Source: Calorimonas adulescens (GTDB taxonomy: Bacteria; Bacillota; Thermoanaerobacteria; Thermoanaerobacterales; UBA4877). Taken from it: a stretch of DNA of 64,000 nucleotides. The translations under genes were made by a program, and so were the position numbers. Of the stretch, positions 1 to 64,000 are shown piece after piece (positions within the stretch are counted from its first letter, which is position 1; each line of letters starts with the position of its first letter). The stretch lies in the NCBI RefSeq assembly GCF_008274215.1, contig NZ_VTPS01000010.1, positions 1-64,000 on the forward strand. The letters run 5' to 3'. Under the pieces are notes generated by a model, which was not told the DNA's origin, ran no database searches, and saw only the letters and a program-made list of their open reading frames with translations.

Positions 1-92
1 TTTTAGTTGTTCTTGAGACATTAGATAACGCACCTCATTCCCCATAGTGACATTTTATCACGATAGTCTACAAGGTGACATTATCATAAAAT
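1..92 (-). mobile_element. Possible left-edge insertion-sequence end with transposase start
   Basis: Read on the minus strand, this stretch holds two near copies of a TGATAA-TGTCAC type motif (about 50-63 and 75-87), then a ribosome site GAGGTG at 31-36 and an ATG at 19-21 that opens a frame beginning MSQEQLK and running off the window. The repeated terminal motif followed by an RBS and a start resembles the outer end of an IS whose transposase is read leftwards; transposases of the ISNCY group start in a similar way. Only seven codons are visible, so the family is a guess. It marks the left border of the more A-rich tetrapyrrole island. Confidence 0.4.
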
Positions 93-117
93 AACCACAA
101 GTATATTCAAAAGACTA

Positions 118-146
118 TTGATTTAAATAAGGAGTAGGGGTAAAAT
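118..146 (+). promoter_or_regulatory. Promoter of the cbi/hem operon
   Basis: TTGATT at 118-123 and TAAAAT at 141-146 are separated by 17 bases and lie about 25 bases upstream of the cobalamin riboswitch. This is a good sigma-A type match by eye. Confidence 0.5.
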
Positions 147-171
147 AAGAATGTACAAGTGAATATAGAAA

Positions 172-320
172 TTTTATGGTCCGAAAGGTTAAAAGGGAAA
201 GCGGTGAAAATCCGCTGCAGCCCCCGCTACTGTGAGCGAGGATGAGGCCCTAATATGCCACTGGGAAACTGGGAAGGCAGGGTAATAGATGAATCGCGAG
301 CCAGGAGACCTACCATAAGA
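172..320 (+). ncRNA. Cobalamin (B12) riboswitch ahead of the cbi/hem operon
   Basis: The stretch has the hallmark elements of the cobalamin aptamer: AAAGCGGTGAAAATCCGC, the GCAGCCCCCGCTACTGTGA block, an ATGCCACTGG segment, and the B12 box AGCCAGGAGACCTACC at 299-314. The ends TTATGGT (about 173-179) and ACCATAA (312-318) can close the outer stem. It is followed by an intrinsic terminator at 387-417, so adenosylcobalamin binding is expected to stop transcription of the biosynthetic operon. A smaller hairpin between aptamer and terminator (about 322-353) may be part of the switching platform. Confidence 0.93.
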
Positions 321-386
321 TTTCCGAAATTCACCTTCGGAGGGAAGGTTGAATGGTCTTTTTGTGTCTATAATCTGGTAAGAAAA

Positions 387-417
387 GGTCTACCTCCGCA
401 GGGGTAGGCTTTTTTTG
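387..417 (+). terminator. Intrinsic terminator of the first B12 riboswitch
   Basis: GTCTACC (389-395) pairs with GGTAGGC (403-409) and is followed by seven T. It lies between the aptamer and the first coding remnant, the place of the regulatory terminator. Confidence 0.8.
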
Positions 418-450
418 ATAATTAGCCAAAAGATGATTTAAAATAGGAGG

Positions 451-648
451 GTGCCTATAATTACTCCAGTTGTTGGCAGATTGTCAATTGTATGTTCTAT
501 GATGATAGGTAAATCTGTTTTTGTTACTTACATTGTTTCAAAATGTATCTTACTGAGAATAGGTAGTATGACTGGAGATACTCTTGGAGCAGTAAATGAG
601 TGGGCAGAGCTTACTGTACTTATTTGTTCAGCGAGTTTATCATTATAA
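451..648 (+). pseudogene. cobS: Relic of cobS (adenosylcobinamide-GDP ribazoletransferase)
   Basis: A 65-codon frame opens with GTG directly against AGGAGG. Its early part reads TPVVGRLSIV, like the internal PVxGRW segment of CobS, and its later part reads MTGDTLGAVNEWAEL, matching the conserved C-terminal GGxTGDTLGAxNE segment of that membrane enzyme. CobS normally has about 250 residues and joins adenosylcobinamide-GDP to alpha-ribazole in the last steps of B12 assembly. Here most of the membrane helices are missing, apparently through internal and N-terminal deletions, so it cannot be active. It occupies the first gene position behind the B12 riboswitch. Identification rests on the two motifs in the right order. 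Confidence 0.7.
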
Positions 649-668
649 ATAGAAAAGAAGGGATTTAT

Positions 669-1034
669 ATGGGAAAAGGATTATTAATAATAGCCCATGG
701 AAGCCGTGTTGAAGAGACAAGAGAGGTGGTTACAAAGGTGGTAGAAAAAATAAAGAGCCTAAAAAAATACAGAGATGTAAAGGCAGGTTTTATGGAATTT
801 AATGAACCTGATATATCTATTTCTATAAAAGAATTTGTACAAAAGGGGATTTATGACATTATAGCAGTGCCTATGTTTTTAGTAGAAGGAATTCATATAC
901 GCCATGATATTCCAGAGCTTTTTGAAAAAGAAAAGAAAAAATATCCAGGTTTACAGATTAAGTTTGCAAGGTCTATTGGCTATGATGATAGGATAGCAGA
1001 TATAATACTTGAAAGGGCAGAAGAGGTAGAATAA
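669..1034 (+). CDS. cbiX: Sirohydrochlorin cobaltochelatase, short CbiX type
   Basis: A 121-residue protein that inserts cobalt into sirohydrochlorin, the first committed step of the anaerobic B12 route. It has the chelatase start GLLIIAHGSR with His10, and a second histidine cluster in EGIHIRHDIP (His76, His79) for metal handling. The length matches the single-domain CbiX found in archaea and some Firmicutes, which work as dimers; longer forms carry two such halves. The start is the ATG preceded by GAAGGGA; the same frame continues upstream without a better start. The next gene, cbiC, follows after 31 bases. No signal peptide, so cytoplasmic. Confidence 0.9.
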   Translation: MGKGLLIIAHGSRVEETREVVTKVVEKIKSLKKYRDVKAGFMEFNEPDISISIKEFVQKGIYDIIAVPMFLVEGIHIRHDIPELFEKEKKKYPGLQIKFARSIGYDDRIADIILERAEEVE

Positions 1035-1065
1035 AGGTCTAGTTTATGGGAAAGGGTTGTTTTTT

Positions 1066-1698
1066 ATGAATTATATAACTGACCCTAAAGAGATTGAAAA
1101 AAGAAGCTTTGAAATAATAGGTAAAAATATTGACGAGACGAAGTTTGAAAAAAGAGAACTTATGATTGTAAAAAGGGTTATACACACAACGGCAGATTTT
1201 GACTTTGCTCACATAATAAAAATCTCAGATGGAGCAATAGATGCAGGTTTAAAAGCATTAAAAGAAGGATATACAATTGTCACAGATACAAAAATGGCTG
1301 AAGCGGGGATAAATAAAAAGGCTTTAAAATCTATAGGGGCAAGTGTCAAATGTTACATTGAAATGCCGCAAGTAGAGGAATTTTCAAAAACGTATGCTAT
1401 TACAAGGTCAATGGCAGCAATGATTATGGCATCAAAAGACAAAAGAAACAAAATATTTGCCATTGGCAACGCTCCAACAGCCCTTTTTAAACTTTGTGAA
1501 CTCATAAATTCTGGTGAAATAAAACCTTATTTGATAATTGGCGTTCCTGTTGGTTTTGTTGGAGCACAAGAGGCAAAAGAAGAAGTGAAAAAACTTGGAG
1601 TGCCCTACATAATAACGGAAGAAAGAAAAGGTGGAAGCACAGTAGCAGCAGCTATAGTTAATGCCATTTTGTATATGTTTGACAACAGAAGTGGGTGA
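1066..1698 (+). CDS. cbiC: Cobalt-precorrin-8 methylmutase
   Basis: A 210-residue CbiC protein that moves the C11 methyl group to C12, turning cobalt-precorrin-8 into cobyrinate. The start MNYITDPKEIEKRSFEII is typical of the family, as are the segments VIHTTADFDF with the catalytic-type histidine and AIGNAPTAL. A TTG three codons upstream lies right against the AAAGGG ribosome site, so the ATG at 1066, at normal spacing, is preferred. It lies between cbiX and cbiD in one transcription unit. Length is normal for the family. Confidence 0.94.
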   Translation: MNYITDPKEIEKRSFEIIGKNIDETKFEKRELMIVKRVIHTTADFDFAHIIKISDGAIDAGLKALKEGYTIVTDTKMAEAGINKKALKSIGASVKCYIEMPQVEEFSKTYAITRSMAAMIMASKDKRNKIFAIGNAPTALFKLCELINSGEIKPYLIIGVPVGFVGAQEAKEEVKKLGVPYIITEERKGGSTVAAAIVNAILYMFDNRSG

Positions 1699-1702
1699 AA
1701 CT

Positions 1703-2803
1703 ATGGAGGTTTATACGATTAAAGAAGGGAAAAAGCTTAGATATGGTTATACTACTGGCTCGTGTGCGGCTGCTGCTTCAAAAGCTGCTACCTACATGCT
1801 TTTTGCAGGGGAAAAAATAGACACTGTAGAGATAGATACACCAAAGGGGTGGCATCTTATACTTGATGTTTTAGATGTGACGTCAGGAGAAGGTTGGGTA
1901 AAATGCGGCATAAGAAAGGACGGAGGCGATGACCCTGATGCAACTCACGGGCTTATAATATATTCAAAAGTGGAATTAAAAGAAAGAGAAGGAATTGACG
2001 TGTACGGAGGAGAGGGAGTAGGAGTTGTCACAAAACCAGGGCTTCCTGTAAGTCCTGGAAAACCCGCTATTAATCCTGTTCCAATGTCCATGATCTTAAA
2101 TGAAGTCAAAAAAGTATTGCCAGAGGGAAAAGGTGTAAAAATTACCATAAGTGTGCCAGGGGGAGAAAAAGTGGCTTTAAAGACTTTTAATCCGAGGCTT
2201 GGGATAGCAGGAGGAATATCAATCCTTGGTACCTCGGGTATTGTAGAACCTATGTCTGAAGAATCTTTAAAAGCTTCTCTTGAGTTAGAACTTTCTATAC
2301 TCTCTGTTGAAGGGCACAAAAAGGTAATTTTTGCTCCGGGAAATTACGGCAAAGAATATGCTTTAAAAGAAGGTCTTGAAGAAGGGCTTATAATATCTTA
2401 TGGAAATTTCATAGGATTTATGCTGGAGAAAGCGGTAGAGTACGGCTTTACGCATGTAGTATTGGCAGGACATATAGGGAAACTCGTAAAAGTAGCAGCA
2501 GGGATATTTAATACCCACAGCCATGTTGCAGATGCAAGAGCAGAAATAATGGCAGCGTATGCAGCCCATTTTGGCGCAGATAAAAAGACTGTTGATAAAG
2601 TTCTGGATTCAAATACGACTGAAGAAGCTCTTGATATAATCGAAAAGGCGGGAGTCAATATAAAAGACTTCAGTCAGTTTATCGCCGACAGGGTCTATAT
2701 GAAATGTAAGCAGTATGTTTACGATAAATTAAATATCGAAGTTCACCTCATTTCATTGAAAAGAGGCATTATTGCAAAAACAGGGGAGAAAGTAGAATGG
2801 TGA
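1703..2803 (+). CDS. cbiD: Cobalt-precorrin-5B C1-methyltransferase
   Basis: A 366-residue CbiD protein, the S-adenosylmethionine-dependent enzyme that methylates C1 of the corrin ring in the anaerobic route. The hallmark RYGYTTGSCAAAA sits at about residues 12-24, and the glycine-rich GIAGGISILGTSGIV segment is present near residue 170. The frame is open further upstream inside cbiC, but the family start is at MEVYTIKEGK. The end overlaps the cbiE start by seven bases (ATGGTGA arrangement), suggesting translational coupling. Confidence 0.94.
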   Translation: MEVYTIKEGKKLRYGYTTGSCAAAASKAATYMLFAGEKIDTVEIDTPKGWHLILDVLDVTSGEGWVKCGIRKDGGDDPDATHGLIIYSKVELKEREGIDVYGGEGVGVVTKPGLPVSPGKPAINPVPMSMILNEVKKVLPEGKGVKITISVPGGEKVALKTFNPRLGIAGGISILGTSGIVEPMSEESLKASLELELSILSVEGHKKVIFAPGNYGKEYALKEGLEEGLIISYGNFIGFMLEKAVEYGFTHVVLAGHIGKLVKVAAGIFNTHSHVADARAEIMAAYAAHFGADKKTVDKVLDSNTTEEALDIIEKAGVNIKDFSQFIADRVYMKCKQYVYDKLNIEVHLISLKRGIIAKTGEKVEW

Positions 2804-3408
2804 CAATTGTGGGAATAGGGCCGGGAAACAAAAAATTCATTACCCCTTATGCACTTGAAAAAATAAAAAAGGCGGATGTGCTAGTGGGAGGCAGGCGCCA
2901 TCTTAAGGAATTTGAAGATGTTAACTGTGAAAAGAGCGTGATAAACGCTTCAACAGATTACCAACATATACTCAATAAAAAAGGCAATATTGTCATTTTG
3001 GCATCAGGAGAACCTTCTTTGTATGGTATAACCGAAGTGATTTTAGAATATGTGGACGAAAGCCAATTAGAAATAGTTCCAGGCATAAGCTCAATACAAT
3101 ACATGTGTGCAAAACTTAAAATGACAATGAATGATTTGACAGTTGTAAGCTTACACGGCCGCAGTGAAGATTTAGTAAAAAAAGTAAAAGAGAATAAAAA
3201 AGTCGTTATTTTTACTGATAAAGCGCATACACCACAATTTATTGCAGCTTTGTTGAAAAAAGCAAATTTGCAGGACAGAAAAATACACGTTGGTGAAAAC
3301 CTGTCTTACGATAACGAAAGAATTTACTCTTTTACGGTAGAGGAGCTTTTAAACTGCAGCAAAAAATTTGATTTAAATGTAGTGGTGATAACATGTGGCA
3401 ATATATGA
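2797..3408 (+). CDS. cbiE: Cobalt-precorrin-7 C5-methyltransferase
   Basis: A 203-residue member of the tetrapyrrole methylase fold. It starts MVTIVGIGPG, the SAM-binding GxGxG loop, followed by ADVLVGGRRHL, which is characteristic of CbiE. Further in, VPGISSIQYMCAKL is the usual substrate-side loop. It methylates C5 and works with CbiT, the next gene; in many bacteria the two are fused as CobL/CbiET. Here they are separate, with the cbiT start 16 bases inside cbiE, so the pair is probably translated in a coupled way. Confidence 0.93.
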   Translation: MVTIVGIGPGNKKFITPYALEKIKKADVLVGGRRHLKEFEDVNCEKSVINASTDYQHILNKKGNIVILASGEPSLYGITEVILEYVDESQLEIVPGISSIQYMCAKLKMTMNDLTVVSLHGRSEDLVKKVKENKKVVIFTDKAHTPQFIAALLKKANLQDRKIHVGENLSYDNERIYSFTVEELLNCSKKFDLNVVVITCGNI

Positions 3409-3977
3409 CACCGGGAATTCCCGATGAATATTTTGTACGAGGTAATGTGCCTATGACAAAGGAAGAAATACGAATTTTGTCAATATCTAAGTTAAGGCTT
3501 AAAGAAGACAGCGTAATATGGGATATTGGCGCTGGTACAGGTTCTGTGTCTGTTGAGGCTGCTTTAATATCAAAAAGAGGCGTTGTCTATTCTATTGAAA
3601 AAGAGGAAGAAGGAATAAAACTTATAAATGAAAACATTAAAAAATTTAACGTGGAAAATATTGTTGTGGTAGCTGGTTTAGCTCCTGATGTCCTTTTAGA
3701 TTTGCCTTCTCCTGATAGGATATTTATTGGAGGAGCAGGGGATAAAATGTATCAAACATTCAAGACTGCTCTAACTAAATTAAAAAGAGATGGAATAATC
3801 GTAGTTAACGGGATTACACTTGATACGGCATATTCTGCTCATCGTTATTTCAAACAAAATAAATATAAGGTTGAGACGATATGTGTAAATATTTCAGTTT
3901 CAAAGGAAGCAGGAAATAAAACGATGATGATAGCGAGAAATCCTGTTTATATAATAACGGCGGAAAAAGAGGGATAG
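3393..3977 (+). CDS. cbiT: Cobalt-precorrin-6B C15-methyltransferase (decarboxylating)
   Basis: A 194-residue Rossmann-type methyltransferase with the SAM-binding motif WDIGAGTGSVSVE (about residues 43-55). The start TPGIPDEYFVRGNVPMTKEEIR is the standard CbiT N-terminus. It methylates C15 and removes the acetate carboxyl at C12. It overlaps cbiE by 16 bases, so the order cbiE-cbiT mirrors the fused CobL protein. No anomalies in length or motifs. Confidence 0.94.
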   Translation: MWQYMTPGIPDEYFVRGNVPMTKEEIRILSISKLRLKEDSVIWDIGAGTGSVSVEAALISKRGVVYSIEKEEEGIKLINENIKKFNVENIVVVAGLAPDVLLDLPSPDRIFIGGAGDKMYQTFKTALTKLKRDGIIVVNGITLDTAYSAHRYFKQNKYKVETICVNISVSKEAGNKTMMIARNPVYIITAEKEG

Positions 3978-3978
3978 A

Positions 3979-4653
3979 ATGACAAAGTTGTATGGTGTAG
4001 GAGTAGGGCCAGGGGAAAAAAGTCTCATTACTTTAAAAGCTGTAGAAACACTTCAAAAAGTAGACGTGGTGATAGCTCCAACAAGCAAGGAGGAAAGAAG
4101 TATTGCCTATGAGATTGCGAAGCCTTATATAAAAGGTGACGTAGTATTTATGGAATTTCCCATGACTTATTCAAGAGAGGACATAAAAACAAAATGGGAA
4201 GAAAATATTGAAAAAATCAGGAAATTGCTTAATGAGGGGAAAGATGTAGCTTTTATAACAATAGGAGACCCCATGATTTATAGTACATACATATACATTT
4301 TGAAAGGAATTGAGGAGTATGAGGTAGAGACCATTTCTGGAATTACCTCCTATAGTGCAGCGGCTTCGAGGTTAAATATTCCAATTGCGGAAGGGAATGA
4401 GGCATTTGCAGTAATTCCATCAGGAGATGTGACAGAAATTTCAAAAGCACTTGATCTATTTGATAACGTAGTATTGATGAAAATTTCAAGAAGATACAAG
4501 GAAATAGTAAAGCTTCTAAAAGAAAAAGACTTCAAAGGATACCTTGTAACAAAGTGCGGTCATCAAGATGAAAAAATATCCTACGACCTTGATAGATACA
4601 TAGGGGAAAAGATAGATTATCTGTCACTCATTATTGCGAAGAAGGTGAAGTAG
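3979..4653 (+). CDS. cbiL: Cobalt-precorrin-2 C20-methyltransferase
   Basis: A 224-residue tetrapyrrole methylase. It starts MTKLYGVGVGPGEKSLITLKA, with the GxGPG SAM loop, and continues DVVIAPTSKEERSIAYEIA, the CbiL/CobI-type segment. FITIGDPMIYSTY and ISGITSYSAAA are the family's other conserved blocks. It acts early, adding the C20 methyl to cobalt-precorrin-2. A GAGGGA ribosome site lies just upstream, within the end of cbiT. Confidence 0.93.
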   Translation: MTKLYGVGVGPGEKSLITLKAVETLQKVDVVIAPTSKEERSIAYEIAKPYIKGDVVFMEFPMTYSREDIKTKWEENIEKIRKLLNEGKDVAFITIGDPMIYSTYIYILKGIEEYEVETISGITSYSAAASRLNIPIAEGNEAFAVIPSGDVTEISKALDLFDNVVLMKISRRYKEIVKLLKEKDFKGYLVTKCGHQDEKISYDLDRYIGEKIDYLSLIIAKKVK

Positions 4654-4655
4654 AC

Positions 4656-5411
4656 GTGATTTATTTTATTGGTGCGGGTCCAGGAGACCCTGAACTTATA
4701 ACATTAAAAGGGGCGAAAATAATACAGTCTTGCGACGTCATCATATACGCAGGGTCACTTGTCAATAAAGAGATATTGAAATACGTAAAACCAGAGGCTG
4801 AAATTTACAATAGCGCTTTAATGAACCTTGATGAAATAATTGAAATCATGATGAATGCTCACAAAGAGGGGAAAGATGTAGCAAGAATACACACAGGAGA
4901 CCCTGCTATTTACGGTGCCATACATGAACAGATTGTAATGTTGGAAGAAGAAAATATAGATTACGAAGTGATTCCCGGCGTCAGTTCTTTTTTAGCAGCA
5001 GCGGCAGTTTTGAAAAAAGAACTGACAATCCCTGAAATAACTCAGACAGTGATTATAACACGAATAGGCGGAAGGACAAAAGTTCCTCCGGAGCAGGAAT
5101 TAAAAGATTTGTCCCGCCATAGAGCTACAATGGCAATATTTTTAAGTGTGCAGGAAATTGACAGAGTCGTCTCAGAGTTGAAGGAAGGTTACCAAGAGAC
5201 TACACCCGTTGCAGTTATCTATAAAGCTACTTGGGAAGACCAAGTAATTGTTACAGGTACTCTTGGTGACATTTCACAAAAAGTCAAATTAAAGGGAATA
5301 AATAAAACAGCTATGATACTTGTAGGAGATTTTTTGAAAGATATAAAAGCCTATTCAAAGCTTTATGATAGAGAATTTTCTCATAGCTTCAGGGGGAAGG
5401 AAGATTTATGA
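4656..5411 (+). CDS. cbiF: Cobalt-precorrin-4 C11-methyltransferase
   Basis: A 251-residue tetrapyrrole methylase starting at GTG. The opening IYFIGAGPGDPELITLKG and CDVIIYAGSLVNKEIL are diagnostic of CbiF/CobM, and RIHTGDPAIYGAIHEQ plus VIPGVSSFLAAAA follow in order. It methylates C11 of cobalt-precorrin-4. Two bases separate it from cbiL, and its stop overlaps the cbiG start. The GTG start is supported by the alignment of the N-terminal beta strand with the family. Confidence 0.93.
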   Translation: MIYFIGAGPGDPELITLKGAKIIQSCDVIIYAGSLVNKEILKYVKPEAEIYNSALMNLDEIIEIMMNAHKEGKDVARIHTGDPAIYGAIHEQIVMLEEENIDYEVIPGVSSFLAAAAVLKKELTIPEITQTVIITRIGGRTKVPPEQELKDLSRHRATMAIFLSVQEIDRVVSELKEGYQETTPVAVIYKATWEDQVIVTGTLGDISQKVKLKGINKTAMILVGDFLKDIKAYSKLYDREFSHSFRGKEDL

Positions 5412-6433
5412 GAATAGCAATAATTGCTCTCACAAAAAATGCGTCAAAGCTGGCAAATGAGATTGGCCCAAAATTAAAAGGGGATGTATATGTAAAAGAA
5501 AAATACGCCATTTCAGGAAACTATGTAATAACAGGAGATTTTATAGACTTTGTACACAAAATATTCAACAAATATCAAGGGCTTGTTTTTGTAATGGCTA
5601 CAGGGATTGTGATAAGGGCAATTGCAGGAGTATTGGAGGACAAATTTTCTGATCCTGCTGTTGTGGTAGTTGACGAAAAAGGAAAGTTTGCAATAAGTCT
5701 TTTATCCGGCCACGCAGGTGGCGCAAATGGGCTTACTTTAGAGGTGGCTTCTATAATCGGAGCACAACCTGTTATAACAACGGCAACAGATGTGGAGAGA
5801 GTCATTTCTTTAGATGTTATTGCTAAAGATTATGGTTACTATATTGAAAATGCGGGGGATTTAAAAAGGGTCAGTGCAGCTCTTGTAAATGGAGAAAATG
5901 TACAGTTTATCCTTGATGAAGATGTAGAGCAAATATCTTTGCTAAAAGATTATATAAAGGACTATGATGACAGTGAAGTTGATGCTTTTGTTTACTTAAC
6001 TGATAAAGAAATAAAAAAACCTTCAGAAAAACCTTATATCATATTAAGGCCTAAAAATATAATTATTGGCTTAGGATGCAAAAAAGGAATAGCTTTTGAG
6101 GATTTGTTTACCTTTGTCAGTGAAATCTTTAAAAACTTAAATTTAAGTTTAAAAAGCATCAAGTCAATTGCTACTATAGATATAAAAAAAGAAGAAAAAG
6201 GGATACTTCAGTTAGCGGAATTTTTAAAAGATCCTGTTGTGTTTTACACAAAAGAAGATTTAAAAAAAGTAGAAGACAAATTTCCCACCTCGAATTTTGT
6301 GCTTCATACAGTAGGAGTTGGAGGTGTTGCAAGGCATTCTGCTTATTTAGCTAGTAGCGGTGGCAAAGAGATAGCATATCTTAAAAGGAATGGGATGACA
6401 CTAGCTGTGTATAAATTCAGAAAGAAGGATTGA
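5408..6433 (+). CDS. cbiG: Cobalt-precorrin-5A hydrolase
   Basis: A 341-residue CbiG protein that opens the delta-lactone ring and releases the C20 carbon as acetaldehyde. The N-terminal domain carries GLVFVMATGIVIRAIAG and LLSGHAGGANGLT, and the C-terminal domain contains IIIGLGCKKGIAFEDL and HTVGVGGVARHSAYLA, both standard for CbiG. The start ATG overlaps the cbiF stop by four bases. Length and domain order are normal. Confidence 0.93.
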   Translation: MRIAIIALTKNASKLANEIGPKLKGDVYVKEKYAISGNYVITGDFIDFVHKIFNKYQGLVFVMATGIVIRAIAGVLEDKFSDPAVVVVDEKGKFAISLLSGHAGGANGLTLEVASIIGAQPVITTATDVERVISLDVIAKDYGYYIENAGDLKRVSAALVNGENVQFILDEDVEQISLLKDYIKDYDDSEVDAFVYLTDKEIKKPSEKPYIILRPKNIIIGLGCKKGIAFEDLFTFVSEIFKNLNLSLKSIKSIATIDIKKEEKGILQLAEFLKDPVVFYTKEDLKKVEDKFPTSNFVLHTVGVGGVARHSAYLASSGGKEIAYLKRNGMTLAVYKFRKKD

Positions 6434-6434
6434 C

Positions 6435-7166
6435 ATGGGATGGATTAAAGTCGTAGGAATAGGTCCTGGTGATATAAATGACATGACTCTTAAAGCCTGC
6501 AATTCCTTAAAAGAATGTGATATAGTTGTAGGATATACCACTTATATAAACCTTATTAAACCTTTAATTAAGGACAAAGAAATAATCTCGTCAGGGATGA
6601 GAAGAGAGGTTGATAGATGCAAAAAAGCTGTTGAGTTAGCTTTACAAGGTAAAAATGTATGTGTTGTGTCGAGCGGTGATGCAGGGATATATGGTATGGC
6701 AGGGCTTATGTATGAGGTGGTCCATAAAGAAAATATAGATTTAAAAATAGAAGTAATACCAGGAGTAACTGCTTTAAATGCTGCAGCAGCTATACTGGGA
6801 GCACCTGTAATGCAAGATTTTGCAGTTATAAGCCTTTCAGACCATTTGATCTCTTGGCAGGTGATAGAAAAAAAGCTAGAACTTTCATCACAGGCTGACT
6901 TTGTAATTGTCCTTTACAACCCTAAAAGCAGAGAAAGACCAGAAAATATTATAAAGGCGCAACAAATTGTTATGAAATATAAAAGAGAGGATATACCTGT
7001 TGGAATAGTAAAAAATGCTTCAAGAGAGGGACAACAACTGATAATCACCACCTTAAAAGAAATGGCAAATTATGAAATTGATATGAGGACAATTGTAATA
7101 ATAGGAAATGAGAGCACTTTTGTAGAAAAAGGCAAAATGATAACGCCGAGGGGATATATTTTATGA
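6435..7166 (+). CDS. cbiH: Cobalt-precorrin-3B C17-methyltransferase
   Basis: A 243-residue tetrapyrrole methylase starting MGWIKVVGIGPGDINDMTLKA. The segment VVGYTTYINLIKPL and the SSGMRREVDRCKKA block are diagnostic of CbiH/CobJ. It methylates C17 and brings about ring contraction. VVSSGDAGIYGMAGL and VIPGVTALNAAAAILGAP follow as expected. It overlaps cbiJ by four bases. Confidence 0.93.
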   Translation: MGWIKVVGIGPGDINDMTLKACNSLKECDIVVGYTTYINLIKPLIKDKEIISSGMRREVDRCKKAVELALQGKNVCVVSSGDAGIYGMAGLMYEVVHKENIDLKIEVIPGVTALNAAAAILGAPVMQDFAVISLSDHLISWQVIEKKLELSSQADFVIVLYNPKSRERPENIIKAQQIVMKYKREDIPVGIVKNASREGQQLIITTLKEMANYEIDMRTIVIIGNESTFVEKGKMITPRGYIL

Positions 7167-7918
7167 TACTGGTTTTGGCAGGTACAAAGGACGGAAGGGA
7201 AATTGCAGAACGATTAAAACTTAAAGATGTTGAGGTTGTAGCAAGTACAGTGACAGATTATGGTGCAAGTATTTTTAGTGAGGGAATTAAAGTCAACAAA
7301 GGTGCACTGGATGAACTGAGCCTCATTGAGTTTATTTATAAAAACAACATAGACATTGTAGTTGATGCGACTCATCCTTTTGCAAAAGATGTGAGCATAA
7401 ATGCTATAAATGCCTGTAACAAAACTGGTATCAAGTATATAAGGTATGAAAGAGAAAGTCTATATTGCCACAATGCCATTATGGTTAAAAGTTTTGAAGA
7501 AGCAGCAGAAGAATGTAAGAAATACGATAGTATTTTTTTGACAATAGGTAGCAAAAACCTTGAAAAATTCAAATTCCTTTGGGAAGCAGGGAAAAAGGTG
7601 ACAGTGAGAGTGCTTCCTTCAAGTAGTATCATTAAAAAATGTGAAGATTTAGGGCTAACACCGAAAGACATAATAGCTATGGAGGGTCCTTTCAGTAGAG
7701 AACTAAATTATCAAATGTTTAAAGAGAAAAAGGCGGAAATAATTGTGACAAAAGAAAGTGGCATTGTGGGAGGAGTGTTAGAAAAATTTGAAGCTGCTAA
7801 AATGCTGGGTATTCCTGTAATTTTAATAAAAAGGCCTGATGTAAATTATCCTGTTGTGTTAACAAATGTTGACAGTCTCATAAAAGAGGTGGCAGAAAGT
7901 GGACATAAACAATATTAA
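7163..7918 (+). CDS. cbiJ: Cobalt-precorrin-6A reductase
   Basis: A 251-residue reductase of the CbiJ/CobK family that reduces the C18-C19 double bond using a nicotinamide cofactor. It opens MILVLAGTKDGREIAERL, the family's start, then VDATHPFAKDVSINA and, near the C-terminus, VTKESGIVGGVLEKFEAA, the conserved T-K-x-S-G block. Its last 20 bases overlap the GTG start of hemA, which links corrin-specific genes to the early tetrapyrrole genes in one unit. Confidence 0.92.
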   Translation: MILVLAGTKDGREIAERLKLKDVEVVASTVTDYGASIFSEGIKVNKGALDELSLIEFIYKNNIDIVVDATHPFAKDVSINAINACNKTGIKYIRYERESLYCHNAIMVKSFEEAAEECKKYDSIFLTIGSKNLEKFKFLWEAGKKVTVRVLPSSSIIKKCEDLGLTPKDIIAMEGPFSRELNYQMFKEKKAEIIVTKESGIVGGVLEKFEAAKMLGIPVILIKRPDVNYPVVLTNVDSLIKEVAESGHKQY

Positions 7919-9086
7919 AATGGTGGGAATAGACAAGGACACTCCCTTAGAGTTGAGAGAAAAAGCCTCTTTTAAAAACATTGGAGATGCATTAGTAAAA
8001 TTGAAAGAGTTGGGACTGGAGGAGGTTGTAATACTTTCCACCTGCCACAGAAGTGAAATTTACTTCTATTCACAAAAAGTAACTCCCCAACAAATAAAAG
8101 AGTTCTTTATTGAGTATTTTGAATTAAACGAAATTTTTTCGGAATACTTAAGGCAGATTTGTGGACTTGACGTAGTAGAACACATTTTTAGAGTTGCCTG
8201 TGGACTTGAATCTATGGTAGTAGGTGAAGACCAAATATTGTCACAGGTAAAAGAGGCTATAAATACTGCACAGGCTTTTAATACTTCAGGGAAAATACTT
8301 TTTAAACTCTTTAGAGATGCAGTAACTCTTGGGAAAAAAGCTCGTGCAGATACGGGCATAAAAGATCTGGCTCTGTCTATAAGCTATATTGCGGTTAAAT
8401 TTGTTCAAGAGATATTTGAGGATATAAAAGGCAAAAAGGCTTTTGTGATAGGTATTGGGGAAATGGGACAAAAAGCCATAAAAAATCTTTTAGATAAAGG
8501 TGCTGATGTGTTTGTAACAAACAGGACTCTTTCAAGGGCTCTCGAATTAAAGGAGCAAATTCCAGAGATACATGTTGTACCTTATGAACAAAAATATCTT
8601 CACATTGCCAGTAGTGATATTGTAATAAGCGCTACAAATGCACCTCATTATACAGTAAGTTATGAAAAATTTAGAGAAGTCTACAATGAAAGAAAAATTT
8701 GTATGGTAGATATAGCTCTTCCGAGGGATATAGACCCGAGGATAGGACAAATGAAAGGAGTAAGCCTTTATACCCTTGACGATTTAAAAAAGACAGCAGA
8801 GGAAAACAAAAAAGAAAGGCTTTCACTTATCACTGTTATTGAAGAAATGGTGAAAGAGGAAGTCAAAGAATTTGACAAATGGTACAAAACCCTTGAAATA
8901 GAGCCCTATATAAAAGAAGTAAGTAGATACGCCCATGAAGTTTATAACACAGAATTTCAAAGAATTGCAAATAAATTGATTGACTCATCTGAAAAAGACA
9001 AGGAAAATATAAAAATCGCTTTAAGAAGAGTTGCAAACAAGATGGCTAATAAAATGATAACGTATCTTAAAGAAAGCGCTTATTAG
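7899..9086 (+). CDS. hemA: Glutamyl-tRNA reductase
   Basis: A 395-residue HemA protein that reduces glutamyl-tRNA to glutamate-1-semialdehyde, the entry step of the C5 tetrapyrrole pathway. The catalytic cysteine sits in ILSTCHRSEIY (Cys49), and the NADPH-binding AFVIGIGEMGQKAIKNL motif begins near residue 180. The GTG start inside cbiJ is chosen because MDINNIKMVGIDKDTP fits the family's first strand and has AGAGGTGG upstream; an ATG seven codons later would cut that strand. No hemE or protoporphyrin genes follow, so its product here feeds corrinoids and siroheme. Confidence 0.95.
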   Translation: MDINNIKMVGIDKDTPLELREKASFKNIGDALVKLKELGLEEVVILSTCHRSEIYFYSQKVTPQQIKEFFIEYFELNEIFSEYLRQICGLDVVEHIFRVACGLESMVVGEDQILSQVKEAINTAQAFNTSGKILFKLFRDAVTLGKKARADTGIKDLALSISYIAVKFVQEIFEDIKGKKAFVIGIGEMGQKAIKNLLDKGADVFVTNRTLSRALELKEQIPEIHVVPYEQKYLHIASSDIVISATNAPHYTVSYEKFREVYNERKICMVDIALPRDIDPRIGQMKGVSLYTLDDLKKTAEENKKERLSLITVIEEMVKEEVKEFDKWYKTLEIEPYIKEVSRYAHEVYNTEFQRIANKLIDSSEKDKENIKIALRRVANKMANKMITYLKESAY

Positions 9087-9102
9087 ATATTTGGAGGTAA
9101 AG

Positions 9103-10002
9103 ATGAAAAAAGTTGTAAGAGTTGGTACAAGGTCAAGCGAACTTGCGCTTATGCAAACTATTATAGTTATAAATGAAATAAAAAAGTCTATGCAGGATTT
9201 TGAATTTGAAATAGTAAAGATAACCACACAAGGAGATGCATCAACTGATAGACCTATTAGTGAAATAGGAGGAAAAGGAGTTTTTGTAAAAGAGATAGAA
9301 GATGCATTGCTCAAAGGCGAAATTGACATGGCAGTCCACAGCATGAAGGATATGCCTTATGAAATACCTGAAGGGCTTAAACTCCTGGCAGTTTTAAAAA
9401 GAGAAGACCCAAAGGATGTGTTTGTTTCAAGAGATGGGACACAATTTATGGATTTAAAAGAAAGAGCTAAGATTGGAACCGGCAGTTTAAGAAGACAAGT
9501 GCAGCTCAAAGCCTTAAGGCCGGACATAGAGATTGTTCCAATAAGAGGGAATATAAAGACGAGACTCAAAAAAATGGAGGAATTAGACCTTAATGGCATT
9601 GTTTTGGCAGCGGCAGGTTTGCATAGGTTAGGATTTGAGAATGTTATTACTGAGTATTTTCCACCTGATGTAATTGTACCAGCACCCTGCCAGGGGATTC
9701 TTGCGGTTGAAATTGCAGAAAATTTTGGTAATATATTTCAAGAATTTTATCCCCACATTGTTGATAGAAAAACATTTTTTGAGGCTTTTGTTGAAAGGGA
9801 ACTTCTAAAAGCCTTTGGAGTTAATTGTAGACAACCTTTTGGCGCCTATGCCCAATACAGAAAAGAGGAAGACAAAGAAAAAATAGACGTAAAAGTTGCT
9901 TATCAAAAAGAAAATAAACTTTTAAAGGGTGAAATGACTGGCTTAATTGAAGAAACCGATAAAATAATAGAAAAGCTTATTAAAGAATTTGGAGGTTTAT
10001 GA
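9103..10002 (+). CDS. hemC: Hydroxymethylbilane synthase (porphobilinogen deaminase)
   Basis: A 299-residue enzyme joining four porphobilinogens into hydroxymethylbilane. It starts RVGTRSSELALMQT, has HSMKDMPYEIP and the GTGSLRRQVQL arginine-rich substrate loop, and the dipyrromethane cofactor cysteine is Cys242 in GVNCRQPFGAYA. GGAGGT five bases upstream supports the ATG at 9103. The end overlaps the next gene by four bases. Confidence 0.96.
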   Translation: MKKVVRVGTRSSELALMQTIIVINEIKKSMQDFEFEIVKITTQGDASTDRPISEIGGKGVFVKEIEDALLKGEIDMAVHSMKDMPYEIPEGLKLLAVLKREDPKDVFVSRDGTQFMDLKERAKIGTGSLRRQVQLKALRPDIEIVPIRGNIKTRLKKMEELDLNGIVLAAAGLHRLGFENVITEYFPPDVIVPAPCQGILAVEIAENFGNIFQEFYPHIVDRKTFFEAFVERELLKAFGVNCRQPFGAYAQYRKEEDKEKIDVKVAYQKENKLLKGEMTGLIEETDKIIEKLIKEFGGL

Positions 10003-11495
10003 TGTCAGGGATTGTATACTTGATTGGGGCAGGACCTGGAGATATTGGGCTTTTGACATTAAGAGCAGTGGAAGTTATAAAAAATGCAGATGTGTTGGTG
10101 TATGACAGGCTCATTAATGAAGATATTTTAAAAATAGCAAAAAAAGATGCAGAGCTTATTGATGTGGGAAAGTTTCCAGATAACCACAAAGTACCTCAAA
10201 GTAAAGTAAACGAAATAATTGCCCAAAAAGCTTTTTGTGGCAAAAAAGTAGCCAGAATTAAAGGAGGAGACCCCTTTGTATTCGGAAGAGGTGGAGAAGA
10301 AGCCGAATACCTTTCAGAGAAAGGAATACCTTATGAGGTAGTGCCGGGCATAACATCTGCAGTGGCTGTCCTATCCTACGCAGGAATTCCTGTAACCCAT
10401 AGAGATTTAAGTTCGTCATTTCACGTAATAACGGGTCATGAATGGAAAGGGAAAGATAAAGACCTCGATTGGGAGGTCATATCAAAACTCGATGGGACAC
10501 TTGTATTTCTCATGGGAATAAAAAATATAGAAAAAATTGTGCAAAAGCTTCTCTATTACGGCAAAGACCCTAATACCCCTACAGCAGTAGTAATGGAAGG
10601 CACTACTCCAAACCAAAAAGCTGTGACAGCAAAACTCATTAACATTCCACAACTTGTGCAAAAAGAAGGAATAAAAAATCCTGCAGTTATCGCTGTAGGA
10701 GATGTTGTAACATTAAGGGACAGACTAAAATGGTATGAAGACAAAAAGCTTTTTGGAAAAAGGATTTTGCTTACAAGGACCTATGAACAGTCACAGCAGA
10801 TGAAAAAAATTTTGAGTGAAGAGGGAGCAGATGTTGTTGTTTGTCCTACTATTAAAATCACGCCTTTTTTAGATAATACAGTGGTGTTTTTAGAAGAGAT
10901 ACATAAATTTGATTATGCTGTATTTACAAGTGTAAATGGCGTTTGGAGCTTTATTGAAGCTGTCAGAAAAAAAAGATTTGATTTAAGAAATTTAAGTATT
11001 AAAGTAGTGGCAATAGGGAGTAAGACTGCGGAAGCTTTAGAAAATATTTTTATATATCCAGATATAATTCCTGAGGAATACACCTCCTACTCTTTGGCAA
11101 ATGCACTTAAAAAACATGTTGAAGGAAAAAACATAGCACTTTTAACCTCTCAAATAGGCGGGAATATATTGATAGAAAGTCTCGAAGATTGTGCTGAAGT
11201 ACAAAAAATTGTTGCCTATAGAAATGAACCAAATTATGAAATAAAGGGAAAGCTTATAAGTGAACTCCGCAAAGGAATAGATATTGCTGTATTTACAAGT
11301 TCCTCTACTTTTAATTACATGTATCAATTAATAGGAGACGAAATAAATCTTCTAAAAAACTCTAAAATAGCTGCAATAGGACCTGTAACCCAAAAAGCCA
11401 TACAGGATAAAGGATTTAATGTAGACATAGTGCCCAGGGAATACACAACGCAAAAGCTTATTGAAGAAATGTTAAGAAATCATCAGAATCTATAA
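9999..11495 (+). CDS. cobA-hemD: Uroporphyrinogen-III C-methyltransferase / uroporphyrinogen-III synthase fusion
   Basis: A 498-residue two-domain protein. The first ~245 residues form a SUMT (CobA/CysG-C type) methylase: YLIGAGPGDIGLLTLRA, VYDRLINEDIL, KGGDPFVFGRGGEEAEYL and VVPGITSAVAVLSYAGIPVT. From about residue 250 (KRILLTRTYEQSQQMKKIL) to the end is HemD, the uroporphyrinogen-III synthase. The fusion carries out ring closure and then C2/C7 methylation to precorrin-2, as known in several Firmicutes. Two ATG codons overlap at 9999 and 10002; either could start. Confidence 0.94.
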   Translation: MMSGIVYLIGAGPGDIGLLTLRAVEVIKNADVLVYDRLINEDILKIAKKDAELIDVGKFPDNHKVPQSKVNEIIAQKAFCGKKVARIKGGDPFVFGRGGEEAEYLSEKGIPYEVVPGITSAVAVLSYAGIPVTHRDLSSSFHVITGHEWKGKDKDLDWEVISKLDGTLVFLMGIKNIEKIVQKLLYYGKDPNTPTAVVMEGTTPNQKAVTAKLINIPQLVQKEGIKNPAVIAVGDVVTLRDRLKWYEDKKLFGKRILLTRTYEQSQQMKKILSEEGADVVVCPTIKITPFLDNTVVFLEEIHKFDYAVFTSVNGVWSFIEAVRKKRFDLRNLSIKVVAIGSKTAEALENIFIYPDIIPEEYTSYSLANALKKHVEGKNIALLTSQIGGNILIESLEDCAEVQKIVAYRNEPNYEIKGKLISELRKGIDIAVFTSSSTFNYMYQLIGDEINLLKNSKIAAIGPVTQKAIQDKGFNVDIVPREYTTQKLIEEMLRNHQNL

Positions 11496-11513
11496 ACGGG
11501 GAGAGGAGATAAA

Positions 11514-12488
11514 ATGGATTTAGTAAAAAGGCCAAGAAGACTTAGAGTGAACAGCATTTTAAGGGGTATGATTAGAGAAACTTCTTTAGATGCGGGTGAC
11601 CTTATATATCCTCTTTTTGTTGTGTCAGGTAAAAATATAAAAGAAGAGATAGATTCAATGCCGGGTGTTTACCACTTTTCTATAGATTTGCTTATAGAAG
11701 AAGTCAAAGAAGTGCGTGACCTTGGAATTCCTGCTATTTTACTTTTTGGTATACCTTCATATAAAGATGAATTGGGGTCAGAGGCTTATAGTGAGGAAGG
11801 TATCGTTCAAAAAGCTGTAAGAAAAATAAAAGAAAAAGTGCCAGAAATTGTAGTAATAACAGATGTGTGCATGTGTGGATATACAACGCATGGACACTGT
11901 GGCATTGTTGAAAACGGCCAAGTTCTAAATGACAAAACAGTAGACTACATTGCTAAAATAGCCTTGTCCCATGTTGAGGCAGGGGCGGATATTGTAGCAC
12001 CCTCTGACATGATGGATGGAAGAGTAGCTACCATAAGAAAGCTTTTAGATAGTAAAGGATTTGTAAATACACCTATTATGGCTTACAGTGCTAAATACGC
12101 TTCCTCTTTTTATGGACCTTTTAGAGAAGCAGCCAATTCTGCTCCACAATTTGGTGACAGAAAGTCTTATCAGATGGACTATGGAAACTCCAATGAAGCC
12201 TTAAGAGAAATAGCTCTTGACATCGAAGAAGGAGCAGATATTGTCATGGTAAAACCCGCACTTTCTTATCTTGATATTATAAGGCGGGTAAAAGATAATT
12301 TCAACATTCCTATTGCTGCTTACAATGTAAGTGGAGAATATTCAATGGTAAAGGCGGCAGCTAAGATGGGATGGATTGATGAGAAATCTACAGTCTTAGA
12401 AATACTTGCTTCAATTAAAAGGGCAGGGGCAGATATGGTTATAACCTACTTTGCAAAGGATGTTGCAAAATGGCTTACTACCCTATAA
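11514..12488 (+). CDS. hemB: Delta-aminolevulinic acid dehydratase (porphobilinogen synthase)
   Basis: A 324-residue HemB that condenses two aminolevulinic acids to porphobilinogen. Catalytic lysines are in [16 protein letters not shown] and [12 protein letters not shown], and the zinc-binding cysteine cluster is [15 protein letters not shown], so a zinc-dependent form. GGGGAGAGG sits at normal spacing before the ATG. Its end overlaps the start of the sirC-like gene by 19 bases. Confidence 0.96.
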
Positions 12489-13060
12489 TGCTTAATATAA
12501 AAAACAAAAAATGTCTTGTTGTAGGAGGTGGTAAAGTTGCTCTCCGGAAAATTTTATCTTTTGTTGAAGGAGAGGCTTTAATCACTGTCATTTCTCCTTC
12601 TTTTGATGAGGAAATAATTAAGCTTGCAGCAAAAGAAAAGGTGGAGCTTATAAGACGTGAGTATCAACAAGGGGATGTAAGGGGATTTTTTGTTGCGATT
12701 GCTGCTACAGATGATGAGAAGGTAAATAAACTTGTGGCGTCAGATGGAGAAAAATACAATATGCTTGTAAATGTGGTTGATGATAAAGACCTTTCTTCCT
12801 TCATTGTACCTTCCATTGTAAGAAGGGGAGACTTAATTATCTCTATATCTACAAGTGGCAAAAGTCCACTTTTTTCGAGAATGATAAAAGAAAAGTTGGA
12901 GTCAATCTTCAATGCTGACTATGAAAAACTATTACAAAAGCTATACCAGAAGAGGATAGAATTAAAAGACAAAGGCTTCACTGAGGAAGAAAAAATGGCT
13001 ATTTACAAAGAATTTATTGAAAAAAGCGGTTTGTTAGAAATAAACGGAGATGAATGTTAA
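12470..13060 (+). CDS. sirC: Precorrin-2 dehydrogenase (siroheme-pathway oxidase)
   Basis: A 196-residue protein of the Met8/CysG N-terminal family. The NAD-binding loop is [13 protein letters not shown] (about residues 15-27); [17 protein letters not shown] and [24 protein letters not shown] are the other family blocks. It oxidises precorrin-2 to sirohydrochlorin, the substrate that CbiX loads with cobalt. It lacks the methylase half of CysG, supplied here by the CobA-HemD fusion. The start overlaps hemB; an ATG seven codons later is possible but would shorten the N-terminal strand. Confidence 0.92.
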
Positions 13061-13211
13061 AATAATTCTACGTTAACTCTTGAAAAATGTTCTTTATCAA
13101 AAGTAAATATCTTTTAATAAGTATCTTAAAATGACATTGCCGTAAATTTATTCTTTTTTTCAATCACTAAAATTTATTCATGAAACCTGCAATCTAATAA
13201 GAGGTGGTTAT

Positions 13212-14513
13212 GTGAAAACTGACAAATCAAATGAATTATTTGAAAGAGCTAAAAAAGTCATGCCAGGTGGTGTAAACAGTCCAGTTAGAGCTTTCAAATC
13301 AGTAGAGTCTACCCCCATTTTCATTAAAAGAGGTCAGGGAAGTCATATTTTGGATGAAGATGGCAATGAATATATAGACTATGTCCTTTCATGGGGGCCA
13401 TTAATACTGGGGCACTCACATCCAGAGGTGGTGGAAGCTATTAAAAAGCAGGCACAATTAGGGGCTAGTTTTGGAGCCTGCACGGAGTTAGAAGTTAAAA
13501 TGGCTGAAAAAATAACTGAGTCTGTTCCATCTATAGAAGTTGTCAGAATGGTGAATTCAGGCACAGAAGCCACAATGAGTGCAATAAGGCTGGCTAGGGG
13601 GTATACGGGCAGAGACATCATTGTAAAATTTGAAGGATGTTATCACGGGCATTCTGACAGTTTGCTTATAAAGGCAGGGTCAGGGGCCCTTACTTTTGGA
13701 ATGCCTGATTCAAAAGGTGTAACAAAAGAGATAGCAAAGGATACAATTATAGCCAAATACAATGACATCAAAATGGTAGAAGATATTTTTCGAATTTATG
13801 GTAAAAATATTGCTGCTGTCATTGTAGAGCCTATTGCAGGTAATATGGGTACAGTCTTACCTGAAGAGGGATTTTTAAAGGGATTGAGAGAGATTACTGC
13901 AAAGTATGGATCACTTTTAATTTTTGATGAAGTAATGACAGGTTTTAGAGTGTCTTATTCAGGGGCACAAGGGCTTTACGGCATTATACCTGACATTACC
14001 ACGCTTGGGAAAATCATTGGAGGTGGACTTCCTGTTGGTGCCTATGGAGGAAGAGAAGAGATAATGAGAAAGGTTTCTCCTGATGGACCAGTGTATCAAG
14101 CAGGGACTTTGTCTGGCAATCCTTTAGCAATGGCAGCAGGTCTTGAGACTTTTAAAATATTATCTAAAACTTCTAATATTTACGAAGAGCTGGATAAAAA
14201 GGCAGAAAAATTGTGTACGGGGTTAAAAGAAAGTATGGTTCAAAATGGAATTGATGTTATAATAAATAGAATAGGCAGCATGATGTGCATGTTTTTTAAT
14301 AAAGATGAAGTGAAAGACTATGATTCTGCTTTAAAATCAAATACTGTTATGTATGCTGCATATTTTAGAGAAATGTTAAAAAGAGGTGTGTACTTACCTC
14401 CTTCTCAATTTGAGACTTTCTTTTTATCGATAGCTCACACGGAGGATGATATTGAAAAAACAATTGAAGCTAGTTTTGAAGCTGCAAAAGTTATTCGACA
14501 GGACTTAAAATAA
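13212..14513 (+). CDS. hemL: Glutamate-1-semialdehyde 2,1-aminomutase
   Basis: A 433-residue PLP enzyme converting glutamate-1-semialdehyde to 5-aminolevulinate. The PLP lysine is Lys267 in [34 protein letters not shown] is the family's opening, and [13 protein letters not shown] and [11 protein letters not shown] are also present. The GTG start has AAGAGGTGG upstream. A 151-base gap separates it from sirC; it could have its own weak promoter there (TTGAAA at 13080), or be read through from the operon. Confidence 0.96.
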
Positions 14514-14517
14514 CAGT

Positions 14518-14546
14518 TTGATAACCTATTTGTAAAATGATATGCT
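14518..14546 (+). promoter_or_regulatory. Promoter of the cbiMNQO riboswitch transcript
   Basis: TTGATA at 14518-14523 and TATGCT at 14541-14546 with 17 bases between, ending about 30 bases before the second cobalamin aptamer. Confidence 0.5.
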
Positions 14547-14575
14547 TTATTTGAGAATAAAATTTAATAACAGGC

Positions 14576-14756
14576 AAATACAGGTACCCAATTTTGAAGT
14601 CAAATTGGGTTAAAAGGGAAGCAGGTGAAAATCCTGCACGGTCCCGCCACTGTGATGGTGAGCTTTTTACATTATGCCACTGTCCTTTTACATAAGTGCT
14701 GGATGGGAAGGTGTAAAGAGAGATGAACCTAAGTCAGGAGACCTGCCTGTATTTGT
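14576..14756 (+). ncRNA. Cobalamin (B12) riboswitch ahead of cbiMNQO
   Basis: The closing strands AAATACAGG (14576-14584) and CCTGTATTT (14746-14754) enclose GGGAAGCAGGTGAAAATCC, the CCCGCCACTGTGATGG block, an ATGCCACTG segment and the B12 box AAGTCAGGAGACCTGCC at 14731-14747. A terminator follows at 14817-14857. It should shut off cobalt import when adenosylcobalamin is plentiful. Confidence 0.94.
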
Positions 14757-14816
14757 GACACACTTACTCTACGGTCGATAGAGGGGAGTGCTATAAAGGG
14801 ATAAGTATGTGATTTT

Positions 14817-14857
14817 TACCTCTTAACGCCGTTAGTAAGTTAAGAGGTTTTATTTTT
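14817..14857 (+). terminator. Terminator of the second B12 riboswitch
   Basis: CCTCTTAAC (14819-14827) pairs perfectly with GTTAAGAGG (14839-14847), followed by TTTTATTTTT. It lies between aptamer and cbiM. Confidence 0.85.
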
Positions 14858-14889
14858 GCTTAAATTTTACAAAAAGAGAGGTGTGTGTG

Positions 14890-15642
14890 ATGAAAAGGAT
14901 GGAAAAGTGGATGTTACTTGCAGCATTTGCGTTGCTTTTAATGGCTCCACAAACTGCCTATGCCATGCACATAATGGAAGGCTTTCTTCCTCTTAAATGG
15001 TGTACAATATGGTATATAGCATCTTTGCCTTTTGTGGTCGTAGGACTTGTAGCAATAAACAAAAAAGTAAAAGAGAATCCAAAACTTAAGATGCTTTTAG
15101 GGTTTGCAGGTGCTTTTGCATTTTTGCTTTCATCACTTAAAATCCCTTCAGTCACAGGAAGTTGTTCACATCCAACCGGTGTAGGACTTGGAGCTATACT
15201 CTTTGGACCCTTTGCTATGAGCGTTTTAGGCCTTATAGTGCTTTTGTTTCAGGCATTACTTTTGGCACATGGCGGTATAACAACCTTAGGTGCTAATACA
15301 TTTTCTATGGCTATAGTAGGGCCAATTGCTTCCTATTATATATTTAAATTAGTAAAAAAAGCAGGTGGGCCAAATTGGCTTGCAGTATTTTTAGCTGCTT
15401 CAATTGGGGATTTGCTTACATATGTGACTACCTCTTTCCAACTTGCTATTGCTTTCCCTTCTGAAATAGGCGGATTTACAGCCTCATTTTTAAAATTCAT
15501 GGGGATATTTGCAGTGACACAGGTACCTTTGGCAATAAGTGAAGGGCTTTTAACGGTGCTCGTAATCAATATGCTAACCGTCTACAGCGAAGAAGAACTT
15601 ATTGAGCTCAATGTTTTAGAGAGAGAAGGCAAGACAACATGA
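14890..15642 (+). CDS. cbiM: Cobalt ECF transporter S component CbiM
   Basis: A 250-residue membrane protein that binds Co2+ and forms the specificity unit of the CbiMNQO importer. A cleavable signal (residues 1-25, ending AYA) would expose Met-His-Ile-Met-Glu-Gly, the free N-terminus whose His coordinates cobalt in this family. [18 protein letters not shown] and several hydrophobic helices follow. The ATG at 14890 has GAGAGGTG at good spacing; a GTG three codons earlier lies within that site. Next in the operon is cbiN, overlapping by four bases. Confidence 0.95.
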
Positions 15643-15932
15643 AGGATAAAAGGTTTTTAATGAAGAATTTAATATTAGGCTTATTGGTTATTTTGCTGGT
15701 GGTGTTTCCTCTTGTGACTATAAAAAATGCTGAATTTGTTGGTGCAGATGATAAGGCGGCAGAAGCTATCGCTCAGGTGGACAAAAATTACAAGCCATGG
15801 TTTAAACCAATTTGGGAACCACCGAGTGGAGAAATTGAGAGCCTTCTGTTTGCCTTACAGGCTGCAATTGGTGCAGGATTTTTGGGATATTATATAGGTG
15901 TTGCGAAAGGGAGAAAAAATGTTAATAGATAG
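15639..15932 (+). CDS. cbiN: Cobalt transporter accessory protein CbiN
   Basis: A 97-residue protein with an N-terminal and a C-terminal transmembrane helix. Between them is the characteristic external loop [12 protein letters not shown] and [24 protein letters not shown] read in order, with the [15 protein letters not shown] segment that defines CbiN. It loads or positions cobalt on CbiM. The last 14 bases overlap the cbiQ start. Confidence 0.94.
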
Positions 15933-16686
15933 TTATGCTTACACCAACAGGATGTACAATGTACATCCTGTTGAAAAACTTTTATTTGCCTTTTTAACTA
16001 TGATTTTATGCTTTAAATTTGACACCTATACAAATATTGCAATAATTATTTTAATGTTTGTGATAACCGTATTTAAAGCAAAAATTCCAGGAAAAGTGTA
16101 CATTAAGCTTATGTTAATTCCCTTTTCCTTTCTGGTAATAAGTATAATGACACTTGTCATAAATGTGATAGGGAATAAAAGTACTGCATTAATAAGCTTT
16201 AATATTTTTAGAGTAACTTTAGGAATCACTGCACAAGGCATTGATACTGCTGTTATTTTATTCTTCAGAACTTTAGCAATAGTGTCTTGTTTGTATTTTC
16301 TTGCTCTTACCACTCCTGTAGTTGATATTATAAATATCTTAAAGAAATTTAAATTTCCATCACTATTTTTGGAGTTACTTCAACTGATTTATAGGCTTAT
16401 TTTTGTTTTAATGCAAGCCGCTGATGAAATCTATATATCTCAAGATTCAAGGTTGGGATATGCTACATTGAGAAATAGCTATAGGTCTTTAGGACTTTTA
16501 ATATTCTCTCTTTTTATTAAGTCATACAAAAATTCACAGGATTTATATGTGGCCTTAGAGGCAAGGGGTTATAATGAAGAGATAAAAGTCCTCAGTAAAG
16601 ATTACAAGCTTTGTTATAAAAATATAATATTTATTGTTTTGATAGAACTAATTTTAATAGGCGCATCAATGCTTTTAAGAAGGTGA
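15919..16686 (+). CDS. cbiQ: Cobalt ECF transporter T component CbiQ
   Basis: A 255-residue hydrophobic protein of the EcfT/CbiQ family that links the S component to the ATPase. The coupling-helix signature is present near the C-terminus as ALEARGYNEEIKVL (the A-x-x-x-R-G motif). The frame is open seven codons further upstream, but the ATG at 15919 has AAAGGGAGA at normal spacing. It overlaps the end of cbiN. Confidence 0.93.
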   Translation: MLIDSYAYTNRMYNVHPVEKLLFAFLTMILCFKFDTYTNIAIIILMFVITVFKAKIPGKVYIKLMLIPFSFLVISIMTLVINVIGNKSTALISFNIFRVTLGITAQGIDTAVILFFRTLAIVSCLYFLALTTPVVDIINILKKFKFPSLFLELLQLIYRLIFVLMQAADEIYISQDSRLGYATLRNSYRSLGLLIFSLFIKSYKNSQDLYVALEARGYNEEIKVLSKDYKLCYKNIIFIVLIELILIGASMLLRR

Positions 16687-16689
16687 ACT

Positions 16690-17520
16690 ATGAAAGAACA
16701 ATTTATATTGGAAGCGATAGATGTGAGTTTTGAGTACAGTGACGGCACAGAAGCTTTGGTTGGAGTAAATATGTTGATAGAGAAGGGTAAAAAGATTGCG
16801 GTTTTAGGTCCAAATGGTGCAGGCAAGACAACACTGTTTTTACACTTCAATGGGATTTTGAAACCAAAATCAGGGAAAATATTATACAAGGGTGAAGAGA
16901 TAAATTACAGTCATAGTGAACTTGTAAAACTTAGAAAAAATGTCGGCATCGTTTTTCAAAATCCTGACATACAGCTTTTCTCTGCCAGTGTATACCAAGA
17001 AATTTCTTTTGGTCCTATGAACTTAGGTTATCCAGAAAATATAGTAAAAGAGAAAGTTGAAAACGCCATGAAAAAAGCGAAAATTATGGATTTGAAGGAC
17101 AAGCCCACCCATTTTTTAAGCTATGGACAGAAAAAAAGTGTCTCAATAGCCGATATTATAGTTATGGAGCCTGAAGTTATTATATTGGATGAGCCAACGG
17201 TTTATTTAGACCCTAAGCATGTTCAAGAAATTATGGTTTTCTTTGACAGATTAGTTGAAGAGGGAAAGACAATCATTTTATCAACCCATGATGTGGACTT
17301 TGCTTATTCATGGGCTGACTATATATATGTCATGAAGAATGGAAAAGTTGTTGCAAAGGGTGAACCAACAGTTGTTTTTACTAATGCAAAAGAACTTGAT
17401 TGGAATGATTTGAGAAAGCCTATGCTTTTAGAGATATATGAAATTTTGAAAGAAAAAGGTATTATAAATGGAAGCAGTATACCAAAAAATATAGAAGAAT
17501 TAAAGAAGTACATAAAATAA
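16690..17520 (+). CDS. cbiO: Cobalt ECF transporter ATPase CbiO
   Basis: A 276-residue ABC ATPase. Walker A is LGPNGAGKTTLF (about residues 39-50), the Q-loop NVGIVFQNPDIQLFS is typical of ECF ATPases, the signature is LSYGQKKSVS, Walker B VIILDEPT, and the switch histidine STHDVD. It powers cobalt uptake with CbiM, CbiN and CbiQ. It is the last gene of the unit and is followed by a terminator. Confidence 0.95.
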   Translation: MKEQFILEAIDVSFEYSDGTEALVGVNMLIEKGKKIAVLGPNGAGKTTLFLHFNGILKPKSGKILYKGEEINYSHSELVKLRKNVGIVFQNPDIQLFSASVYQEISFGPMNLGYPENIVKEKVENAMKKAKIMDLKDKPTHFLSYGQKKSVSIADIIVMEPEVIILDEPTVYLDPKHVQEIMVFFDRLVEEGKTIILSTHDVDFAYSWADYIYVMKNGKVVAKGEPTVVFTNAKELDWNDLRKPMLLEIYEILKEKGIINGSSIPKNIEELKKYIK

Positions 17521-17550
17521 AAACTGCTGAGGATTTAGCAGTTTTTATTT
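17521..17550 (+). terminator. Terminator of cbiMNQO
   Basis: AAACTGCT pairs with AGCAGTTT around a short loop, followed by TTATTTTCTTTTT. It starts at the stop codon of cbiO. Confidence 0.85.
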
Positions 17551-17557
17551 TCTTTTT

Positions 17558-17726
17558 GTTCTTGAGGAAGTAATTGCGAAAGAATGAGATTACAGCGGTG
17601 GAACGCGGGGATGCTTTAGGAGTCAGCCTGAAGTATGCCTTGGCTTACCTCGAATATTTTGGTAAAATAAAAATAACAAGACGCAATGGCGATTTTAGAA
17701 TCTTGATTAGGGGTGAAAAGACGTGA
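17558..17726 (+). pseudogene. selB: 3' relic of selB (selenocysteine-specific elongation factor)
   Basis: From 17574 a frame ending TGA at 17724-17726 contains NEITAVERGDALGVSLKYA and AYLEYFGKIKITRRNGDFR, which match the last winged-helix domain of SelB (EIT..EFRD.LG.SRKYA, LLEYFD, TRRxGDxR). Just upstream, one base out of frame, is VLEEVIAK, which fits the residues expected before it, with the shift at about 17582. The GTPase and other domains are gone; the fragment begins directly after the cbiO terminator. SelB delivers selenocysteinyl-tRNA at SECIS-bearing UGA codons. This remnant of about 55 codons, broken by a frameshift and a stop (TAA at 17571), cannot function. Confidence 0.8.
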
Positions 17727-18625
17727 GAAAAAATATAGTGCTTCTCTTATTGGTAGTTATGATAGGCCTGGCCGGCTGTTCGCTTTTTTCATCAGAAAAA
17801 CCAAAAGCTGAGCCGCAGGAAAGACAGATTGATGTGACTCTTTATTATGCGAACCGTGATAACAGTGACCTTGTGAAGGAAAAAAGACATATTAGTTATA
17901 AAGAAGGAGACAATCTTTACAAGATTGTCATTGAAGAACTTTTGAAAGGACCTACAGACAAAGATGCCTATCTGAGGGTACCTGAAGGTACCAAGGTAAA
18001 TAGCGTGACTTTAAATGACGGGGTTGCCAGTGTGGATCTGAGCGGTTTCACTGGTTTTAAAGGAGTTATGGATGAGGCTATGGCAAGAGCATCAATAGTA
18101 AATACCCTGACATCTTTAGATGGTGTAGATAAAGTGCTTATAACTGTAAATGGGAAAGAATATATAGGAGCAAGCGGTAATCCAGTAGGCCCTATGGGCC
18201 CTATAGATTTTTCTGATATGTACAGGGTATACTTTTCTGATATGAATGGTGAATATCTTGTACCAGAACTGAGAACTATAGATAAATCAAAGCCGCCTGC
18301 GGAAGCTATAATAGAAGAACTGATAAAAGGACCAACAAGAAGTGACCTGACAAAAACCATGCCTGATGGTACCAGACTGATCTCTTTAGAAGTAACAAAT
18401 GGTGTCGCTTATGTTAATTTTTCAAGGGAATTTAAGGAAAATCACTGGGGAGGGAGTTCAGGAGAGACCATGACCCTTTATTCTGTAGTAGATTCTCTAA
18501 CTGAACTTCCTGAAATTAAGAAGGTACAGTTCCTCATTGAAGGGAATAAAACAGATACATTGGCCGGTCATTATGATATATTAAATCCGTTGGATAGAGA
18601 CCCAACATTAATAAAGGATGAGTAA
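17723..18625 (+). CDS. GerMN-domain lipoprotein
   Basis: A 300-residue secreted lipoprotein. The signal peptide ends in GLAGCS, with Cys19 as the lipidation site. Two GerMN domains follow (about residues 38-150 and 165-285), each with the family's ...EELLKGPT... and ...EELIKGPT... motif. GerM takes part in sporulation and germination, where it anchors the SpoIIIA-SpoIIQ channel ring in Bacillus; other GerMN lipoproteins have unassigned roles. The GTG start overlaps the TGA of the selB relic by two bases, which suggests it was once coupled to intact selB. Confidence 0.88.
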   Translation: MRKNIVLLLLVVMIGLAGCSLFSSEKPKAEPQERQIDVTLYYANRDNSDLVKEKRHISYKEGDNLYKIVIEELLKGPTDKDAYLRVPEGTKVNSVTLNDGVASVDLSGFTGFKGVMDEAMARASIVNTLTSLDGVDKVLITVNGKEYIGASGNPVGPMGPIDFSDMYRVYFSDMNGEYLVPELRTIDKSKPPAEAIIEELIKGPTRSDLTKTMPDGTRLISLEVTNGVAYVNFSREFKENHWGGSSGETMTLYSVVDSLTELPEIKKVQFLIEGNKTDTLAGHYDILNPLDRDPTLIKDE

Positions 18626-18628
18626 ATA

Positions 18629-18657
18629 TTGACAATGGACCTCAATGATAGTAATAT
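18629..18657 (+). promoter_or_regulatory. Promoter of the tRNA-Sec gene
   Basis: TTGACA at 18629-18634 and TAATAT at 18652-18657 with a 17-base spacer, ending 13 bases before the tRNA. It is one of the best promoter matches in the window. Confidence 0.7.
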
Positions 18658-18670
18658 GTGAAGAGTGTGC

Positions 18671-18769
18671 GGAGGAGTAGATGGGTGCTGGTGTACCTCA
18701 TGGTCTTCAAAACCAGTGTGACGCCTTAAAGAGGTGTCGGGTGGATTCGATTCTCAAATACTCCCGCCA
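18671..18769 (+). tRNA. selC: tRNA-Sec (anticodon UCA), possibly decaying
   Basis: This 99-base gene has the unusual length, the long variable arm (GACGCC pairing with GGTGTC) and the anticodon loop CTTCAAA with UCA that define selenocysteine tRNA, and it ends in an encoded CCA preceded by G. Several pairs expected in a working molecule are missing: the acceptor strand GGAGGAGT faces ATACTCCC instead of ACTCCTCC, the T stem GTGGA/CTCAA has two mismatches, and the outermost anticodon-stem pair is A-G. The promoter is intact. With selB truncated nearby, loss of function is likely (inference), although a divergent working tRNA cannot be ruled out. Confidence 0.78.
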
Positions 18770-18819
18770 TTTTTTAACAATATTGTTGCCCCGTTCATAT
18801 AATGAATGGGGGTGATGAT

Positions 18820-19122
18820 ATGTCTGATATATTAACTGTCATTATATCCGTTATCATTTCTGTGCTTATCTATTTTATTGGACTTCCCTATCTTGTTAAG
18901 ACTTTGGGTCAGGACAGGATGGACACTATAATGCAGATAGTAAAAAATGTTGTTTATTCCATCGAACAGACGCTAAGGGATGTGGATGGAGAAGTAAAGA
19001 AGCAAGAGGCAATGAAATTAGCGAAAGAAATTTTGGGCAGTTTAAAGATAGAAATTGACGATAAAATGCTTGATATGCTGATTGAGTCAGCAGTGTTTTT
19101 AATGAACAATTCTTTTAGATAA
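18820..19122 (+). CDS. LL-H-type phage holin-like protein
   Basis: A 100-residue protein with one N-terminal transmembrane helix (about residues 3-25) and a long helical tail containing SIEQTLRDVDGEVKKQEAMK, which resembles the LL-H holin family (Phage_holin_6_1). Such holins form membrane pores in phage lysis, but isolated copies are common on clostridial chromosomes with unknown roles. The start is the ATG after GGGGGTGAT; the open frame extends six codons upstream. No other phage genes are adjacent. It lies 50 bases after the tRNA-Sec gene. Confidence 0.72.
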   Translation: MSDILTVIISVIISVLIYFIGLPYLVKTLGQDRMDTIMQIVKNVVYSIEQTLRDVDGEVKKQEAMKLAKEILGSLKIEIDDKMLDMLIESAVFLMNNSFR

Positions 19123-19161
19123 TAATTATTTATAGATACAATTTATTATTACTGAAATTTG

Positions 19162-19170
19162 TGGTATAAT
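19162..19170 (+). promoter_or_regulatory. Extended -10 promoter for the rubredoxin-like gene
   Basis: TGGTATAAT (TG-n-TATAAT) lies 38 bases before the small gene's start; no clear -35 element is seen. Confidence 0.5.
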
Positions 19171-19207
19171 AAAATAAATAGAAAAACTTATTAGAGGAGG
19201 GAAATAA

Positions 19208-19327
19208 ATGGCTAAATGGAAATGCACCTCATGCGGAGAAGAGAGAGAAGGTAGATGCAAGCCCAAGAAATGCAAGAGCTGTGGTGGTACTGAATTTGAA
19301 AAGATGCCGGAGGATAGTGCAAAATAA
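19208..19327 (+). CDS. RCKP-type rubredoxin-like mini-protein
   Basis: A 39-residue protein with two cysteine pairs: KCTSCGEEREG, then RCKPKKCKSCGG. The RCKPKKC segment and the two knuckles match small rubredoxin-like proteins annotated in anaerobic Firmicutes; they likely bind one iron or zinc. It has a strong RBS (GAGGAGGGAAATAA), its own promoter and its own terminator, so it is a genuine monocistronic gene despite its size. A role in electron transfer or oxidative defence is suspected for the family but not shown. Confidence 0.78.
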   Translation: MAKWKCTSCGEEREGRCKPKKCKSCGGTEFEKMPEDSAK

Positions 19328-19355
19328 AAGAGAGCAATGCAGGCTCTCTTTTTTA
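19327..19355 (+). terminator. Terminator of the rubredoxin-like gene
   Basis: AGAGAGC pairs with GCTCTCT around AATGCAG and is followed by six T. It also lies at the 3' end of the converging gene on the minus strand, with A residues on the other side, so it may serve both. Confidence 0.85.
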
Positions 19356-19826
19356 TGTTTTTGAATGTGCCAGTTTTGCACAGGCGGCTGCAGCCACACC
19401 TGCAATAAGGTCATCCAGGAAGGTGTTGCATTTTATTTGTTTGTCTTCATTGAGTTTACCCAGTATACCAGGCTTAATCTTATCTAAATATCCAAAATTA
19501 GTCAGTCCTATTGAGCCGTATACGTTTGTTATACTTAGTGCCAGTATCTCATCGATCCCAAACAGGGATTCATCTCTTTTTATGATATCCAAAAGAGGCT
19601 CTTCTAACTGGTTGTTTTCTGCCAGTACATCCAGTGCTATGCCGGTCAATATTGCGTTTTGTACTTCCCTCTTTTCGAGGACATCCTCGACAGTTTCAAT
19701 ACAATCATCAATATGGATGTCAGGTATGTAGCTTTTTTGAAGTTCATATACAAGTACGGCAATGTCTTCTACCTTTACTTTTCTTTCTTCTAACTTCTTT
19801 AATACAATATCTTTCATATTTTCCAT
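19353..19826 (-). CDS. Phosphatidylglycerophosphatase A-related protein (YutG-like)
   Basis: A 157-residue protein of the PgpA family, close to Bacillus YutG. Diagnostic segments are SIGLTNFGYLDKIKPGILGKL and FLDDLIAGVAAAACA, where the acidic FLDDL.AG motif belongs to the PgpA active-site region. PgpA removes a phosphate from phosphatidylglycerophosphate; the YutG branch lacks the long membrane segments and its substrate is not established. GGAGGTG lies 13 bases before the ATG, a rather long spacing. It converges on the rubredoxin-like gene. Confidence 0.75.
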   Translation of the reverse strand: MENMKDIVLKKLEERKVKVEDIAVLVYELQKSYIPDIHIDDCIETVEDVLEKREVQNAILTGIALDVLAENNQLEEPLLDIIKRDESLFGIDEILALSITNVYGSIGLTNFGYLDKIKPGILGKLNEDKQIKCNTFLDDLIAGVAAAACAKLAHSKT

Positions 19827-20000
19827 GATGGTTTATTTTCACCTCCAAACTTTATATATAACTAAAAATTGATTTTAGAACATTTTAGAAAATAGCGTAA
19901 GACCTGTATCTGATTAATTTCTAAGGAGAAAGATAAAATAAACGCCCTGACTATTATACCAGATATATTTGATATATTGAAGCTGGTTAGTTTTTATCGC

Positions 20001-20029
20001 TTTACAGTAGATGGATTTTAGGTTAAAAT
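20001..20029 (+). promoter_or_regulatory. Promoter of ilvE
   Basis: TTTACA at 20001-20006, a 17-base spacer, and TAAAAT at 20024-20029, 33 bases before the start codon. Confidence 0.5.
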
Positions 20030-20061
20030 TAAAAGAAAAATTTATTAGGGGGAATATTATA

Positions 20062-20937
20062 ATGTTAAAGGTTTATCTAGATGGAGAATATGTTGATGCC
20101 GATAAAGCAGCTATTTCTGTATATGACCACGCAGTGCTTTATGGAGACGGAGTTTTTGAGGGAATCCGGGCCTATGATGGTATTCTTTTCAGGCTGGAAG
20201 AACACATAAAGCGACTCTATGATAATGCCAATGCCATTAAATTGGACATACCTCTTTCTATGGGAGAGATGAGTAATATTGTAGTTGAGACTGTAAGAGT
20301 TAATCAGTTAAGAGACGCTTACATACGGCTTGTGGTCACAAGGGGTAAGGGTGACCTGGGGCTTGACCCTAGAAAATGCCTTAAGCCCACAGTATTTTGT
20401 ATTGCTGATAAGATTACTCTTTATCCCCCTGAGATGTACGAGACCGGTATGAAGGTTATCATAAGCAGCATCAGGCGAAACAGGGGTGATTCCATAGATC
20501 CCCAAATAAAATCACTCAACTACCTCAACAATATACTTGCCAAGATCGAAGCAAATAATTTGGGATATCCCGAAGCGATATTTTTGAATCAGGAGGGATA
20601 TGTGGTTGAGTGTACTGGTGACAATATATTTATAGTTAAAGACGGCATACTTATAACACCACCGGTAGAGGCTGGTGCTCTGGTTGGAATAACCAGGAAG
20701 ACAGCAATAGAAATAGCTGAAGAAAAAGGGATAAAGGTACAGGAAAGACTTTTTACACCCTATAACCTGTATACTGCTGATGAGTGTTTTCTTACAGGGA
20801 CCGCTGCTGAAGCAATCCCTGTTGTTGAGGTGGATGGCAGGCTCATCGGTGATGGAAAACCAGGTCCTGTTACTAAACTTATATTAAGCGGTTTTAAAGA
20901 TGTGATAAAGGTGAAGGGCACAAGGGTATATGAATAA
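20062..20937 (+). CDS. ilvE: Branched-chain amino acid aminotransferase
   Basis: A 291-residue class-IV PLP aminotransferase. VYDHAVLYGDGVFEGIRAYDG is the family N-terminal block in shortened form, the PLP lysine lies in PQIKSLNYLNNILAK, and ECTGDNIFIVKDG and FLTGTAAEAIPV complete the pattern. It transfers amino groups between glutamate and leucine, isoleucine or valine. The ATG after AGGGGGAATATTATA is used; the frame extends 17 codons upstream without an RBS. It stands alone, with its own promoter and a shared terminator. Confidence 0.92.
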   Translation: MLKVYLDGEYVDADKAAISVYDHAVLYGDGVFEGIRAYDGILFRLEEHIKRLYDNANAIKLDIPLSMGEMSNIVVETVRVNQLRDAYIRLVVTRGKGDLGLDPRKCLKPTVFCIADKITLYPPEMYETGMKVIISSIRRNRGDSIDPQIKSLNYLNNILAKIEANNLGYPEAIFLNQEGYVVECTGDNIFIVKDGILITPPVEAGALVGITRKTAIEIAEEKGIKVQERLFTPYNLYTADECFLTGTAAEAIPVVEVDGRLIGDGKPGPVTKLILSGFKDVIKVKGTRVYE

Positions 20938-20950
20938 ATTAAAAAAATTA

Positions 20951-20995
20951 TTAAAGAGGCCATATTGGTTTAAATTACGGCCTCTTTAAGTTTTT
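20951..20995. terminator. Bidirectional terminator between ilvE and the AlaX gene
   Basis: TTAAAGAGGCC (20951-20961) pairs with GGCCTCTTTAA (20979-20989). T runs follow on the plus strand and A runs precede it, so both converging genes can stop here. It overlaps the last codons of the minus-strand gene. Confidence 0.85.
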
Positions 20996-22163
20996 CTTTT
21001 AATACATTGACAATTATTTCGGCATTTCCTTTGATTACATATTGGACCTGCTTGCTGCTGCCGCCACCATTACCCTCAAACAACATGGGTATATCACTAA
21101 ACAGGCCTTTTAAATTTACATTAATATCTTCGGAACGGGTTACGATAAATTTCTGTTTATCAGAAATATTGCCTATTATGCTGATGGTTTGAGGATTTTG
21201 AGACAGTTTAGCAGAAATAATACGTAGCAGTTCCTCATCATAGTTATCAAATAATTTTACAACAAGCTTATAATCGCTATTTAAATTTTCACAGCTATTG
21301 AATAGGTCCTTTGCAATATGTAACCCCAGTTCATTTTTCAGGTCTTTAATCTCCTTCTGAAGAATTTTATTTTCATGCTCAAGAGATACAATGCGATCTG
21401 TCACCTCATACACAGTGGTGGAAAAATGGTTTGCCAGCATTTGAACTATATTATTGACATCTCTAAAATAATAGAGTGCCCCCATTCCACAGGTAAAATA
21501 TAGCCGTGTCTTATCCTTATTTTTTTCCCATCGGATTATCTTAATTATGCCGACTTCTCCAGTATTTTTTACGTGAGTTCCACCACATGGAGAAAAGTCA
21601 TAACCGCTTATTTCAACAATCCTTACATTTTCCTTTACTGAGGGTTGTTTTCTTAGAGGAAGTTTAGCAGCCTCCTCAGATGAAACTATATAGGTACATA
21701 CAGGTAAATTCTTATATATTATGTTATTTGAAAGGTCCTCTGCTGCTGATACCTCTTCATCTTTAAGGTCTGTCCTGTTCAAGTCTATGTGAGAAATATT
21801 GTCACCTATATGGAAGCTATCAGTGGAGGCATTATAAAGTTTTATAAAAGCCGCGGAAAGTATATGCTGCCCAGTATGCTGCTGCATGTTATAAAATCGT
21901 CTTTCAAAATCGATAGTACACTTATATGCGCCTGTATTAATCTGTTTATCGATTATATGATAAATAATGTTATCCTTCAGAACTACATTCAGGACCTTGG
22001 CATCACCAATATAACCGGTATCGTGCGGCTGGCCGCCAGACTCGGGATAAAAATACGTATTTTTGAGTATTGCTGCATAACGTTCTCCATAGGGTATCAC
22101 CTCTATAATATCAGCAGTAAATTCTGTTTTGTATGAATCCTCATAATATAGTTTTTCGGTCAT
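20970..22163 (-). CDS. Alanyl-tRNA editing protein, long AlaX type
   Basis: A 397-residue protein related to the editing half of alanyl-tRNA synthetase. The zinc-site motifs are QQHTGQH (His96, His100) and CGGTHVKNTGEVG (near residue 195). YFYPESGGQPHDTG marks the N-terminal beta domain, a coiled coil follows (about 255-290), and the C-terminus is DHHA1-like with FEGNGGGSSKQVQ. Such proteins hydrolyse mischarged Ser- or Gly-tRNA-Ala. The presence of the C-terminal DHHA1 domain makes it the AlaX-L form. It is transcribed towards ilvE. Confidence 0.88.
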   Translation of the reverse strand: MTEKLYYEDSYKTEFTADIIEVIPYGERYAAILKNTYFYPESGGQPHDTGYIGDAKVLNVVLKDNIIYHIIDKQINTGAYKCTIDFERRFYNMQQHTGQHILSAAFIKLYNASTDSFHIGDNISHIDLNRTDLKDEEVSAAEDLSNNIIYKNLPVCTYIVSSEEAAKLPLRKQPSVKENVRIVEISGYDFSPCGGTHVKNTGEVGIIKIIRWEKNKDKTRLYFTCGMGALYYFRDVNNIVQMLANHFSTTVYEVTDRIVSLEHENKILQKEIKDLKNELGLHIAKDLFNSCENLNSDYKLVVKLFDNYDEELLRIISAKLSQNPQTISIIGNISDKQKFIVTRSEDINVNLKGLFSDIPMLFEGNGGGSSKQVQYVIKGNAEIIVNVLKEKLKEAVI

Positions 22164-22326
22164 TATATCACCTCAGCATAATTATACAGCAAAATCTAAT
22201 TTTAACGCAATAAATTGAAATATGTACGGTAATGACAGCCTCGATAGGAAGAGTTAAAAAATTTATTTTATTTAGAGGAAATTATTGGTAAATATAGAAT
22301 TATATTCTAAAGAAGGAGGGTCAAAA

Positions 22327-22548
22327 ATGGATAAAAATAACTTGCCTGGTATCTTGAACGAGTTGGGGGAAAAGATAAAAGGCGATAAGATATTATCAGA
22401 GATATATGATAACTACAATTATTTTGCTGAAATAGAGGAATTGGATGATAGGTACAGGTGCGGTTTGAAAATAATTGAAATTTATTTAAGATTAAAGGAT
22501 ATATGTAAAAAATTTAATTTTGATATTGATTTAGGTAACAATATGTGA
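22327..22548 (+). CDS. Hypothetical protein, 73 residues
   Basis: I do not recognise this protein. It is small, soluble-looking and mostly helical, rich in Glu, Lys and Tyr, with one cysteine in RYRCGLKI and one in DICKKF. An AAGGAGGG ribosome site lies six bases before the ATG, so it is likely translated. It sits upstream of the Spo0E-like gene, 45 bases apart, and may share its transcript. No homologous family was apparent. Confidence 0.55.
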   Translation: MDKNNLPGILNELGEKIKGDKILSEIYDNYNYFAEIEELDDRYRCGLKIIEIYLRLKDICKKFNFDIDLGNNM

Positions 22549-22593
22549 TATCATTATTTCCGCACGTATTTACATAAAGAGGAGAAATGATTA

Positions 22594-22770
22594 ATGGAGG
22601 CACTGTCCCTGGAAAGAGAGATTGACAGCTTGAGGGATGAACTCTATTGTATGATTGATGAAAAAGAGGAGCGAAAATCAGAAAGGGTTTTAGAGTGCAG
22701 TAAAAAGCTTGATTATCTTATAGTAAGATATCATAAAGTATTTTCTCAAAGGATATCTGAAGGGGAGTAG
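22594..22770 (+). CDS. Spo0E-like aspartyl-phosphate phosphatase
   Basis: A 58-residue protein: two helices joined by a loop, with the family signature CSKKLDYLIVRYHK (S-x-x-L-D-x-L-I-x-x-Y). Spo0E-type phosphatases remove phosphate from Spo0A and delay sporulation. AGAGGAGA at proper spacing supports the ATG. Its last codons and stop (GGGGAGTAG) form the first strand of the following yybP-ykoY riboswitch, so the coding region and the riboswitch share bases. Confidence 0.83.
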   Translation: MEALSLEREIDSLRDELYCMIDEKEERKSERVLECSKKLDYLIVRYHKVFSQRISEGE

Positions 22771-22840
22771 CTCATTCTGGACTGTCGTCATCACGGCAAT
22801 GCCCGGCAGGACAGCAAGAATTCCTTGGGAGTGAGACCTT
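22757..22840 (+). ncRNA. yybP-ykoY manganese riboswitch
   Basis: The conserved features of this class appear in order: AAGGGGAGTAGC (22760-22771), a GTCGTCATCACGGCAATGCCCGG core (22784-22806, with CGTCATCACGGC and TGCCCGG the recognised parts), CAGCAAGAATTCC, and GAGACCTTT (22833-22841), whose CCTT can pair with the opening AAGG. CTCATTC (22771-22777) can pair with GAGTGAG (22829-22835). The class binds Mn2+ and often controls P-type cation ATPases. The next full gene is such an ATPase, but an insertion-sequence relic now lies between. Confidence 0.85.
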
Positions 22841-22868
22841 TATTTGAATAAAATAAGGGTCTCTTTTT
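22833..22868 (+). terminator. Terminator of the Mn riboswitch
   Basis: GAGACC with TTTATTT pairs with AAATAA and GGTCTC around GAAT, followed by five T. It reuses the 3' strand of the aptamer, as expected for ligand-dependent antitermination. Confidence 0.85.
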
Positions 22869-22875
22869 GTATATT

Positions 22876-22887
22876 TTTAAAACATTA
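22876..22887 (+). repeat. 12-base direct repeat, left copy, flanking the IS relic
   Basis: TTTAAAACATTA here is repeated exactly at 23497-23508, on the other side of the decayed insertion sequence. It looks like a target-site duplication. Confidence 0.6.
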
Positions 22888-23496
22888 AGTAATTGCGAAA
22901 GGAGGTAGGTCAAAAAATTCAGATGAGCCTGAAAATGTCTAAAAGCAACAGAACTTGACTTTTTAAGCTCAAAGTGGATGGAAAGTTTGACTTAATATAT
23001 GCAGGCAGAAAAAAATGGGCGCAGGAAATAAACCCATTGGATATAGGTACCGGGAACCTTTACAAAGCCACAAAAGTCACGAAGTTCCTTTGAGTACTGG
23101 AGAAAAATCAAAAGAAGTCTGTCAGTAGGAATGGAGAAAATCCGCTGAATGAGCAAAGCCCAAAGGAAACCGGATAAAGGATATACACGATTTCTACCAA
23201 TAGAGGAATAAAAGTGATTATAGAAGGAAGACGGAATAAGTTCTTCAAGATCAATGTTTTCTTCAAGAAGTGAAAGGAAGTGATATTTATCATTTCCAAA
23301 AATACTATTACAGTCGGAATAAATGTCTGCAAAGGATAATTGTTTCGGTCTTGTCATAAGTTAATAACTCCTTTCCGAGATGTTGTTTTATTATTGCTCA
23401 TAACTTAATTTTACCACATTTTGGAGAGGAGTTATATATAAAAGAAATAAATAAAAGCCTGTATTTATGCAGGCTACGGCGTTTTGCAAACGCCTA
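22888..23496 (-). mobile_element. Decayed insertion sequence between riboswitch and ATPase gene
   Basis: About 609 bases flanked by the 12-base direct repeats. It contains the N-terminal third of a transposase on the minus strand. The ends show a loose inverted relation (TTGCGAAAGGAGGTA at the left, TTGCAAAACGCCGTA read from the right). Two hairpins lie near the right end (23456-23475 and 23477-23493). An intact element would be more than twice this long, so a large internal deletion has occurred. Confidence 0.68.
22992..23357 (-). pseudogene. Truncated transposase (DUF772-type N-terminus)
   Basis: The first ~100 residues (MTRPKQLSFADIYSDC... to ...RDFCGFVKVP) look like the N-terminal region of a DDE transposase, with the DUF772-like pattern FYNHFYSSIGRNRVYPL followed by QRIFSIPTDRLL. 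After VP the sequence becomes unrelated (GTYIQWVYF...) and stops. The catalytic DDE part is missing. The family could be IS5- or IS1182-like; I cannot decide by eye. Confidence 0.72.
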
Positions 23497-23508
23497 TTTA
23501 AAACATTA
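23497..23508 (+). repeat. 12-base direct repeat, right copy
   Basis: Second exact copy of TTTAAAACATTA, directly followed by TTGAAAGGAG, the ribosome site of the ATPase gene. Confidence 0.6.
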
Positions 23509-23525
23509 TTGAAAGGAGAATAAAA

Positions 23526-26126
23526 ATGGCCAGTTTTTACGCTAAAGATGTTCACGAGGTTCTTAGTGAACTTGAAACAAGTAATACGGGGCTTACGTCA
23601 CTGGAGGCCCAAAAAAGATTAGAGAGATTTGGCTATAATGAGCTTGCAGAGAAAAAAGGGGAAACGATTTTCCAGATGTTTATCAGTGAATTCAAAGACT
23701 TTATGATTATTATCCTTCTGATAGCTGCATTGGTGTCCGTCTTTGTAGGTGAAATTACTGACTCTATAATTATTGTAGCCATAGTGGTATTTAATGCTAT
23801 TCTCAGTGTCATGCAGAAAAATCAGGCTAATAAGGCACTTGAGGCGTTAAAGAAACTTACGAAACCCAATGCGAAGGTAATGAGGGATGGAAATATTCAG
23901 GTATTACCAACAAGGGAACTGGTACCTGGTGATATTGTTATTTTAGAGGCTGGTGACTTTGTGCCTGCAGATGGTAGGCTCATAGAGGCAGTTAATCTTA
24001 AAGTAAATGAGTCTTCACTTACCGGTGAGTCTGTACCTGTGGACAAGGTGGTTGTGCCTTTAGAGTCAGACGATATACCTGTAGGTGATCGGGTCAATAT
24101 GGTATTTACTGGCACTACTGTGGTATATGGAAGGGGTAGAATGGTGGTGGTAAATACTGGAACAAACACAGAAATTGGCAATATAGCCTCCATGATGGAG
24201 GAGGAGAAAATAATTACCCCGCTGCAGGAGAAGCTTGCTGAGCTTGGCAAAACCCTTGGCATTGCAGCGTTGGGAATATGTGCGGTAATATTTTTTATTG
24301 GATATATGAGGGGTACGCCTCTCCTTGAGATGTTCATGACGTCAGTGAGTCTTGCCGTAGCAGCTATTCCAGAAGGGCTACCAGCAATTGTGACCATAAC
24401 GCTGGCTATTGGGGTTCAAAGAATGGTTAAAAGGAATGCAATCATAAGGAAACTCCCTGCCGTGGAGACGTTGGGCAGTGCCAATGTCATATGCTCGGAT
24501 AAGACAGGTACTTTGACTCTAAACCGAATGACGGTTACAAGTATGTATGTGGATAATGAACTGATAGATTTTAATAAGATTGAAAGAAGTGAGAGGGTAA
24601 GTAAGGTTATAGAGATGTCTTCACTCTGCAGTGATGCAAAGTTGGATGAGGAGGGTAAGGGGATAGGGGATCCTACGGAAGTTGCGTTGATACTGGCACT
24701 TAGAAAATTAGGGAGAGAAAAGAACGAACTTGAGTCCGTATATCCGAGGATTGACGAGCTTCCTTTTGATTCAGACAGGAAACTTATGACAACAGTCCAT
24801 GATATGGAGAATGGCTATTTAGTTATTACCAAAGGTGCGTTGGAGAGCGTAATGCCTTTATGTGTATCCATAGATGAAATGGGGAAAATAAGAGATTTGA
24901 CAGTGGATGATAAGCAAAACATAGAAAAAGCCAATGAAGCGATGGCTCAAAATGGTATGAGGGTTTTAGGGTTGGCATATAAGGTACTCGATGGTAAAGA
25001 TTATAATCCTGGAGAGCTTGAAAATAGGTTGATATTTCTAGGGCTTATAGGTATGATAGACCCTCCGAGGCCTGAAGCGAGAGACGCGATAAAAGAGTGT
25101 GACTCTGCTGGTATAACCACTGTGATGATTACAGGAGACCACAGACTTACTGGAGAGGCTATTGCAAGGGAGCTTGGAATTTTGCATGATGGAGAGGAGG
25201 TAGTCACCGGGAAAGAACTTGAGGAAATGGATGATGATGAATTAGCAAGAAGGGTGCGGAAGATAAGGGTGTATGCCAGGGTTTCACCGGAACATAAGGT
25301 AAGAATTGTAAAAGCGTGGCAGAAAAACAATGCTGTTGTTGGTATGACGGGAGATGGTGTAAACGATGCTCCTGCCCTAGCACAGGCAGACATCGGTGCT
25401 GCAATGGGCATTACTGGTACTGAAGTGGCAAAAGAAGCAGCTGACATGGTTTTGACTGATGATAACTTTGCTACAATAGTCGCAGCAGTTGAGGAGGGAA
25501 GGACAATATATTCCAATATACGCAAAGCCATAAGATATCTCCTATCATGTAATATCGGTGAAATACTTACGGTATTTATTGCCAATGTGTTTGGACTTGG
25601 ACAACCACTCTTACCGATTCATCTTTTGTGGATCAACCTTGTGACTGATAGCCTGCCAGCTTTGGGACTTGGGATGGAGCCTCCATCGCCTGACGTTATG
25701 AAGTCCAGGCCGAGATCAAAGGAAGAGAGTATATTTGCCGGGGGTCTTGGTATCCAGATGGTTTTTGAGGGGATTATTATGAGTATTTTAGCAGTCATGG
25801 CCTTTATGATAGGGAGAAGGTATGACATTGAAACAGCCGAGACCATGACTTTTATGACTCTGGTGTTTTCCCAGCTTATCCATTCGTTGAATTCAAGGTC
25901 AAACACGCAATCTATATTCAAAATTGGCCTGACCACTAATAAGTATTTACTATTTGCCATAGTAATAGGAGTTGGTTTGCAGCTTCTTTTGGATACTCAG
26001 CCGCTGAGCAGTATATTTAAGATGTCACCACTTGAACCGGTTCAATGGGTATATGTATTATGTCTCTCTGTGTTGATACTCCTTATGGGAGAGATTGAGA
26101 AGATGATTTTTCGCATTGTATCGTAA
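23526..26126 (+). CDS. P-type cation ATPase, PMCA/SERCA-like (Ca2+/Mn2+)
   Basis: An 866-residue type-II P-type ATPase. It has the cation ATPase N-terminal segment, the TGES motif in SLTGESVPV, the M4 ion-site motif PEGLPAIVTI, the phosphorylated Asp325 in CSDKTGTLT, the KGALE nucleotide site, MITGDH and GDGVNDAPAL. The PEGLP in M4 is typical of Ca2+ pumps, some of which export Mn2+. The upstream yybP-ykoY riboswitch points to manganese export (inference). GAAAGGAG supports the start. The IS relic now separates it from that leader, so it may rely on readthrough or a weak new promoter. Confidence 0.94.
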   Translation: MASFYAKDVHEVLSELETSNTGLTSLEAQKRLERFGYNELAEKKGETIFQMFISEFKDFMIIILLIAALVSVFVGEITDSIIIVAIVVFNAILSVMQKNQANKALEALKKLTKPNAKVMRDGNIQVLPTRELVPGDIVILEAGDFVPADGRLIEAVNLKVNESSLTGESVPVDKVVVPLESDDIPVGDRVNMVFTGTTVVYGRGRMVVVNTGTNTEIGNIASMMEEEKIITPLQEKLAELGKTLGIAALGICAVIFFIGYMRGTPLLEMFMTSVSLAVAAIPEGLPAIVTITLAIGVQRMVKRNAIIRKLPAVETLGSANVICSDKTGTLTLNRMTVTSMYVDNELIDFNKIERSERVSKVIEMSSLCSDAKLDEEGKGIGDPTEVALILALRKLGREKNELESVYPRIDELPFDSDRKLMTTVHDMENGYLVITKGALESVMPLCVSIDEMGKIRDLTVDDKQNIEKANEAMAQNGMRVLGLAYKVLDGKDYNPGELENRLIFLGLIGMIDPPRPEARDAIKECDSAGITTVMITGDHRLTGEAIARELGILHDGEEVVTGKELEEMDDDELARRVRKIRVYARVSPEHKVRIVKAWQKNNAVVGMTGDGVNDAPALAQADIGAAMGITGTEVAKEAADMVLTDDNFATIVAAVEEGRTIYSNIRKAIRYLLSCNIGEILTVFIANVFGLGQPLLPIHLLWINLVTDSLPALGLGMEPPSPDVMKSRPRSKEESIFAGGLGIQMVFEGIIMSILAVMAFMIGRRYDIETAETMTFMTLVFSQLIHSLNSRSNTQSIFKIGLTTNKYLLFAIVIGVGLQLLLDTQPLSSIFKMSPLEPVQWVYVLCLSVLILLMGEIEKMIFRIVS

Positions 26127-26135
26127 TTGTACTGG

Positions 26136-26163
26136 TTGAATCAATACAATTTTGTGATATAAT
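26136..26163 (+). promoter_or_regulatory. Promoter of the ECF S-component gene
   Basis: TTGAAT at 26136-26141 and TATAAT at 26158-26163 with a 16-base spacer, 34 bases before the TTG start. Confidence 0.55.
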
Positions 26164-26197
26164 GGGGTCCAGAAGATGCTTAAAGGGGGTAACTTAA

Positions 26198-26701
26198 TTG
26201 AAAAAAGACCTTAGGTTCTGGGTTTACGGAGCACTTATGGTTGCATTGGTAACCGTAGGTACAATGGTAATAAAAATACCGACCCCTGCTACTCAGGGAT
26301 ATGTCAATGTTGGAGATGGCTTTATAATCCTGTCAGGCTTTCTTTTTGGACCTACCGTCGGTTTTATTGCCGGGGGAATTGGTTCGGCTTTAGCTGATAT
26401 TCTGAGTGGCTATGCAGTTTGGGCCCCATGGACTCTGGTTATAAAAGGTCTTATGGGCGTGATTGTTGGACTACTTGCTGCATTTGCCCGTAAGAGTGTG
26501 TTGAATAAGGTTTTAAGTTTTGCCGTTTCTGAGGCGTGGATGGTCCTTGGATACTATCTGGCGTCTTCCATAATGTTTGGGTTTGCTGCAGCCATAACTG
26601 ATGTAACATCAAATATTATACAGGGTGTTGCAGGAGTGATAGTGGGTACAGCACTTACACAGGTGATGCAATCAGTTAATGTTTTTGGTAGGGAACAGTG
26701 A
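26198..26701 (+). CDS. ECF transporter S component (PF07155-like)
   Basis: A 167-residue membrane protein with about five or six helices. The segment TMVIKIPTPATQGYVNVGDG, followed by FLFGPTVGFIAGGIGSALAD and YAVWAPWTLVIKGLMG, is the pattern of the PF07155 (formerly DUF1393) group of substrate-binding S components. Its substrate is unknown. No ATPase or T component is next to it, so it would use a shared ECF module. TTG is the start, at good distance from AAAGGGGG; no ATG is available before the first helix. Confidence 0.83.
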   Translation: MKKDLRFWVYGALMVALVTVGTMVIKIPTPATQGYVNVGDGFIILSGFLFGPTVGFIAGGIGSALADILSGYAVWAPWTLVIKGLMGVIVGLLAAFARKSVLNKVLSFAVSEAWMVLGYYLASSIMFGFAAAITDVTSNIIQGVAGVIVGTALTQVMQSVNVFGREQ

Positions 26702-26715
26702 GTTCCCTTATTTTT
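26691..26715 (+). terminator. Terminator of the ECF S-component gene
   Basis: GGGAAC pairs with GTTCCC around AGTGA and is followed by TTATTTTT. The stem includes the stop codon region. Confidence 0.8.
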
Positions 26716-27043
26716 GTGCCTAAATAATTTGGAAGCAACTATTGCAGTTGTAAGTGCGAAGTCACAAGAACTGTTCCGCATTGTGTGGCCTGCATGTGTG
26801 TTTAACTTGAACTGAACCTTAAAGTGCGATTTTCTAGGGATGGTGTGTTTATGATGTCCAAGGGATGCCCCTTAAAAAAGAATATATCATTTGAAGGGTG
26901 ATCATATTTGTTTGTGTATGCTAAAATTAATCATGATTTATGATATAATAACCTATATATGGTGATGTTCAAAAAACTTTACCATTTGTAAGAATTTTAA
27001 TATTTTACGATCTTGATACATCGAAAGGGGTGAGGGCTATATT
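26716..27043. other. Intergenic stretch without a recognised gene
   Basis: About 330 bases with no convincing gene. A possible -10 (TATAAT at 26944-26949) precedes the MBL hydrolase gene, with no clear -35. AAGGG/CCCTT forms a small hairpin near 26858. A short open stretch from about 26724 is discussed among rejected items. Confidence 0.5.
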
Positions 27044-27772
27044 ATGGAGATTATTGTGCTGGGTAACAGAGGCCCGTATCCAAAGCATGATGCTCCGTGT
27101 TCGGGTTATCTTATAAAAGGGCAAGAGGGTTGGATTGTCCTTGACCTGGGCAGTGGGAGCCTCATGAACCTGCAGAAAGTGATAAAAATAGAAGATGTAA
27201 AGGCAGTTATTTTATCTCACCTGCATTCAGACCATATCAGTGATGTGCTGCCATTAAGATATGCTGTTGATGTGAAGATGATGAAAGGTGATATGGGGAC
27301 GGTACCTGTGTATTTGCCAGAAGAGCCAGAAAAAGAGTTTGAGCTTTTGCCTTTTAAAAATGTATTAGAACTTATTCCTGTAGATGTGGAAAAAACATAT
27401 GGTATTTGCGGGCTTACTGTGGAGTTTAAGCCCATGGTACATCCATACAGGTCCTATGCTGTTAAGGTCAGGGAAGGCAGGAAGACCTTTGTATATTCCG
27501 GGGATACAGCAGTGAATGATGGCCTGGCCGAATTTGCAAAAAATGCTGACCTTTTTTTGTGCGAATCAGCCCTGTTAGAAAAAGAAAAGAAGGATGGTGC
27601 CATGCACATGACGCCCAAAGAAGCTGCTGCTGTGGCAAAAAAAGCGCAGGTTAAAAAACTGCTTTTAACTCATTTTTCACCGGATAACAGCCCTGACTGT
27701 TATCTTGATGAGGCTAAAGATGTTTTTGAAGATGTTGAATGTGCAGAGATGCTTAAACAATATATCATTTGA
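27044..27772 (+). CDS. MBL-fold metallo-hydrolase (RNase Z-like)
   Basis: A 242-residue metallo-beta-lactamase-fold protein. Metal ligands are in SHLHSDHISD (H-x-H-x-D-H), PMVHPYRSY, YSGDTAVND and LLTHFSPDN. The order and spacing resemble RNase Z/ElaC-like hydrolases, but the long exosite arm of tRNase Z is not evident, so a general phosphodiesterase role is as likely. Its end overlaps the beginning of comEC by about 50 bases. Confidence 0.82.
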   Translation: MEIIVLGNRGPYPKHDAPCSGYLIKGQEGWIVLDLGSGSLMNLQKVIKIEDVKAVILSHLHSDHISDVLPLRYAVDVKMMKGDMGTVPVYLPEEPEKEFELLPFKNVLELIPVDVEKTYGICGLTVEFKPMVHPYRSYAVKVREGRKTFVYSGDTAVNDGLAEFAKNADLFLCESALLEKEKKDGAMHMTPKEAAAVAKKAQVKKLLLTHFSPDNSPDCYLDEAKDVFEDVECAEMLKQYII

Positions 27773-30038
27773 GTTCTTTTACAGGCGTCCCCTGTTATAT
27801 ATTTGTATTTCATTTATGGCAGGTATTTCTGTATCATATCTTCTGAGGCCGTCGTTGTCATTAGCTTTTATCTTTTTTGCTTTAACCATTGTAATGTCCA
27901 TTTTGCTCTATTTTAAGAAAATGGATATTACAGCAATGATCCTTTTGGCAATCCTCTTCTTAGGTCAATTGTATTTTTTGTTATTTTTTAATGTAGGGTG
28001 CATATATGAGCCTGGCAGGGAATACATATTAAAAGTTATGGTATATGATGCACCTGAGATATCTGGGAATAGGACAACATATGTGGTTAAACCGGAAGAT
28101 GGCCAGGCCATTCTCTTACACACGTATAATTCAAAAAGGCTATATCAATATGGTGATGTATTAAAGATAACTGTAAAGCCTGAAATACCGAAAGGTGAAA
28201 CCAATCCTGGGGGTTTTAATTACAGGGAGTACCTTAAAAGGAAGGGCATATATGCCGTGGCTTCGGCAAATGAGGGAGATATTATATATATTGGTAAAAT
28301 AAGAGACATGAGAAGCATTTTTATCAACTCAAGGTTGTGGGCAATAAGGACCATTGGGAGACTTTATCCCGAAAGAGAAGCTGCTTTTTTGAATTCTTTG
28401 ATAATAGGTGACAGGACAAACCTGAAAAGTGATATCGAGGATAGCTTTATAAATACCGGTATAATACATGTGCTGGCTATATCAGGACAGCATGTTAATA
28501 TTCTATTGCTCTTTATATTTTATGCTTTAAGATTTTTTAATATAAGAGAGAATAAGAGGAATATCATTGCTATCACTTTTATTGGGTTTTATGTGATTAT
28601 GGTAGGAGCTATGCCATCGGTGGTAAGGGCCTTCATAATGTCAGCTACAGTGCTTTTAGGCAGGACGTATGATGAGGAAGTAGATGTGATATCTGGCCTG
28701 GCCCTTGCCGCCTTTATAATACTGCTGGTCAATCCTTTAAACCTGTTTGATGTTGGCTTTCAGTTATCCTTTGGTGCCACACTGGCAATACTGCTTTTTT
28801 ACAGAAGAATTATGGGATATTTACCCATAAAAGGATATCTTGCCGAAACTATATGTCTTACGATTTCAGCAGAAATTGGAGTGCTACCCTTATCAATATA
28901 TTATTTTTTTAGGTTACCTGTGTATACTCTTTTGGCCAATATATTGGTAGTTCCTTTTATACCTGTCATATTTATTTTTGGCATAATCAGCATCATATCG
29001 GGTGGAATATTCATACCGCTTGCATATGGATTTGCATATTTAAACACATGGCTCATAAAGCTGGTTATAGTGATTACAGAATTTATTTCATCGATACCAT
29101 ACTCGGTTGTTTTAGTACAGAGACCATATATTCCGGTAATGATTGCCTATTATTTACTTGTATTTATTGCGTTTGGTTTTATAAGAATAAATCATAAGCG
29201 ACTTGTATTAGCATGTCTTGTTACGGCCGTTGCACTGGGTATCTTTTTTGAACCTGCTTATAAGGATATGAACATTACATTTATTGATATAGGACAGGGC
29301 GACTCGAGCCTAATCCGTATTGGCAGGACAAACATACTCGTAGATGGCGGTGGCTCTATTAAAAATGAATACTCGGACTTTGATGTGGGAGAGGATGTGC
29401 TTTTACCATATCTCCTTGCCAATCATGTGACAGGCATAGATGTCATATTTGTTTCTCATACTGATAATGACCATTTAGGCGGTTTATTGCCAGTTGCAGA
29501 GAAGATGGGTGTAAGGCATATAATCATGGGGAAGAATCCAGGAGACAATGACCTGTACGTTAAGCTAAAGAAAATCTCTGAGAGAAGAAACATACCAATA
29601 ACGTATTTAAAAAGGGGAGATAAAATGAACATAGGTAAGATTACAATTGAGGTTTTAAATCCTGGAGAGAATGAGACAGATATAAACAATTCTTCTCTTG
29701 TATTTAAGCTTTCTTATAGAGAGACAGATGTAATGTATACGGGGGATATTGAAATGAGTGGTGAGGCTGATATGGTAAAAAGTGGTATGGACTTGAGTAC
29801 AGATATACTTAAAGTGCCCCACCATGGTAGCGCTACCTCTTCGACACAGATGTTTTTAGATAAGGCCAGGCCGGTTGTTTCAGTGATATCTGTAGGGAAA
29901 AACAACTATGGACAACCAAACAGCGCCGTAATAGAGAGATTATCTAGATACTCAAGGATTTACAGGACAGACAGGGATGGTGCTGTTATAATAAGCACCG
30001 ATGGAAAAAACATCAAGGTCAAAAACTGGGGTGGGTAA
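27720..30038 (+). CDS. comEC: ComEC/Rec2-family DNA internalisation protein
   Basis: About 772 residues: two N-terminal helices, an OB-like DUF4131 domain, a multi-helix competence domain (LAISGQHVNILLLF near residue 250) and a C-terminal metallo-beta-lactamase-like domain with IDIGQGDSSLI, VSHTDNDHLGG and LKVPHHGSATSS. ComEC forms the channel that brings single-stranded DNA across the membrane. The start is uncertain: the ATG at 27720 has GAGG at six bases, while the frame opens at TTG 27705. comEC, holA and rpsT stand in the conserved Firmicute order. Confidence 0.92.
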   Translation: MFLKMLNVQRCLNNISFEFFYRRPLLYICISFMAGISVSYLLRPSLSLAFIFFALTIVMSILLYFKKMDITAMILLAILFLGQLYFLLFFNVGCIYEPGREYILKVMVYDAPEISGNRTTYVVKPEDGQAILLHTYNSKRLYQYGDVLKITVKPEIPKGETNPGGFNYREYLKRKGIYAVASANEGDIIYIGKIRDMRSIFINSRLWAIRTIGRLYPEREAAFLNSLIIGDRTNLKSDIEDSFINTGIIHVLAISGQHVNILLLFIFYALRFFNIRENKRNIIAITFIGFYVIMVGAMPSVVRAFIMSATVLLGRTYDEEVDVISGLALAAFIILLVNPLNLFDVGFQLSFGATLAILLFYRRIMGYLPIKGYLAETICLTISAEIGVLPLSIYYFFRLPVYTLLANILVVPFIPVIFIFGIISIISGGIFIPLAYGFAYLNTWLIKLVIVITEFISSIPYSVVLVQRPYIPVMIAYYLLVFIAFGFIRINHKRLVLACLVTAVALGIFFEPAYKDMNITFIDIGQGDSSLIRIGRTNILVDGGGSIKNEYSDFDVGEDVLLPYLLANHVTGIDVIFVSHTDNDHLGGLLPVAEKMGVRHIIMGKNPGDNDLYVKLKKISERRNIPITYLKRGDKMNIGKITIEVLNPGENETDINNSSLVFKLSYRETDVMYTGDIEMSGEADMVKSGMDLSTDILKVPHHGSATSSTQMFLDKARPVVSVISVGKNNYGQPNSAVIERLSRYSRIYRTDRDGAVIISTDGKNIKVKNWGG

Positions 30039-30039
30039 T

Positions 30040-30999
30040 ATGAACCTTAAGGAATTTTTAAAAACCGAGGCAAATCAACTAAAGGCAGCTTATGTCTTTA
30101 ATGGTCCCAATGAGTTTTTAAAGGAACAGACAATAGATTATCTCGTAAAAAAATATATAGGTTCCACAAAAGCCTTTAACCTGCAGATGATAACCCAGGG
30201 AATGGATGAGATTGATAGATACTTTATTACCCCACCAATGCTGGGCAATAAAAAGCTCATTGTTTTGGAAGAAGAAGTACTTGGAGAAAAAGAAAAATAC
30301 ATAGCGGAAATTCTAAATAGCATTCCCGGCTCAAACAGTGTCATCATTAAAACTTTGGATATAAAGAAGTATAAGATATTAAACAAAGTATTTAAAAAGG
30401 CAGAAAACATCATACAGTTTGAAATGCTTAAGGGCAGCGAATTGAAGTCATGGATCGGTAACCGCTTTAATTCATTTGGTAAAAGGGTTGATAAGGCCAC
30501 AGTAGATTATCTCTCAGGCCTATCAGATGACCTTTTCTATCTGGACAACGAAATTAAAAAAATAGTTTCTTTTGCCTGTGATCTGGAAATTATTAAATTC
30601 GACGATATCAGGGGAATACTACCGATAAAACTGGAGGACAGGGTTTTTGAAATGGTTGACGCTATAGGAAATGGCAATAAGCAAAGGGCGATGAAATTAT
30701 ATAGAGACATGGTTTTGCTTGGATACAATTATTTTTATATCATGGGCATGACAATAAGACAGTACAGGTTACTTTTTCAAATCAGGGCATTGATAGATGA
30801 GGCAGCTTCTATGGAGGAAATAAAAAAACGGACAGGACTTGCAGACTTTGCAGTAAAAAAAATGTATACACAGGCTAAGCGGTTTGAATTAAAAGACCTC
30901 AAGAATAAACTTTTTGAATGTTTAAAGACTGACATGGACGTGAAAACAGGTGAGATGCGTGAAGACATAGCCATGGAGGTGTTTATATCTGAGGCATAA
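30040..30999 (+). CDS. holA: DNA polymerase III subunit delta
   Basis: A 319-residue HolA, the clamp-loader subunit that opens the beta clamp. It starts MNLKEFLKTEANQLKAAYVF and carries YVFNGPNEFLKEQTIDYLV, the degenerate AAA+ domain opening, with the typical helical C-terminus. The ATG lies two bases after the comEC stop with GGTGGG upstream. Gene order comEC-holA-rpsT supports the call. Confidence 0.92.
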   Translation: MNLKEFLKTEANQLKAAYVFNGPNEFLKEQTIDYLVKKYIGSTKAFNLQMITQGMDEIDRYFITPPMLGNKKLIVLEEEVLGEKEKYIAEILNSIPGSNSVIIKTLDIKKYKILNKVFKKAENIIQFEMLKGSELKSWIGNRFNSFGKRVDKATVDYLSGLSDDLFYLDNEIKKIVSFACDLEIIKFDDIRGILPIKLEDRVFEMVDAIGNGNKQRAMKLYRDMVLLGYNYFYIMGMTIRQYRLLFQIRALIDEAASMEEIKKRTGLADFAVKKMYTQAKRFELKDLKNKLFECLKTDMDVKTGEMREDIAMEVFISEA

Positions 31000-31002
31000 T
31001 AA

Positions 31003-31024
31003 AAGCGTACTTAAACGTACGCTT
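31003..31024. terminator. Hairpin between holA and rpsT
   Basis: AAGCGTAC pairs perfectly with GTACGCTT around TTAAAC. It lies between converging genes; T-rich tails are weak on both sides. Confidence 0.6.
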
Positions 31025-31027
31025 ATA

Positions 31028-31315
31028 TTATGCCTCTTTAGCAGAAAGTTCCTGCTTTGCTTTATTGAGGCGTATTGTTAATCTGGATATTTTTCTATTA
31101 GCTGTATTGTCATGAAGCGTACCCTTGCTCCGGGCCTTATTGATATACCTTATGGCCTGCCTTAAATTTTCCTCCGCTTTGCCAAGCTCACCAGCATTAA
31201 TGGCATTTATGAATTCTTTTTCCCAATGCTTTATAGCGGATTTTCTCTTTTTGTTTCTCTCAGTTCTAATCCTTGTTATCTCTATGCGTTTCTTTGCAGA
31301 CTTTATGTTTGCCAA
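31028..31315 (-). CDS. rpsT: 30S ribosomal protein S20
   Basis: A 95-residue S20 with the standard MANIKSAKKRI opening and basic helical body (ERNKKRKSAIK, NKARSKGTLHDNTANRKISR). It binds 16S rRNA early in 30S assembly. The start chosen is TTG, eight bases after GGGAGG; a GTG three codons earlier overlaps that ribosome site. It is on the opposite strand to holA and gpr, as in Bacillus. Confidence 0.95.
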   Translation of the reverse strand: MANIKSAKKRIEITRIRTERNKKRKSAIKHWEKEFINAINAGELGKAEENLRQAIRYINKARSKGTLHDNTANRKISRLTIRLNKAKQELSAKEA

Positions 31316-31435
31316 ACTCTTCACCTCCCATCAATCCATATTATTTTAACATTAAGTTTCCTTAAATTCAATAACAAAGATTTAAATGGCATAAATTATA
31401 AAAAATCGGGCAATTATAAGACCGGAGGTGAAATT

Positions 31436-31762
31436 ATGATAGGGGCAGTCATTAGATTCATTGTTTCGGCAATAGTGTTGCTGGTAGTTGGTTATATAGT
31501 GCCGGGATTTAGTGTAGCAGGGTTTTGGGGTGCACTTATTGCCGCACTGGTGATAGCCGGGTTGGGCTATGTAGCTGAACTCTTATTTGGCAAAAAAATA
31601 TCACCACATGGAAGAGGTATAGTAGGGTTTATTGTGGCAGCGGTTGTAATTTATTTATCACAGTTTATTGTGCCCACAATAAGAATGAATATCTTAGGTG
31701 CTCTGATTGCGGCTTTTGTAATTGGAGTAATAGACGCTTTTGTACCCACAGAATTGAGGTAG
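31436..31762 (+). CDS. Holin-like membrane protein (Phage_holin_4_2 / YvlD family)
   Basis: A 108-residue, four-helix membrane protein: VIRFIVSAIVLLVVGYIVPG, a second helix pair WGALIAALVIAGLGYVAELL, then IVGFIVAAVVIYLSQFIVP and the last helix ending AFVPTELR. The VGYIVPGFSV pattern is typical of the Phage_holin_4_2 family, which is widespread in chromosomes and not necessarily phage derived. Function unknown. GGAGGTG supports the ATG. It lies nine bases before gpr, so they likely share a transcript. Confidence 0.82.
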   Translation: MIGAVIRFIVSAIVLLVVGYIVPGFSVAGFWGALIAALVIAGLGYVAELLFGKKISPHGRGIVGFIVAAVVIYLSQFIVPTIRMNILGALIAAFVIGVIDAFVPTELR

Positions 31763-31771
31763 GTGATGTAG

Positions 31772-32722
31772 ATGTTTTCAATTCGGACTGACCTTGCTGT
31801 TGAGGCGAGGGAACTTTATAAAGAAGGATCAGGCCAGGAGGTCCCGGGTGTTGAGGTAGAGGAGATAAATGCCGGTGACGCAAAGGTTACACGGGTTTAT
31901 GTTTTCAATGAGGTTGGGTCCAGAAGTATAGGCAAACCGGTAGGTCACTATATTACTATTGAGGCTCCGGGTTTAGTCGACAATGCCCCAAAGTATAATG
32001 ATGGAATATCAAAGCTTCTAACGATGGAGCTTAAGAATCTATTAAAATTGCCGGAAAACAGCACAACACTCGTTGTTGGACTTGGCAACTGGAATGTGAC
32101 CGCAGACTCTCTAGGCCCAAAGGTGGTCTCAAGGGTACAGGTTACAAGACAGATATTTCAATACACACCAAATGAAATAGGTCCAGGTTACCGGAGAGTG
32201 TGTGCCATAGCACCCGGGGTGCTTGGCATAACAGGCATTGAGACCAGTGACATTATAAAAGGGATAGTTGACAGGGTAAAACCAGATGCAGTAATAGCCA
32301 TAGACGCCCTGGCATCTCGAAAACTAACGAGGGTTAATACAACTATTCAGATAACAGATACGGGAATCAACCCGGGGTCTGGTTTGGGAAACTACAGAAG
32401 TCCATTGAATTATCAGGCCTTAGGAATCCCTGTCATTGCCATAGGGGTACCTACGGTTGTAGATGCTGCAACAGTGGCAAGAGATGCCATTCAAATGCTT
32501 ATAGACTCTATGAAAAAAAGTGGCAGTGCACCAGCTGATTATCAGTTTCTTAATAACTTGAGTGAAGAGCAGAAATACAGCATGATAAGAGAAGTACTTA
32601 TACCCTATGAGGCCAATCTAGTGGTGACTCCTAAGGAGTCTGACGAACTAATGGACAGCATCTCTGGAATAATATCAAAAGGGATAGATTCGGCCATTCA
32701 TCCAGCTCTGGCAAATATATAG
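31772..32722 (+). CDS. gpr: Germination protease GPR
   Basis: A 316-residue GPR, the protease that degrades small acid-soluble spore proteins on germination. The propeptide opens FSIRTDLAVEARELY; VVGLGNWNVTADSLGPKVV and IAIDALASRKLTRVNTTIQ are family landmarks, including the NxTxDxLGP and DALASR blocks. It is made as a zymogen inside the forespore. Placed just before spoIIP, as in Bacillus. It shows that the organism makes endospores. Confidence 0.95.
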   Translation: MFSIRTDLAVEARELYKEGSGQEVPGVEVEEINAGDAKVTRVYVFNEVGSRSIGKPVGHYITIEAPGLVDNAPKYNDGISKLLTMELKNLLKLPENSTTLVVGLGNWNVTADSLGPKVVSRVQVTRQIFQYTPNEIGPGYRRVCAIAPGVLGITGIETSDIIKGIVDRVKPDAVIAIDALASRKLTRVNTTIQITDTGINPGSGLGNYRSPLNYQALGIPVIAIGVPTVVDAATVARDAIQMLIDSMKKSGSAPADYQFLNNLSEEQKYSMIREVLIPYEANLVVTPKESDELMDSISGIISKGIDSAIHPALANI

Positions 32723-32732
32723 AATAATGGCG

Positions 32733-32772
32733 CCCTCTTTTGAATATATCTTTTTTAGATTGCAAAAGAGGG
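32733..32772 (+). promoter_or_regulatory. Hairpin that could terminate gpr or mask the spoIIP ribosome site
   Basis: CCCTCTTTTG (32733-32742) pairs perfectly over ten bases with CAAAAGAGGG (32763-32772). There is no T run after it. The 3' strand includes the GAGGG used as the Shine-Dalgarno sequence of spoIIP. Confidence 0.6.
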
Positions 32773-32780
32773 TGTTTACT

Positions 32781-33929
32781 TTGCATAAAGTACATTATGT
32801 TAAATTTTCGACTATTCTGTACTATCTAGGTATATGTATTTTAATATCTTCAATATTTTTTTGGTTCAGACTGTTCTGGCGAGATGATAATGCGGTGACT
32901 GCTTCTGCAGTAGACAGCAAACAAAGTTTTTTTACTGATGATCTATTAAAATGTTTTGTCAATACTGCATCTCCCACCATAGAGGTGCTGTATAGAAAGG
33001 GCGGTTTATTACCGGAGTTTGATTTTGAGGTCTCACTTCTTCAATATATGACAAACATAAACCTTAAAGATCCTCTTACAATATTAAAAAATCAAATACC
33101 TGTGCTTGGATTTGTAGATGTGGAGAAAACTATTAACCAGACTGGAAGTACTGAAGTGATAACGGAAGAACCTAAAAGGGAACTGCCAGGAAAAACTGAA
33201 GTTGAGGTTCAAGATAATAAAGAGACAGAAGAGATAAATGAAACCGAAGCTATCTCCGACCAACCGTTAGTCCTTGTATATCACACGCATACCAGAGAGG
33301 CATATATAGGTAAATATAAGGTGGACGATGTCGACAGGACTTTAGACCCGGAATATAACGTGATCAGAGTGGGAGAAGAATTAAAAAAAGAACTGGAGAA
33401 ACGGGGTATACCTGTCATACATGACAAAACAGTATATGACGTACCATATGACAATTCTTACGGACGCTCTAATGCGGGAATTAAAAATATATTAAAGGAG
33501 TATCCTACAATAAAGTATGCCTTTGATGTTCATAGAGACGCCTTTGGTGAAGTAATCACAAAAGATACTCTGAAAGTCCCGAACCCAGATGAAATACCTA
33601 ATAAGTCATTCAGGCAAAAATACATAATGAGCTATGATGGTAAAAAGCTTGCAAGGGTAATGTGGGTTGTTGGTACCAGAAGGACTGAGAACCAAAATGA
33701 GGACTGGCATCTTAACTATGCCTTTACAAAAAAGCTTCACGAAGCCCTAAATGAAAAAGTACCCAATTTGAGTATAGGTGTAGAGACCAAACCATATGGC
33801 AGCTATAATCAGGAGATACTCCCTGATTCAACTTTGGTTGAGATTGGAAGCAACCATAATACAATAGAAGAGGCCTTAAACAGCGTTAGCTATGTGGCAG
33901 ATGCAATAGCGGACGTGATCAAAAAATGA
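32781..33929 (+). CDS. spoIIP: Stage II sporulation protein P
   Basis: A 382-residue SpoIIP with one N-terminal membrane helix (ILYYLGICILISSIFFWF) and a C-terminal amidase/endopeptidase domain: VLVYHTHTREAYIG with the catalytic-type histidines, YAFDVHRDAFG, and TLVEIGSNHNTIEEAL. It cleaves peptidoglycan with SpoIID during engulfment. The start is set at TTG 32781, eight bases after GAGGG; the open frame begins 18 codons earlier without an RBS and within the hairpin. Confidence 0.93.
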   Translation: MHKVHYVKFSTILYYLGICILISSIFFWFRLFWRDDNAVTASAVDSKQSFFTDDLLKCFVNTASPTIEVLYRKGGLLPEFDFEVSLLQYMTNINLKDPLTILKNQIPVLGFVDVEKTINQTGSTEVITEEPKRELPGKTEVEVQDNKETEEINETEAISDQPLVLVYHTHTREAYIGKYKVDDVDRTLDPEYNVIRVGEELKKELEKRGIPVIHDKTVYDVPYDNSYGRSNAGIKNILKEYPTIKYAFDVHRDAFGEVITKDTLKVPNPDEIPNKSFRQKYIMSYDGKKLARVMWVVGTRRTENQNEDWHLNYAFTKKLHEALNEKVPNLSIGVETKPYGSYNQEILPDSTLVEIGSNHNTIEEALNSVSYVADAIADVIKK

Positions 33930-33950
33930 AGGAGAGTAGCTGATGTCTGA

Positions 33951-34184
33951 ATGAGCAGACTGGAACAAAACAGAAAAAATAAATATATATTTAGACGACT
34001 GTTTTTTTATACAGTCTTGGTGTCTGTATGTACATTTTTGAGCCTTATTGTGGTTGACTATTACTTTTATAAGAATATTGACGGGACTGAGACAATTCAC
34101 ATAATAAACGTATTTAGAGCGAATGATGGATTTAACTTTATTCTATTTGGTAGAGAGATATTTCACATACCAGTAACACGGTAG
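33951..34184 (+). CDS. Small membrane protein after spoIIP, function unknown
   Basis: A 77-residue protein: a basic N-terminus (SRLEQNRKNKYIFRR), one transmembrane helix (LFFYTVLVSVCTFLSLIVV) and an extracytoplasmic tail ending in FNFILFGREIFHIP. GGAGAG lies about 15 bases upstream, rather far, so the exact start may differ. It follows spoIIP by 21 bases and could belong to its sporulation unit. I do not recognise a family. Confidence 0.55.
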   Translation: MSRLEQNRKNKYIFRRLFFYTVLVSVCTFLSLIVVDYYFYKNIDGTETIHIINVFRANDGFNFILFGREIFHIPVTR

Positions 34185-34194
34185 TAAAATGAAT

Positions 34195-34507
34195 TAAATT
34201 AATGAAAATATTGGAGCTGTTGCTACTTACTTGTTTACAATTACCTATGGCCAGTTCATTGATCCATATCTGGTTTCCGTGGCATACACCAGGGGCATAC
34301 ACCAGTTCACTGGGCCTGGCTGCTGCTGTTGAGGCGATAAACAATAATCCAAGCATAACCACAGGGCATGCTGTTGCTTATCCTATAGGAGTTATTATTG
34401 TCATACTATTTATAGATTTTGCTCTTGCCGTTCTCAGGATTGATGTAAAAATTGATGTAAAAAAGGAAGGGAAACATATGCTGCTGAAAGGGCAAGTGAG
34501 ACTTTGA
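34195..34507 (+). pseudogene. Relic of an aspartate-alanine-exchanger type transporter
   Basis: One frame reads IGAVATYLFTITYGQFIDPY and VSVAYT; another, joined at about 34293, reads AYTSSLGLAAAVEAINNNPS and then GHAVAYPIGVIIVILFIDFA. The second part matches the AAEx/YidE-YbjL duplicated membrane domain (GALTSTPxLAAA, then GYAIAYPFGVIxVILF). A 12-base sequence repeated with a 13-base period at 34281-34305 causes the frame change: removing one unit joins the two frames into LVSVAYTSSLGLAAA. Both ends of the transporter (normally over 500 residues) are missing. There is no RBS. Confidence 0.72.
34281..34305 (+). repeat. 13-base tandem duplication that breaks the transporter relic
   Basis: GGCATACACCAG occurs at 34281-34292 and again at 34294-34305, one extra G between. 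The net 13-base gain shifts the frame by one. Confidence 0.75.
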
Positions 34508-34586
34508 ATAGGGAAAAGTACAGGAAAAGTTCAGCCGGGTCACTTTCGCCTTTTCTATCGCTTTTTGGGAATGTAGTTTCGATTTA

Positions 34587-34620
34587 ATCAGCCTTACCCA
34601 CTGGGTAAGGCTGATATTTT
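34587..34620 (+). terminator. Terminator upstream of lepA
   Basis: ATCAGCCTTACCC pairs perfectly with GGGTAAGGCTGAT around a three-base loop, followed by ATTTTAT. It separates the sporulation genes and relic from the lepA operon, which has TATAAT at about 34624-34629. Confidence 0.8.
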
Positions 34621-34662
34621 ATGTTATAATATATAATTATAACTAAGAAGGAGAAATCAGGT

Positions 34663-36474
34663 ATGATCTCAGAGAGGCAAAAGAGTATAAGGAATTTTTG
34701 TATAATAGCACATATAGACCATGGAAAATCTACACTGGCGGACAGGCTCATTGAAAAGACAGGAATGCTAACAGAACGGGAAATGCAGGACCAGGTACTG
34801 GATAATATGGACATAGAAAGGGAACGGGGTATAACCATAAAGCTACAGCCTGTAAGGTTGGTTTATAAGAGGTCTGACGGCAATGAATATATATTAAACC
34901 TAATTGATACTCCAGGACATGTGGACTTTACATATGAGGTTTCACGCAGCCTTTCTGCCTGTGAAGGAGCTATCTTGGTCATAGATGCAACCCAGGGTAT
35001 AGAGGCACAGACATTGGCAAACACATATTTAGCCATGGAACATGACCTTACCCTGATTCCTGTGATAAACAAGATAGACCTCCCCAGTGCTCAACCGGAT
35101 ATGGTGAAGGAAGAGATAGAAAACGTCCTTGGAATAGACTCCAGTGAAGCTATTCTGGCTTCTGCGAAGGAGGGAATAGGCATTGATGAAATATTGGAAG
35201 CAATTGTAGAGAAGATACCATATCCTCAAGGGAATGAGGATGCGCCGTTGAGGGCACTGATATTTGATTCTTACTATGACAACTATAAGGGAGCAATTGC
35301 ATTTGTCAGGGTAAAAGAGGGCGTTGTAAAACCTGGTTCAAAGATAAGGATGATGTCTACCGGTAAGGCCTTTGAGGTAACAGAGGTAGGGATTTTCAGG
35401 CCAAAGGCTATGCCATGCGATGAACTCAGGGCGGGAGATGTTGGCTATATTGCAGCTAGCATTAAAAATGTTTCTGATACCCGTGTGGGAGATACCATAA
35501 CTGATGATGAAAATCCTGCATCTGAGCCGCTTCCTGGTTTCAGGAAAATACCACCCATGGTGTTTTCAAGTATTTACCCATCTGACAGCAGCAGGTATGA
35601 AGATTTAAAGGCGGCCCTTGAAAAGCTTCAACTTAATGATGCCTCTTTAGTGTTTGAACCAGATAACTCCATAGCTCTTGGTTTTGGTTTTAGGTGTGGT
35701 TTTCTTGGGCTTCTGCATATGGAGATAGTCCAGGAACGACTGGAGCGGGAATACGATATGGACCTTATTACCACCGCCCCCAGCGTTGTTTACAAGGTCA
35801 CTAAAACAAATGGGGAAGTTTTATACCTAGATAATCCGACCAATTTTCCAAGCCCTACGGAAATAGAAAAAATGGAGGAGCCTATTGCAGACGCTACAAT
35901 AATGCTCCCCAAGGAATATGTGGGCCCTATTATGGATCTTTGCCAGGAACGGAGAGGAACATACAAGGGTATGCAGTATCTTGACGAAAAGAGGGTTATC
36001 CTTGAGTATGAGCTGCCTTTAAATGAGATTATATTTGACTTTTTTGACGCATTAAAGTCCCGCTCAAGGGGATACGCATCGCTGGATTATGAGCTTAAAG
36101 GGTATAAGGAATCATCCCTTGTAAAGTTGGATATCCTTGTGAATGGTGAAGTGGTGGATGCTCTTTCCCTTATTGTTCATAAGGATAAAGCCTATGAAAG
36201 GGCAAGAAAAATTGCAGTTAAGCTGAAAGAGTCTATACCAAGGCAGCTTTTTGAGATACCTATACAGGCAGCCATTGGATCTAAGATAATTGCAAGGGAG
36301 ACGGTAAAGGCCCTGAGAAAAGATGTGCTTGCTAAGTGTTATGGTGGTGACGTATCAAGAAAGAAAAAGCTATTAGAAAAACAAAAAGAGGGTAAAAAGC
36401 GTATGAGAAAAATTGGGGAAGTGGATATACCACAGGAGGCATTCATGTCTGTATTAAAGATTGGTGATGAATGA
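34663..36474 (+). CDS. lepA: Elongation factor 4 (LepA), translational GTPase
   Basis: A 603-residue LepA. G1 is [17 protein letters not shown]2 [10 protein letters not shown]3 DTPGHVDF and G4 NKIDLPSA; the LepA-specific C-terminal domain carries YQxx-type basic [16 protein letters not shown]. It acts on the ribosome, affecting back-translocation or initiation. AAGGAGAAATC precedes the ATG. Its stop overlaps the hemW start. Confidence 0.96.
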
Positions 36475-37601
36475 TGGGGCCAGGCCTTTATGTCCATATA
36501 CCGTTTTGTAAAAGAAAATGCCTTTACTGTGATTTTAACTCATACCAGTCAAAAGAGTATTTAATAGATGATTATATAGACGCTGTTTTAAAGGAGGCAG
36601 ACCTGTATCCCAATGAAAACGGCAATATAGAGACAGTATTTATAGGTGGAGGCACTCCTACAGTCTTATCCTCAAAGCAACTTCTAAAATTGATTGGCGG
36701 TTTGCGAGATAAGTTTGGTATAAGGGACAATGTAGAGTTTACGGTAGAAGCAAACCCCGGGACTGTGGATAGAGATAAGCTTAGCCTTTTGAGGGATTTA
36801 GGGGTGAACCGTTTGAGTTTCGGGGTGCAGTCCATGGATGACAGACTTCTTAAGATATTGGGAAGAATACATGATGTTTGTGATTTTATGGAAAATTTTA
36901 ATGAGGCTAAAAAACTTGGTTTTGATAACATAAATGTTGACCTGATGTTTGGAATTCCTGGCCAGGCCTTGTATGGTTGGATTAAAACTTTAGAAGAAGT
37001 AGTATCTTTACAGCCAGAACATATATCCTGTTACGGACTTATGATAGAGGAGGGTACCCCATACTACAAAATGTATAAAGACAATAGACTTTCACTACCC
37101 GATGAAGACACAGAAAGAGAGATGTACTGGAAAGCTGTACAAATGTTAGAGAGTAATGGATATCTTCATTATGAAATTTCCAACTTTGCTAAAAAGGGGT
37201 ATGAGTGCAGACACAACATAATTTATTGGTGTGATAAGCCGTATATAGGATTGGGTGCGGGTGCCCATACTTATTATAAAGACTATCGGTTTGCTAATGA
37301 ACTGATTCCCGAAAAGTATATAGAGTTTATCAGAAATAACGATAATGCGTTTACACAAAGGGAATATATTGATAAAAGGAATGAAATGGCGGAATTTATG
37401 TTTATGGGTCTCAGGCTTATAAATGGAATTAAATTAAAAGAATTTGAAGATAGATTTGGTGTATCATTGTATAATGCCTATGACAATAGAATAGCTAAGT
37501 TATTGAAATTTGGTTTGATAGAACTTCAGGATGATAGGGTATATTTGACAAAAAAAGGTATAGACCTATCCAATCAGGTATTTATGGAGTTTATGAATTG
37601 A
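36471..37601 (+). CDS. hemW: HemW, radical SAM heme chaperone-like protein
   Basis: A 376-residue radical SAM protein with [18 protein letters not shown] (C-x3-C-x2-C), the [13 protein letters not shown] block and the HemW C-terminal domain. It lacks the extra N-terminal region and fourth cysteine of true coproporphyrinogen dehydrogenase HemN, so it is HemW-like; HemW binds heme and delivers it to proteins. It is next to lepA in the conserved lepA-hemW-hrcA order. ATG 36471 overlaps the lepA stop; 36474 is also possible. Confidence 0.92.
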
Positions 37602-37655
37602 TAACATCTATAAACAGCTTTAAGAGCCGATGACATAAGTAACATCAAATTACTA

Positions 37656-37684
37656 TTGACAATTTAAGGATATAGTGATAATCT
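37656..37684 (+). promoter_or_regulatory. Promoter of the hrcA-grpE-dnaK-dnaJ operon
   Basis: TTGACA at 37656-37661, a 17-base spacer and TAATCT at 37679-37684, followed at once by the CIRCE operator. Confidence 0.75.
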
Positions 37685-37696
37685 TATAGTCGTAAA

Positions 37697-37723
37697 TTAG
37701 CACTCAATGATAAGGAGTGCTAA
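37697..37723 (+). promoter_or_regulatory. CIRCE operator (HrcA binding site)
   Basis: TTAGCACTC, nine bases, GAGTGCTAA: a perfect match to the CIRCE consensus. It lies between promoter and hrcA, so HrcA represses its own operon at normal temperature. Confidence 0.97.
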
Positions 37724-37737
37724 CAGGGGTGATGTTT

Positions 37738-38769
37738 ATGATTCTTACAGGCAGAAAAAAGAAAATACTGGAGGCCATCATAGAAGACTATATCACCACT
37801 GCGGAACCTGTAGGGTCAAGGACACTGGCCAAAAATTACAACCTCGGGATAAGTCCGGCAACTATCCGAAATGAGATGTCTGACCTCGAAGAAATGGGAT
37901 ATCTTGAGCAGCCACACACATCGGCTGGCAGGATACCATCAGATAGAGGTTATAGGGCCTATGTGAATGAAATACTTACAAACAGACACAAAAACCGTAC
38001 AGGAGAAGGTATTTTATATTTGCGGAGTTTAAATAATGGTGGAATAGAAAAACTGCTTAAAGAGGTACTGAAAATAATATCTGATGTTACTGAATACACT
38101 TCTATAGCTCTTACACCGTACACTGTAGAACGCACAATAAAACAGGTTGAATTTTTACAATTTAATGATTATTCGGCGGTTGTTGTCCTTGTAACTGACT
38201 CGGGGGCGATCAAAAGTACTATTGTAAAGTTTAGTAATGTCATCAGTTCAAAAATGATTGATACTTTGAATTTACATTTTAACCGTTTGCTCAAAGGTCA
38301 AAGCTTAGATAAAATCGATGAAAAAACAGTAGAAGAAATTAGGCGATCTATAAATTTACCCATTGATGTGGGTTGGCTTGTAGATGTTATCAAAAATTCA
38401 TTGATTTCAGATGTTGAAACCGAGATCCTGTTAGAAGGAACAACAAATTTCTTTAAATTTCCCGAATATAGGGATATTGATAGAGTCAAGACTATTCTAT
38501 CATTCTTTGAAGACACAAAGATGATTGTTGAGATGCTTATGCCGTATGTAAACGACGATATCAGTATAACAATTGGCAGTGAGAACAAATTTGATGAGGT
38601 TAAGGATTGTAGTATTATTACAGTTACTTATAACATAAAAGGGAAAAATGCAGGTGCTATAAGTATAATAGGCCCAAAAAGGATGAATTACGACAAGGTA
38701 ATAAATATAATGGACGAGGTGGGGGTTAGACTTAACCGGATATTAACGGACTATTTATATGGTGAATGA
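37738..38769 (+). CDS. hrcA: Heat-inducible transcription repressor HrcA
   Basis: A 343-residue HrcA: N-terminal winged helix with TAEPVGSRTLAKNYNLGISPATIRNEM read in order and the LEQPHTSAGRIPSDRGYR wing, then a GAF-like region. It represses through the CIRCE site upstream and needs GroEL for activity. The ATG at 37738 is seven bases after GGGGTG; an earlier in-frame GTG lies inside the operator and is unlikely. Confidence 0.96.
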   Translation: MILTGRKKKILEAIIEDYITTAEPVGSRTLAKNYNLGISPATIRNEMSDLEEMGYLEQPHTSAGRIPSDRGYRAYVNEILTNRHKNRTGEGILYLRSLNNGGIEKLLKEVLKIISDVTEYTSIALTPYTVERTIKQVEFLQFNDYSAVVVLVTDSGAIKSTIVKFSNVISSKMIDTLNLHFNRLLKGQSLDKIDEKTVEEIRRSINLPIDVGWLVDVIKNSLISDVETEILLEGTTNFFKFPEYRDIDRVKTILSFFEDTKMIVEMLMPYVNDDISITIGSENKFDEVKDCSIITVTYNIKGKNAGAISIIGPKRMNYDKVINIMDEVGVRLNRILTDYLYGE

Positions 38770-38780
38770 GGTGATATAAG

Positions 38781-39332
38781 GTGGAAAATGAAATAAATGC
38801 TGAAGTAACCCAGAATGATAACAACACTAAAGAACAGAATAATGAAGAGATGGCTGGTATTGTAGGTGAACTCAACAACTTAAAGAAAGAAAATGAAGGC
38901 TTAAAGAAACAATTAGATGAATATGAAAACATGCTAAAAAGAGCGATGGCTGACTATGATAACTATAAAAAACGCGTGGAAAGAGAAAGGGAAGACATAC
39001 AGCGTTATTCCAATGAGAAGCTTATTATTGATTTATTACCAATAATTGACAATATGGAAAGGGCAATTGAATCTTTTAAGGATAATGAGACATTCAAGGA
39101 TTACTATGATGGGATGAGGATTGTTCTAAATCAGTTATATAAGGTCCTGGAAAAGTATGATGTTAAGGAAATACAGGCCTTAGGAGAGGAGTTTAATCCA
39201 TATCTTCACCACGCTATAGCACAGGTGGAAGATGATGAACATAAGAGTAATACGGTCGTGGAGGTATTATTAAAAGGATACACACTGAAGGACAAGGTAA
39301 TCAGACCTAGTTTGGTGAAAGTAGCTAAATAA
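38781..39332 (+). CDS. grpE: Nucleotide exchange factor GrpE
   Basis: A 183-residue GrpE. An acidic N-terminus and coiled coil (about 30-65) precede RAMADYDNYKKRVERER and the C-terminal EEFNPYLHHAIAQVED and VIRPSLVKVAK blocks. It releases ADP from DnaK. GTG start, with GAGGTGAT eight bases upstream. Confidence 0.95.
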   Translation: MENEINAEVTQNDNNTKEQNNEEMAGIVGELNNLKKENEGLKKQLDEYENMLKRAMADYDNYKKRVEREREDIQRYSNEKLIIDLLPIIDNMERAIESFKDNETFKDYYDGMRIVLNQLYKVLEKYDVKEIQALGEEFNPYLHHAIAQVEDDEHKSNTVVEVLLKGYTLKDKVIRPSLVKVAK

Positions 39333-39350
39333 AAAGGAGGTTATATAATT

Positions 39351-41162
39351 ATGGGAAAAGTAATTGGCATTGATCTGGGTACAACTTTTTCTTGTATGGC
39401 GGTTATGGAAGGAGGCCAGCCAGTTGTCATTCCAAATGCTGAGGGTGCAAGGACTACACCTTCAGTGGTGGCATTCACCAAAGAAGGTGAGATACTTGTG
39501 GGCCAGGTTGCACGAAGGCAGGCCATAGTGAATCCCGAGCGCACGGTCATGTCCATAAAAAGGCATATGGGTTCAGATTATAAAGTAAAAATTGATAATA
39601 AGGAGTATACGCCACAGCAGATATCAGCATATATATTAATGAAGCTTAAAAGGGATGCAGAAGCATATTTAGGTGAAAAAATAACCCAGGCTGTTATAAC
39701 TGTACCAGCCTATTTTAATGATAGCCAAAGACAGGCTACAAAAGACGCTGGAAGAATAGCTGGACTTGAAGTATTGAGAATAATCAATGAGCCTACAGCA
39801 GCATCTTTGGCGTATGGGCTTGATAAAGAGGGTACTCATAAGATAATGGTTTATGACCTTGGTGGCGGTACCTTTGATGTTTCCATTCTTGAAATTGGAG
39901 AGGGTGTTTTTGAGGTCCTGGCTACCAGTGGTAATAATCACCTTGGCGGTGATGATTTTGACCAAAGGATAATGGATTGGCTTGTTCAGGAATTTAAAGC
40001 AGAGACAGGGATAGACCTTAAGAACGATAAAATGGCACTTCAGAGATTGAAGGAGGCTGCTGAAAAGGCCAAAATTGAGCTTTCTACGCTTACCACAACT
40101 GAAATAAATCTGCCATTTATAAGTGCAGATGCCAATGGGCCAAAACATCTTACAAGGACACTTACAAGGGCAAAGTTTGAACAGCTTATATCTGACCTTG
40201 TTGAATCTACAGAGGGACCGGTAAGACAGGCTTTAAATGATGCTGGACTTACACCTGTTCAGATTGACAGAGTTCTTCTTGTTGGTGGTTCTACCCGTAT
40301 ACCTTATGTTCAGGAAACCGTAAAGAGAATTATGGGCAAGGAGCCCTCAAAAGGTATAAATCCTGACGAATGTGTTGCTATAGGTGCAGCAATCCAGGGG
40401 GCAGTATTGTCTGGCGAAGTTAAGGATATAGTTCTTCTTGACGTTACACCTCTATCCCTTGGTATTGAAACTTTAGGTGGTGTATTTACTAAGATTATTG
40501 AAAGAAATACCACAATACCAACGAAGAAAAGCCAAATATTCACCACTGCTGCTGATGGCCAGACCAGTGTTGAGATACATGTGCTACAGGGCGAAAGGGC
40601 TATGGCAAGGGACAATAAGACTCTCGGCAGGTTTGTGCTTGATGGCATTCCACCTGCTCCAAGGGGTGTACCGCAGATAGAGGTTACATTTGATATAGAT
40701 GCCAATGGTATAGTGCATGTTTCGGCTAAGGATTTGGGAACAGGTAAAGAACAACACATTACAATCACCTCTACAACCAATTTGACGGAAGAAGAAATTA
40801 AGAGAATGCAGGACGAAGCCAGAAAATATGAAGAAGAAGACAAAAAACGAAGAGAGGCAATTGAGGTCAAAAACCAGGCTGATTCTCTAATATATCAGGC
40901 TGAAAAGACATTAAAGGATTATGGTGATAAAGCTACGCAAGCAGAGAAAGATGAGGTAAATAATAAGATTAATGAACTTAAAAAAGTGCTGGACAGTGAA
41001 AATGTAGATGATATTAAAAAGGCTTCAGAAGAATTATCAAAAGCTGTTTATAACATTACAGCAAGACTTTACAGTCAAACCAATCCTAACCAGGGTGCAC
41101 AGGGCCAGGGTGGCGGTAACCAGGGAGGAGAGAATATAAACGGTGACTATAAAGTAGAATAA
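39351..41162 (+). CDS. dnaK: Chaperone DnaK (Hsp70)
   Basis: A 603-residue Hsp70. It opens [17 protein letters not shown], with [13 protein letters not shown] and the [14 protein letters not shown] ATPase signatures, then the substrate-binding domain with [15 protein letters not shown] and a Gly/Gln-rich tail. It folds nascent and stressed proteins with GrpE and DnaJ. AAAAGGAGG precedes the ATG. Confidence 0.97.
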
Positions 41163-41169
41163 GAGTGTA

Positions 41170-41204
41170 TGCCAAAGCCAGGCAAAGGCTTTGGCATTTA
41201 GGTT
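41170..41204 (+). terminator. Hairpin between dnaK and dnaJ (possible attenuator)
   Basis: TGCCAAAGCC pairs perfectly with GGCTTTGGCA around AGGCAAA-type loop bases, followed by TTTAGGTTTT. The T tail is imperfect, so partial termination or 3'-end protection of dnaK mRNA is possible. Confidence 0.6.
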
Positions 41205-41224
41205 TTAGTGGAAGGTGGTGAAAA

Positions 41225-42367
41225 ATGGCCGAGAAGGACTATTATGAGATTTTAGGCATAAGCAGAGATGCCACCGAAGATGATATAAAAAGAGCGTACA
41301 GGAATCTGGCCAAAAAGTATCATCCAGATCTTCACCCTGGGGACAAAGAGGCTGAACAGCGGTTCAAAGAGATTAACGAGGCCTATGAAGTATTAAGTAA
41401 CCCGGAAAAAAAGGCGCAATATGATAGATTTGGAAGTTCAGCATTTAACGGTCAGGGCTTCAACTCGGACGACTTTGGTGGTTTTGATTTTAGAGGATTT
41501 GGTGGTAATCCTTTTAATGATATTTTTGATATGTTTTTTGGAGAAGACTTCATGGGAAGACGGAGAGAGACAGGCCCTGTACGAGGTAGGGACATAAGGG
41601 AAGAGCTGGTTTTGACATTTGAGGAGGCAGCTTTTGGAACAGAAAAAACTTTTGAGTTAACCAGGTGGGAGACATGCAGTGTATGTCATGGTACCAAAAC
41701 TAAGCAGGGTTCAAGTCCACAGACATGTCCTCAATGCGGTGGTTCGGGGCAAATAAGAAATGTGAGACAGACCCCTTTAGGAAGCATGACAACAATAACA
41801 ACGTGTCCCAGATGTCATGGCGAGGGAAAGATAATTACTGATCCGTGTCCAGAGTGCAAGGGGACAGGAAAGGTTAAAAGGACCAGGAGAGTAACAGTAA
41901 AAGTACCGGCAGGAGTGGATACCGGTCATGTTATGACGCTACGTGGTGAAGGTGAACCAGGAGAAAAAGGAGGTCCTCCAGGAGACCTTTTCTTGAACAT
42001 TACGGTTAAACCACATCCTATTTTCAAAAGGAATGGTTTCGATATATATGTCAACCTGAAGGTTTCAATGTTTAAGGCAGCATTGGGTGGAGAGGTAGAG
42101 ATACCAACGCTTGATGGTAAGATAAAATACAATTTGCCGGAGGGTACGCAGCCTGGAGATCAAATAAGATTGAAGGGTAAAGGTGTAAATAAGCTTAGAG
42201 GTTACGGCAGAGGAGACGAAATTGTAACTATAGAGGTAACTATTCCAAAACTTACAGAGAAACAAAAACAGCTTTTACGGGAAATAGAAAACGGTAGTAT
42301 AAAAACAGAGAAAAATGAAGATAAATCTTTCTTTAAAAAGATGAAGGATACTTTTGGGGGGTTGTAA
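41225..42367 (+). CDS. dnaJ: Chaperone DnaJ (Hsp40)
   Basis: A 380-residue type-I DnaJ: J domain with the HPD motif in [11 protein letters not shown], a Gly/Phe-rich linker (about 75-110), four zinc knuckles ([32 protein letters not shown]) and the C-terminal substrate domain. It stimulates DnaK ATPase. GGAAGGTGG precedes the ATG. Confidence 0.97.
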
Positions 42368-42377
42368 CCCCTCTTTT
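42356..42377 (+). terminator. Weak terminator after dnaJ
   Basis: GGGG and CCCC form a four-pair stem around TTGTAA, followed by TCTTTT. The stem overlaps the end of dnaJ. Confidence 0.45.
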
Positions 42378-42482
42378 AGTATTTTATGCTAAAGTATAAA
42401 AGATAGTAAGAGACTTTAATATGCTTTTTTGTAATTACAAGAAATAGTGGCAACTTCCTGTAGTGTTGTTGACATGCATATA

Positions 42483-42512
42483 TTGACTTGTTGAAGCAAA
42501 ATAAAATATAAT
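42483..42512 (+). promoter_or_regulatory. Promoter of prmA
   Basis: TTGACT at 42483-42488 and TATAAT at 42507-42512 with 18 bases between. Another TTGACA lies slightly upstream. Confidence 0.6.
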
Positions 42513-42545
42513 TAAAATTAAAGTAAACAAAGGAGTGGGTACCAT

Positions 42546-43469
42546 TTGAAGTGGATTGAAATCCAGATTAAGACCAGTAAAGAAGCGGTGGATGCAGTAT
42601 CAAATATTTTGTATGATGCTGGTGCAGAAGGTGTAGTTATAGAGGACAATGATATTGATATTAGTAGTTTTGACTGGGATTATGTTGATGAGAATGTGTT
42701 GGAAAGTCTCCAGGAAGATTCAGTGGCAACAGTCAAAGGATATCTTGCACAAAGTTCATCAGTGCCTGATAAAATCAGCTTAATAAAGGAAAGGGTTAAT
42801 AGGCTTCCTGACTATAACCTGGATAAAGGTCCCGGAAATGTAGAAACCATAGAGGTCGATGATGAGGAGTGGTCAAACTGGAAAAAATATTATAAACCCA
42901 TTAAGATTGGCCCACAAATTGTCATAAAACCAAAATGGGAAAGCTACTTACCTTCGGATACCGAAAAGGTTGTGGAAATTGATCCGGGTATGGCTTTTGG
43001 TACGGGTACCCATGAGACTACTTATATGTGCATTAATGCGCTTCAAAAGTATATAAAAGCAGGTATGGATGTTATCGATGTGGGCTGCGGTTCGGGTATA
43101 CTGGCAATCACTGCAGTGCAGCTTGGGGCAAACAAGGTGATGGCACTGGATAAGGATGAAATGGCCGTTAAGGTTGCCGAAGAAAATATAAGGCTTAACA
43201 GGGTTGAAGATAGGGTTTCAGTCAGGCAAAATAATCTGCTCGATGGCATTGATTTTAAAGGAGACCTTGTGATTGCAAATATAGTTGCTGATGCCATTAT
43301 AAAATTATTACCATGTGTTGGCAACAATTTAAAGGATAAAGGCGTGTTTATAGCCAGTGGTATTATTAAAGAACGCGAAAAAGATGTTATGGGATATGTA
43401 GACAGATGCAATTTTTCCCTTATAGAGAGAATGGAAATGGGGGATTGGGTTACATTGATATTGAACTGA
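42546..43469 (+). CDS. prmA: Ribosomal protein L11 methyltransferase
   Basis: A 307-residue PrmA. The N-terminal substrate domain starts MKWIEIQIKTSKEAVDA; the SAM site is DPGMAFGTGTHETT and VIDVGCGSGILAITAV, with VANIVADAI as motif IV. It methylates L11. TTG start, nine bases after AAGGAGTGGG. The usual neighbour rsmE is absent before mtaB. Confidence 0.95.
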   Translation: MKWIEIQIKTSKEAVDAVSNILYDAGAEGVVIEDNDIDISSFDWDYVDENVLESLQEDSVATVKGYLAQSSSVPDKISLIKERVNRLPDYNLDKGPGNVETIEVDDEEWSNWKKYYKPIKIGPQIVIKPKWESYLPSDTEKVVEIDPGMAFGTGTHETTYMCINALQKYIKAGMDVIDVGCGSGILAITAVQLGANKVMALDKDEMAVKVAEENIRLNRVEDRVSVRQNNLLDGIDFKGDLVIANIVADAIIKLLPCVGNNLKDKGVFIASGIIKEREKDVMGYVDRCNFSLIERMEMGDWVTLILN

Positions 43470-43485
43470 CATGGAGGTATTTATA

Positions 43486-44784
43486 GTGTCACTGAATGTT
43501 GCATTTTATACCTTAGGGTGCAAGGTAAACCAGTATGAGACAGAGGCTATTATGGAGATTTTTCAGCAAAGGGGCTATAATGTCGTCAATTATAACAGCG
43601 TAGCTGATATATATATAATAAATACCTGCACGGTTACAGGTAGAGGGGACGCTAAATCAAGGGCATTGGTGAGAAAGGCTCTCAAAAAAAATGAAAATGC
43701 GATTATAGTGTTGACAGGTTGTTATCCACAGGCATTTTTGGATGAGGCTATGTCTATACCTGGTGTAGATATTATTACTGGTACAGATGAAAGGGCTGGG
43801 ATTGTTGAGTTAGTAGAAAATTGCATGAGAGACCGTCGTAAGATAGTAAAAGTAAATGATATAAGAAAAAATCACAGGTTTGAGAAGTTAAGTGTACTTA
43901 GAAACAGGGACAGAACGAGGGCATATATAAAAATAGAGGATGGATGTGACCTGTATTGTACATACTGTATTGTTCCTTATGCTCGCGGACCTGTCAGAAG
44001 TAGACCCTATGATGAAATAATGCATGAGGTTAAAAGGTTGGCTGATGAGGGTTTTAAAGAGGTAGTTCTTACGGGTATCCATATATCATCTTATGGGAGG
44101 GACATAGGTGATGTTTCTCTTCTTGACGTACTGAAGGGAATTAACAACATTGATGGCATATATAGAATAAGACTTAGCTCTTTGGAACCGCGAATCCTAA
44201 CAGAAGAGTTTATAAAAGAAATAGCATCCTTGGACAAACTTTGTAGATTTTTTCATATTTCGCTTCAGAGTGGCTGCGATGAGACGCTGAAAAGGATGCA
44301 TAGAAGATATACAACAGACGAGTATAGAAAAATAGTATGCAATTTAAGAAAATATATACCTGAAGTCGGTGTAGCCACTGACATTATGGTTGGGTTTCCA
44401 GGAGAGACGGATAAGGAATTTGAAGAATCCTATATGTTTGTAAAAGCGATGGGATTTTCCCATATGCATGTGTTTCAATATTCGCCCAGAAGGGGTACTA
44501 AGGCTTATGGATATACAGGACAGGTGGAAAAGAGGATAAAAGAAGAAAGAAGCAAAAAGATGATTGAACTGGCTGAAGAAATGAAGGTAGAATTTAATAA
44601 AAGATTCTTAGGAAAGACAATGGATGTCTTATATGAGAACGTCACTAAAGACGGTTTTAATGAAGGCCTTACTGATAATTATATTCGTGTGCTTATCCGT
44701 AGTGAAAATACATTGAAAAATGAGATGTATAAGACAAAACTTTTGAGTTTAAAGGGACTGGATATGATTGGCGAAATAGTGTAA
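43486..44784 (+). CDS. mtaB: tRNA (t6A37) methylthiotransferase MtaB
   Basis: A 432-residue radical SAM enzyme that adds a methylthio group to t6A37 in tRNAs reading ANN codons. The N-terminal UPF0004 cysteines are in YTLGCKVNQYE, INTCTVT and TGCYPQ; the radical SAM cluster is CDLYCTYC; a TRAM domain closes the protein. GTG 43486, eight bases after GGAGG, is the best start; the frame opens five codons earlier. Confidence 0.95.
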   Translation: MSLNVAFYTLGCKVNQYETEAIMEIFQQRGYNVVNYNSVADIYIINTCTVTGRGDAKSRALVRKALKKNENAIIVLTGCYPQAFLDEAMSIPGVDIITGTDERAGIVELVENCMRDRRKIVKVNDIRKNHRFEKLSVLRNRDRTRAYIKIEDGCDLYCTYCIVPYARGPVRSRPYDEIMHEVKRLADEGFKEVVLTGIHISSYGRDIGDVSLLDVLKGINNIDGIYRIRLSSLEPRILTEEFIKEIASLDKLCRFFHISLQSGCDETLKRMHRRYTTDEYRKIVCNLRKYIPEVGVATDIMVGFPGETDKEFEESYMFVKAMGFSHMHVFQYSPRRGTKAYGYTGQVEKRIKEERSKKMIELAEEMKVEFNKRFLGKTMDVLYENVTKDGFNEGLTDNYIRVLIRSENTLKNEMYKTKLLSLKGLDMIGEIV

Positions 44785-44813
44785 AATAATAACAAATGAT
44801 GGAGGTGAGAATA

Positions 44814-45155
44814 TTGGACTGCATCTTTTGCAAGATAATAAATAAGGAGATACCAGGTGATATCCTCTATGAGGATAATGACATGATGGCTTTCAAAGAC
44901 GTAAATCCGCAAGCTCCTGTGCATTTTCTTGTTGTCCCTAAAAAACATATAGAGAACATTATGGCATTGAGTGAGGGAGACTATGAACTTCTTGAGAAAA
45001 TATTTAAAAGGATTAATCTGCTGGCTAAAGAGCTTGGGATTGCGGACAATGGCTTTAGGATTGTGAACAACTGCAACCAAGACGGGGGTCAAACGGTAAT
45101 GCATCTCCACTTCCATGTGTTGGGAGGGCGTTTCATGCAGTGGCCTCCAGGTTAA
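44814..45155 (+). CDS. HIT-family nucleotide hydrolase (HinT-like)
   Basis: A 113-residue histidine-triad protein. It starts MDCIFCKIINKEIPGDIL and ends with the triad VMHLHFHVLGGR. HinT-type enzymes split adenosine phosphoramidates and lysyl-AMP. Start is TTG, after GGAGGTGAGAATA; an ATG six codons earlier overlaps the ribosome site. It follows mtaB closely. Confidence 0.93.
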   Translation: MDCIFCKIINKEIPGDILYEDNDMMAFKDVNPQAPVHFLVVPKKHIENIMALSEGDYELLEKIFKRINLLAKELGIADNGFRIVNNCNQDGGQTVMHLHFHVLGGRFMQWPPG

Positions 45156-45157
45156 AA

Positions 45158-45186
45158 TTGACTAAAGCCAATGGGTGGTGTATAAT
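45158..45186 (+). promoter_or_regulatory. Promoter of rpsU
   Basis: TTGACT at 45158-45163 and TATAAT at 45181-45186 with 17 bases between. Confidence 0.75.
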
Positions 45187-45258
45187 TAAAAAGTAGGATA
45201 TTTTACAGTTATATTCCCGCCATTCAGTAAATGAAGAGCAAGGAAGGGGGGAAAGTTG

Positions 45259-45438
45259 ATGGCCACAGAAATAAAAATAGCTGAGAATGAGTCTTTGGAT
45301 AATGCCCTAAAGCGTTTTAAGAGGGAGTGTGCTCGTTCTGGTGTATTGGCAGAAGTGAGGAAGCGTGAGCATTATGAAAGTCCTAGTGTGAAACGTAAGA
45401 AAAAATCAGAAGCAGCACGTAAGCGTAAGTATAAATAG
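45259..45438 (+). CDS. rpsU: 30S ribosomal protein S21
   Basis: A 59-residue basic protein with the S21 pattern [20 protein letters not shown] and a Lys/Arg-rich tail. It acts in initiation on the 30S subunit. AAGGGGGGAAAG precedes the ATG; TTG one codon earlier is less likely. It has its own promoter and terminator. Confidence 0.95.
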
Positions 45439-45479
45439 AGAATATCATAAAATCCAATGAACCATATCAATTTGAAATA

Positions 45480-45512
45480 AAAAACTTGGCAGTAGTGTCA
45501 AGTTTTTTTAAT
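45480..45512 (+). terminator. Terminator of rpsU
   Basis: AAAACTTG pairs with CAAGTTTT, extended by a GCA/TGT region, followed by seven T. Confidence 0.88.
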
Positions 45513-45544
45513 TATACATTACATTTGCCAGGGGGCACCAATCT

Positions 45545-46618
45545 ATGAAAAAAATAGTGGTCTTTATTCTTATCTTTTTGGTGGCCATTTCATTTCTCCA
45601 CGATAATGCATGGACAGAAGTTAGCTCCAGGTTAATATTTGAGGACAATGGTCCTGCATCGAATTTCTTTGTAGAGACTTCACTTCTCTTTAATGAAATA
45701 CCTGTATATTATAGTGGGAAAGGAATCAGCAGCTCGGGTATACTGACTGACCCCTTTGAGATATCCTATGTAGATGTTAAGAAAAGACGTTTTACGCTGA
45801 ATATACCTGAGGGTACCGATAGTATCACGCTTTATCTTGATACCAGCAGGGAGAAAAAGATTCCCCTTAAAATGCCTGAGGTTTTAATAAATCCTGTCAA
45901 AAAAGAATTATACATTCGAGGTGATGTTGGGAGTATAGTCAACATTCGGTTTTCCTTGATGAAAGGCGGAACATATACAGTGCAAAATGTGATAAGAAAT
46001 GGTGAATTAAAACTTGGCTATAAATCATTGAATGGGGAGTTAAAAGAAGGAGCGGTGGTGAACATTGATATACTCTCTCCTGCAGGTTATGAATATATTA
46101 GTGTGAGAAGATTACCATATATAGCTGTAAATCTGGATGATAAAGGTCTTATTGTAACTGGTTATTACTTTAATAAGAAAGTACCGCAACTTTACTTGTT
46201 GGATGAAAAAGGAAGTATTTTGTCTGAACTGCAGGTGGAAGCAGGAAATGGAGATGGGTTCTTTAAGGCCAGGCCGCCAAAAGATATTTCAATAAAAGCA
46301 GGATATGAAATATATTATAAAGAAGACATGTACAATTTCAAGTTTACGTTGCCAGAGATCAGAGCTTCTCTTGAAAAACCAGCAGATTTACTTATATATA
46401 GCAGCAGAAAAGGGGCAATGATGTTAAAAATTGATGACAGAATATTAAAAATACTTCCGAATGAAGATGGGCTGTACAGGTATAGAATCACTGATAAAAA
46501 CAAAAACAAAATAGTGGGTTTTAAAGTTGGATATGTAAGTGGAGAGGGTAACGAATTTTGGAGAACATTTGAACTTGATAGCGAACAGTCATATCAATAT
46601 ATGAATATATATATTTGA
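45545..46618 (+). CDS. Secreted protein of unknown function, possibly the N-terminal part of a split nuclease
   Basis: A 357-residue protein with a signal peptide (KKIVVFILIFLVAISFLH, cut near residue 24) and a beta-rich exported part. I recognise no family. The last codons, MNIYI-stop, lie in the alternating tract ATATATAT (46605-46614). Downstream in the +1 frame, reading runs without a stop through DSAFQREKVDNELRIL into an endonuclease/exonuclease/phosphatase domain. One more AT unit, or one base fewer, would fuse the two into a secreted protein of about 600 residues. Upstream is AGGGGGCACCAATCT as RBS. It occupies the place of yqeY in other Firmicutes. Confidence 0.68.
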   Translation: MKKIVVFILIFLVAISFLHDNAWTEVSSRLIFEDNGPASNFFVETSLLFNEIPVYYSGKGISSSGILTDPFEISYVDVKKRRFTLNIPEGTDSITLYLDTSREKKIPLKMPEVLINPVKKELYIRGDVGSIVNIRFSLMKGGTYTVQNVIRNGELKLGYKSLNGELKEGAVVNIDILSPAGYEYISVRRLPYIAVNLDDKGLIVTGYYFNKKVPQLYLLDEKGSILSELQVEAGNGDGFFKARPPKDISIKAGYEIYYKEDMYNFKFTLPEIRASLEKPADLLIYSSRKGAMMLKIDDRILKILPNEDGLYRYRITDKNKNKIVGFKVGYVSGEGNEFWRTFELDSEQSYQYMNIYI

Positions 46619-46661
46619 TTCTGCTTTTCAACGGGAAAAAGTTGATAATGAACTACGTATT

Positions 46662-47354
46662 TTGAGCTATAATATTCATCATGGCGCAACAAAAGAAGGA
46701 AGAGACAGCTTAGATCAAATAGCACTGCTTATTAAAGAACTTAATGCTGATATAATAGGGTTGCAAGAGGTAGATAGGTTTGCTGCACGTAGCAATTTCA
46801 AAGATCAAATAAAGGTATTGGCGGAAAAGACAGGTATGGAATATGTGTTTGGCAAGACTGTAAATGTGCCAACCGGAATTACCGGCAATGCCATACTGAG
46901 TAAATACCCGATTGTAACTGAAGATAACTTTCTTCTACCAAGTTTGTTAGAACAACGAGCTTTCGTAGTTGGCAGGATAGATATAAACGGAACGGAAATA
47001 GGTGTTGGCGTATTACATCTTGGATTAAATAAATATGAAAGGATAAAACAGTCAGAAACCATAAAGTCTATTGTAAATTCATTAAATAAAGAGTATATTT
47101 TAATAGGAGATATGAATTCCAACGATTCATCACGAGAGGTAAGAATACTTTCGAATAAAGCCAGGGATACTGCAGAAGCATCCAGTGGTAATATAAATAC
47201 TTTTGCCTATGGTTCAGCAGAGCCAAATGTAAGGATAGACTACATCTTTACTTCTAATGGGTTTGACGTTCTCTCTCATAAGGTAGTTAATGTGGACTAC
47301 TCGGACCATATTCCTGTGGTTGCTGATGTTATTTTAAAAAATCAAGGAGAATGA
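46662..47354 (+). CDS. Endonuclease/exonuclease/phosphatase-family domain protein
   Basis: A 230-residue EEP-fold protein: LSYNIHHGATKEG, GLQEVDRFAARSN with the metal-binding Glu, LIGDMNSNDSSREV and DYSDHIPVVADV with the catalytic Asp-His. These motifs fit the Mg2+-dependent phosphodiesterase family (sphingomyelinase/DNase I-like). The only start is TTG 46662, right at the first strand, with no Shine-Dalgarno sequence and no signal peptide. The frame is open back to 46605, beside the AT tract where the upstream secreted protein ends, so this may be the C-terminal half of a frameshifted gene. Confidence 0.82.
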   Translation: MSYNIHHGATKEGRDSLDQIALLIKELNADIIGLQEVDRFAARSNFKDQIKVLAEKTGMEYVFGKTVNVPTGITGNAILSKYPIVTEDNFLLPSLLEQRAFVVGRIDINGTEIGVGVLHLGLNKYERIKQSETIKSIVNSLNKEYILIGDMNSNDSSREVRILSNKARDTAEASSGNINTFAYGSAEPNVRIDYIFTSNGFDVLSHKVVNVDYSDHIPVVADVILKNQGE

Positions 47355-47357
47355 GTA

Positions 47358-48644
47358 ATGAAAAAAATTTTCCTTTTGCTCCTTATTTTATTAATATCTA
47401 TTTCATTTACTGGTATGGCAGAGACAAAACCTCCTGTCTATGTAGTTCCAATAAAAAGTGAAGTAAACCCTGCGCTGGCAACACTTGTTACCAGTAGTTT
47501 GGAAAAAGCTGAGAAAAATGGAGCTTCTATGGTTATATTTGATATTGATACCTTTGGGGGAAGGATCGACTCAGCATTAAAGATAAGCGATGCCATCACA
47601 GGCACCAGCTTGCCCACGCTTTCGTATATAGATAACAGGGCAATATCTGCCGGTGTGGCCATTGCCATTTCTGCTGATAAGATTGTAGTAAACTCAAGGG
47701 CTACTATAGGTGCTGCTGAGACCGTACCATATTCAGAAAAGAATGTATCATTTTGGTCGGGAGAATTGAAAGATATTGCTCAAAATAAAGGAAGAGATCC
47801 AGAAATTATAGCCGCAATGGCAGATAAGGACATTGAAATACCAGGTATAATTGAGAAGGGTAAGCTACTTACTTTAACCAGTGATGGAGCTTTAAAGTAT
47901 GGAGTTGCGGATTATATGGCCAATAGTTTAAAAGAAATACTGGGGAAAGAGGGGCTCGCTGGAACACCTTTAATAGAGGTTAAACCAAATCTCCAGATAA
48001 GAATTGCGCAGTTTGCCTCATCAGTTACTTGGGGTCCTATTATTTTAAGCCTTGCAATGATATTTATGCTCATAGAGCTTCTTACACCAAGTTTTGGCCT
48101 GTTTGGCACCTTATCGATAGGCTTATTTGCCCTGTATTTTGGGGGTAATATACTTGCGGGTTATTCAGGATATGAGGTATTGGTTATGTTTGCTGCTGGG
48201 CTGTTGCTGCTCTTGGTTGAGGCATTTATACCGGGTTTTGGTGTTGCAGGTGCTGGAGGAATTATATTGATACTTTTAAGTGTTATAATATCTGCAGAGA
48301 ACTTTACCCAGGCAATAACAGCTATCGTTGTTGCTTTTGTGGTATCAATTATTGCCTTGGCTCTGATCATAAAATATGCACCTAAAAGCAAGTTTTATGA
48401 CAGGATAATATTAAAGACATCTCTTTCAAAAGAAGCAGGGTTTGCAGCGACAGAGGACTATAGCGAATATATAGGGAAGGAAGGTGTAGCTATTACACCT
48501 TTGAGACCAGCGGGAATTGTAGAGGTTAATGGAAAGCGACTGGATGTGGTGGCAGAGGGTACCTTTGTTAAATCAGGTAGTAAAGTGGTTATAATAGGGG
48601 TAGAGGGAAGAAGGATTATAATTAAAGAAAAGGAGGCAGAGTAG
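47358..48644 (+). CDS. NfeD-family membrane serine protease (ClpP-like class)
   Basis: A 428-residue NfeD1b-type protein. A signal peptide (about 1-21) is followed by a ClpP-like domain with FDIDTFGGRIDSALKISDAI and IDNRAISAGVAIAISADKIV, containing the SAGV-type catalytic serine, and then about four transmembrane helices (about 215-335) and a C-terminal OB domain. NfeD proteins work with flotillins, and floA is next, directly abutting. Roles in membrane-microdomain organisation are known for the pair. Confidence 0.9.
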   Translation: MKKIFLLLLILLISISFTGMAETKPPVYVVPIKSEVNPALATLVTSSLEKAEKNGASMVIFDIDTFGGRIDSALKISDAITGTSLPTLSYIDNRAISAGVAIAISADKIVVNSRATIGAAETVPYSEKNVSFWSGELKDIAQNKGRDPEIIAAMADKDIEIPGIIEKGKLLTLTSDGALKYGVADYMANSLKEILGKEGLAGTPLIEVKPNLQIRIAQFASSVTWGPIILSLAMIFMLIELLTPSFGLFGTLSIGLFALYFGGNILAGYSGYEVLVMFAAGLLLLLVEAFIPGFGVAGAGGIILILLSVIISAENFTQAITAIVVAFVVSIIALALIIKYAPKSKFYDRIILKTSLSKEAGFAATEDYSEYIGKEGVAITPLRPAGIVEVNGKRLDVVAEGTFVKSGSKVVIIGVEGRRIIIKEKEAE

Positions 48645-49643
48645 ATGAGTTTTTTGGTTGTTTTACTGCCAATAATGATTATCTTTATTGTTCTTATTGT
48701 TGTGTTGAGCTTTGTTCCTCTTGGGTTATGGATATCGGCTCTTGCAGCAGGAGTACACGTGGGGATCATGACCTTGATTGGAATGAGGCTTAGGCGTGTG
48801 GCACCGGCAAAGATAGTAAATCCACTTATTAAAGCTACAAAGGCTGGTTTAAATGAGGTTAATACAAACAATCTTGAGGCCCATTACCTTGCAGGAGGGA
48901 ATGTAGACAGGGTTGTGAATGCGCTTATAGCAGCTCAGAGAGCAGGTATACCTTTGAGCTTTGAGAGAGCCGCTGCCATTGATTTAGCTGGACGCAACGT
49001 GCTTGAAGCGGTACAGATGAGTGTAAATCCAAAGGTTATAGAGACACCACAGGTATCTGCAGTATCCAAAGATGGTATAGAGGTCATAGTGAAGGCCAGA
49101 GTTACAGTAAGAGCAAACATAGACAGACTGGTTGGTGGTGCAGGTGAGGAGACTATAATAGCGCGGGTAGGTGAAGGTATAGTCACTACCGTGGGTAGCT
49201 CGACATCACATAAGGCTGTCCTTGAAAATCCTGATTCTATATCTAAAACTGTATTGGATAAGGGTCTTGATTCAGGTACGGCATTCGAAATACTCTCAAT
49301 TGATATAGCTGATGTGGATGTGGGAAGGAATATAGGTGCAAGGCTGCAGACGGATCAGGCTGAAGCTGACAAGAAGATAGCTCAGGCAAAAGCAGAAGAG
49401 CGTCGTGCAATGGCTATTGCAGTAGAACAGGAGATGAAAGCACGAGTACAGGAAATGAGAGCCAAGGTGGTTGAGGCTGAATCTGAGGTACCAAGGGCCA
49501 TGGCACAGGCTTTACGAGAAGGTAGATTGGGGATTATGGACTATTACAACATGCAAAATGTTAAGGCTGATACTGATATGAGAGAATCCATATCACGTCT
49601 TAACGGGGGGAACCAGCCAAAAGAAACTGAAAATGGCAAGTAG
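48645..49643 (+). CDS. floA: Flotillin-like protein FloA
   Basis: A 332-residue flotillin-like protein (YqfA). One N-terminal membrane hairpin ([20 protein letters not shown]) precedes the SPFH-type body with [21 protein letters not shown] and a Glu/Ala-rich coiled coil ([18 protein letters not shown]). It organises functional membrane microdomains. It directly follows nfeD, the usual pair in Bacilli and Clostridia. Confidence 0.94.
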
Positions 49644-49654
49644 GTGATATTATT

Positions 49655-50059
49655 ATGGCCACTGATTTAATTATACAGATAATAGTTTTAATCATAGCAG
49701 GTATTGTTGGATATTTTTTTACACCAAAAAGAAATAGTACAAAGAACAGAGTAATGACAGGGAAGCCGGGGGTCGACAACAAAAATAAAGAACCTTTTGG
49801 CAACATAGATAAAAACATGGATAAACTGGAGGGAACCGATATTCAGGTACCTTCCGATGCAGGTGATACAGAGAGAAAGCAACAATTGAATAACAATCCA
49901 GAGCCAGTATATACAGAGGAGGGTATGGAAAATATAGAGGAGATGTGTAAACCTATGTGTTCAACACCCTATGCTGATGAACTAATGAAGGCTGTTATTT
50001 ATAGTGAAATTATAGCACCACCTAAGGCATTGAGGAGGATAAAACGTGTTATTCGTTAA
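49655..50059 (+). CDS. Hypothetical single-span membrane protein
   Basis: A 134-residue protein with one N-terminal helix (LIIQIIVLIIAGIVGYFF), a low-complexity polar middle, and a C-terminal part with MCKPMCSTPYADELMKA and APPKALRRIKRVIR. AGGTGAT is the RBS. It overlaps the next gene by 14 bases. The pair occupies the place of yqfB between floA and yqfC. A YqfB relation is not visible; I do not assign a function. Confidence 0.65.
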   Translation: MATDLIIQIIVLIIAGIVGYFFTPKRNSTKNRVMTGKPGVDNKNKEPFGNIDKNMDKLEGTDIQVPSDAGDTERKQQLNNNPEPVYTEEGMENIEEMCKPMCSTPYADELMKAVIYSEIIAPPKALRRIKRVIR

Positions 50060-50390
50060 ATCAGCTTTTAGGGTAATTATGCTCTACTTGATAGTATGCG
50101 CGGCATCAGCTGCCATAGGTTTCCTGTATCATGCAATAAGCTCTACACCCCTTATTTTTTCAATATACAGGGCCTATTTAATAGTATCCATGATATTGAT
50201 GCTTTTTGGTGTATTTACAATGTTTAGAGGTTATCACCCTGGGAAGCTATCAGAAAACATCGAAGTTAATTATGATCCCAAATGGGGTGTTAGGAATCCG
50301 GAAAGAATGCTGATTGTTGGAATGGTGATAATGATTATCGGCCTTGGCGTATTCTTTACTGGTCTGTATATTGAAAGTACACTCCATTAG
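50046..50390 (+). CDS. Hypothetical three-helix membrane protein
   Basis: A 114-residue protein with three likely transmembrane helices (about 8-28, 36-58, 90-110) and a soluble loop containing GYHPGKLSENIEVNY. GTG start after GGAGGATAAAAC, which lies inside the previous gene, so translation is coupled. I do not recognise a family. Operon position next to floA and yqfC suggests a membrane or sporulation role, as a guess only. Confidence 0.65.
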   Translation: MLFVKSAFRVIMLYLIVCAASAAIGFLYHAISSTPLIFSIYRAYLIVSMILMLFGVFTMFRGYHPGKLSENIEVNYDPKWGVRNPERMLIVGMVIMIIGLGVFFTGLYIESTLH

Positions 50391-50410
50391 AACATTAATG
50401 GGGTTTTTTG
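50382..50410 (+). terminator. Terminator before yqfC
   Basis: CCATTA pairs with TAATGG around GAACAT, followed by GGTTTTTTG. It separates the floA unit from the yqfC unit. Confidence 0.65.
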
Positions 50411-50458
50411 TATTTCTTTTATCCATAAGGCATAAGATTACTATTGAGGGGTGAACTT

Positions 50459-50743
50459 ATGGATAAAAATAACTTTTTTAAATGGATGCTTGAGGAAATC
50501 ACTGATTTCCCAAGGGATGTGATACTAAATTTACCGAGAATAGTAATGATTGGTAATTTGGAGGCTGATATCGAAAATTTCAACAACTTGCTGGAATATA
50601 CAACTGATAAAGTCAGGATAGGGACAAACCTGGGCATACTCATGTTTTCTGGCTCAAATCTTGAGATAAAGATGATATCTCAAAATGAAATGATTGTTAC
50701 AGGTTGTATTAATTCAATAGAATTGGGATTAAACAGGAGGTAA
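50459..50743 (+). CDS. yqfC: Sporulation protein YqfC
   Basis: A 94-residue protein of the YqfC family: WMLEEITDFPRDVILNLPR, a GNLEADIENFNNLLEYT segment and the MISQNEMIVTGCINSIEL end. YqfC is a forespore/mother-cell sporulation protein of unknown mechanism, related to the YabP family. Start at ATG 50459 after GAGGGGTGAACTT. It is directly followed by yqfD. Confidence 0.9.
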   Translation: MDKNNFFKWMLEEITDFPRDVILNLPRIVMIGNLEADIENFNNLLEYTTDKVRIGTNLGILMFSGSNLEIKMISQNEMIVTGCINSIELGLNRR

Positions 50744-50746
50744 AAG

Positions 50747-51958
50747 ATGCCCGGGGGAATATACACGTATATAACAGGTTATGCAAAGCTTAGAATCACT
50801 GGGGTCTCTATTGAAAAATTTATTAATAAAGTACAGTCAAGTGATATAATATTATTTGACATAAAGAGAAATAAATATAAGGAGCTAACCTTTAAAGTAA
50901 ATCGCTGTGATCTGGAAAAAATTAAAAGGGTTTCAACGGAACTACACCTTGATATGGAAATAATAAATGAGACAGGTTTTCTTTATTATCTTCAGATATT
51001 TTTACAAAATAGAAGTTTTGTGCTGGGTGTTATAATAGGTATGTTGCTTCTCTACCTTGCAACATCGTTTATATGGACTGTTGAAATAAGAGGTAATGAA
51101 AAGGTTAAAACTGATGAGTTGAAAACGATCATAGAGGATCTTGGTGTTAAACGGGGGGTATTGAAATCGACCATTGACCATGATAAATTTATCATTGAGC
51201 TATTAAATAAGGAGAGCAGACTAACCTGGGCAGAACTTGAAATAAAAGGTGTAAGAGCTATGGTTAGAGTAGCAGAAGGGGAAAAACCACCTGAGGTTAT
51301 TGATGCTGATACGCCGTGCAATATTGTAGCCAGGAGAGATGGATTTCTGTTAAAACTTCTGCCTCTTAATGGAGAAAGGGCCGTAGACGATAATAATGCT
51401 GTGAAAAAAGGACAGATACTGGTATCTGGAATAATACACAGTGAATTGTCGGGGACCAGATATGTACACGCAATGGGTCAAGCGTGGGCCCATACTTACT
51501 ATGAAGGGGAAGCAGAGGTTGATATAAGTGATTATTTATATGAAGAATCTGGGAACCACAAGGTAAGATATGAGCTGGTACTGAATAATACGGTCATCCC
51601 TATGTATTTTAAGGACGATGATATAGATTTTAAGAGATATAGTGTAGCAACAGAGAATGTATTTCCTGAAATAACGACGGGGTATATACCAGTGCATATA
51701 AGAAAAATTACATATAAAGAGCTTATGGAAAAAAGTTTTGACGAAGCCATGAGGCTTGCTAAATCTAAATGTGAGGAATTAGCGTTTCAGAAATCTAAAG
51801 AACTCATACCATATAATGGTAAGATTCTGCAAAAATTTGTAAAATCTGATATGACACCACAAGGTAATGTTCATTCAAAAGTAACCATAGAGGTATTGGA
51901 GGATATTGCTGAGGAAGAAAAAATGATCATGAGTGAGGAGGATGAGTTTGGTAAGTAA
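50747..51958 (+). CDS. yqfD: Sporulation protein YqfD
   Basis: A 403-residue protein with one transmembrane helix near residue 85-105 (FVLGVIIGMLLLYLATSFIW) followed by IRGNEKVKTDEL and AWAHTYYEGEAEVDI. It belongs to the YqfD family needed for efficient sporulation in Bacillus. It has GGAGGTAAAAG as RBS. Its end overlaps phoH by about ten bases. Confidence 0.93.
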   Translation: MPGGIYTYITGYAKLRITGVSIEKFINKVQSSDIILFDIKRNKYKELTFKVNRCDLEKIKRVSTELHLDMEIINETGFLYYLQIFLQNRSFVLGVIIGMLLLYLATSFIWTVEIRGNEKVKTDELKTIIEDLGVKRGVLKSTIDHDKFIIELLNKESRLTWAELEIKGVRAMVRVAEGEKPPEVIDADTPCNIVARRDGFLLKLLPLNGERAVDDNNAVKKGQILVSGIIHSELSGTRYVHAMGQAWAHTYYEGEAEVDISDYLYEESGNHKVRYELVLNNTVIPMYFKDDDIDFKRYSVATENVFPEITTGYIPVHIRKITYKELMEKSFDEAMRLAKSKCEELAFQKSKELIPYNGKILQKFVKSDMTPQGNVHSKVTIEVLEDIAEEEKMIMSEEDEFGK

Positions 51959-52964
51959 CTACGAGATGAGCATAAAACTGGATAGCATGGATAAAGCACT
52001 GATGCTATTTGGGGAGTTTGATGAAAATATTAAACAAATTGAAGGCAGTTTCAGCGTGGACATTGTTGTTAGAGAAAATGAGATAAAGATTATTGGAGAG
52101 GAGGAAGCGGTAGAGAAAGCCTCAAGAGTGATTGACAATCTTTTGAAACAGATAGAAAGCGGTGAAGACATTAATTCTCATAACGTCTTTTATACAATTG
52201 ACATGGTTAAAGAAGGAAAAGATGATAAGCTGGATGACATAATTAATGATATTATCTGCGTTACTGCAAGGGGGAGACAGATCAAAAGTAAAACCCTGGG
52301 GCAGAAACTTTATATAAAAGCTATAAAAGAGAATGATATTGTATTTGCTATTGGTCCGGCTGGTACGGGTAAGACCTATCTTGCAATGGCAATGGCGGTG
52401 AATGCATTGAAAAATCGCGAGGTAGGTAGAATTGTGCTTACCAGACCGGCTGTAGAGGCTGGTGAACGGTTGGGATATCTTCCTGGAGACTTACAGGAAA
52501 AAGTGGATCCATATTTAAGGCCTATATATGACGCCCTCTATGACATAATAGGTCCAGAAACATTTCAGAAACATATGGAAAAAGGATTTATAGAGGTTGC
52601 TCCACTGGCATATATGAGAGGAAGGACGCTGGATGATTCCTTTATCATACTTGATGAAGCACAAAATACAACATCTGAACAGATGAAGATGTTTTTAACA
52701 AGGATGGGTTTTGGATCAAAAATGATAATTACAGGCGACATTACCCAGATAGATCTTCCAAACACAAGGAAATCGGGTCTTAAAGAGGTTTCAAAAATTT
52801 TAGATGGGATAGAGGGGATATCATTCGTTTATTTGACAGATAAGGATGTGGTAAGAAACCCTCTTGTTCAAAAGATTGTTAATGCATATGGAGCATATGA
52901 GGATAAAAAGAAAATAAAGATGGTTAAAAAGAGGGGACAGATATATGAGGATAGAGATAGATAA
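51948..52964 (+). CDS. phoH: PhoH-family ATPase
   Basis: A 338-residue PhoH-like P-loop ATPase: FAIGPAGTGKTYLAMAMAV, IILDEAQNTTSEQMKMFLTRM and ITGDITQIDLP, with an N-terminal KH-like region. The role is uncertain but is linked to RNA handling through its partner ybeY, which overlaps it by 20 bases. The start is doubtful: TTG 51948, six bases after GAGGAGG, is chosen; ATG 51942 is too close to that site and ATG 51966 has no RBS. Confidence 0.92.
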   Translation: MVSNYEMSIKLDSMDKALMLFGEFDENIKQIEGSFSVDIVVRENEIKIIGEEEAVEKASRVIDNLLKQIESGEDINSHNVFYTIDMVKEGKDDKLDDIINDIICVTARGRQIKSKTLGQKLYIKAIKENDIVFAIGPAGTGKTYLAMAMAVNALKNREVGRIVLTRPAVEAGERLGYLPGDLQEKVDPYLRPIYDALYDIIGPETFQKHMEKGFIEVAPLAYMRGRTLDDSFIILDEAQNTTSEQMKMFLTRMGFGSKMIITGDITQIDLPNTRKSGLKEVSKILDGIEGISFVYLTDKDVVRNPLVQKIVNAYGAYEDKKKIKMVKKRGQIYEDRDR

Positions 52965-53406
52965 CAGACAGAGCGAAATTGTCGTAAGTGATGACCTCCT
53001 GCGTATAATAGAAGGAGTTATAAAGGAGACTTTGCTTTTAGAGGGTTTTTCTGAGGAAGTTGAGGTAAGTGTTTCTCTTGTGAATGATGAAGAAATTAGA
53101 GAGCTGAACAGGATATACAGAGGGGTTAATTTACCTACTGATGTCCTGTCTTTTCCTATGCAAGAAGGGGATGATAATATAGAAATTATGGGCATGCCTG
53201 TTATGCTTGGAGATATAGTTATTTCGTTGGAAAGGGCTTTTTGTCAAAGTGAAGAATATGGACATTCCTTTGAAAGAGAAACGGGCTACCTTACAGCTCA
53301 CGGTATGTTACATCTTTTGGGTTATGACCATATAGATGATAAGGAGAAGGAGATAATGAGGGCGAAAGAAGAAAAAATACTTGATAAATATGGACTCAGG
53401 AGGTAA
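52945..53406 (+). CDS. ybeY: Endoribonuclease YbeY (rRNA maturation)
   Basis: A 153-residue zinc endoribonuclease with the motif HGMLHLLGYDHIDD (H-x3-H-x5-H) and NRIYRGVNLPTDVLSFP. It is needed for 16S rRNA 3' maturation and ribosome quality control. It overlaps phoH. In Bacillus dgkA follows, but here cdd does, after three bases. Confidence 0.95.
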   Translation: MRIEIDNRQSEIVVSDDLLRIIEGVIKETLLLEGFSEEVEVSVSLVNDEEIRELNRIYRGVNLPTDVLSFPMQEGDDNIEIMGMPVMLGDIVISLERAFCQSEEYGHSFERETGYLTAHGMLHLLGYDHIDDKEKEIMRAKEEKILDKYGLRR

Positions 53407-53409
53407 AAC

Positions 53410-53799
53410 ATGGATAAAAGAGAGTTGATGATTGTAGCAGAAAAAGCGAAAGAAATGGCATATGCTCCGTATTCTAATTTTAAAGTGGGCGCAGCTTTAC
53501 TTGCAAAAGACGGCGTTGTGTTTACAGGGTGTAACGTAGAGAATGCCAGTTATGGTGCCACATGCTGTGCGGAACGTGTGGCAATATTTAAGGCTGTATC
53601 TGATGGATATAAAGACTTTGAAGCAATTGCTATATCCGGTGGCAAAAAGTTTACATATCCATGCGGTATTTGCAGACAGGTATTGGTTGAGTTTAATCCT
53701 GACATGAGGGTTATCATAGGGGAAAGCAATGGAGAACTCAAAGAATATAAGGCATCAGAACTCTTACCTGAATTTTTTGGGCCAAAGGAGCTGAAATAA
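53410..53799 (+). CDS. cdd: Cytidine deaminase
   Basis: A 129-residue zinc enzyme converting cytidine to uridine. The catalytic region is CNVENASYGATCCAERVAIF (Cys, Glu) and PCGICRQVLVEF (two zinc cysteines). It has a short AGGAGG RBS. It sits between ybeY and era in the conserved cluster. Confidence 0.95.
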   Translation: MDKRELMIVAEKAKEMAYAPYSNFKVGAALLAKDGVVFTGCNVENASYGATCCAERVAIFKAVSDGYKDFEAIAISGGKKFTYPCGICRQVLVEFNPDMRVIIGESNGELKEYKASELLPEFFGPKELK

Positions 53800-53803
53800 T
53801 CAT

Positions 53804-54697
53804 ATGAGCTTTAAAGCGGGGTTTGTCTCAATTATAGGAAGGCCGAATGTGGGCAAGTCTACATTGATGAACTGTCTTGTTGGAGAAAAGGTTTCTATAA
53901 TATCCAGCAAACCTCAGACAACAAGGAATAGGATAATGGGCATAATGAATGGTAGTGAATACCAGGTGGTGTTTCTTGATACTCCAGGAATACACAAGCC
54001 CAAACATAAGCTTGGAGAATATATGGTTGAAACTGCCTTTAGTTCTCTAAACGATTCGGATCTTATTATATATATTGTTGAACCAGGTAGCATTATAGGG
54101 CCTGGCGACAGTATGATTACAAATAAGCTTAAGGAAATATTAGTTCCACTGTTGCTTTGCATCAACAAGATAGATATAGCAGATAAGGAACAGGTTCATT
54201 TAACGGAGGAATTATATAAAAGTCAATTACCACATAGTGAGATAATTCTTATTTCAGCTCTGAATTATACGAATATTGAATATTTGAAGCAGCGCATAAT
54301 AGAAATTATTCCAGAAGGACCTAGATACTTTCCCGAGGATATGATTACAGATATGCCAGAACAGTTTATTGTAGCAGAGCTTATAAGGGAGAAGGCCCTG
54401 AATTTATTGCGAGAAGAGGTGCCTCACGGAATTGCTGTTGAGATTGAGGATTTTCGCAGAGAAGATGGTAAAAATCTTATTCATATAAATGCCATACTAT
54501 ATTGTGAAAAGAACTCACATAAGTCAATAATTATTGGTAAAGAGGGCAAAATGCTCAAAAAAATTGGGGAACAGGCAAGATATGACATTGAAAGACTTCT
54601 TGGTGAACATGTGTTTTTAGAACTCTGGGTCAAAGTGAAAAAAAAGTGGCGAGACAACGACCTTATGCTTAAATTCCTTGGCTTTAATAAATCCTAA
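53804..54697 (+). CDS. era: GTPase Era
   Basis: A 297-residue Era: G1 GRPNVGKSTLMN, G3 DTPGIHKPKHKL, G4 NKID, and a C-terminal KH domain with HKSIIIGKEGKMLKKIGEQA. It binds the 3' end of 16S rRNA during 30S assembly. Normal length and motifs. Confidence 0.96.
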   Translation: MSFKAGFVSIIGRPNVGKSTLMNCLVGEKVSIISSKPQTTRNRIMGIMNGSEYQVVFLDTPGIHKPKHKLGEYMVETAFSSLNDSDLIIYIVEPGSIIGPGDSMITNKLKEILVPLLLCINKIDIADKEQVHLTEELYKSQLPHSEIILISALNYTNIEYLKQRIIEIIPEGPRYFPEDMITDMPEQFIVAELIREKALNLLREEVPHGIAVEIEDFRREDGKNLIHINAILYCEKNSHKSIIIGKEGKMLKKIGEQARYDIERLLGEHVFLELWVKVKKKWRDNDLMLKFLGFNKS

Positions 54698-54775
54698 AAA
54701 TAATGATGCAATGGAGGCTGATAGATGCTATAATAATAAAAAAGAGTACCCTTAAAAAGAAATGGAGGATCCCCG

Positions 54776-54916
54776 ATGTTATATCTTATAATGTGGCTTC
54801 TGTGGGGTATATTTAAATGTACGGGAGATATAGAGATATATATGCTGCTTAAAAGATGTGAGTATATAATGAATGATGAGGTTGAAGATGAAAGGGTATG
54901 GAGGCAGTCTTTATAG
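54776..54916 (+). CDS. yqzL: YqzL-like small protein
   Basis: A 46-residue protein, MLYLIMWLLWGIFKCTGDIE followed by IYMLLKRCE. The pattern W..F..TG.I..Y.L.K..E is that of Bacillus YqzL, which lies at the same place between era and recO. Function unknown. ATGGAGGATCCCCG supplies the ribosome site. It overlaps the recO start by 29 bases. Confidence 0.75.
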   Translation: MLYLIMWLLWGIFKCTGDIEIYMLLKRCEYIMNDEVEDERVWRQSL

Positions 54917-55652
54917 GGTAAACGCAATTGTAGTAAAAGCGTATAGCTTTGGTGAAAATGATAGGATTGTAACTTTGTTCACCGACAGATTGGGGATAAT
55001 TCAGGCAATTGCTAAAGGAGCACGCAAGATCAAAAGCCATCTTTTGAGTGCTACAGTGCCGTTTTCTGAAGGTAGTTACCTTTTATACAAGGGTAGGTCG
55101 TTGTATACAATAACCCAGTTTGATTTTGAAGAGACTCATAATAAAATAGCAAGGGATATGGAATGTTTAACCTGTGCGGAATATTTGGTGGAGTTGTCTA
55201 TGAAGGTTGGCACTGAATATACCGATGACAGGTTATATATGCTATTTAAAGATGGACTTAAATATTTAGATAATGGTATAGGTGAGCCTGAACTTTTGGT
55301 TTATGCTTTTTCTTTATGGATTATGAAGTTAAATGGGTTAAAACCTAATCTTATTAGCTGTACACAATGTTATAGTTCAGTGGATGATGGAATATGGTTT
55401 AGTGCAGAAGCAGGTGGGGTGCTATGCAGTAAATGCCATTTAAATTATGCAGATTCATTTAGAATAGATAGGTCAACTATATCTGTATGCAGGTATATGG
55501 AGGAACATCAGTTTAGTTTTTTAAGTCACCTTAATATACTGAAGAGAACGAGGGTGGAGATTGATAAGGTTATAAAATCATTGATTAGGTATTATATAGA
55601 TCCTGATATTAGGACATTGGAACTTTTAAGTACCGGTGAGTATACTCTATAA
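54888..55652 (+). CDS. recO: DNA repair protein RecO
   Basis: A 254-residue RecO: N-terminal OB fold (LYRVNAIVVKAYSFGENDRI), a helical part and a zinc finger with CTQC and CSKC (about 30 residues apart). It helps RecA replace SSB in recombinational repair. The ATG at 54888 has GAGG six bases upstream; the frame opens at 54873. Confidence 0.93.
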   Translation: MKGYGGSLYRVNAIVVKAYSFGENDRIVTLFTDRLGIIQAIAKGARKIKSHLLSATVPFSEGSYLLYKGRSLYTITQFDFEETHNKIARDMECLTCAEYLVELSMKVGTEYTDDRLYMLFKDGLKYLDNGIGEPELLVYAFSLWIMKLNGLKPNLISCTQCYSSVDDGIWFSAEAGGVLCSKCHLNYADSFRIDRSTISVCRYMEEHQFSFLSHLNILKRTRVEIDKVIKSLIRYYIDPDIRTLELLSTGEYTL

Positions 55653-55660
55653 TCATGACT

Positions 55661-55837
55661 GGCTATGAAAGAGAGGAGTAAGCTGATTTAGTAAAAAGCG
55701 AGTCCGGGATGGTGGAAGCCGGATTATGAAGTCAGCTGAAGGGCGCTCTTGAGCCGTTGGAGAGAGTGGGCTTTTTGCCAATGAGGGTGGAACCGCGGGT
55801 AATTTGCTCGTCCCTTAACTTTTGGGACGGGCTTTTT
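55661..55837 (+). ncRNA. T-box riboswitch, glycine type, of glyQS
   Basis: Stem I (about 55670-55745) carries AGCTGATTT and AGTCAGCT; a GGC that could be the glycine specifier is at 55742-55744 (GAAGGGC). The T-box AGGGTGGAACCGCGG is at 55784-55799. The terminator GCTCGTCCC/GGGACGGGC (55806-55831) is followed by TTTTTC. Uncharged tRNA-Gly would stabilise the antiterminator and allow glyQS transcription. Confidence 0.94.
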
Positions 55838-55884
55838 CTATATAAAGTTTAATAGTAAATAAATAATAACTGGGAGGTATAAAT

Positions 55885-56769
55885 ATGACGTTTCAAGAAC
55901 TTTTCATGGGACTACAGGAATACTGGTCAAAGAAAGGATGTGTAATTGTACAACCGTATGATGTAGAAAAAGGCGCAGGTACGATGAATCCAGCAACATT
56001 TTTAAGATCTCTTGGACCAGAGCCATGGTATGTTGCCTATGTAGAACCATCAAGACGCCCTGCTGATGGTAGATATGGGGAAAACCCCAATAGACTTTAT
56101 CAGCATCATCAGTTTCAGGTAATTTTAAAGCCTTCTCCCGATGATGTTCTGGACCAGTATATTGATAGCCTAAAGTTTATAGGTATAGATCCGTTGAAAC
56201 ATGATATAAGATTTGTTGAAGATAACTGGGAGTCGCCAACACTTGGTGCATGGGGACTTGGCTGGGAGGTGTGGCTTGATGGTATGGAGATAACGCAATT
56301 TACATATTTCCAGCAGGTTGGAGGTATGGACGTAAGACCTGTCTCTGCAGAAATAACTTATGGCTTGGAAAGGCTTGCAATGTATGTTCAGGAGGTCGAC
56401 AATGTATTTGATATAAAATATACGGAAGATATTACATACGGAGAGATATTTCATAGAGCTGAGTTTGAACACTCGTCGTACAGTTTTGATTTATCAGACG
56501 TAGAATTGTTACTGGATATGTTCAACAAATATGAAAATGAAGCCAAGCGTGTTATATCTGAAGGATTGATACTCCCTGCATATGATTATGTGCTTAAGTG
56601 TTCGCATACTTTCAATCTATTAGATGCAAGAGGGGCAATAAGTGTGACAGAAAGGACCGCATATATTGGGAGGGTACGGTCTCTGGCAAGGTTATGTGCA
56701 AGGGCATATGTCGAACAAAGGGAATCCATGAACTATCCACTGCTGAAAGGAGAGAACATAAATGACTAA
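55885..56769 (+). CDS. glyQ: Glycyl-tRNA synthetase alpha subunit
   Basis: A 294-residue catalytic subunit of the tetrameric bacterial enzyme. [20 protein letters not shown] and [20 protein letters not shown] are family signatures; motif blocks with [15 protein letters not shown] follow. It charges tRNA-Gly with GlyS. It is controlled by the T-box upstream, and its end overlaps glyS by eight bases. Confidence 0.97.
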
Positions 56770-58831
56770 AGATTTGATATTTGAAATAGGTACAGAAGAG
56801 TTACCAGCTAAGTATATACCTGCTGCTATTGAACAATTTAAAGAAAGAGCTTCGGATAAGTTTAAGTCTGTTGCACTTACATACGAATCCATAAGGGTTT
56901 ATGCTACCCCAAGAAGACTGATATTATTTGTAAAGGATCTGATAGATAAACAGGATAACTATACTATAAATATCAAGGGGCCAACAAAAAAATCGGCCTT
57001 TGATGGACAGGGCAATCCAACCAAAGCTCTTGTAGGATTTTTAAATGGACAAAAGGCAAGGTTAGAAGATATAAAAATAAGAGAGCTGAATGGTTCTGAA
57101 TATATTTATATAGATAAAGAGATTTCTGGTAGATATACCATTGACCTTTTAAAGGAAATACTCCCGGATATTATAAAAAGCCTTAATTTTCCAAAATCTA
57201 TGAGGTGGGGTAACCACGATATAAGGTTTGCCAGGCCCATACGTTGGCTTCTTGCCATATATGGGAATGAAGTAATAAAATTTGACATAGAGGGTGTAAG
57301 CTCTTCTAACTTTACGTATGGGCATAGATTTTTGAGCAATGGTAAACTTGTTATAGAAAGCGCTGATGAATTTTTTAGCAAGCTTGAAGAAGCTTACGTA
57401 ATCTATGATCAAGACAAAAGGAAAAAAATTATTCTTGATGGTTCTGTAAAACTTGCAGAGAGCGTGAGTGGAAAACTTATATATGACGATGAACTGTTAG
57501 AAGAGATAACATATATAGTGGAGTATCCTACCCCACTTATCGGCAGTTTTGATGATGAGTTTTTAAGGCTCCCCAATGAGGTGGTAATGACACCCATGAA
57601 GGAACACCAAAGATATTTCCCTGTAATGAATGGAAATGGCAGGTTATTACCCTACTTTATTACTGTGAGAAATGGCGATGAAAATTATATAGATGAGGTG
57701 AAAAAAGGAAATGAGAGGGTATTGAGGGCAAGACTTAAAGATGCAGACTTTTTTTATGAAGAAGATTTAAAACATCCCCTGGAATATTATGTGGGCAGGC
57801 TAAAGAATGTTCTTTTTCAAGCTGAACTTGGTACTCTTTATGACAAAACACAAAGAATAATTGAAATCTGTGAGAGCATATGCGAACAACTAAGTATGGA
57901 GGAAGATTACAGGTGGGTTGTAAATAGAGCTGCGTATCTTTCTAAGGCAGACCTTGTAACCCAAATGGTATATGAGTTTGATGAGCTTCAAGGGATTATG
58001 GGGATGTATTATGCAATGGCCAGCGGAGAAAAGGAAGAGGTGGCCAAAGCAATCAAGGACCAGTATAAACCCAGTTTTTCTGGAGATGAACTGCCAGAAA
58101 CTATGGCGGGAAGAATATTAAGTATAGCCGATAAGATGGATACCGTAGTTGGGTGCTTCAGCAGAGGGTTAGAGCCAACCGGTTCTCAAGACCCGTATGG
58201 TCTCAGAAGATCGGTTATAGCAATCATCAATATAATCTTAAATGGCGGACCTGATATTGATATTCTTCAGACGCTGGATAGGGCTGCAACATTGATGGTT
58301 GAAAATGAAGAGGATAAGGGTGCGGTAGAAAATAAAGTTATCAATTTTATAAAACAGCGTTTTAAAGGAATCCTTATTGATGAAGGAATCAGGTATGATG
58401 TGGCAGATGCTGTACTGGATGGAGAAATAAGACATTTTCCTGATGTCAAGAAGAGAGCTGTATCTCTTATGAGATGGCTTGATAATGAGGAAATAGAGCT
58501 AATCTTAACTGTGTTTAAAAGGGTGTCAAACCTGGCCAGGTATGCTAAGAGTGATGAGATTAGACCAGAACTGCTGATAGAAGATAGCGAAAAGATGATG
58601 TATGATTCATTTATCAGAATTAAAAATGATGTTGAGGCCGAGATAAAAAGAACAGACTATGACCATGCCCTGGATATAATTAAAAACCTATATCATCCCT
58701 TGAATAAATTTTTTGAAAATGTACTCGTTATGACAGAAGATGAAAAACTAAAAGAGAACAGATTAGCTCTTTTGTTATCAATACAAAAGACAATGAGTCA
58801 GATAGCTAATTTTTCCCTAATTTCTTATTAG
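56762..58831 (+). CDS. glyS: Glycyl-tRNA synthetase beta subunit
   Basis: A 689-residue beta subunit: [19 protein letters not shown] at the N-terminus, [20 protein letters not shown], an HD-like region and the anticodon-binding C-terminal helices. It overlaps glyQ, so the two are translated in equal amounts. A terminator follows directly. Confidence 0.97.
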
Positions 58832-58850
58832 CCCTTACGGGCTTTTTTTA
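58830..58850 (+). terminator. Terminator of glyQS
   Basis: AGCCC pairs with GGGCT around TTAC, followed by seven T. It begins inside the stop codon. Confidence 0.85.
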
Positions 58851-58932
58851 TTTTTAAGAAGGATTTTAGAGATAAATATAGTATAATATATATTAATATA
58901 GTATAACATTTTTGTGGCAAGGGGTGATTCAT

Positions 58933-59565
58933 ATTCCGTTTACAGACAGACAACAACAAATAATTGATATAGTAAGGATAAGCCAGCCAATAACCAGTGA
59001 GCAGATTGCAGAAAAACTAAATCTAACCAGGGCAACCCTTAGGCCGGACCTTGCAATATTAACTATGTCAGGTGTTCTTGAAGCAAAACCCAAGGTGGGA
59101 TATTACTATACCGGGCGTTCCAATCTTAATGTTATATCCGAATATTTGGAGAGCGTTAAGGTTAGTGATATAAAATCTATGCCTGTTATAGTGGAAGAAG
59201 GTACTTCGGTCTATGATGCAATTGTAACTTTATTTCTTGAGGATGTTGGTACAATATTTGTTACAAATAATAGTTATCTTGTTGGGGCAGTATCAAGAAA
59301 GGATTTTCTGAAAGTAGCGATTGGAGGTAGTAGTGACTTGACAAAGATACCTGTTGGTGTAATTATGACGCGAATGCCGAATATAATTTATACAACTGAT
59401 GAAGAATCTATAGTTGATGCGGCACGTAAGATTATAATGCATGAGGTAGATAGCTTACCAGTTGTTGAGATAATAAAAGAAAACGGCAGAGAAATGCCAA
59501 GGATTGTAGGCAAGGTTTCAAAGACGAATATTACGAGATTTTTTGTGCAGTTGTCTAATGGTTAA
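58933..59565 (+). CDS. ccpN: CcpN-like repressor (HTH plus CBS domains)
   Basis: About 210 residues: a winged helix with PITSEQIAEKLNLTRATLRP and LAILTMSGVLEAKPKVGYYY, then two CBS domains (about 80-200). In Bacillus CcpN represses gluconeogenic genes and is cotranscribed with yqfL/ppsR, as here. The start is unclear: AAGGGGTG lies six bases before an ATT codon (58933), giving a protein that opens PFTDRQQQIIDIV; GTG 58924 overlaps that site and TTG 58912 has none. Confidence 0.88.
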   Translation: MPFTDRQQQIIDIVRISQPITSEQIAEKLNLTRATLRPDLAILTMSGVLEAKPKVGYYYTGRSNLNVISEYLESVKVSDIKSMPVIVEEGTSVYDAIVTLFLEDVGTIFVTNNSYLVGAVSRKDFLKVAIGGSSDLTKIPVGVIMTRMPNIIYTTDEESIVDAARKIIMHEVDSLPVVEIIKENGREMPRIVGKVSKTNITRFFVQLSNG

Positions 59566-59578
59566 GGGGGATTGTAAA

Positions 59579-60424
59579 TTGAGCGGAGATATTGTCATTT
59601 ATGCAGTTTCTGATTCCATAGGGGAGACCGCAGAAGAAGTTGCAAAAGCAGCGGCTGTCCAGTTTAATTCACATGTAAAGGAGATTAAACGAATACCAAA
59701 TTTGACCGATATAAATATGGTAGATGAGTTGATTGACAGGATAAAGAGTTCCAATGCCCTGATAGTATATACGGTAATTATACCTGAGATAAAAGAGCGT
59801 CTTATAAAGAGAACTATGGAATATAATATACCCGCCGTAGATATATTGGGGCCTGTTATTGAAAACATGGAGAGGCTTACAGGCTTAAAATCAAAGCATG
59901 AGGCAGGCCTCCTTAGGAAAATGAACCTTGAATATTTTAAACGTGTGGATGCAATAGAGTTTGCTGTAAAAAATGATGATGGTAAGGATCCAAGAGGTAT
60001 TTTAAAAGCTGATGCGGTATTAATTGGTGTTTCACGCACTTCAAAAACCCCACTATCAATGTATCTTGCTCATAAAAATATCTACGTAGCCAATCTTCCT
60101 ATTGTTCCGGAGGTTGAGCCTCCTAAGGAACTTTATATGATTCCACGAGAAAAGATTTATGGCTTGGTTATACAACCTGAAAAATTAAATGAAATAAGAA
60201 GGGAGCGACTGAGATTTTTAGGGCTTAGTGACAATGCCAGTTATGCCAGCATTGACAGGATAAAGGAGGAACTGAAATTTTCACGTAAGATAATGAAAGC
60301 ATTGAACTGCATGGTCATAGATGTTACTAATAAAGCCGTGGAAGAAACTGCCAGCATTATACTTGAGGATATAAATAATAGAAAGATTGAAGGCGTTAGC
60401 GGTGAAAATACGAGAAATTACTGA
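59579..60424 (+). CDS. Pyruvate, phosphate dikinase regulatory protein (kinase/phosphorylase, DUF299)
   Basis: A 281-residue PpsR/PDRP-type bifunctional protein that inactivates PPDK or PEP synthase by ADP-dependent phosphorylation and reverses it. IYAVSDSIGETAEEVAKAA opens it; the P-loop is IGVSRTSKTPLSMYLA near residue 150. TTG start, after AAGGGGGATTGTAAA; the frame extends 12 codons upstream into ccpN. Paired with ccpN, both control gluconeogenesis. Confidence 0.93.
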   Translation: MSGDIVIYAVSDSIGETAEEVAKAAAVQFNSHVKEIKRIPNLTDINMVDELIDRIKSSNALIVYTVIIPEIKERLIKRTMEYNIPAVDILGPVIENMERLTGLKSKHEAGLLRKMNLEYFKRVDAIEFAVKNDDGKDPRGILKADAVLIGVSRTSKTPLSMYLAHKNIYVANLPIVPEVEPPKELYMIPREKIYGLVIQPEKLNEIRRERLRFLGLSDNASYASIDRIKEELKFSRKIMKALNCMVIDVTNKAVEETASIILEDINNRKIEGVSGENTRNY

Positions 60425-61412
60425 AGATATAGAATTAAAGATATTATCTCCTTATGCTTTCAAAAGCATCAATAGCAAAGGCAGAATGAGAGAAGAGGAA
60501 AAATGTGATATCCGCACGGAATTTCAAAGAGATAGGGATAGAATAATCCACAGCAAAGCATTCAGGAGGTTAAAACATAAGACGCAGGTCTTTATCTCTC
60601 CAGAAGGTGACCATTACAGGACAAGGCTTACCCATACCTTAGAGGTCTCGCAAATTGCGAGGACAATTGCACGTGGCTTGAGACTGAACGAGGACCTGAC
60701 AGAGGCGATTGCATTGGGGCATGATCTTGGACACACACCCTTTGGTCATACCGGCGAGTTTGTCTTGGATAAGTTGTCTCCATGTGGGTTCAAACATAAT
60801 GAACAGAGCTTAAGGATAGTGGATAAGATTGAGAAAGGGACTGGTTTGAATCTCACATTTGAGGTCAGAGATGGTATACTCAATCATACTGGAAAGGGCA
60901 ACCCTGCAACCCTTGAAGGGCAAGTGGTGCAAATATCGGACAGGATAGCATATATAAATCACGATATTGATGATGCTATAAGGGCTGGTGTGCTGTCCCG
61001 GGATGAACTTCCTGGAGATTGTCTCAGGGTCCTTGGTGAAACCCACAGCAAAAGAATAAATACAATGGTTACTGATGTAATATTAAATAGCCTTGACAAG
61101 CCAAGGATTTCTATGAGCGATGAAATAAAGTTTTATACCGACAGGCTGAGGGAGTTTATGTTTAGTGCGGTATACAATAGTCATGGGGCCAGGCCGGATG
61201 AGGATCGGGTGGAAAGGATTATTGAAAGTTTGTATGATTATCTTTTAAAAGAACCGGATAACCTTCCTGAAGAGTTTAAGAATATTTGCGATGAAGAGGG
61301 AATAGATAGGGCAATATGTGATTATATAGCCGGAATGACTGACAATTACGCGATGAAAAGATTTTTTGACATATTTGTACCGAGACCGTGGAGAAGAAAC
61401 GAAAATTTGTAA
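60402..61412 (+). CDS. dGTPase-like HD-domain protein
   Basis: A 336-residue deoxyguanosine triphosphatase-like protein. It has RDRIIHSKAFRRLKHKTQVF, the HD motif GHDLGHTPFGHTGEFVLD and ISDRIAYINHDIDDA. The GTG start is preceded by GAAGG; a TTG five codons upstream is also possible. It overlaps the end of the previous gene and comes just before dnaG, as in other clostridia. Confidence 0.9.
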   Translation: MKIREITEDIELKILSPYAFKSINSKGRMREEEKCDIRTEFQRDRDRIIHSKAFRRLKHKTQVFISPEGDHYRTRLTHTLEVSQIARTIARGLRLNEDLTEAIALGHDLGHTPFGHTGEFVLDKLSPCGFKHNEQSLRIVDKIEKGTGLNLTFEVRDGILNHTGKGNPATLEGQVVQISDRIAYINHDIDDAIRAGVLSRDELPGDCLRVLGETHSKRINTMVTDVILNSLDKPRISMSDEIKFYTDRLREFMFSAVYNSHGARPDEDRVERIIESLYDYLLKEPDNLPEEFKNICDEEGIDRAICDYIAGMTDNYAMKRFFDIFVPRPWRRNENL

Positions 61413-61522
61413 CATTTTTTTAATATTTTATAAGAAGGATAAAAGACATTTTTGTCGAATACAAATAATCTAGTCATTAAAAAATGATTATAGCATCAAA
61501 GTAACAAACCAGTGGTGATGAA

Positions 61523-63319
61523 ATGCCTATAAAACAGGATATAGTAAGTGAAATTATAGAGAAAGTTGACATAGTAGAGGTTATAAATGAGTATACCCAT
61601 CTTACTCAAAAAGGTAAAAACTATATGGGATTGTGTCCTTTTCACCGTGAAAAGACGCCGTCTTTTTCGGTAAGCAGGGAAAAGCAGTTATATCACTGTT
61701 TTGGGTGTGGGGCCAGTGGAAATATAATAACCTTTATAGAAAAAATAGAAAATGTGGATTTTCATGGTGCTGTAGAATTACTGGCCGAGAGAGCAGGTAT
61801 TGATATCCAGGAAAAAGATAAGCTTTTTTCCCGAGAGAAGGAAAAGCTGTATATAATAAATTCGGCTGCAGGACGATATTTTTATAAAAATCTCTATGCG
61901 AATGAAGGCAAGGTAGCTTATGCTTATTTAAGAAACAGGGGTTTAGATGACGATGACATAAAAAGGTTTGGATTGGGATACTCATTGCCTCAATGGGATG
62001 GCCTTTTAAAGCATTTAAGGTCAGAGGGTTTTAGTAATGAAGACATTGAAAAAGCGGGGCTTGCAATACGTGGATCCAAGGGTTACTATGATAGATTTAG
62101 AGGCAGAGTGATATTCCCAATATTCAATGAATATGGTAGGGTTGTGGGTTTTGGCGGAAGGGTTTTAGATGATTCAAAGCCCAAATATCTAAATTCACCT
62201 GAAACTTTAATTTATAGTAAAAGCAGGATTTTATATGGTTTAAATACGGCTAAAAAAAGTAAAGAACAGTTTCTAATAATAGTAGAGGGATACATGGACT
62301 GTATTGCATTGCAGAAATATGGTTTTTTGAATACAGTTGCATCCCTTGGTACATCGCTTACTATACAACAGGCAAGACTTTTAAAAAGATATACAAATGA
62401 TGTATGTATATGTTATGATTCTGATCTGGCAGGACAGGAAGCAACGCTAAGAGGTCTTAAAATATTGGACAGGCTAAGTATGAGGGTTAAAATTATTTCG
62501 TTGCCTGAGGGGAAAGACCCTGATGAATTTTTAAAAATAAATGGAAGCGAGGGCTTTTACAAACTGATAGAGAGCGCCGTATACTACAAGGAATATTTAA
62601 TCAGGTCTCTGGCTAAAAATTATAATGTTGACGATATAGAACAGAAATCCAGGTTTGTAAATGAGGCATTAAAGATAATTGTAGATAGCAATGATGCAGT
62701 GGAGGTAGAAAATTATATTTCTATAATAAGCAGTCTAGCCAGAATATCAATAAATGCAGTAAGAACACAATATAACAAATATGTCAATAGGGATTTGGAA
62801 GTTTTTAATTCCAAAATGTATATAAATGGTAACAATAGATATAATAGATACATGAATGTAAATTTTCAAAAAGATATAGATAAGATTTCAAATGCATATA
62901 TTAATGCAGAAAAAATCATTGTCTTTAATATTATAAACAACAAAAAGTTAACACCAGAGTTATACAAAAAGATCAATCCCGAGATGTTTGAAGATAAGAT
63001 CATAATGAAAATATACATGATAATCTGTGAGCTTTACAAAAACAAGAAAGACATAAATGAGAAGGACATATTATCGGGTCTCACCGGTGATGAGGCTAAT
63101 TACTTTATGAATTTAATGAAAGGTGAGTATCCGATTGATATAGATATAGAAAAGTTTATTGAGGATTTTTTAACCTACAAAAAAATGAAGGTATTGGAGA
63201 AAGCATTGCAGGAGTCAAAAATGAAGGATGACAATAAGACGGTTATGGAACTACAGAAACAATTGATAAAGTGCAGGTTGAGTTTAGCAGAAAGGAGTAA
63301 TACTTATGTCAGAAAATAA
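61523..63319 (+). CDS. dnaG: DNA primase
   Basis: A 598-residue primase: CHC2 zinc finger (Cys38, His41, Cys59, Cys62 in [12 protein letters not shown] and HCFGCGAS), a TOPRIM core with [12 protein letters not shown] and [15 protein letters not shown], and the C-terminal helicase-binding domain. It lays down RNA primers for replication. GTGGTG lies nine bases before the ATG. Its last 14 bases overlap rpoD, forming the macromolecular-synthesis operon dnaG-rpoD. Confidence 0.97.
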
Positions 63320-64000
63320 TGAGGATGTCAAGGCAGTTAAGGACCTCATTAGACTTGGCAAAGAAAAAGGGTCGCTTACCTTCAATGAGATTAATGATGT
63401 ACTGTCCCATGTAGAGTTAAATTCAGACCAGATTGATAAAATATATGACTCATTGGAATCTATGGGTATAGATATAATTAATGATGTGGACCTGAATTCA
63501 TCAGTTGATTTTGATGATGTATCTTTAGAAGATTTGTCATCACTGGAGGAAGTATCACCAGAGGAAGAGCTGGATCTTTCAATACCCGAAGGTATAAGCG
63601 TTGATGATCCTGTACGAATGTATTTAAAAGAAATAGGTAAAATACCTCTTCTAACTCCTGAGGAGGAGATAGAACTGGCTAAAAGGATAGAAAAGGGGGA
63701 TGAAGAGGCAAAGAAAAAACTTGCTGAAGCTAACCTGAGGCTTGTGGTAAGTATTGCTAAGAGATACGTTGGCAGGGGAATGTTGTTTTTGGATTTAATA
63801 CAGGAGGGCAACCTGGGCCTGATTAAAGCGGTAGAAAAGTTTGACTATAGGAAAGGATATAAGTTTAGCACATATGCCACATGGTGGATCAGACAGGCTA
63901 TCACCAGGGCTATAGCTGATCAGGCAAGGACCATAAGGATACCTGTCCACATGGTTGAGACAATAAACCGATTAATAAGAGTCTCAAGGTTACTTTTACA
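63306..64000 (+). CDS. rpoD: Primary sigma factor RpoD/SigA (5' part)
   Basis: The first 231 codons of the vegetative sigma factor, cut by the window edge. An acidic region 1.1 is followed by region 1.2 [20 protein letters not shown] and region 2: [40 protein letters not shown] and [20 protein letters not shown], the -10 recognition and core-binding parts. The frame continues with [11 protein letters not shown] to base 64000. GGAGT lies six bases before the ATG. Confidence 0.97.

Follow-up and report, generated by a model that had tools for sequence, protein, structure and literature searches.

Remains of a selenocysteine operon in Calorimonas adulescens: a heme/B12/cobalt-uptake island stands where selA and most of selB were

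The window, by which we mean the whole stretch of DNA that was analysed, comprises 64,000 nucleotides (positions 1-64000 of contig C10) of the Calorimonas adulescens genome (G000; 2.59 Mb in 54 contigs, 98.67% complete, contamination 0.1%). Eleven contigs shorter than 2.5 kb, 15,062 bases in total, were read as N. The left part of the window holds the following features.

1-99, no strand: end of an ISNCY-type insertion sequence (IS), inside which the contig starts; the same end is found on 6 other contig termini
100-117, no strand: target-site duplication of the IS, identical at 17 of 18 positions to the copy beside a selD remnant on contig C7
118-17555 (edges approximate), plus strand: heme/B12/cobalt-uptake island of 17.4 kb, replacing selA and 92% of selB, 86.7-88.5% identical in DNA to genome G018
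160-331, plus strand: cobalamin riboswitch at the head of the island (RF00174, 135.7 bits)
14565-14764, plus strand: cobalamin riboswitch before the cbi transport genes (RF00174, 128.8 bits)
17514-17551, plus strand: terminator-like hairpin after cbiO, which ends at 17520
17574-17726, plus strand: selB remnant, winged helix 4 (PF09107 match; the last 47 codons within an open 50-codon frame)
17723-18625, plus strand: intact gerMN-like lipoprotein gene with a GTG start (PF10646, 195 bits)
18629-18657, plus strand: promoter-like site of selC, TTGACA-17-TAATAT, aligned at the same place in the relative
18673-18769, plus strand: selC (tRNA-Sec) remnant with damage in the acceptor and T stems but with its UCA anticodon and CCA end still present (ARAGORN; RF01852)

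A scan of the named genomes with the GerMN protein returned six loci, the best of which (L018, 78% identity) lies in the nearest relative, the MAG Thermoanaerobacteraceae bacterium Yes75-04 (G001), the only other listed genome of the family. There, on contig C33, comEA, selD, selA, selB, gerMN and selC are consecutive, so that the comparison with a close relative, proposed in a preliminary description of this DNA, turned up an intact operon. The order comEA-selD-selA-selB recurs in G010 and G011, and gerMN directly follows selB in the ancestral arrangement. Gene order and neighbours are shared between the Yes75-04 operon and the locus in G000, and the remnants and flanks are about 73-79% identical in DNA; unlike in G000, however, all sel genes of Yes75-04 are intact and the island is missing. 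Similarity to L018 breaks off at its position 4721, between selD and selA, and returns at 7857, within selB, and selA together with 92% of selB is therefore missing from G000. Elsewhere in the two genomes, a stretch of 2.45 kb is 99% identical between G000 (C3:76000-78451; L145 1-2452) and G001 (C17; L147 11194-13645) although the DNA beside it is 78% identical, which suggests either a transfer in the very recent past or a mobile element common to both.

SelA makes selenocysteine (Sec) on tRNA-Sec, SelB delivers it, and SelD supplies selenophosphate. What remains of SelB in G000 is its last 47 codons (17580-17726), which encode the C-terminal winged helix and are 74% identical to codons 576-625 of the SelB of L018 (625 aa). 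This tail scored 43.3-44.5 bits against PF09107 (cut-off 23.2) and is the sole match to that family in the genome; none of the eight matches to the full-length profile TIGR00475 in G000, with the 11 contigs shorter than 2.5 kb read as N, exceeded the cut-off. The preliminary description had correctly recognised that the last winged helix is all that is left of SelB and that it starts just past the cbiO terminator. It had also placed a one-base frame break at about 17582, which we did not find: the frame is free of stops from TTG 17574, which follows TAA 17571-17573, to TGA 17724-17726, and the DNA resembles the relative's selB from 17579 onward, the sequence upstream being unrelated. A frameshift inside selB was thus ruled out, and the break is the junction with foreign DNA. 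In the tail, 3 of the 12 residues that are invariant across 10 intact SelB proteins are altered (alignment positions 9, 16 and 27). Pairwise comparison with the relative over the 47 codons (NG86) gave a dN of 0.12 and a dS of 0.74, a ratio that mixes functional and non-functional time and is hence no proof of present constraint. The open frame and the low overall dN/dS suggest either that decay is recent or that some constraint is left.

The gerMN gene is intact and its GTG overlaps the selB TGA at 17724-17726, both as previously described; its product is 78% identical to the counterpart in L018. Beyond selC on the 3' side, a 106-aa membrane protein of the LLH phage holin family (18802-19122; PF09682, 50 bits) is conserved in the relative.

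The degenerate tRNA-Sec gene that had been noted 1 kb downstream of the selB tail was recovered by both ARAGORN and RF01852. It scored 50.7 bits against RF01852 (gathering score 47), compared to 74.0-76.4 bits for the genes of seven relatives (G001, G009, G010, G011, G013, G021 and G018); the best other match to this family among 24 genomes of the order, at 49.8 bits, lies close below it. We aligned the eight tRNA-Sec genes and drew the cloverleaf by hand, with 28 pairs. Four of these are broken in G000 (1-93, A-C; 28-44, A-G; 69-85, G-A; 73-81, A-C). None is broken in five of the other genes, and one each in G013 and G021, in both cases 28-44, which is thus unpaired also in two genomes with intact Sec systems. 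At 68 columns that are invariant in the other seven genes G000 carries 6 private changes; the like count is 1 for G001, 2 for G011 and 0 for the rest. Of the 5 T-stem pairs, G000 retains 2 as Watson-Crick pairs and 1 as a wobble; its acceptor stem opens with an A-C pair. The gene therefore falls short of an intact cloverleaf, although its score still passes the gathering threshold.

The remaining Sec genes were sought by profile searches across the genome of G000, in which the 11 contigs shorter than 2.5 kb were read as N. There was no match to the SelA family PF03841, and of four matches to the SelD profile TIGR00476 none exceeded the cut-off, one of them being a true selD remnant. The genome search suggested earlier thus found no intact selA, selB or selD outside the contigs read as N, and the idea that the tail is a partial selB duplicate beside an intact copy elsewhere was rejected on that basis. 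SelA scores of about 500 bits were obtained in 6 of the 24 genomes of the order (G001, G009, G010, G011, G013 and G021); weaker matches to the same profile, at 19-66 bits, in 5 further genomes were taken for other PLP enzymes. The selD remnant lies outside the window, for which reason the preliminary description missed it, at the end of contig C7 (G000:C7:about 180-594, minus strand). It consists of residues 1-90 and 288-335 fused over a 609-bp internal deletion; its second part contains stops and changes of frame. It keeps its in-frame UGA. SelD carries such a UGA in all six intact operons that were read, the Sec UGA being codon 14. The selenoprotein families searched were Fdh and SelD: three stretches in G000 matched Fdh below the family cut-off and none above it, G011 has Fdh with an in-frame TGA at two places, and the Fdh of G001 is over the cut-off without an in-frame TGA. 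The absence of selA, the reduction of selB to its tail and the deleted, stop-bearing selD remnant together support the earlier proposal that the Sec system has been lost here. As a separate observation, an EF-Tu-like frame at G000:C4:26806-28008 (L002) has two TAA codons inside the matched stretch, possibly an end effect or a damaged copy.

The DNA that now occupies the gap encodes precorrin, heme and cobalt-transport functions (10 proteins were run against NCBIfam). It is 88.5% identical to the DNA of G018, a genome of another family, over 12.5 kb (653-13115) and 86.7% identical over 4.4 kb (13199-17530). Its right edge falls within 17531-17579, between the last position that resembles G018 (17530) and the first that resembles the relative's selB (17579). 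The island was not detected in the nearest relative, G001, where the sole DNA match was a 157-base riboswitch region. Matches to CobA-HemD were found in 46 of 61 genomes, G001 not among them. The best came from 8 genomes of genus g5, in another family (89-91%), followed by g6 (67%) and g3 (58-62%); we take g5 to be probably Thermoanaerobacter. In a CobA-HemD tree, G000 is nested in g5 with 100/100 support, beside G018 at 92/83. As a core control we used a 904-aa protein, the only one common to the three core stretches fetched, which is 49% identical between G000 and G018 and 84% identical between G000 and G001. Being much closer to a distant clade than the core protein is, and absent from the sister genome, the island was, as judged from these identities and the tree, acquired horizontally from a donor in a different family. 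The corrinoid region of G009 (L144) was ruled out as its source, with only 71% identity over about 2 kb.

At the left junction, contigs C7 and C10 both start inside a copy of the IS. Of the IS ends that we read in G000, 5 are left and 9 are right ends; each left end pairs with exactly one right end by a duplication of 17-18 bp, and 4 of the 9 right ends are without a left partner among the ends read. C7 pairs with C10 by a 17-bp target duplication. Because these duplications pair, everything from the selD remnant through the IS and the island to the selB tail is best read as a single stretch, and a chromosomal rearrangement that parted the selD and selB sides was ruled out. The IS adjoins the island's own promoter. 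The roughly 68 bases that separate the selD remnant from the IS aligned to G021 only weakly and with gaps, and the left edge of the island is hence approximate.

The placement of this IS is a finding apart from the Sec locus. All 9 right ends in G000 have their best promoter-like pair 16-18 bases from the IS end, with a spacing of 16-17 bases, and the IS is always in one orientation, with the -35 box of a sigma-A-type promoter immediately downstream of its duplication. As a control, 60-mers drawn at random from the window gave a promoter offset of 15-19 in 13%. Twelve copies of a distant relative of the IS occur in G011 (31% identity over 73 aa at the transposase end), with duplications of 18-19 bp in 11 of the 12 and the best promoter starting at base 17-18 in 10 of the 12; two copies (L179 and L183) have the same flank. 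In G086 the IS end was located in 3 of the 4 copies examined, and the placement holds in 2 of these 3. The loci used were window 1-146, L037-L045, L047 and L049-L052 of G000, L169, L173, L176 and L178-L186 of G011, and L171, L174 and L177 of G086. Related transposases of 448-455 aa match NF033594 (ISNCY) at 433-446 bits, that of G000 being seen as a 79-aa end only. The IS1202 long-duplication group is defined by an IS1202-related transposase of 394-507 aa, 5'-TGT ends and duplications of 16-28 bp; the elements examined here have TGT ends and duplications of 17-19 bp and may belong to that group. A 2023 paper states that no target was found for it (PMC10132070), and our literature search found no report of promoter targeting by it. 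Promoter-guided insertion by this IS may therefore be new.

A second Sec fossil was found in G018 (C1:1676571-1677200; L098, L056). It resembles that of G000 in that selA is absent, selB is in scraps (SelB residues 228-292 and 546-623 only) and selC is still there. It differs in that the losses are plain deletions, selC is undecayed (intact-looking, 75.3 bits) and the sel locus is free of a B12 island, G018's own lying near C1:325,000-343,000. A YedF-like gene nearby is intact.

In G000, homologous remains stand in the ancestral position, parts have been lost and constraint is relaxed. We therefore regard the locus as the wreck of a Sec operon in which the island now stands in place of selA and most of selB and the whole pathway fails, with a probability of about 0.88. 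From the gene contents and junctions, the transferred island and the decay of selC, selD and the SelB tail, we infer the following order of events and functional collapse. The ancestor would have had the full order comEA-selD-selA-selB-gerMN-selC and have used UGA for Sec in SelD at the least. The island from a donor of another family would then have come to lie where selA and the 5' 92% of selB had been, and without SelA and SelB, Sec could be neither made nor inserted. Since translation of SelD itself depends on a Sec UGA, losing either selA or selB would stop SelD too, and the whole pathway would go down at once; such an abrupt collapse is plausible. Afterwards selD would have suffered its internal deletion and frame damage and selC would have lost acceptor and T-stem pairing, while the SelB tail, still readable, lost conserved residues and gerMN stayed intact.

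The preliminary description had guessed that Sec loss and the arrival of the B12 island were one event. The geometry fits, as a transferred island lies between the broken ends of an operon; that there was a single event is a further step. We give it slightly under even odds: one transfer would have physically removed selA and most of selB as the island arrived, the UGA of SelD would have made the collapse a one-step affair, and gerMN, the SelB tail and selC would be bystanders, the last two of which have drifted. A rival, to which we give a chance clearly short of even, is that the Sec system was already dead, with selection relaxed and the selenoproteins gone, when the island inserted into a useless operon. 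The fossil in G018, which is independent and has no B12 island in its sel locus, indicates that operons of this order decay by plain deletion as well, and the selD of G000 has an internal deletion of its own. Damage on either side of the island is moderate, however, the SelB tail being open and selC still recognised, which suggests, though not decisively, that the loss preceded the island by little, if at all.

The SelB tail could instead be kept as a short leader frame whose translation feeds the overlapping gerMN start. Such a role would suit the 50 open codons from TTG 17574, the GAGGAAG upstream of that codon, the stop overlapping the gerMN GTG and the low overall dN/dS, but three residues invariant in 10 intact SelB proteins are gone and 50 open codons need no selection if the loss is recent, and we consider it unlikely. 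Co-option of the altered tRNA, for example for UGA suppression or serine delivery, appears highly unlikely: the promoter-like site, the UCA anticodon and the CCA end are kept, but the T stem has only 3 of its 5 pairs left, one of them a wobble, the acceptor stem opens with A-C, and no partner factor was seen. That the island came from another organism by misassembly or contamination is the least probable reading. It would suit a contig that begins within a repeat and an island whose sequence identity is foreign. Yet the edges of the island meet both broken halves of one operon, on the selB side within a continuous contig and on the selD side through the 17-bp duplication shared by C7 and C10, so that misjoining would be needed twice at matching places. 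Contamination is 0.1%, and the decay of selC and selD does not depend on the join.

Loss of the Sec trait as such is already known. One case is reported by Romero et al. (2005; PMC1273633), in which selB is a frameshift pseudogene in Yersinia pestis CO92 and Mediaevalis. Sec decoding was lost recently there, with selB broken and other sel genes still present, as in G000. There the damage described is one frameshift, with selA, selC and selD kept, whereas in G000 selA is gone, selB is a tail, selD and selC are decayed and an island fills the gap. Six losses of SelD with the whole Sec trait in sister genomes are described for Clostridia and Deltaproteobacteria in the available portion of another study (PMC1794560); these are of the same lineage-specific kind, and in the same broad group as G000, but that portion describes presence and absence, while in G000 both the relics and the DNA that took over the locus can be followed at single-base resolution. 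Two further papers are cited among known cases of Sec loss (PMC5029168, PMC5330540). A thin literature search returned no case of a Sec operon replaced by a transferred island, only general accounts of Sec loss, and it is the loss with replacement that is the new part.

Two fossils, one arising by replacement and the other by plain deletion, were present among the 24 genomes of the order, which indicates that the trait is repeatedly being lost. Sec loss is mostly deduced from presence and absence, whereas this locus still shows the relics, the junctions and the incoming DNA, next to an intact close relative, which makes the order and cause of the loss testable with a few more strains. The locus would also show why Sec loss can be abrupt, as SelD is a selenoprotein and loss of selA or selB would disable the selenium donor too. 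If the single-event reading is true, one transfer traded one trait for another.

Follow-up and report, generated by a model that had tools for sequence, protein, structure and literature searches.

In Calorimonas adulescens, an insertion sequence (IS) separates a Mn riboswitch from the cation-transporting P-type ATPase gene which it would be expected to control. The window analysed here comprises 64,000 nucleotides, positions 1 to 64,000 of contig NZ_VTPS01000010.1 (assembly GCF_008274215.1). The insertion into the riboswitch leader is real and well supported, and is an event of a known kind. Mn control probably persists in series through a leader about 620 nt longer, so that it would be lengthened or weakened rather than cut. 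The arrangement of riboswitch, repeat, IS and ATPase had been described in an earlier note; sequence, repeat and terminator scans confirm it, and its coordinates are right. The features are as follows.

22594..22770, plus strand: Spo0E-like small ORF (Pfam SpoOE-like, E 9e-12; an ORF 79% identical at the protein level, with the same overlap, is present in the closest relative, G001)
22760..22841, plus strand: yybP-ykoY-type Mn aptamer (models R1 and leave-out R2; compensatory changes in P3; not called by RF00080)
22833..22868, plus strand: intrinsic terminator (terminator scan, 13 pairs; fold; conserved in relatives)
22876..22887, plus strand: left copy of the direct repeat TTTAAAACATTA (repeat exact; boundary inferred from other IS copies)
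22888..23496, minus strand: internally deleted IS1182-type element (97% identical at both ends to a copy at G000:C9, elsewhere in this genome; DUF772 in the remnant)
23364..23435, minus strand: inverted repeat within the IS (30-nt arms, 77% complementary)
23497..23508, plus strand: right copy of the direct repeat TTTAAAACATTA
23512..23525, plus strand: original ATPase RBS (AAAGGAG) and spacer (same layout in G001)
23526..26126, plus strand: intact P-type ATPase, 866 aa, PMR1/SERCA-like (Ca2+/Mn2+) (TIGR01522 and Pfam; 78% identical in G001)

The aptamer consists of P1 (AAGG/CCUU), the loop L1 (GGAGUA...GAGACC), P2 (GCUC/GAGU), P3 with its loop L3 (GUCG-UCAUCAC...CGGC), and a short hairpin. In the window, loops L1 and L3 are intact, as are the P1 switch helix and the terminator that overlaps it. 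A covariance search had been proposed as a check on the assignment, and its outcome depends on the model. RF00080 itself fails: in the Rfam search it matches the window leader neither at the gathering score nor at E<=10, and the leaders of five relatives are likewise unmatched at gathering and permissive thresholds. This failure is weak evidence against membership, because every RF00080 match throughout the 61 genomes searched falls under the cut-off. A second covariance model (R2), from which the window and its closest relative were left out, succeeds, finding window positions 22760-22841 with 55.8 bits (E 4e-14). A third (R1) was made from nine distinct aptamers, the window's included; it gives the window aptamer 78.9 bits and re-finds all the RF00080-called loci given, in this and other genomes, with 16-52 bits (the weakest, L078, has 16.5 bits). 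The nine-aptamer alignment has a branched fold of 25 pairs with 97.8% of cells paired; two-sided changes occur at 8 pairs, against 0-2 in slid controls, and P3 contains compensatory changes. Aptamer alignment A1 shows no variation in GGGGAGUA, in GAGACC or in the UCA of L3; the Mn-contacting L3 adenosine was assigned by our own mapping onto published structures.

A DNA search found the leader in 18 of the 61 genomes (this one and 17 related genomes), all belonging to one order. Wherever the upstream sequence was read, the leader directly precedes the orthologous ATPase gene. Given this conserved position, the recovery of called loci by R1 and the leave-out match of R2, the window leader can be classed by sequence as a member of the yybP-ykoY family, in a short Thermoanaerobacterales form which Rfam misses, and it is predicted to bind Mn2+. 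The Rfam Mn model misses the ATPase leaders of this order, and Mn riboswitches are probably under-counted there. Other Rfam matches in the leader region are sub-threshold and probably due to chance; an SSRC10 match overlaps the same leader. Matches to preQ1-II and freshwater-2 at 23441-23528 were rejected, being far under the cut-off and mostly composed of IS-end hairpins plus the RBS.

The terminator has the sequence GAGACCTTTATTTG...AAATAAGGGTCTC-TTTTT, and its 13-pair stem spans 22833-22863. The 3' end of the aptamer (22837-22841) falls within this stem according to both the fold and the scan. The 5' arm of the terminator shares CCTTT with P1, so P1 and the terminator are mutually exclusive. 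An aptamer 3' strand (CCUUU) lying within the terminator 5' arm is also the layout of the published ON-switch, in which the terminator cannot form once Mn2+ has stabilised P1.1 (PMC6754395, PMC11087558).

After the T-run, the order is TTTAAAACATTA, 609 bp of IS sequence, the second TTTAAAACATTA, the RBS, and the ATG at 23526. The two repeats are exact; from the local base composition, 12 identical bases at two given positions would arise by chance with a probability of about 2e-7. The insert joins both ends of an IS of which another copy lies at G000:C9:45562-47129, with 97% identity (about 3% divergence). The window copy has 37 bp which are absent from the C9 copy and is without about 970 bp present there; each copy thus appears to have its own internal deletion. 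The element was previously described as decayed. It is indeed an IS relic, but is better termed internally deleted, with intact ends. These ends, TAAGTAATTGCGAAA and TAGGCGTTTGCAAAA, were recognised by eye as terminal inverted repeats. An ORF at 22992-23357 on the minus strand encodes the remnant N-terminus of the transposase, with a DUF772 domain (Pfam); the C-terminal half of the C9 copy, whose gene is broken, matches the IS1182 transposase model NF033551 (E 5e-12; 45.5 bits against a cut-off of 270). In the inverted repeat at 23364-23435, the region of the transposase RBS pairs with IS sequence upstream of it, which recalls the hairpins that shield the transposase genes of some ISs from external transcription.

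The flanking repeat is 12 bp in the window, 11-12 bp at the C9 copy (flanked by ATTAAAAATAAT) and 12 bp in G001, where a pair of contig ends resembles the opposite sides of a single IS copy flanked by TGTATAATTATA. The aligned IS ends read TAAG.../TAGG.... Since the element seems to start with TA, these bases may belong to the IS end; the target duplication would then be 10-11 bp (TTTAAAACAT in the window), with 12 bp as the maximal repeat. The 12-base target duplication proposed earlier is therefore exact as a repeat, but the duplication proper is 10-12 bp and not firmly 12.

The closest relative, G001 (the MAG Thermoanaerobacteraceae bacterium Yes75-04), contains the same leader with no insert and thus provides an empty site. 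Its gene order is that of the window: an AlaX-like gene, a small ORF, a spo0E-like ORF, the leader, and the ATPase gene. The small ORF (22285-22548 in the window) matches nothing in Pfam; G001 has a similar ORF at the corresponding position (L079 1924-2148). From the end of the aptamer to the ATPase match there are 61 nt in G001 and 684 nt here. The leaders read in other relatives are also close to the ATPase gene, and among the relatives examined the long spacing never occurs without an IS. The exact repeat, the second IS copy and the G001 empty site together support insertion with target duplication. That a PMR1-like P-type ATPase was the ancestral target of the riboswitch is likewise supported, as the leader adjoins its orthologues in relatives. 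The ATPase scores 787.7 bits against TIGR01522, a little under the curated cut-off of 798.3; its reading frame is fully intact, as is its RBS.

A second Mn-type leader in this genome (L006 564-647, G000:C6) is under the Rfam cut-off and is re-found by R1; it lies about 250 nt upstream of a gene for a 103-aa membrane protein. This protein is read as UPF0016/MneA-like from an ELGDKTQ motif seen by eye; NCBIfam gives a weak YtaF match only. The window itself contains two strong cobalamin riboswitches, at 160-331 and 14565-14764 (135.7 and 128.8 bits, Rfam). A tRNA-Sec gene at 18673-18765, over the Rfam cut-off, suggests a selenocysteine system.

The earlier note regarded the riboswitch as cut off from its gene, the latter being either dependent on readthrough across the relic or rewired to a new promoter. 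Of these, readthrough is favoured by the evidence, and a cut or rewired connection is unsupported: the terminator is upstream of the insert, and neither a rightward terminator nor an above-background promoter was found within it. The terminator scan found no rightward intrinsic terminator in the insert; a leftward one is present at 23475-23456. No rightward promoter in the insert exceeds background (best score 7.2, the median best for the window being 8.3), although the models follow E. coli promoters and could overlook a genuine one at the IS end. Upstream of the aptamer, promoter scores reach 11.2 and 10.0. A promoter-like site at 22526-22554 combines TTGATT with a -10-like hexamer; both elements, equally spaced, were recognised by eye in G001 as well. 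At a second promoter-like site (22622-22650) the -10 is not conserved in G001, which counts against the explanation preferred here.

Because the terminator is upstream of the insert, Mn antitermination would still gate any transcripts which enter it. The family of the aptamer, its overlap with the terminator, the insertion, the empty site and the intactness of the gene are all established, and persistence of Mn control through the longer leader is the simplest reading; uncoupling is less probable. The ancestral state would have been a terminating, Mn2+-responsive yybP-ykoY riboswitch directly before the gene for a PMR1-type Mn2+/Ca2+ ATPase. An IS1182-type element would then have inserted just 3' of the terminator, its middle being lost afterwards or already missing. 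RNA polymerase starting from a putative promoter upstream of or inside the spo0E-like gene would meet the aptamer first. Once Mn2+ is bound, P1 would form in place of the terminator and polymerase would read through about 620 nt of untranslated relic, after which translation of the ATPase would begin at its own RBS. Output is probably lower with the insertion, whether by mRNA decay, Rho action, or antisense RNA from the old transposase promoter.

It is unlikely that the ATPase gene is now transcribed from a promoter in, or created by, the right IS end and no longer responds to Mn2+. IS ends often supply outward promoters, and a weak TTTACC-17-TATATA is present at 23410-23438; however, this insert has no rightward site over the ordinary background, and the transposase gene runs to the left and not towards the ATPase. 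Somewhat less likely again is that readthrough RNA is lost to Rho termination or antisense, with Mn efflux being carried instead by the UPF0016/MneA-like gene behind the second Mn-type leader. Rho is encoded in the genome, and a long untranslated leader could thus be terminated before the ATPase; the relic has no rightward ORF of at least 50 aa, and the second leader would provide the alternative outlet. On the other hand, the ATPase frame is fully intact, although a recent insertion might not yet have led to visible decay. That the insert is an artefact of assembling a repeat is most improbable, for although this is a draft genome of 54 contigs and related IS copies are found at contig ends in G001, the flanking repeat is exact, the sequence is contiguous on both sides, and the insert differs in internal structure from the only other copy, with the divergence noted above.

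The spo0E-like ORF upstream ends within aptamer loop L1, where its stop codon (22768-22770) lies. The same is true of the ORF in G001, the other genome of this family (L079 2189-2368); in Thermoanaerobacterium genomes, the spo0E-like ORF ends about 20 nt before the aptamer. The ORF is probably co-transcribed with the leader. Ribosomes can repress terminators close behind a stop codon (PMC4824070), and on this basis translation may influence the Mn switch. A more speculative and doubtful extension is that the leader has two inputs: ribosomes reaching the end of the spo0E-like gene would compete both with the folding aptamer and with the terminator, Mn efflux would be tied to the translation of a gene for sporulation control, and the IS would separate this device from the pump, leaving mainly a Mn-sensitive spo0E 3' end.

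The locus amounts to a natural experiment: one genome has riboswitch and target separated by about 620 nt, and its closest relative has the uninterrupted arrangement. How well a riboswitch of the terminator type works across an untranslated insert could be tested directly here. No direct precedent for an IS between a riboswitch and its gene was found in the literature covered, which was partial and so does not establish absence.

Compared with known systems, the leader shares with the yybP-ykoY riboswitches of RF00080 the L1 sequences GGGGAGUA and GAGACC, a 7-nt L3 within GUCG...CGGC, the overlap of P1 with the terminator, and a position upstream of Mn-related transporters. It differs in being a short form which RF00080 does not call, and in having a 620-nt insertion between terminator and target. 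The element resembles the IS1182 family in its DUF772 N-terminal domain, the putative IS1182-type transposase C-terminus of the C9 sister copy, and its short inverted ends; the window copy, however, is a deletion derivative of about 610 bp and cannot encode a whole transposase. The same riboswitch class is known before cation P-type ATPases in Lactococcus lactis (yoaB, PMC9190785) and Clostridioides difficile (CD2503, PMC11477304); no IS is described in those pairs. Bordetella pertussis BP3410 (PMC8546581) is another natural lesion in a Mn riboswitch-exporter unit. There, the exporter is non-functional and the lesion is a small duplication in its coding region, whereas in the present locus the insertion interrupts the leader and leaves the gene intact.
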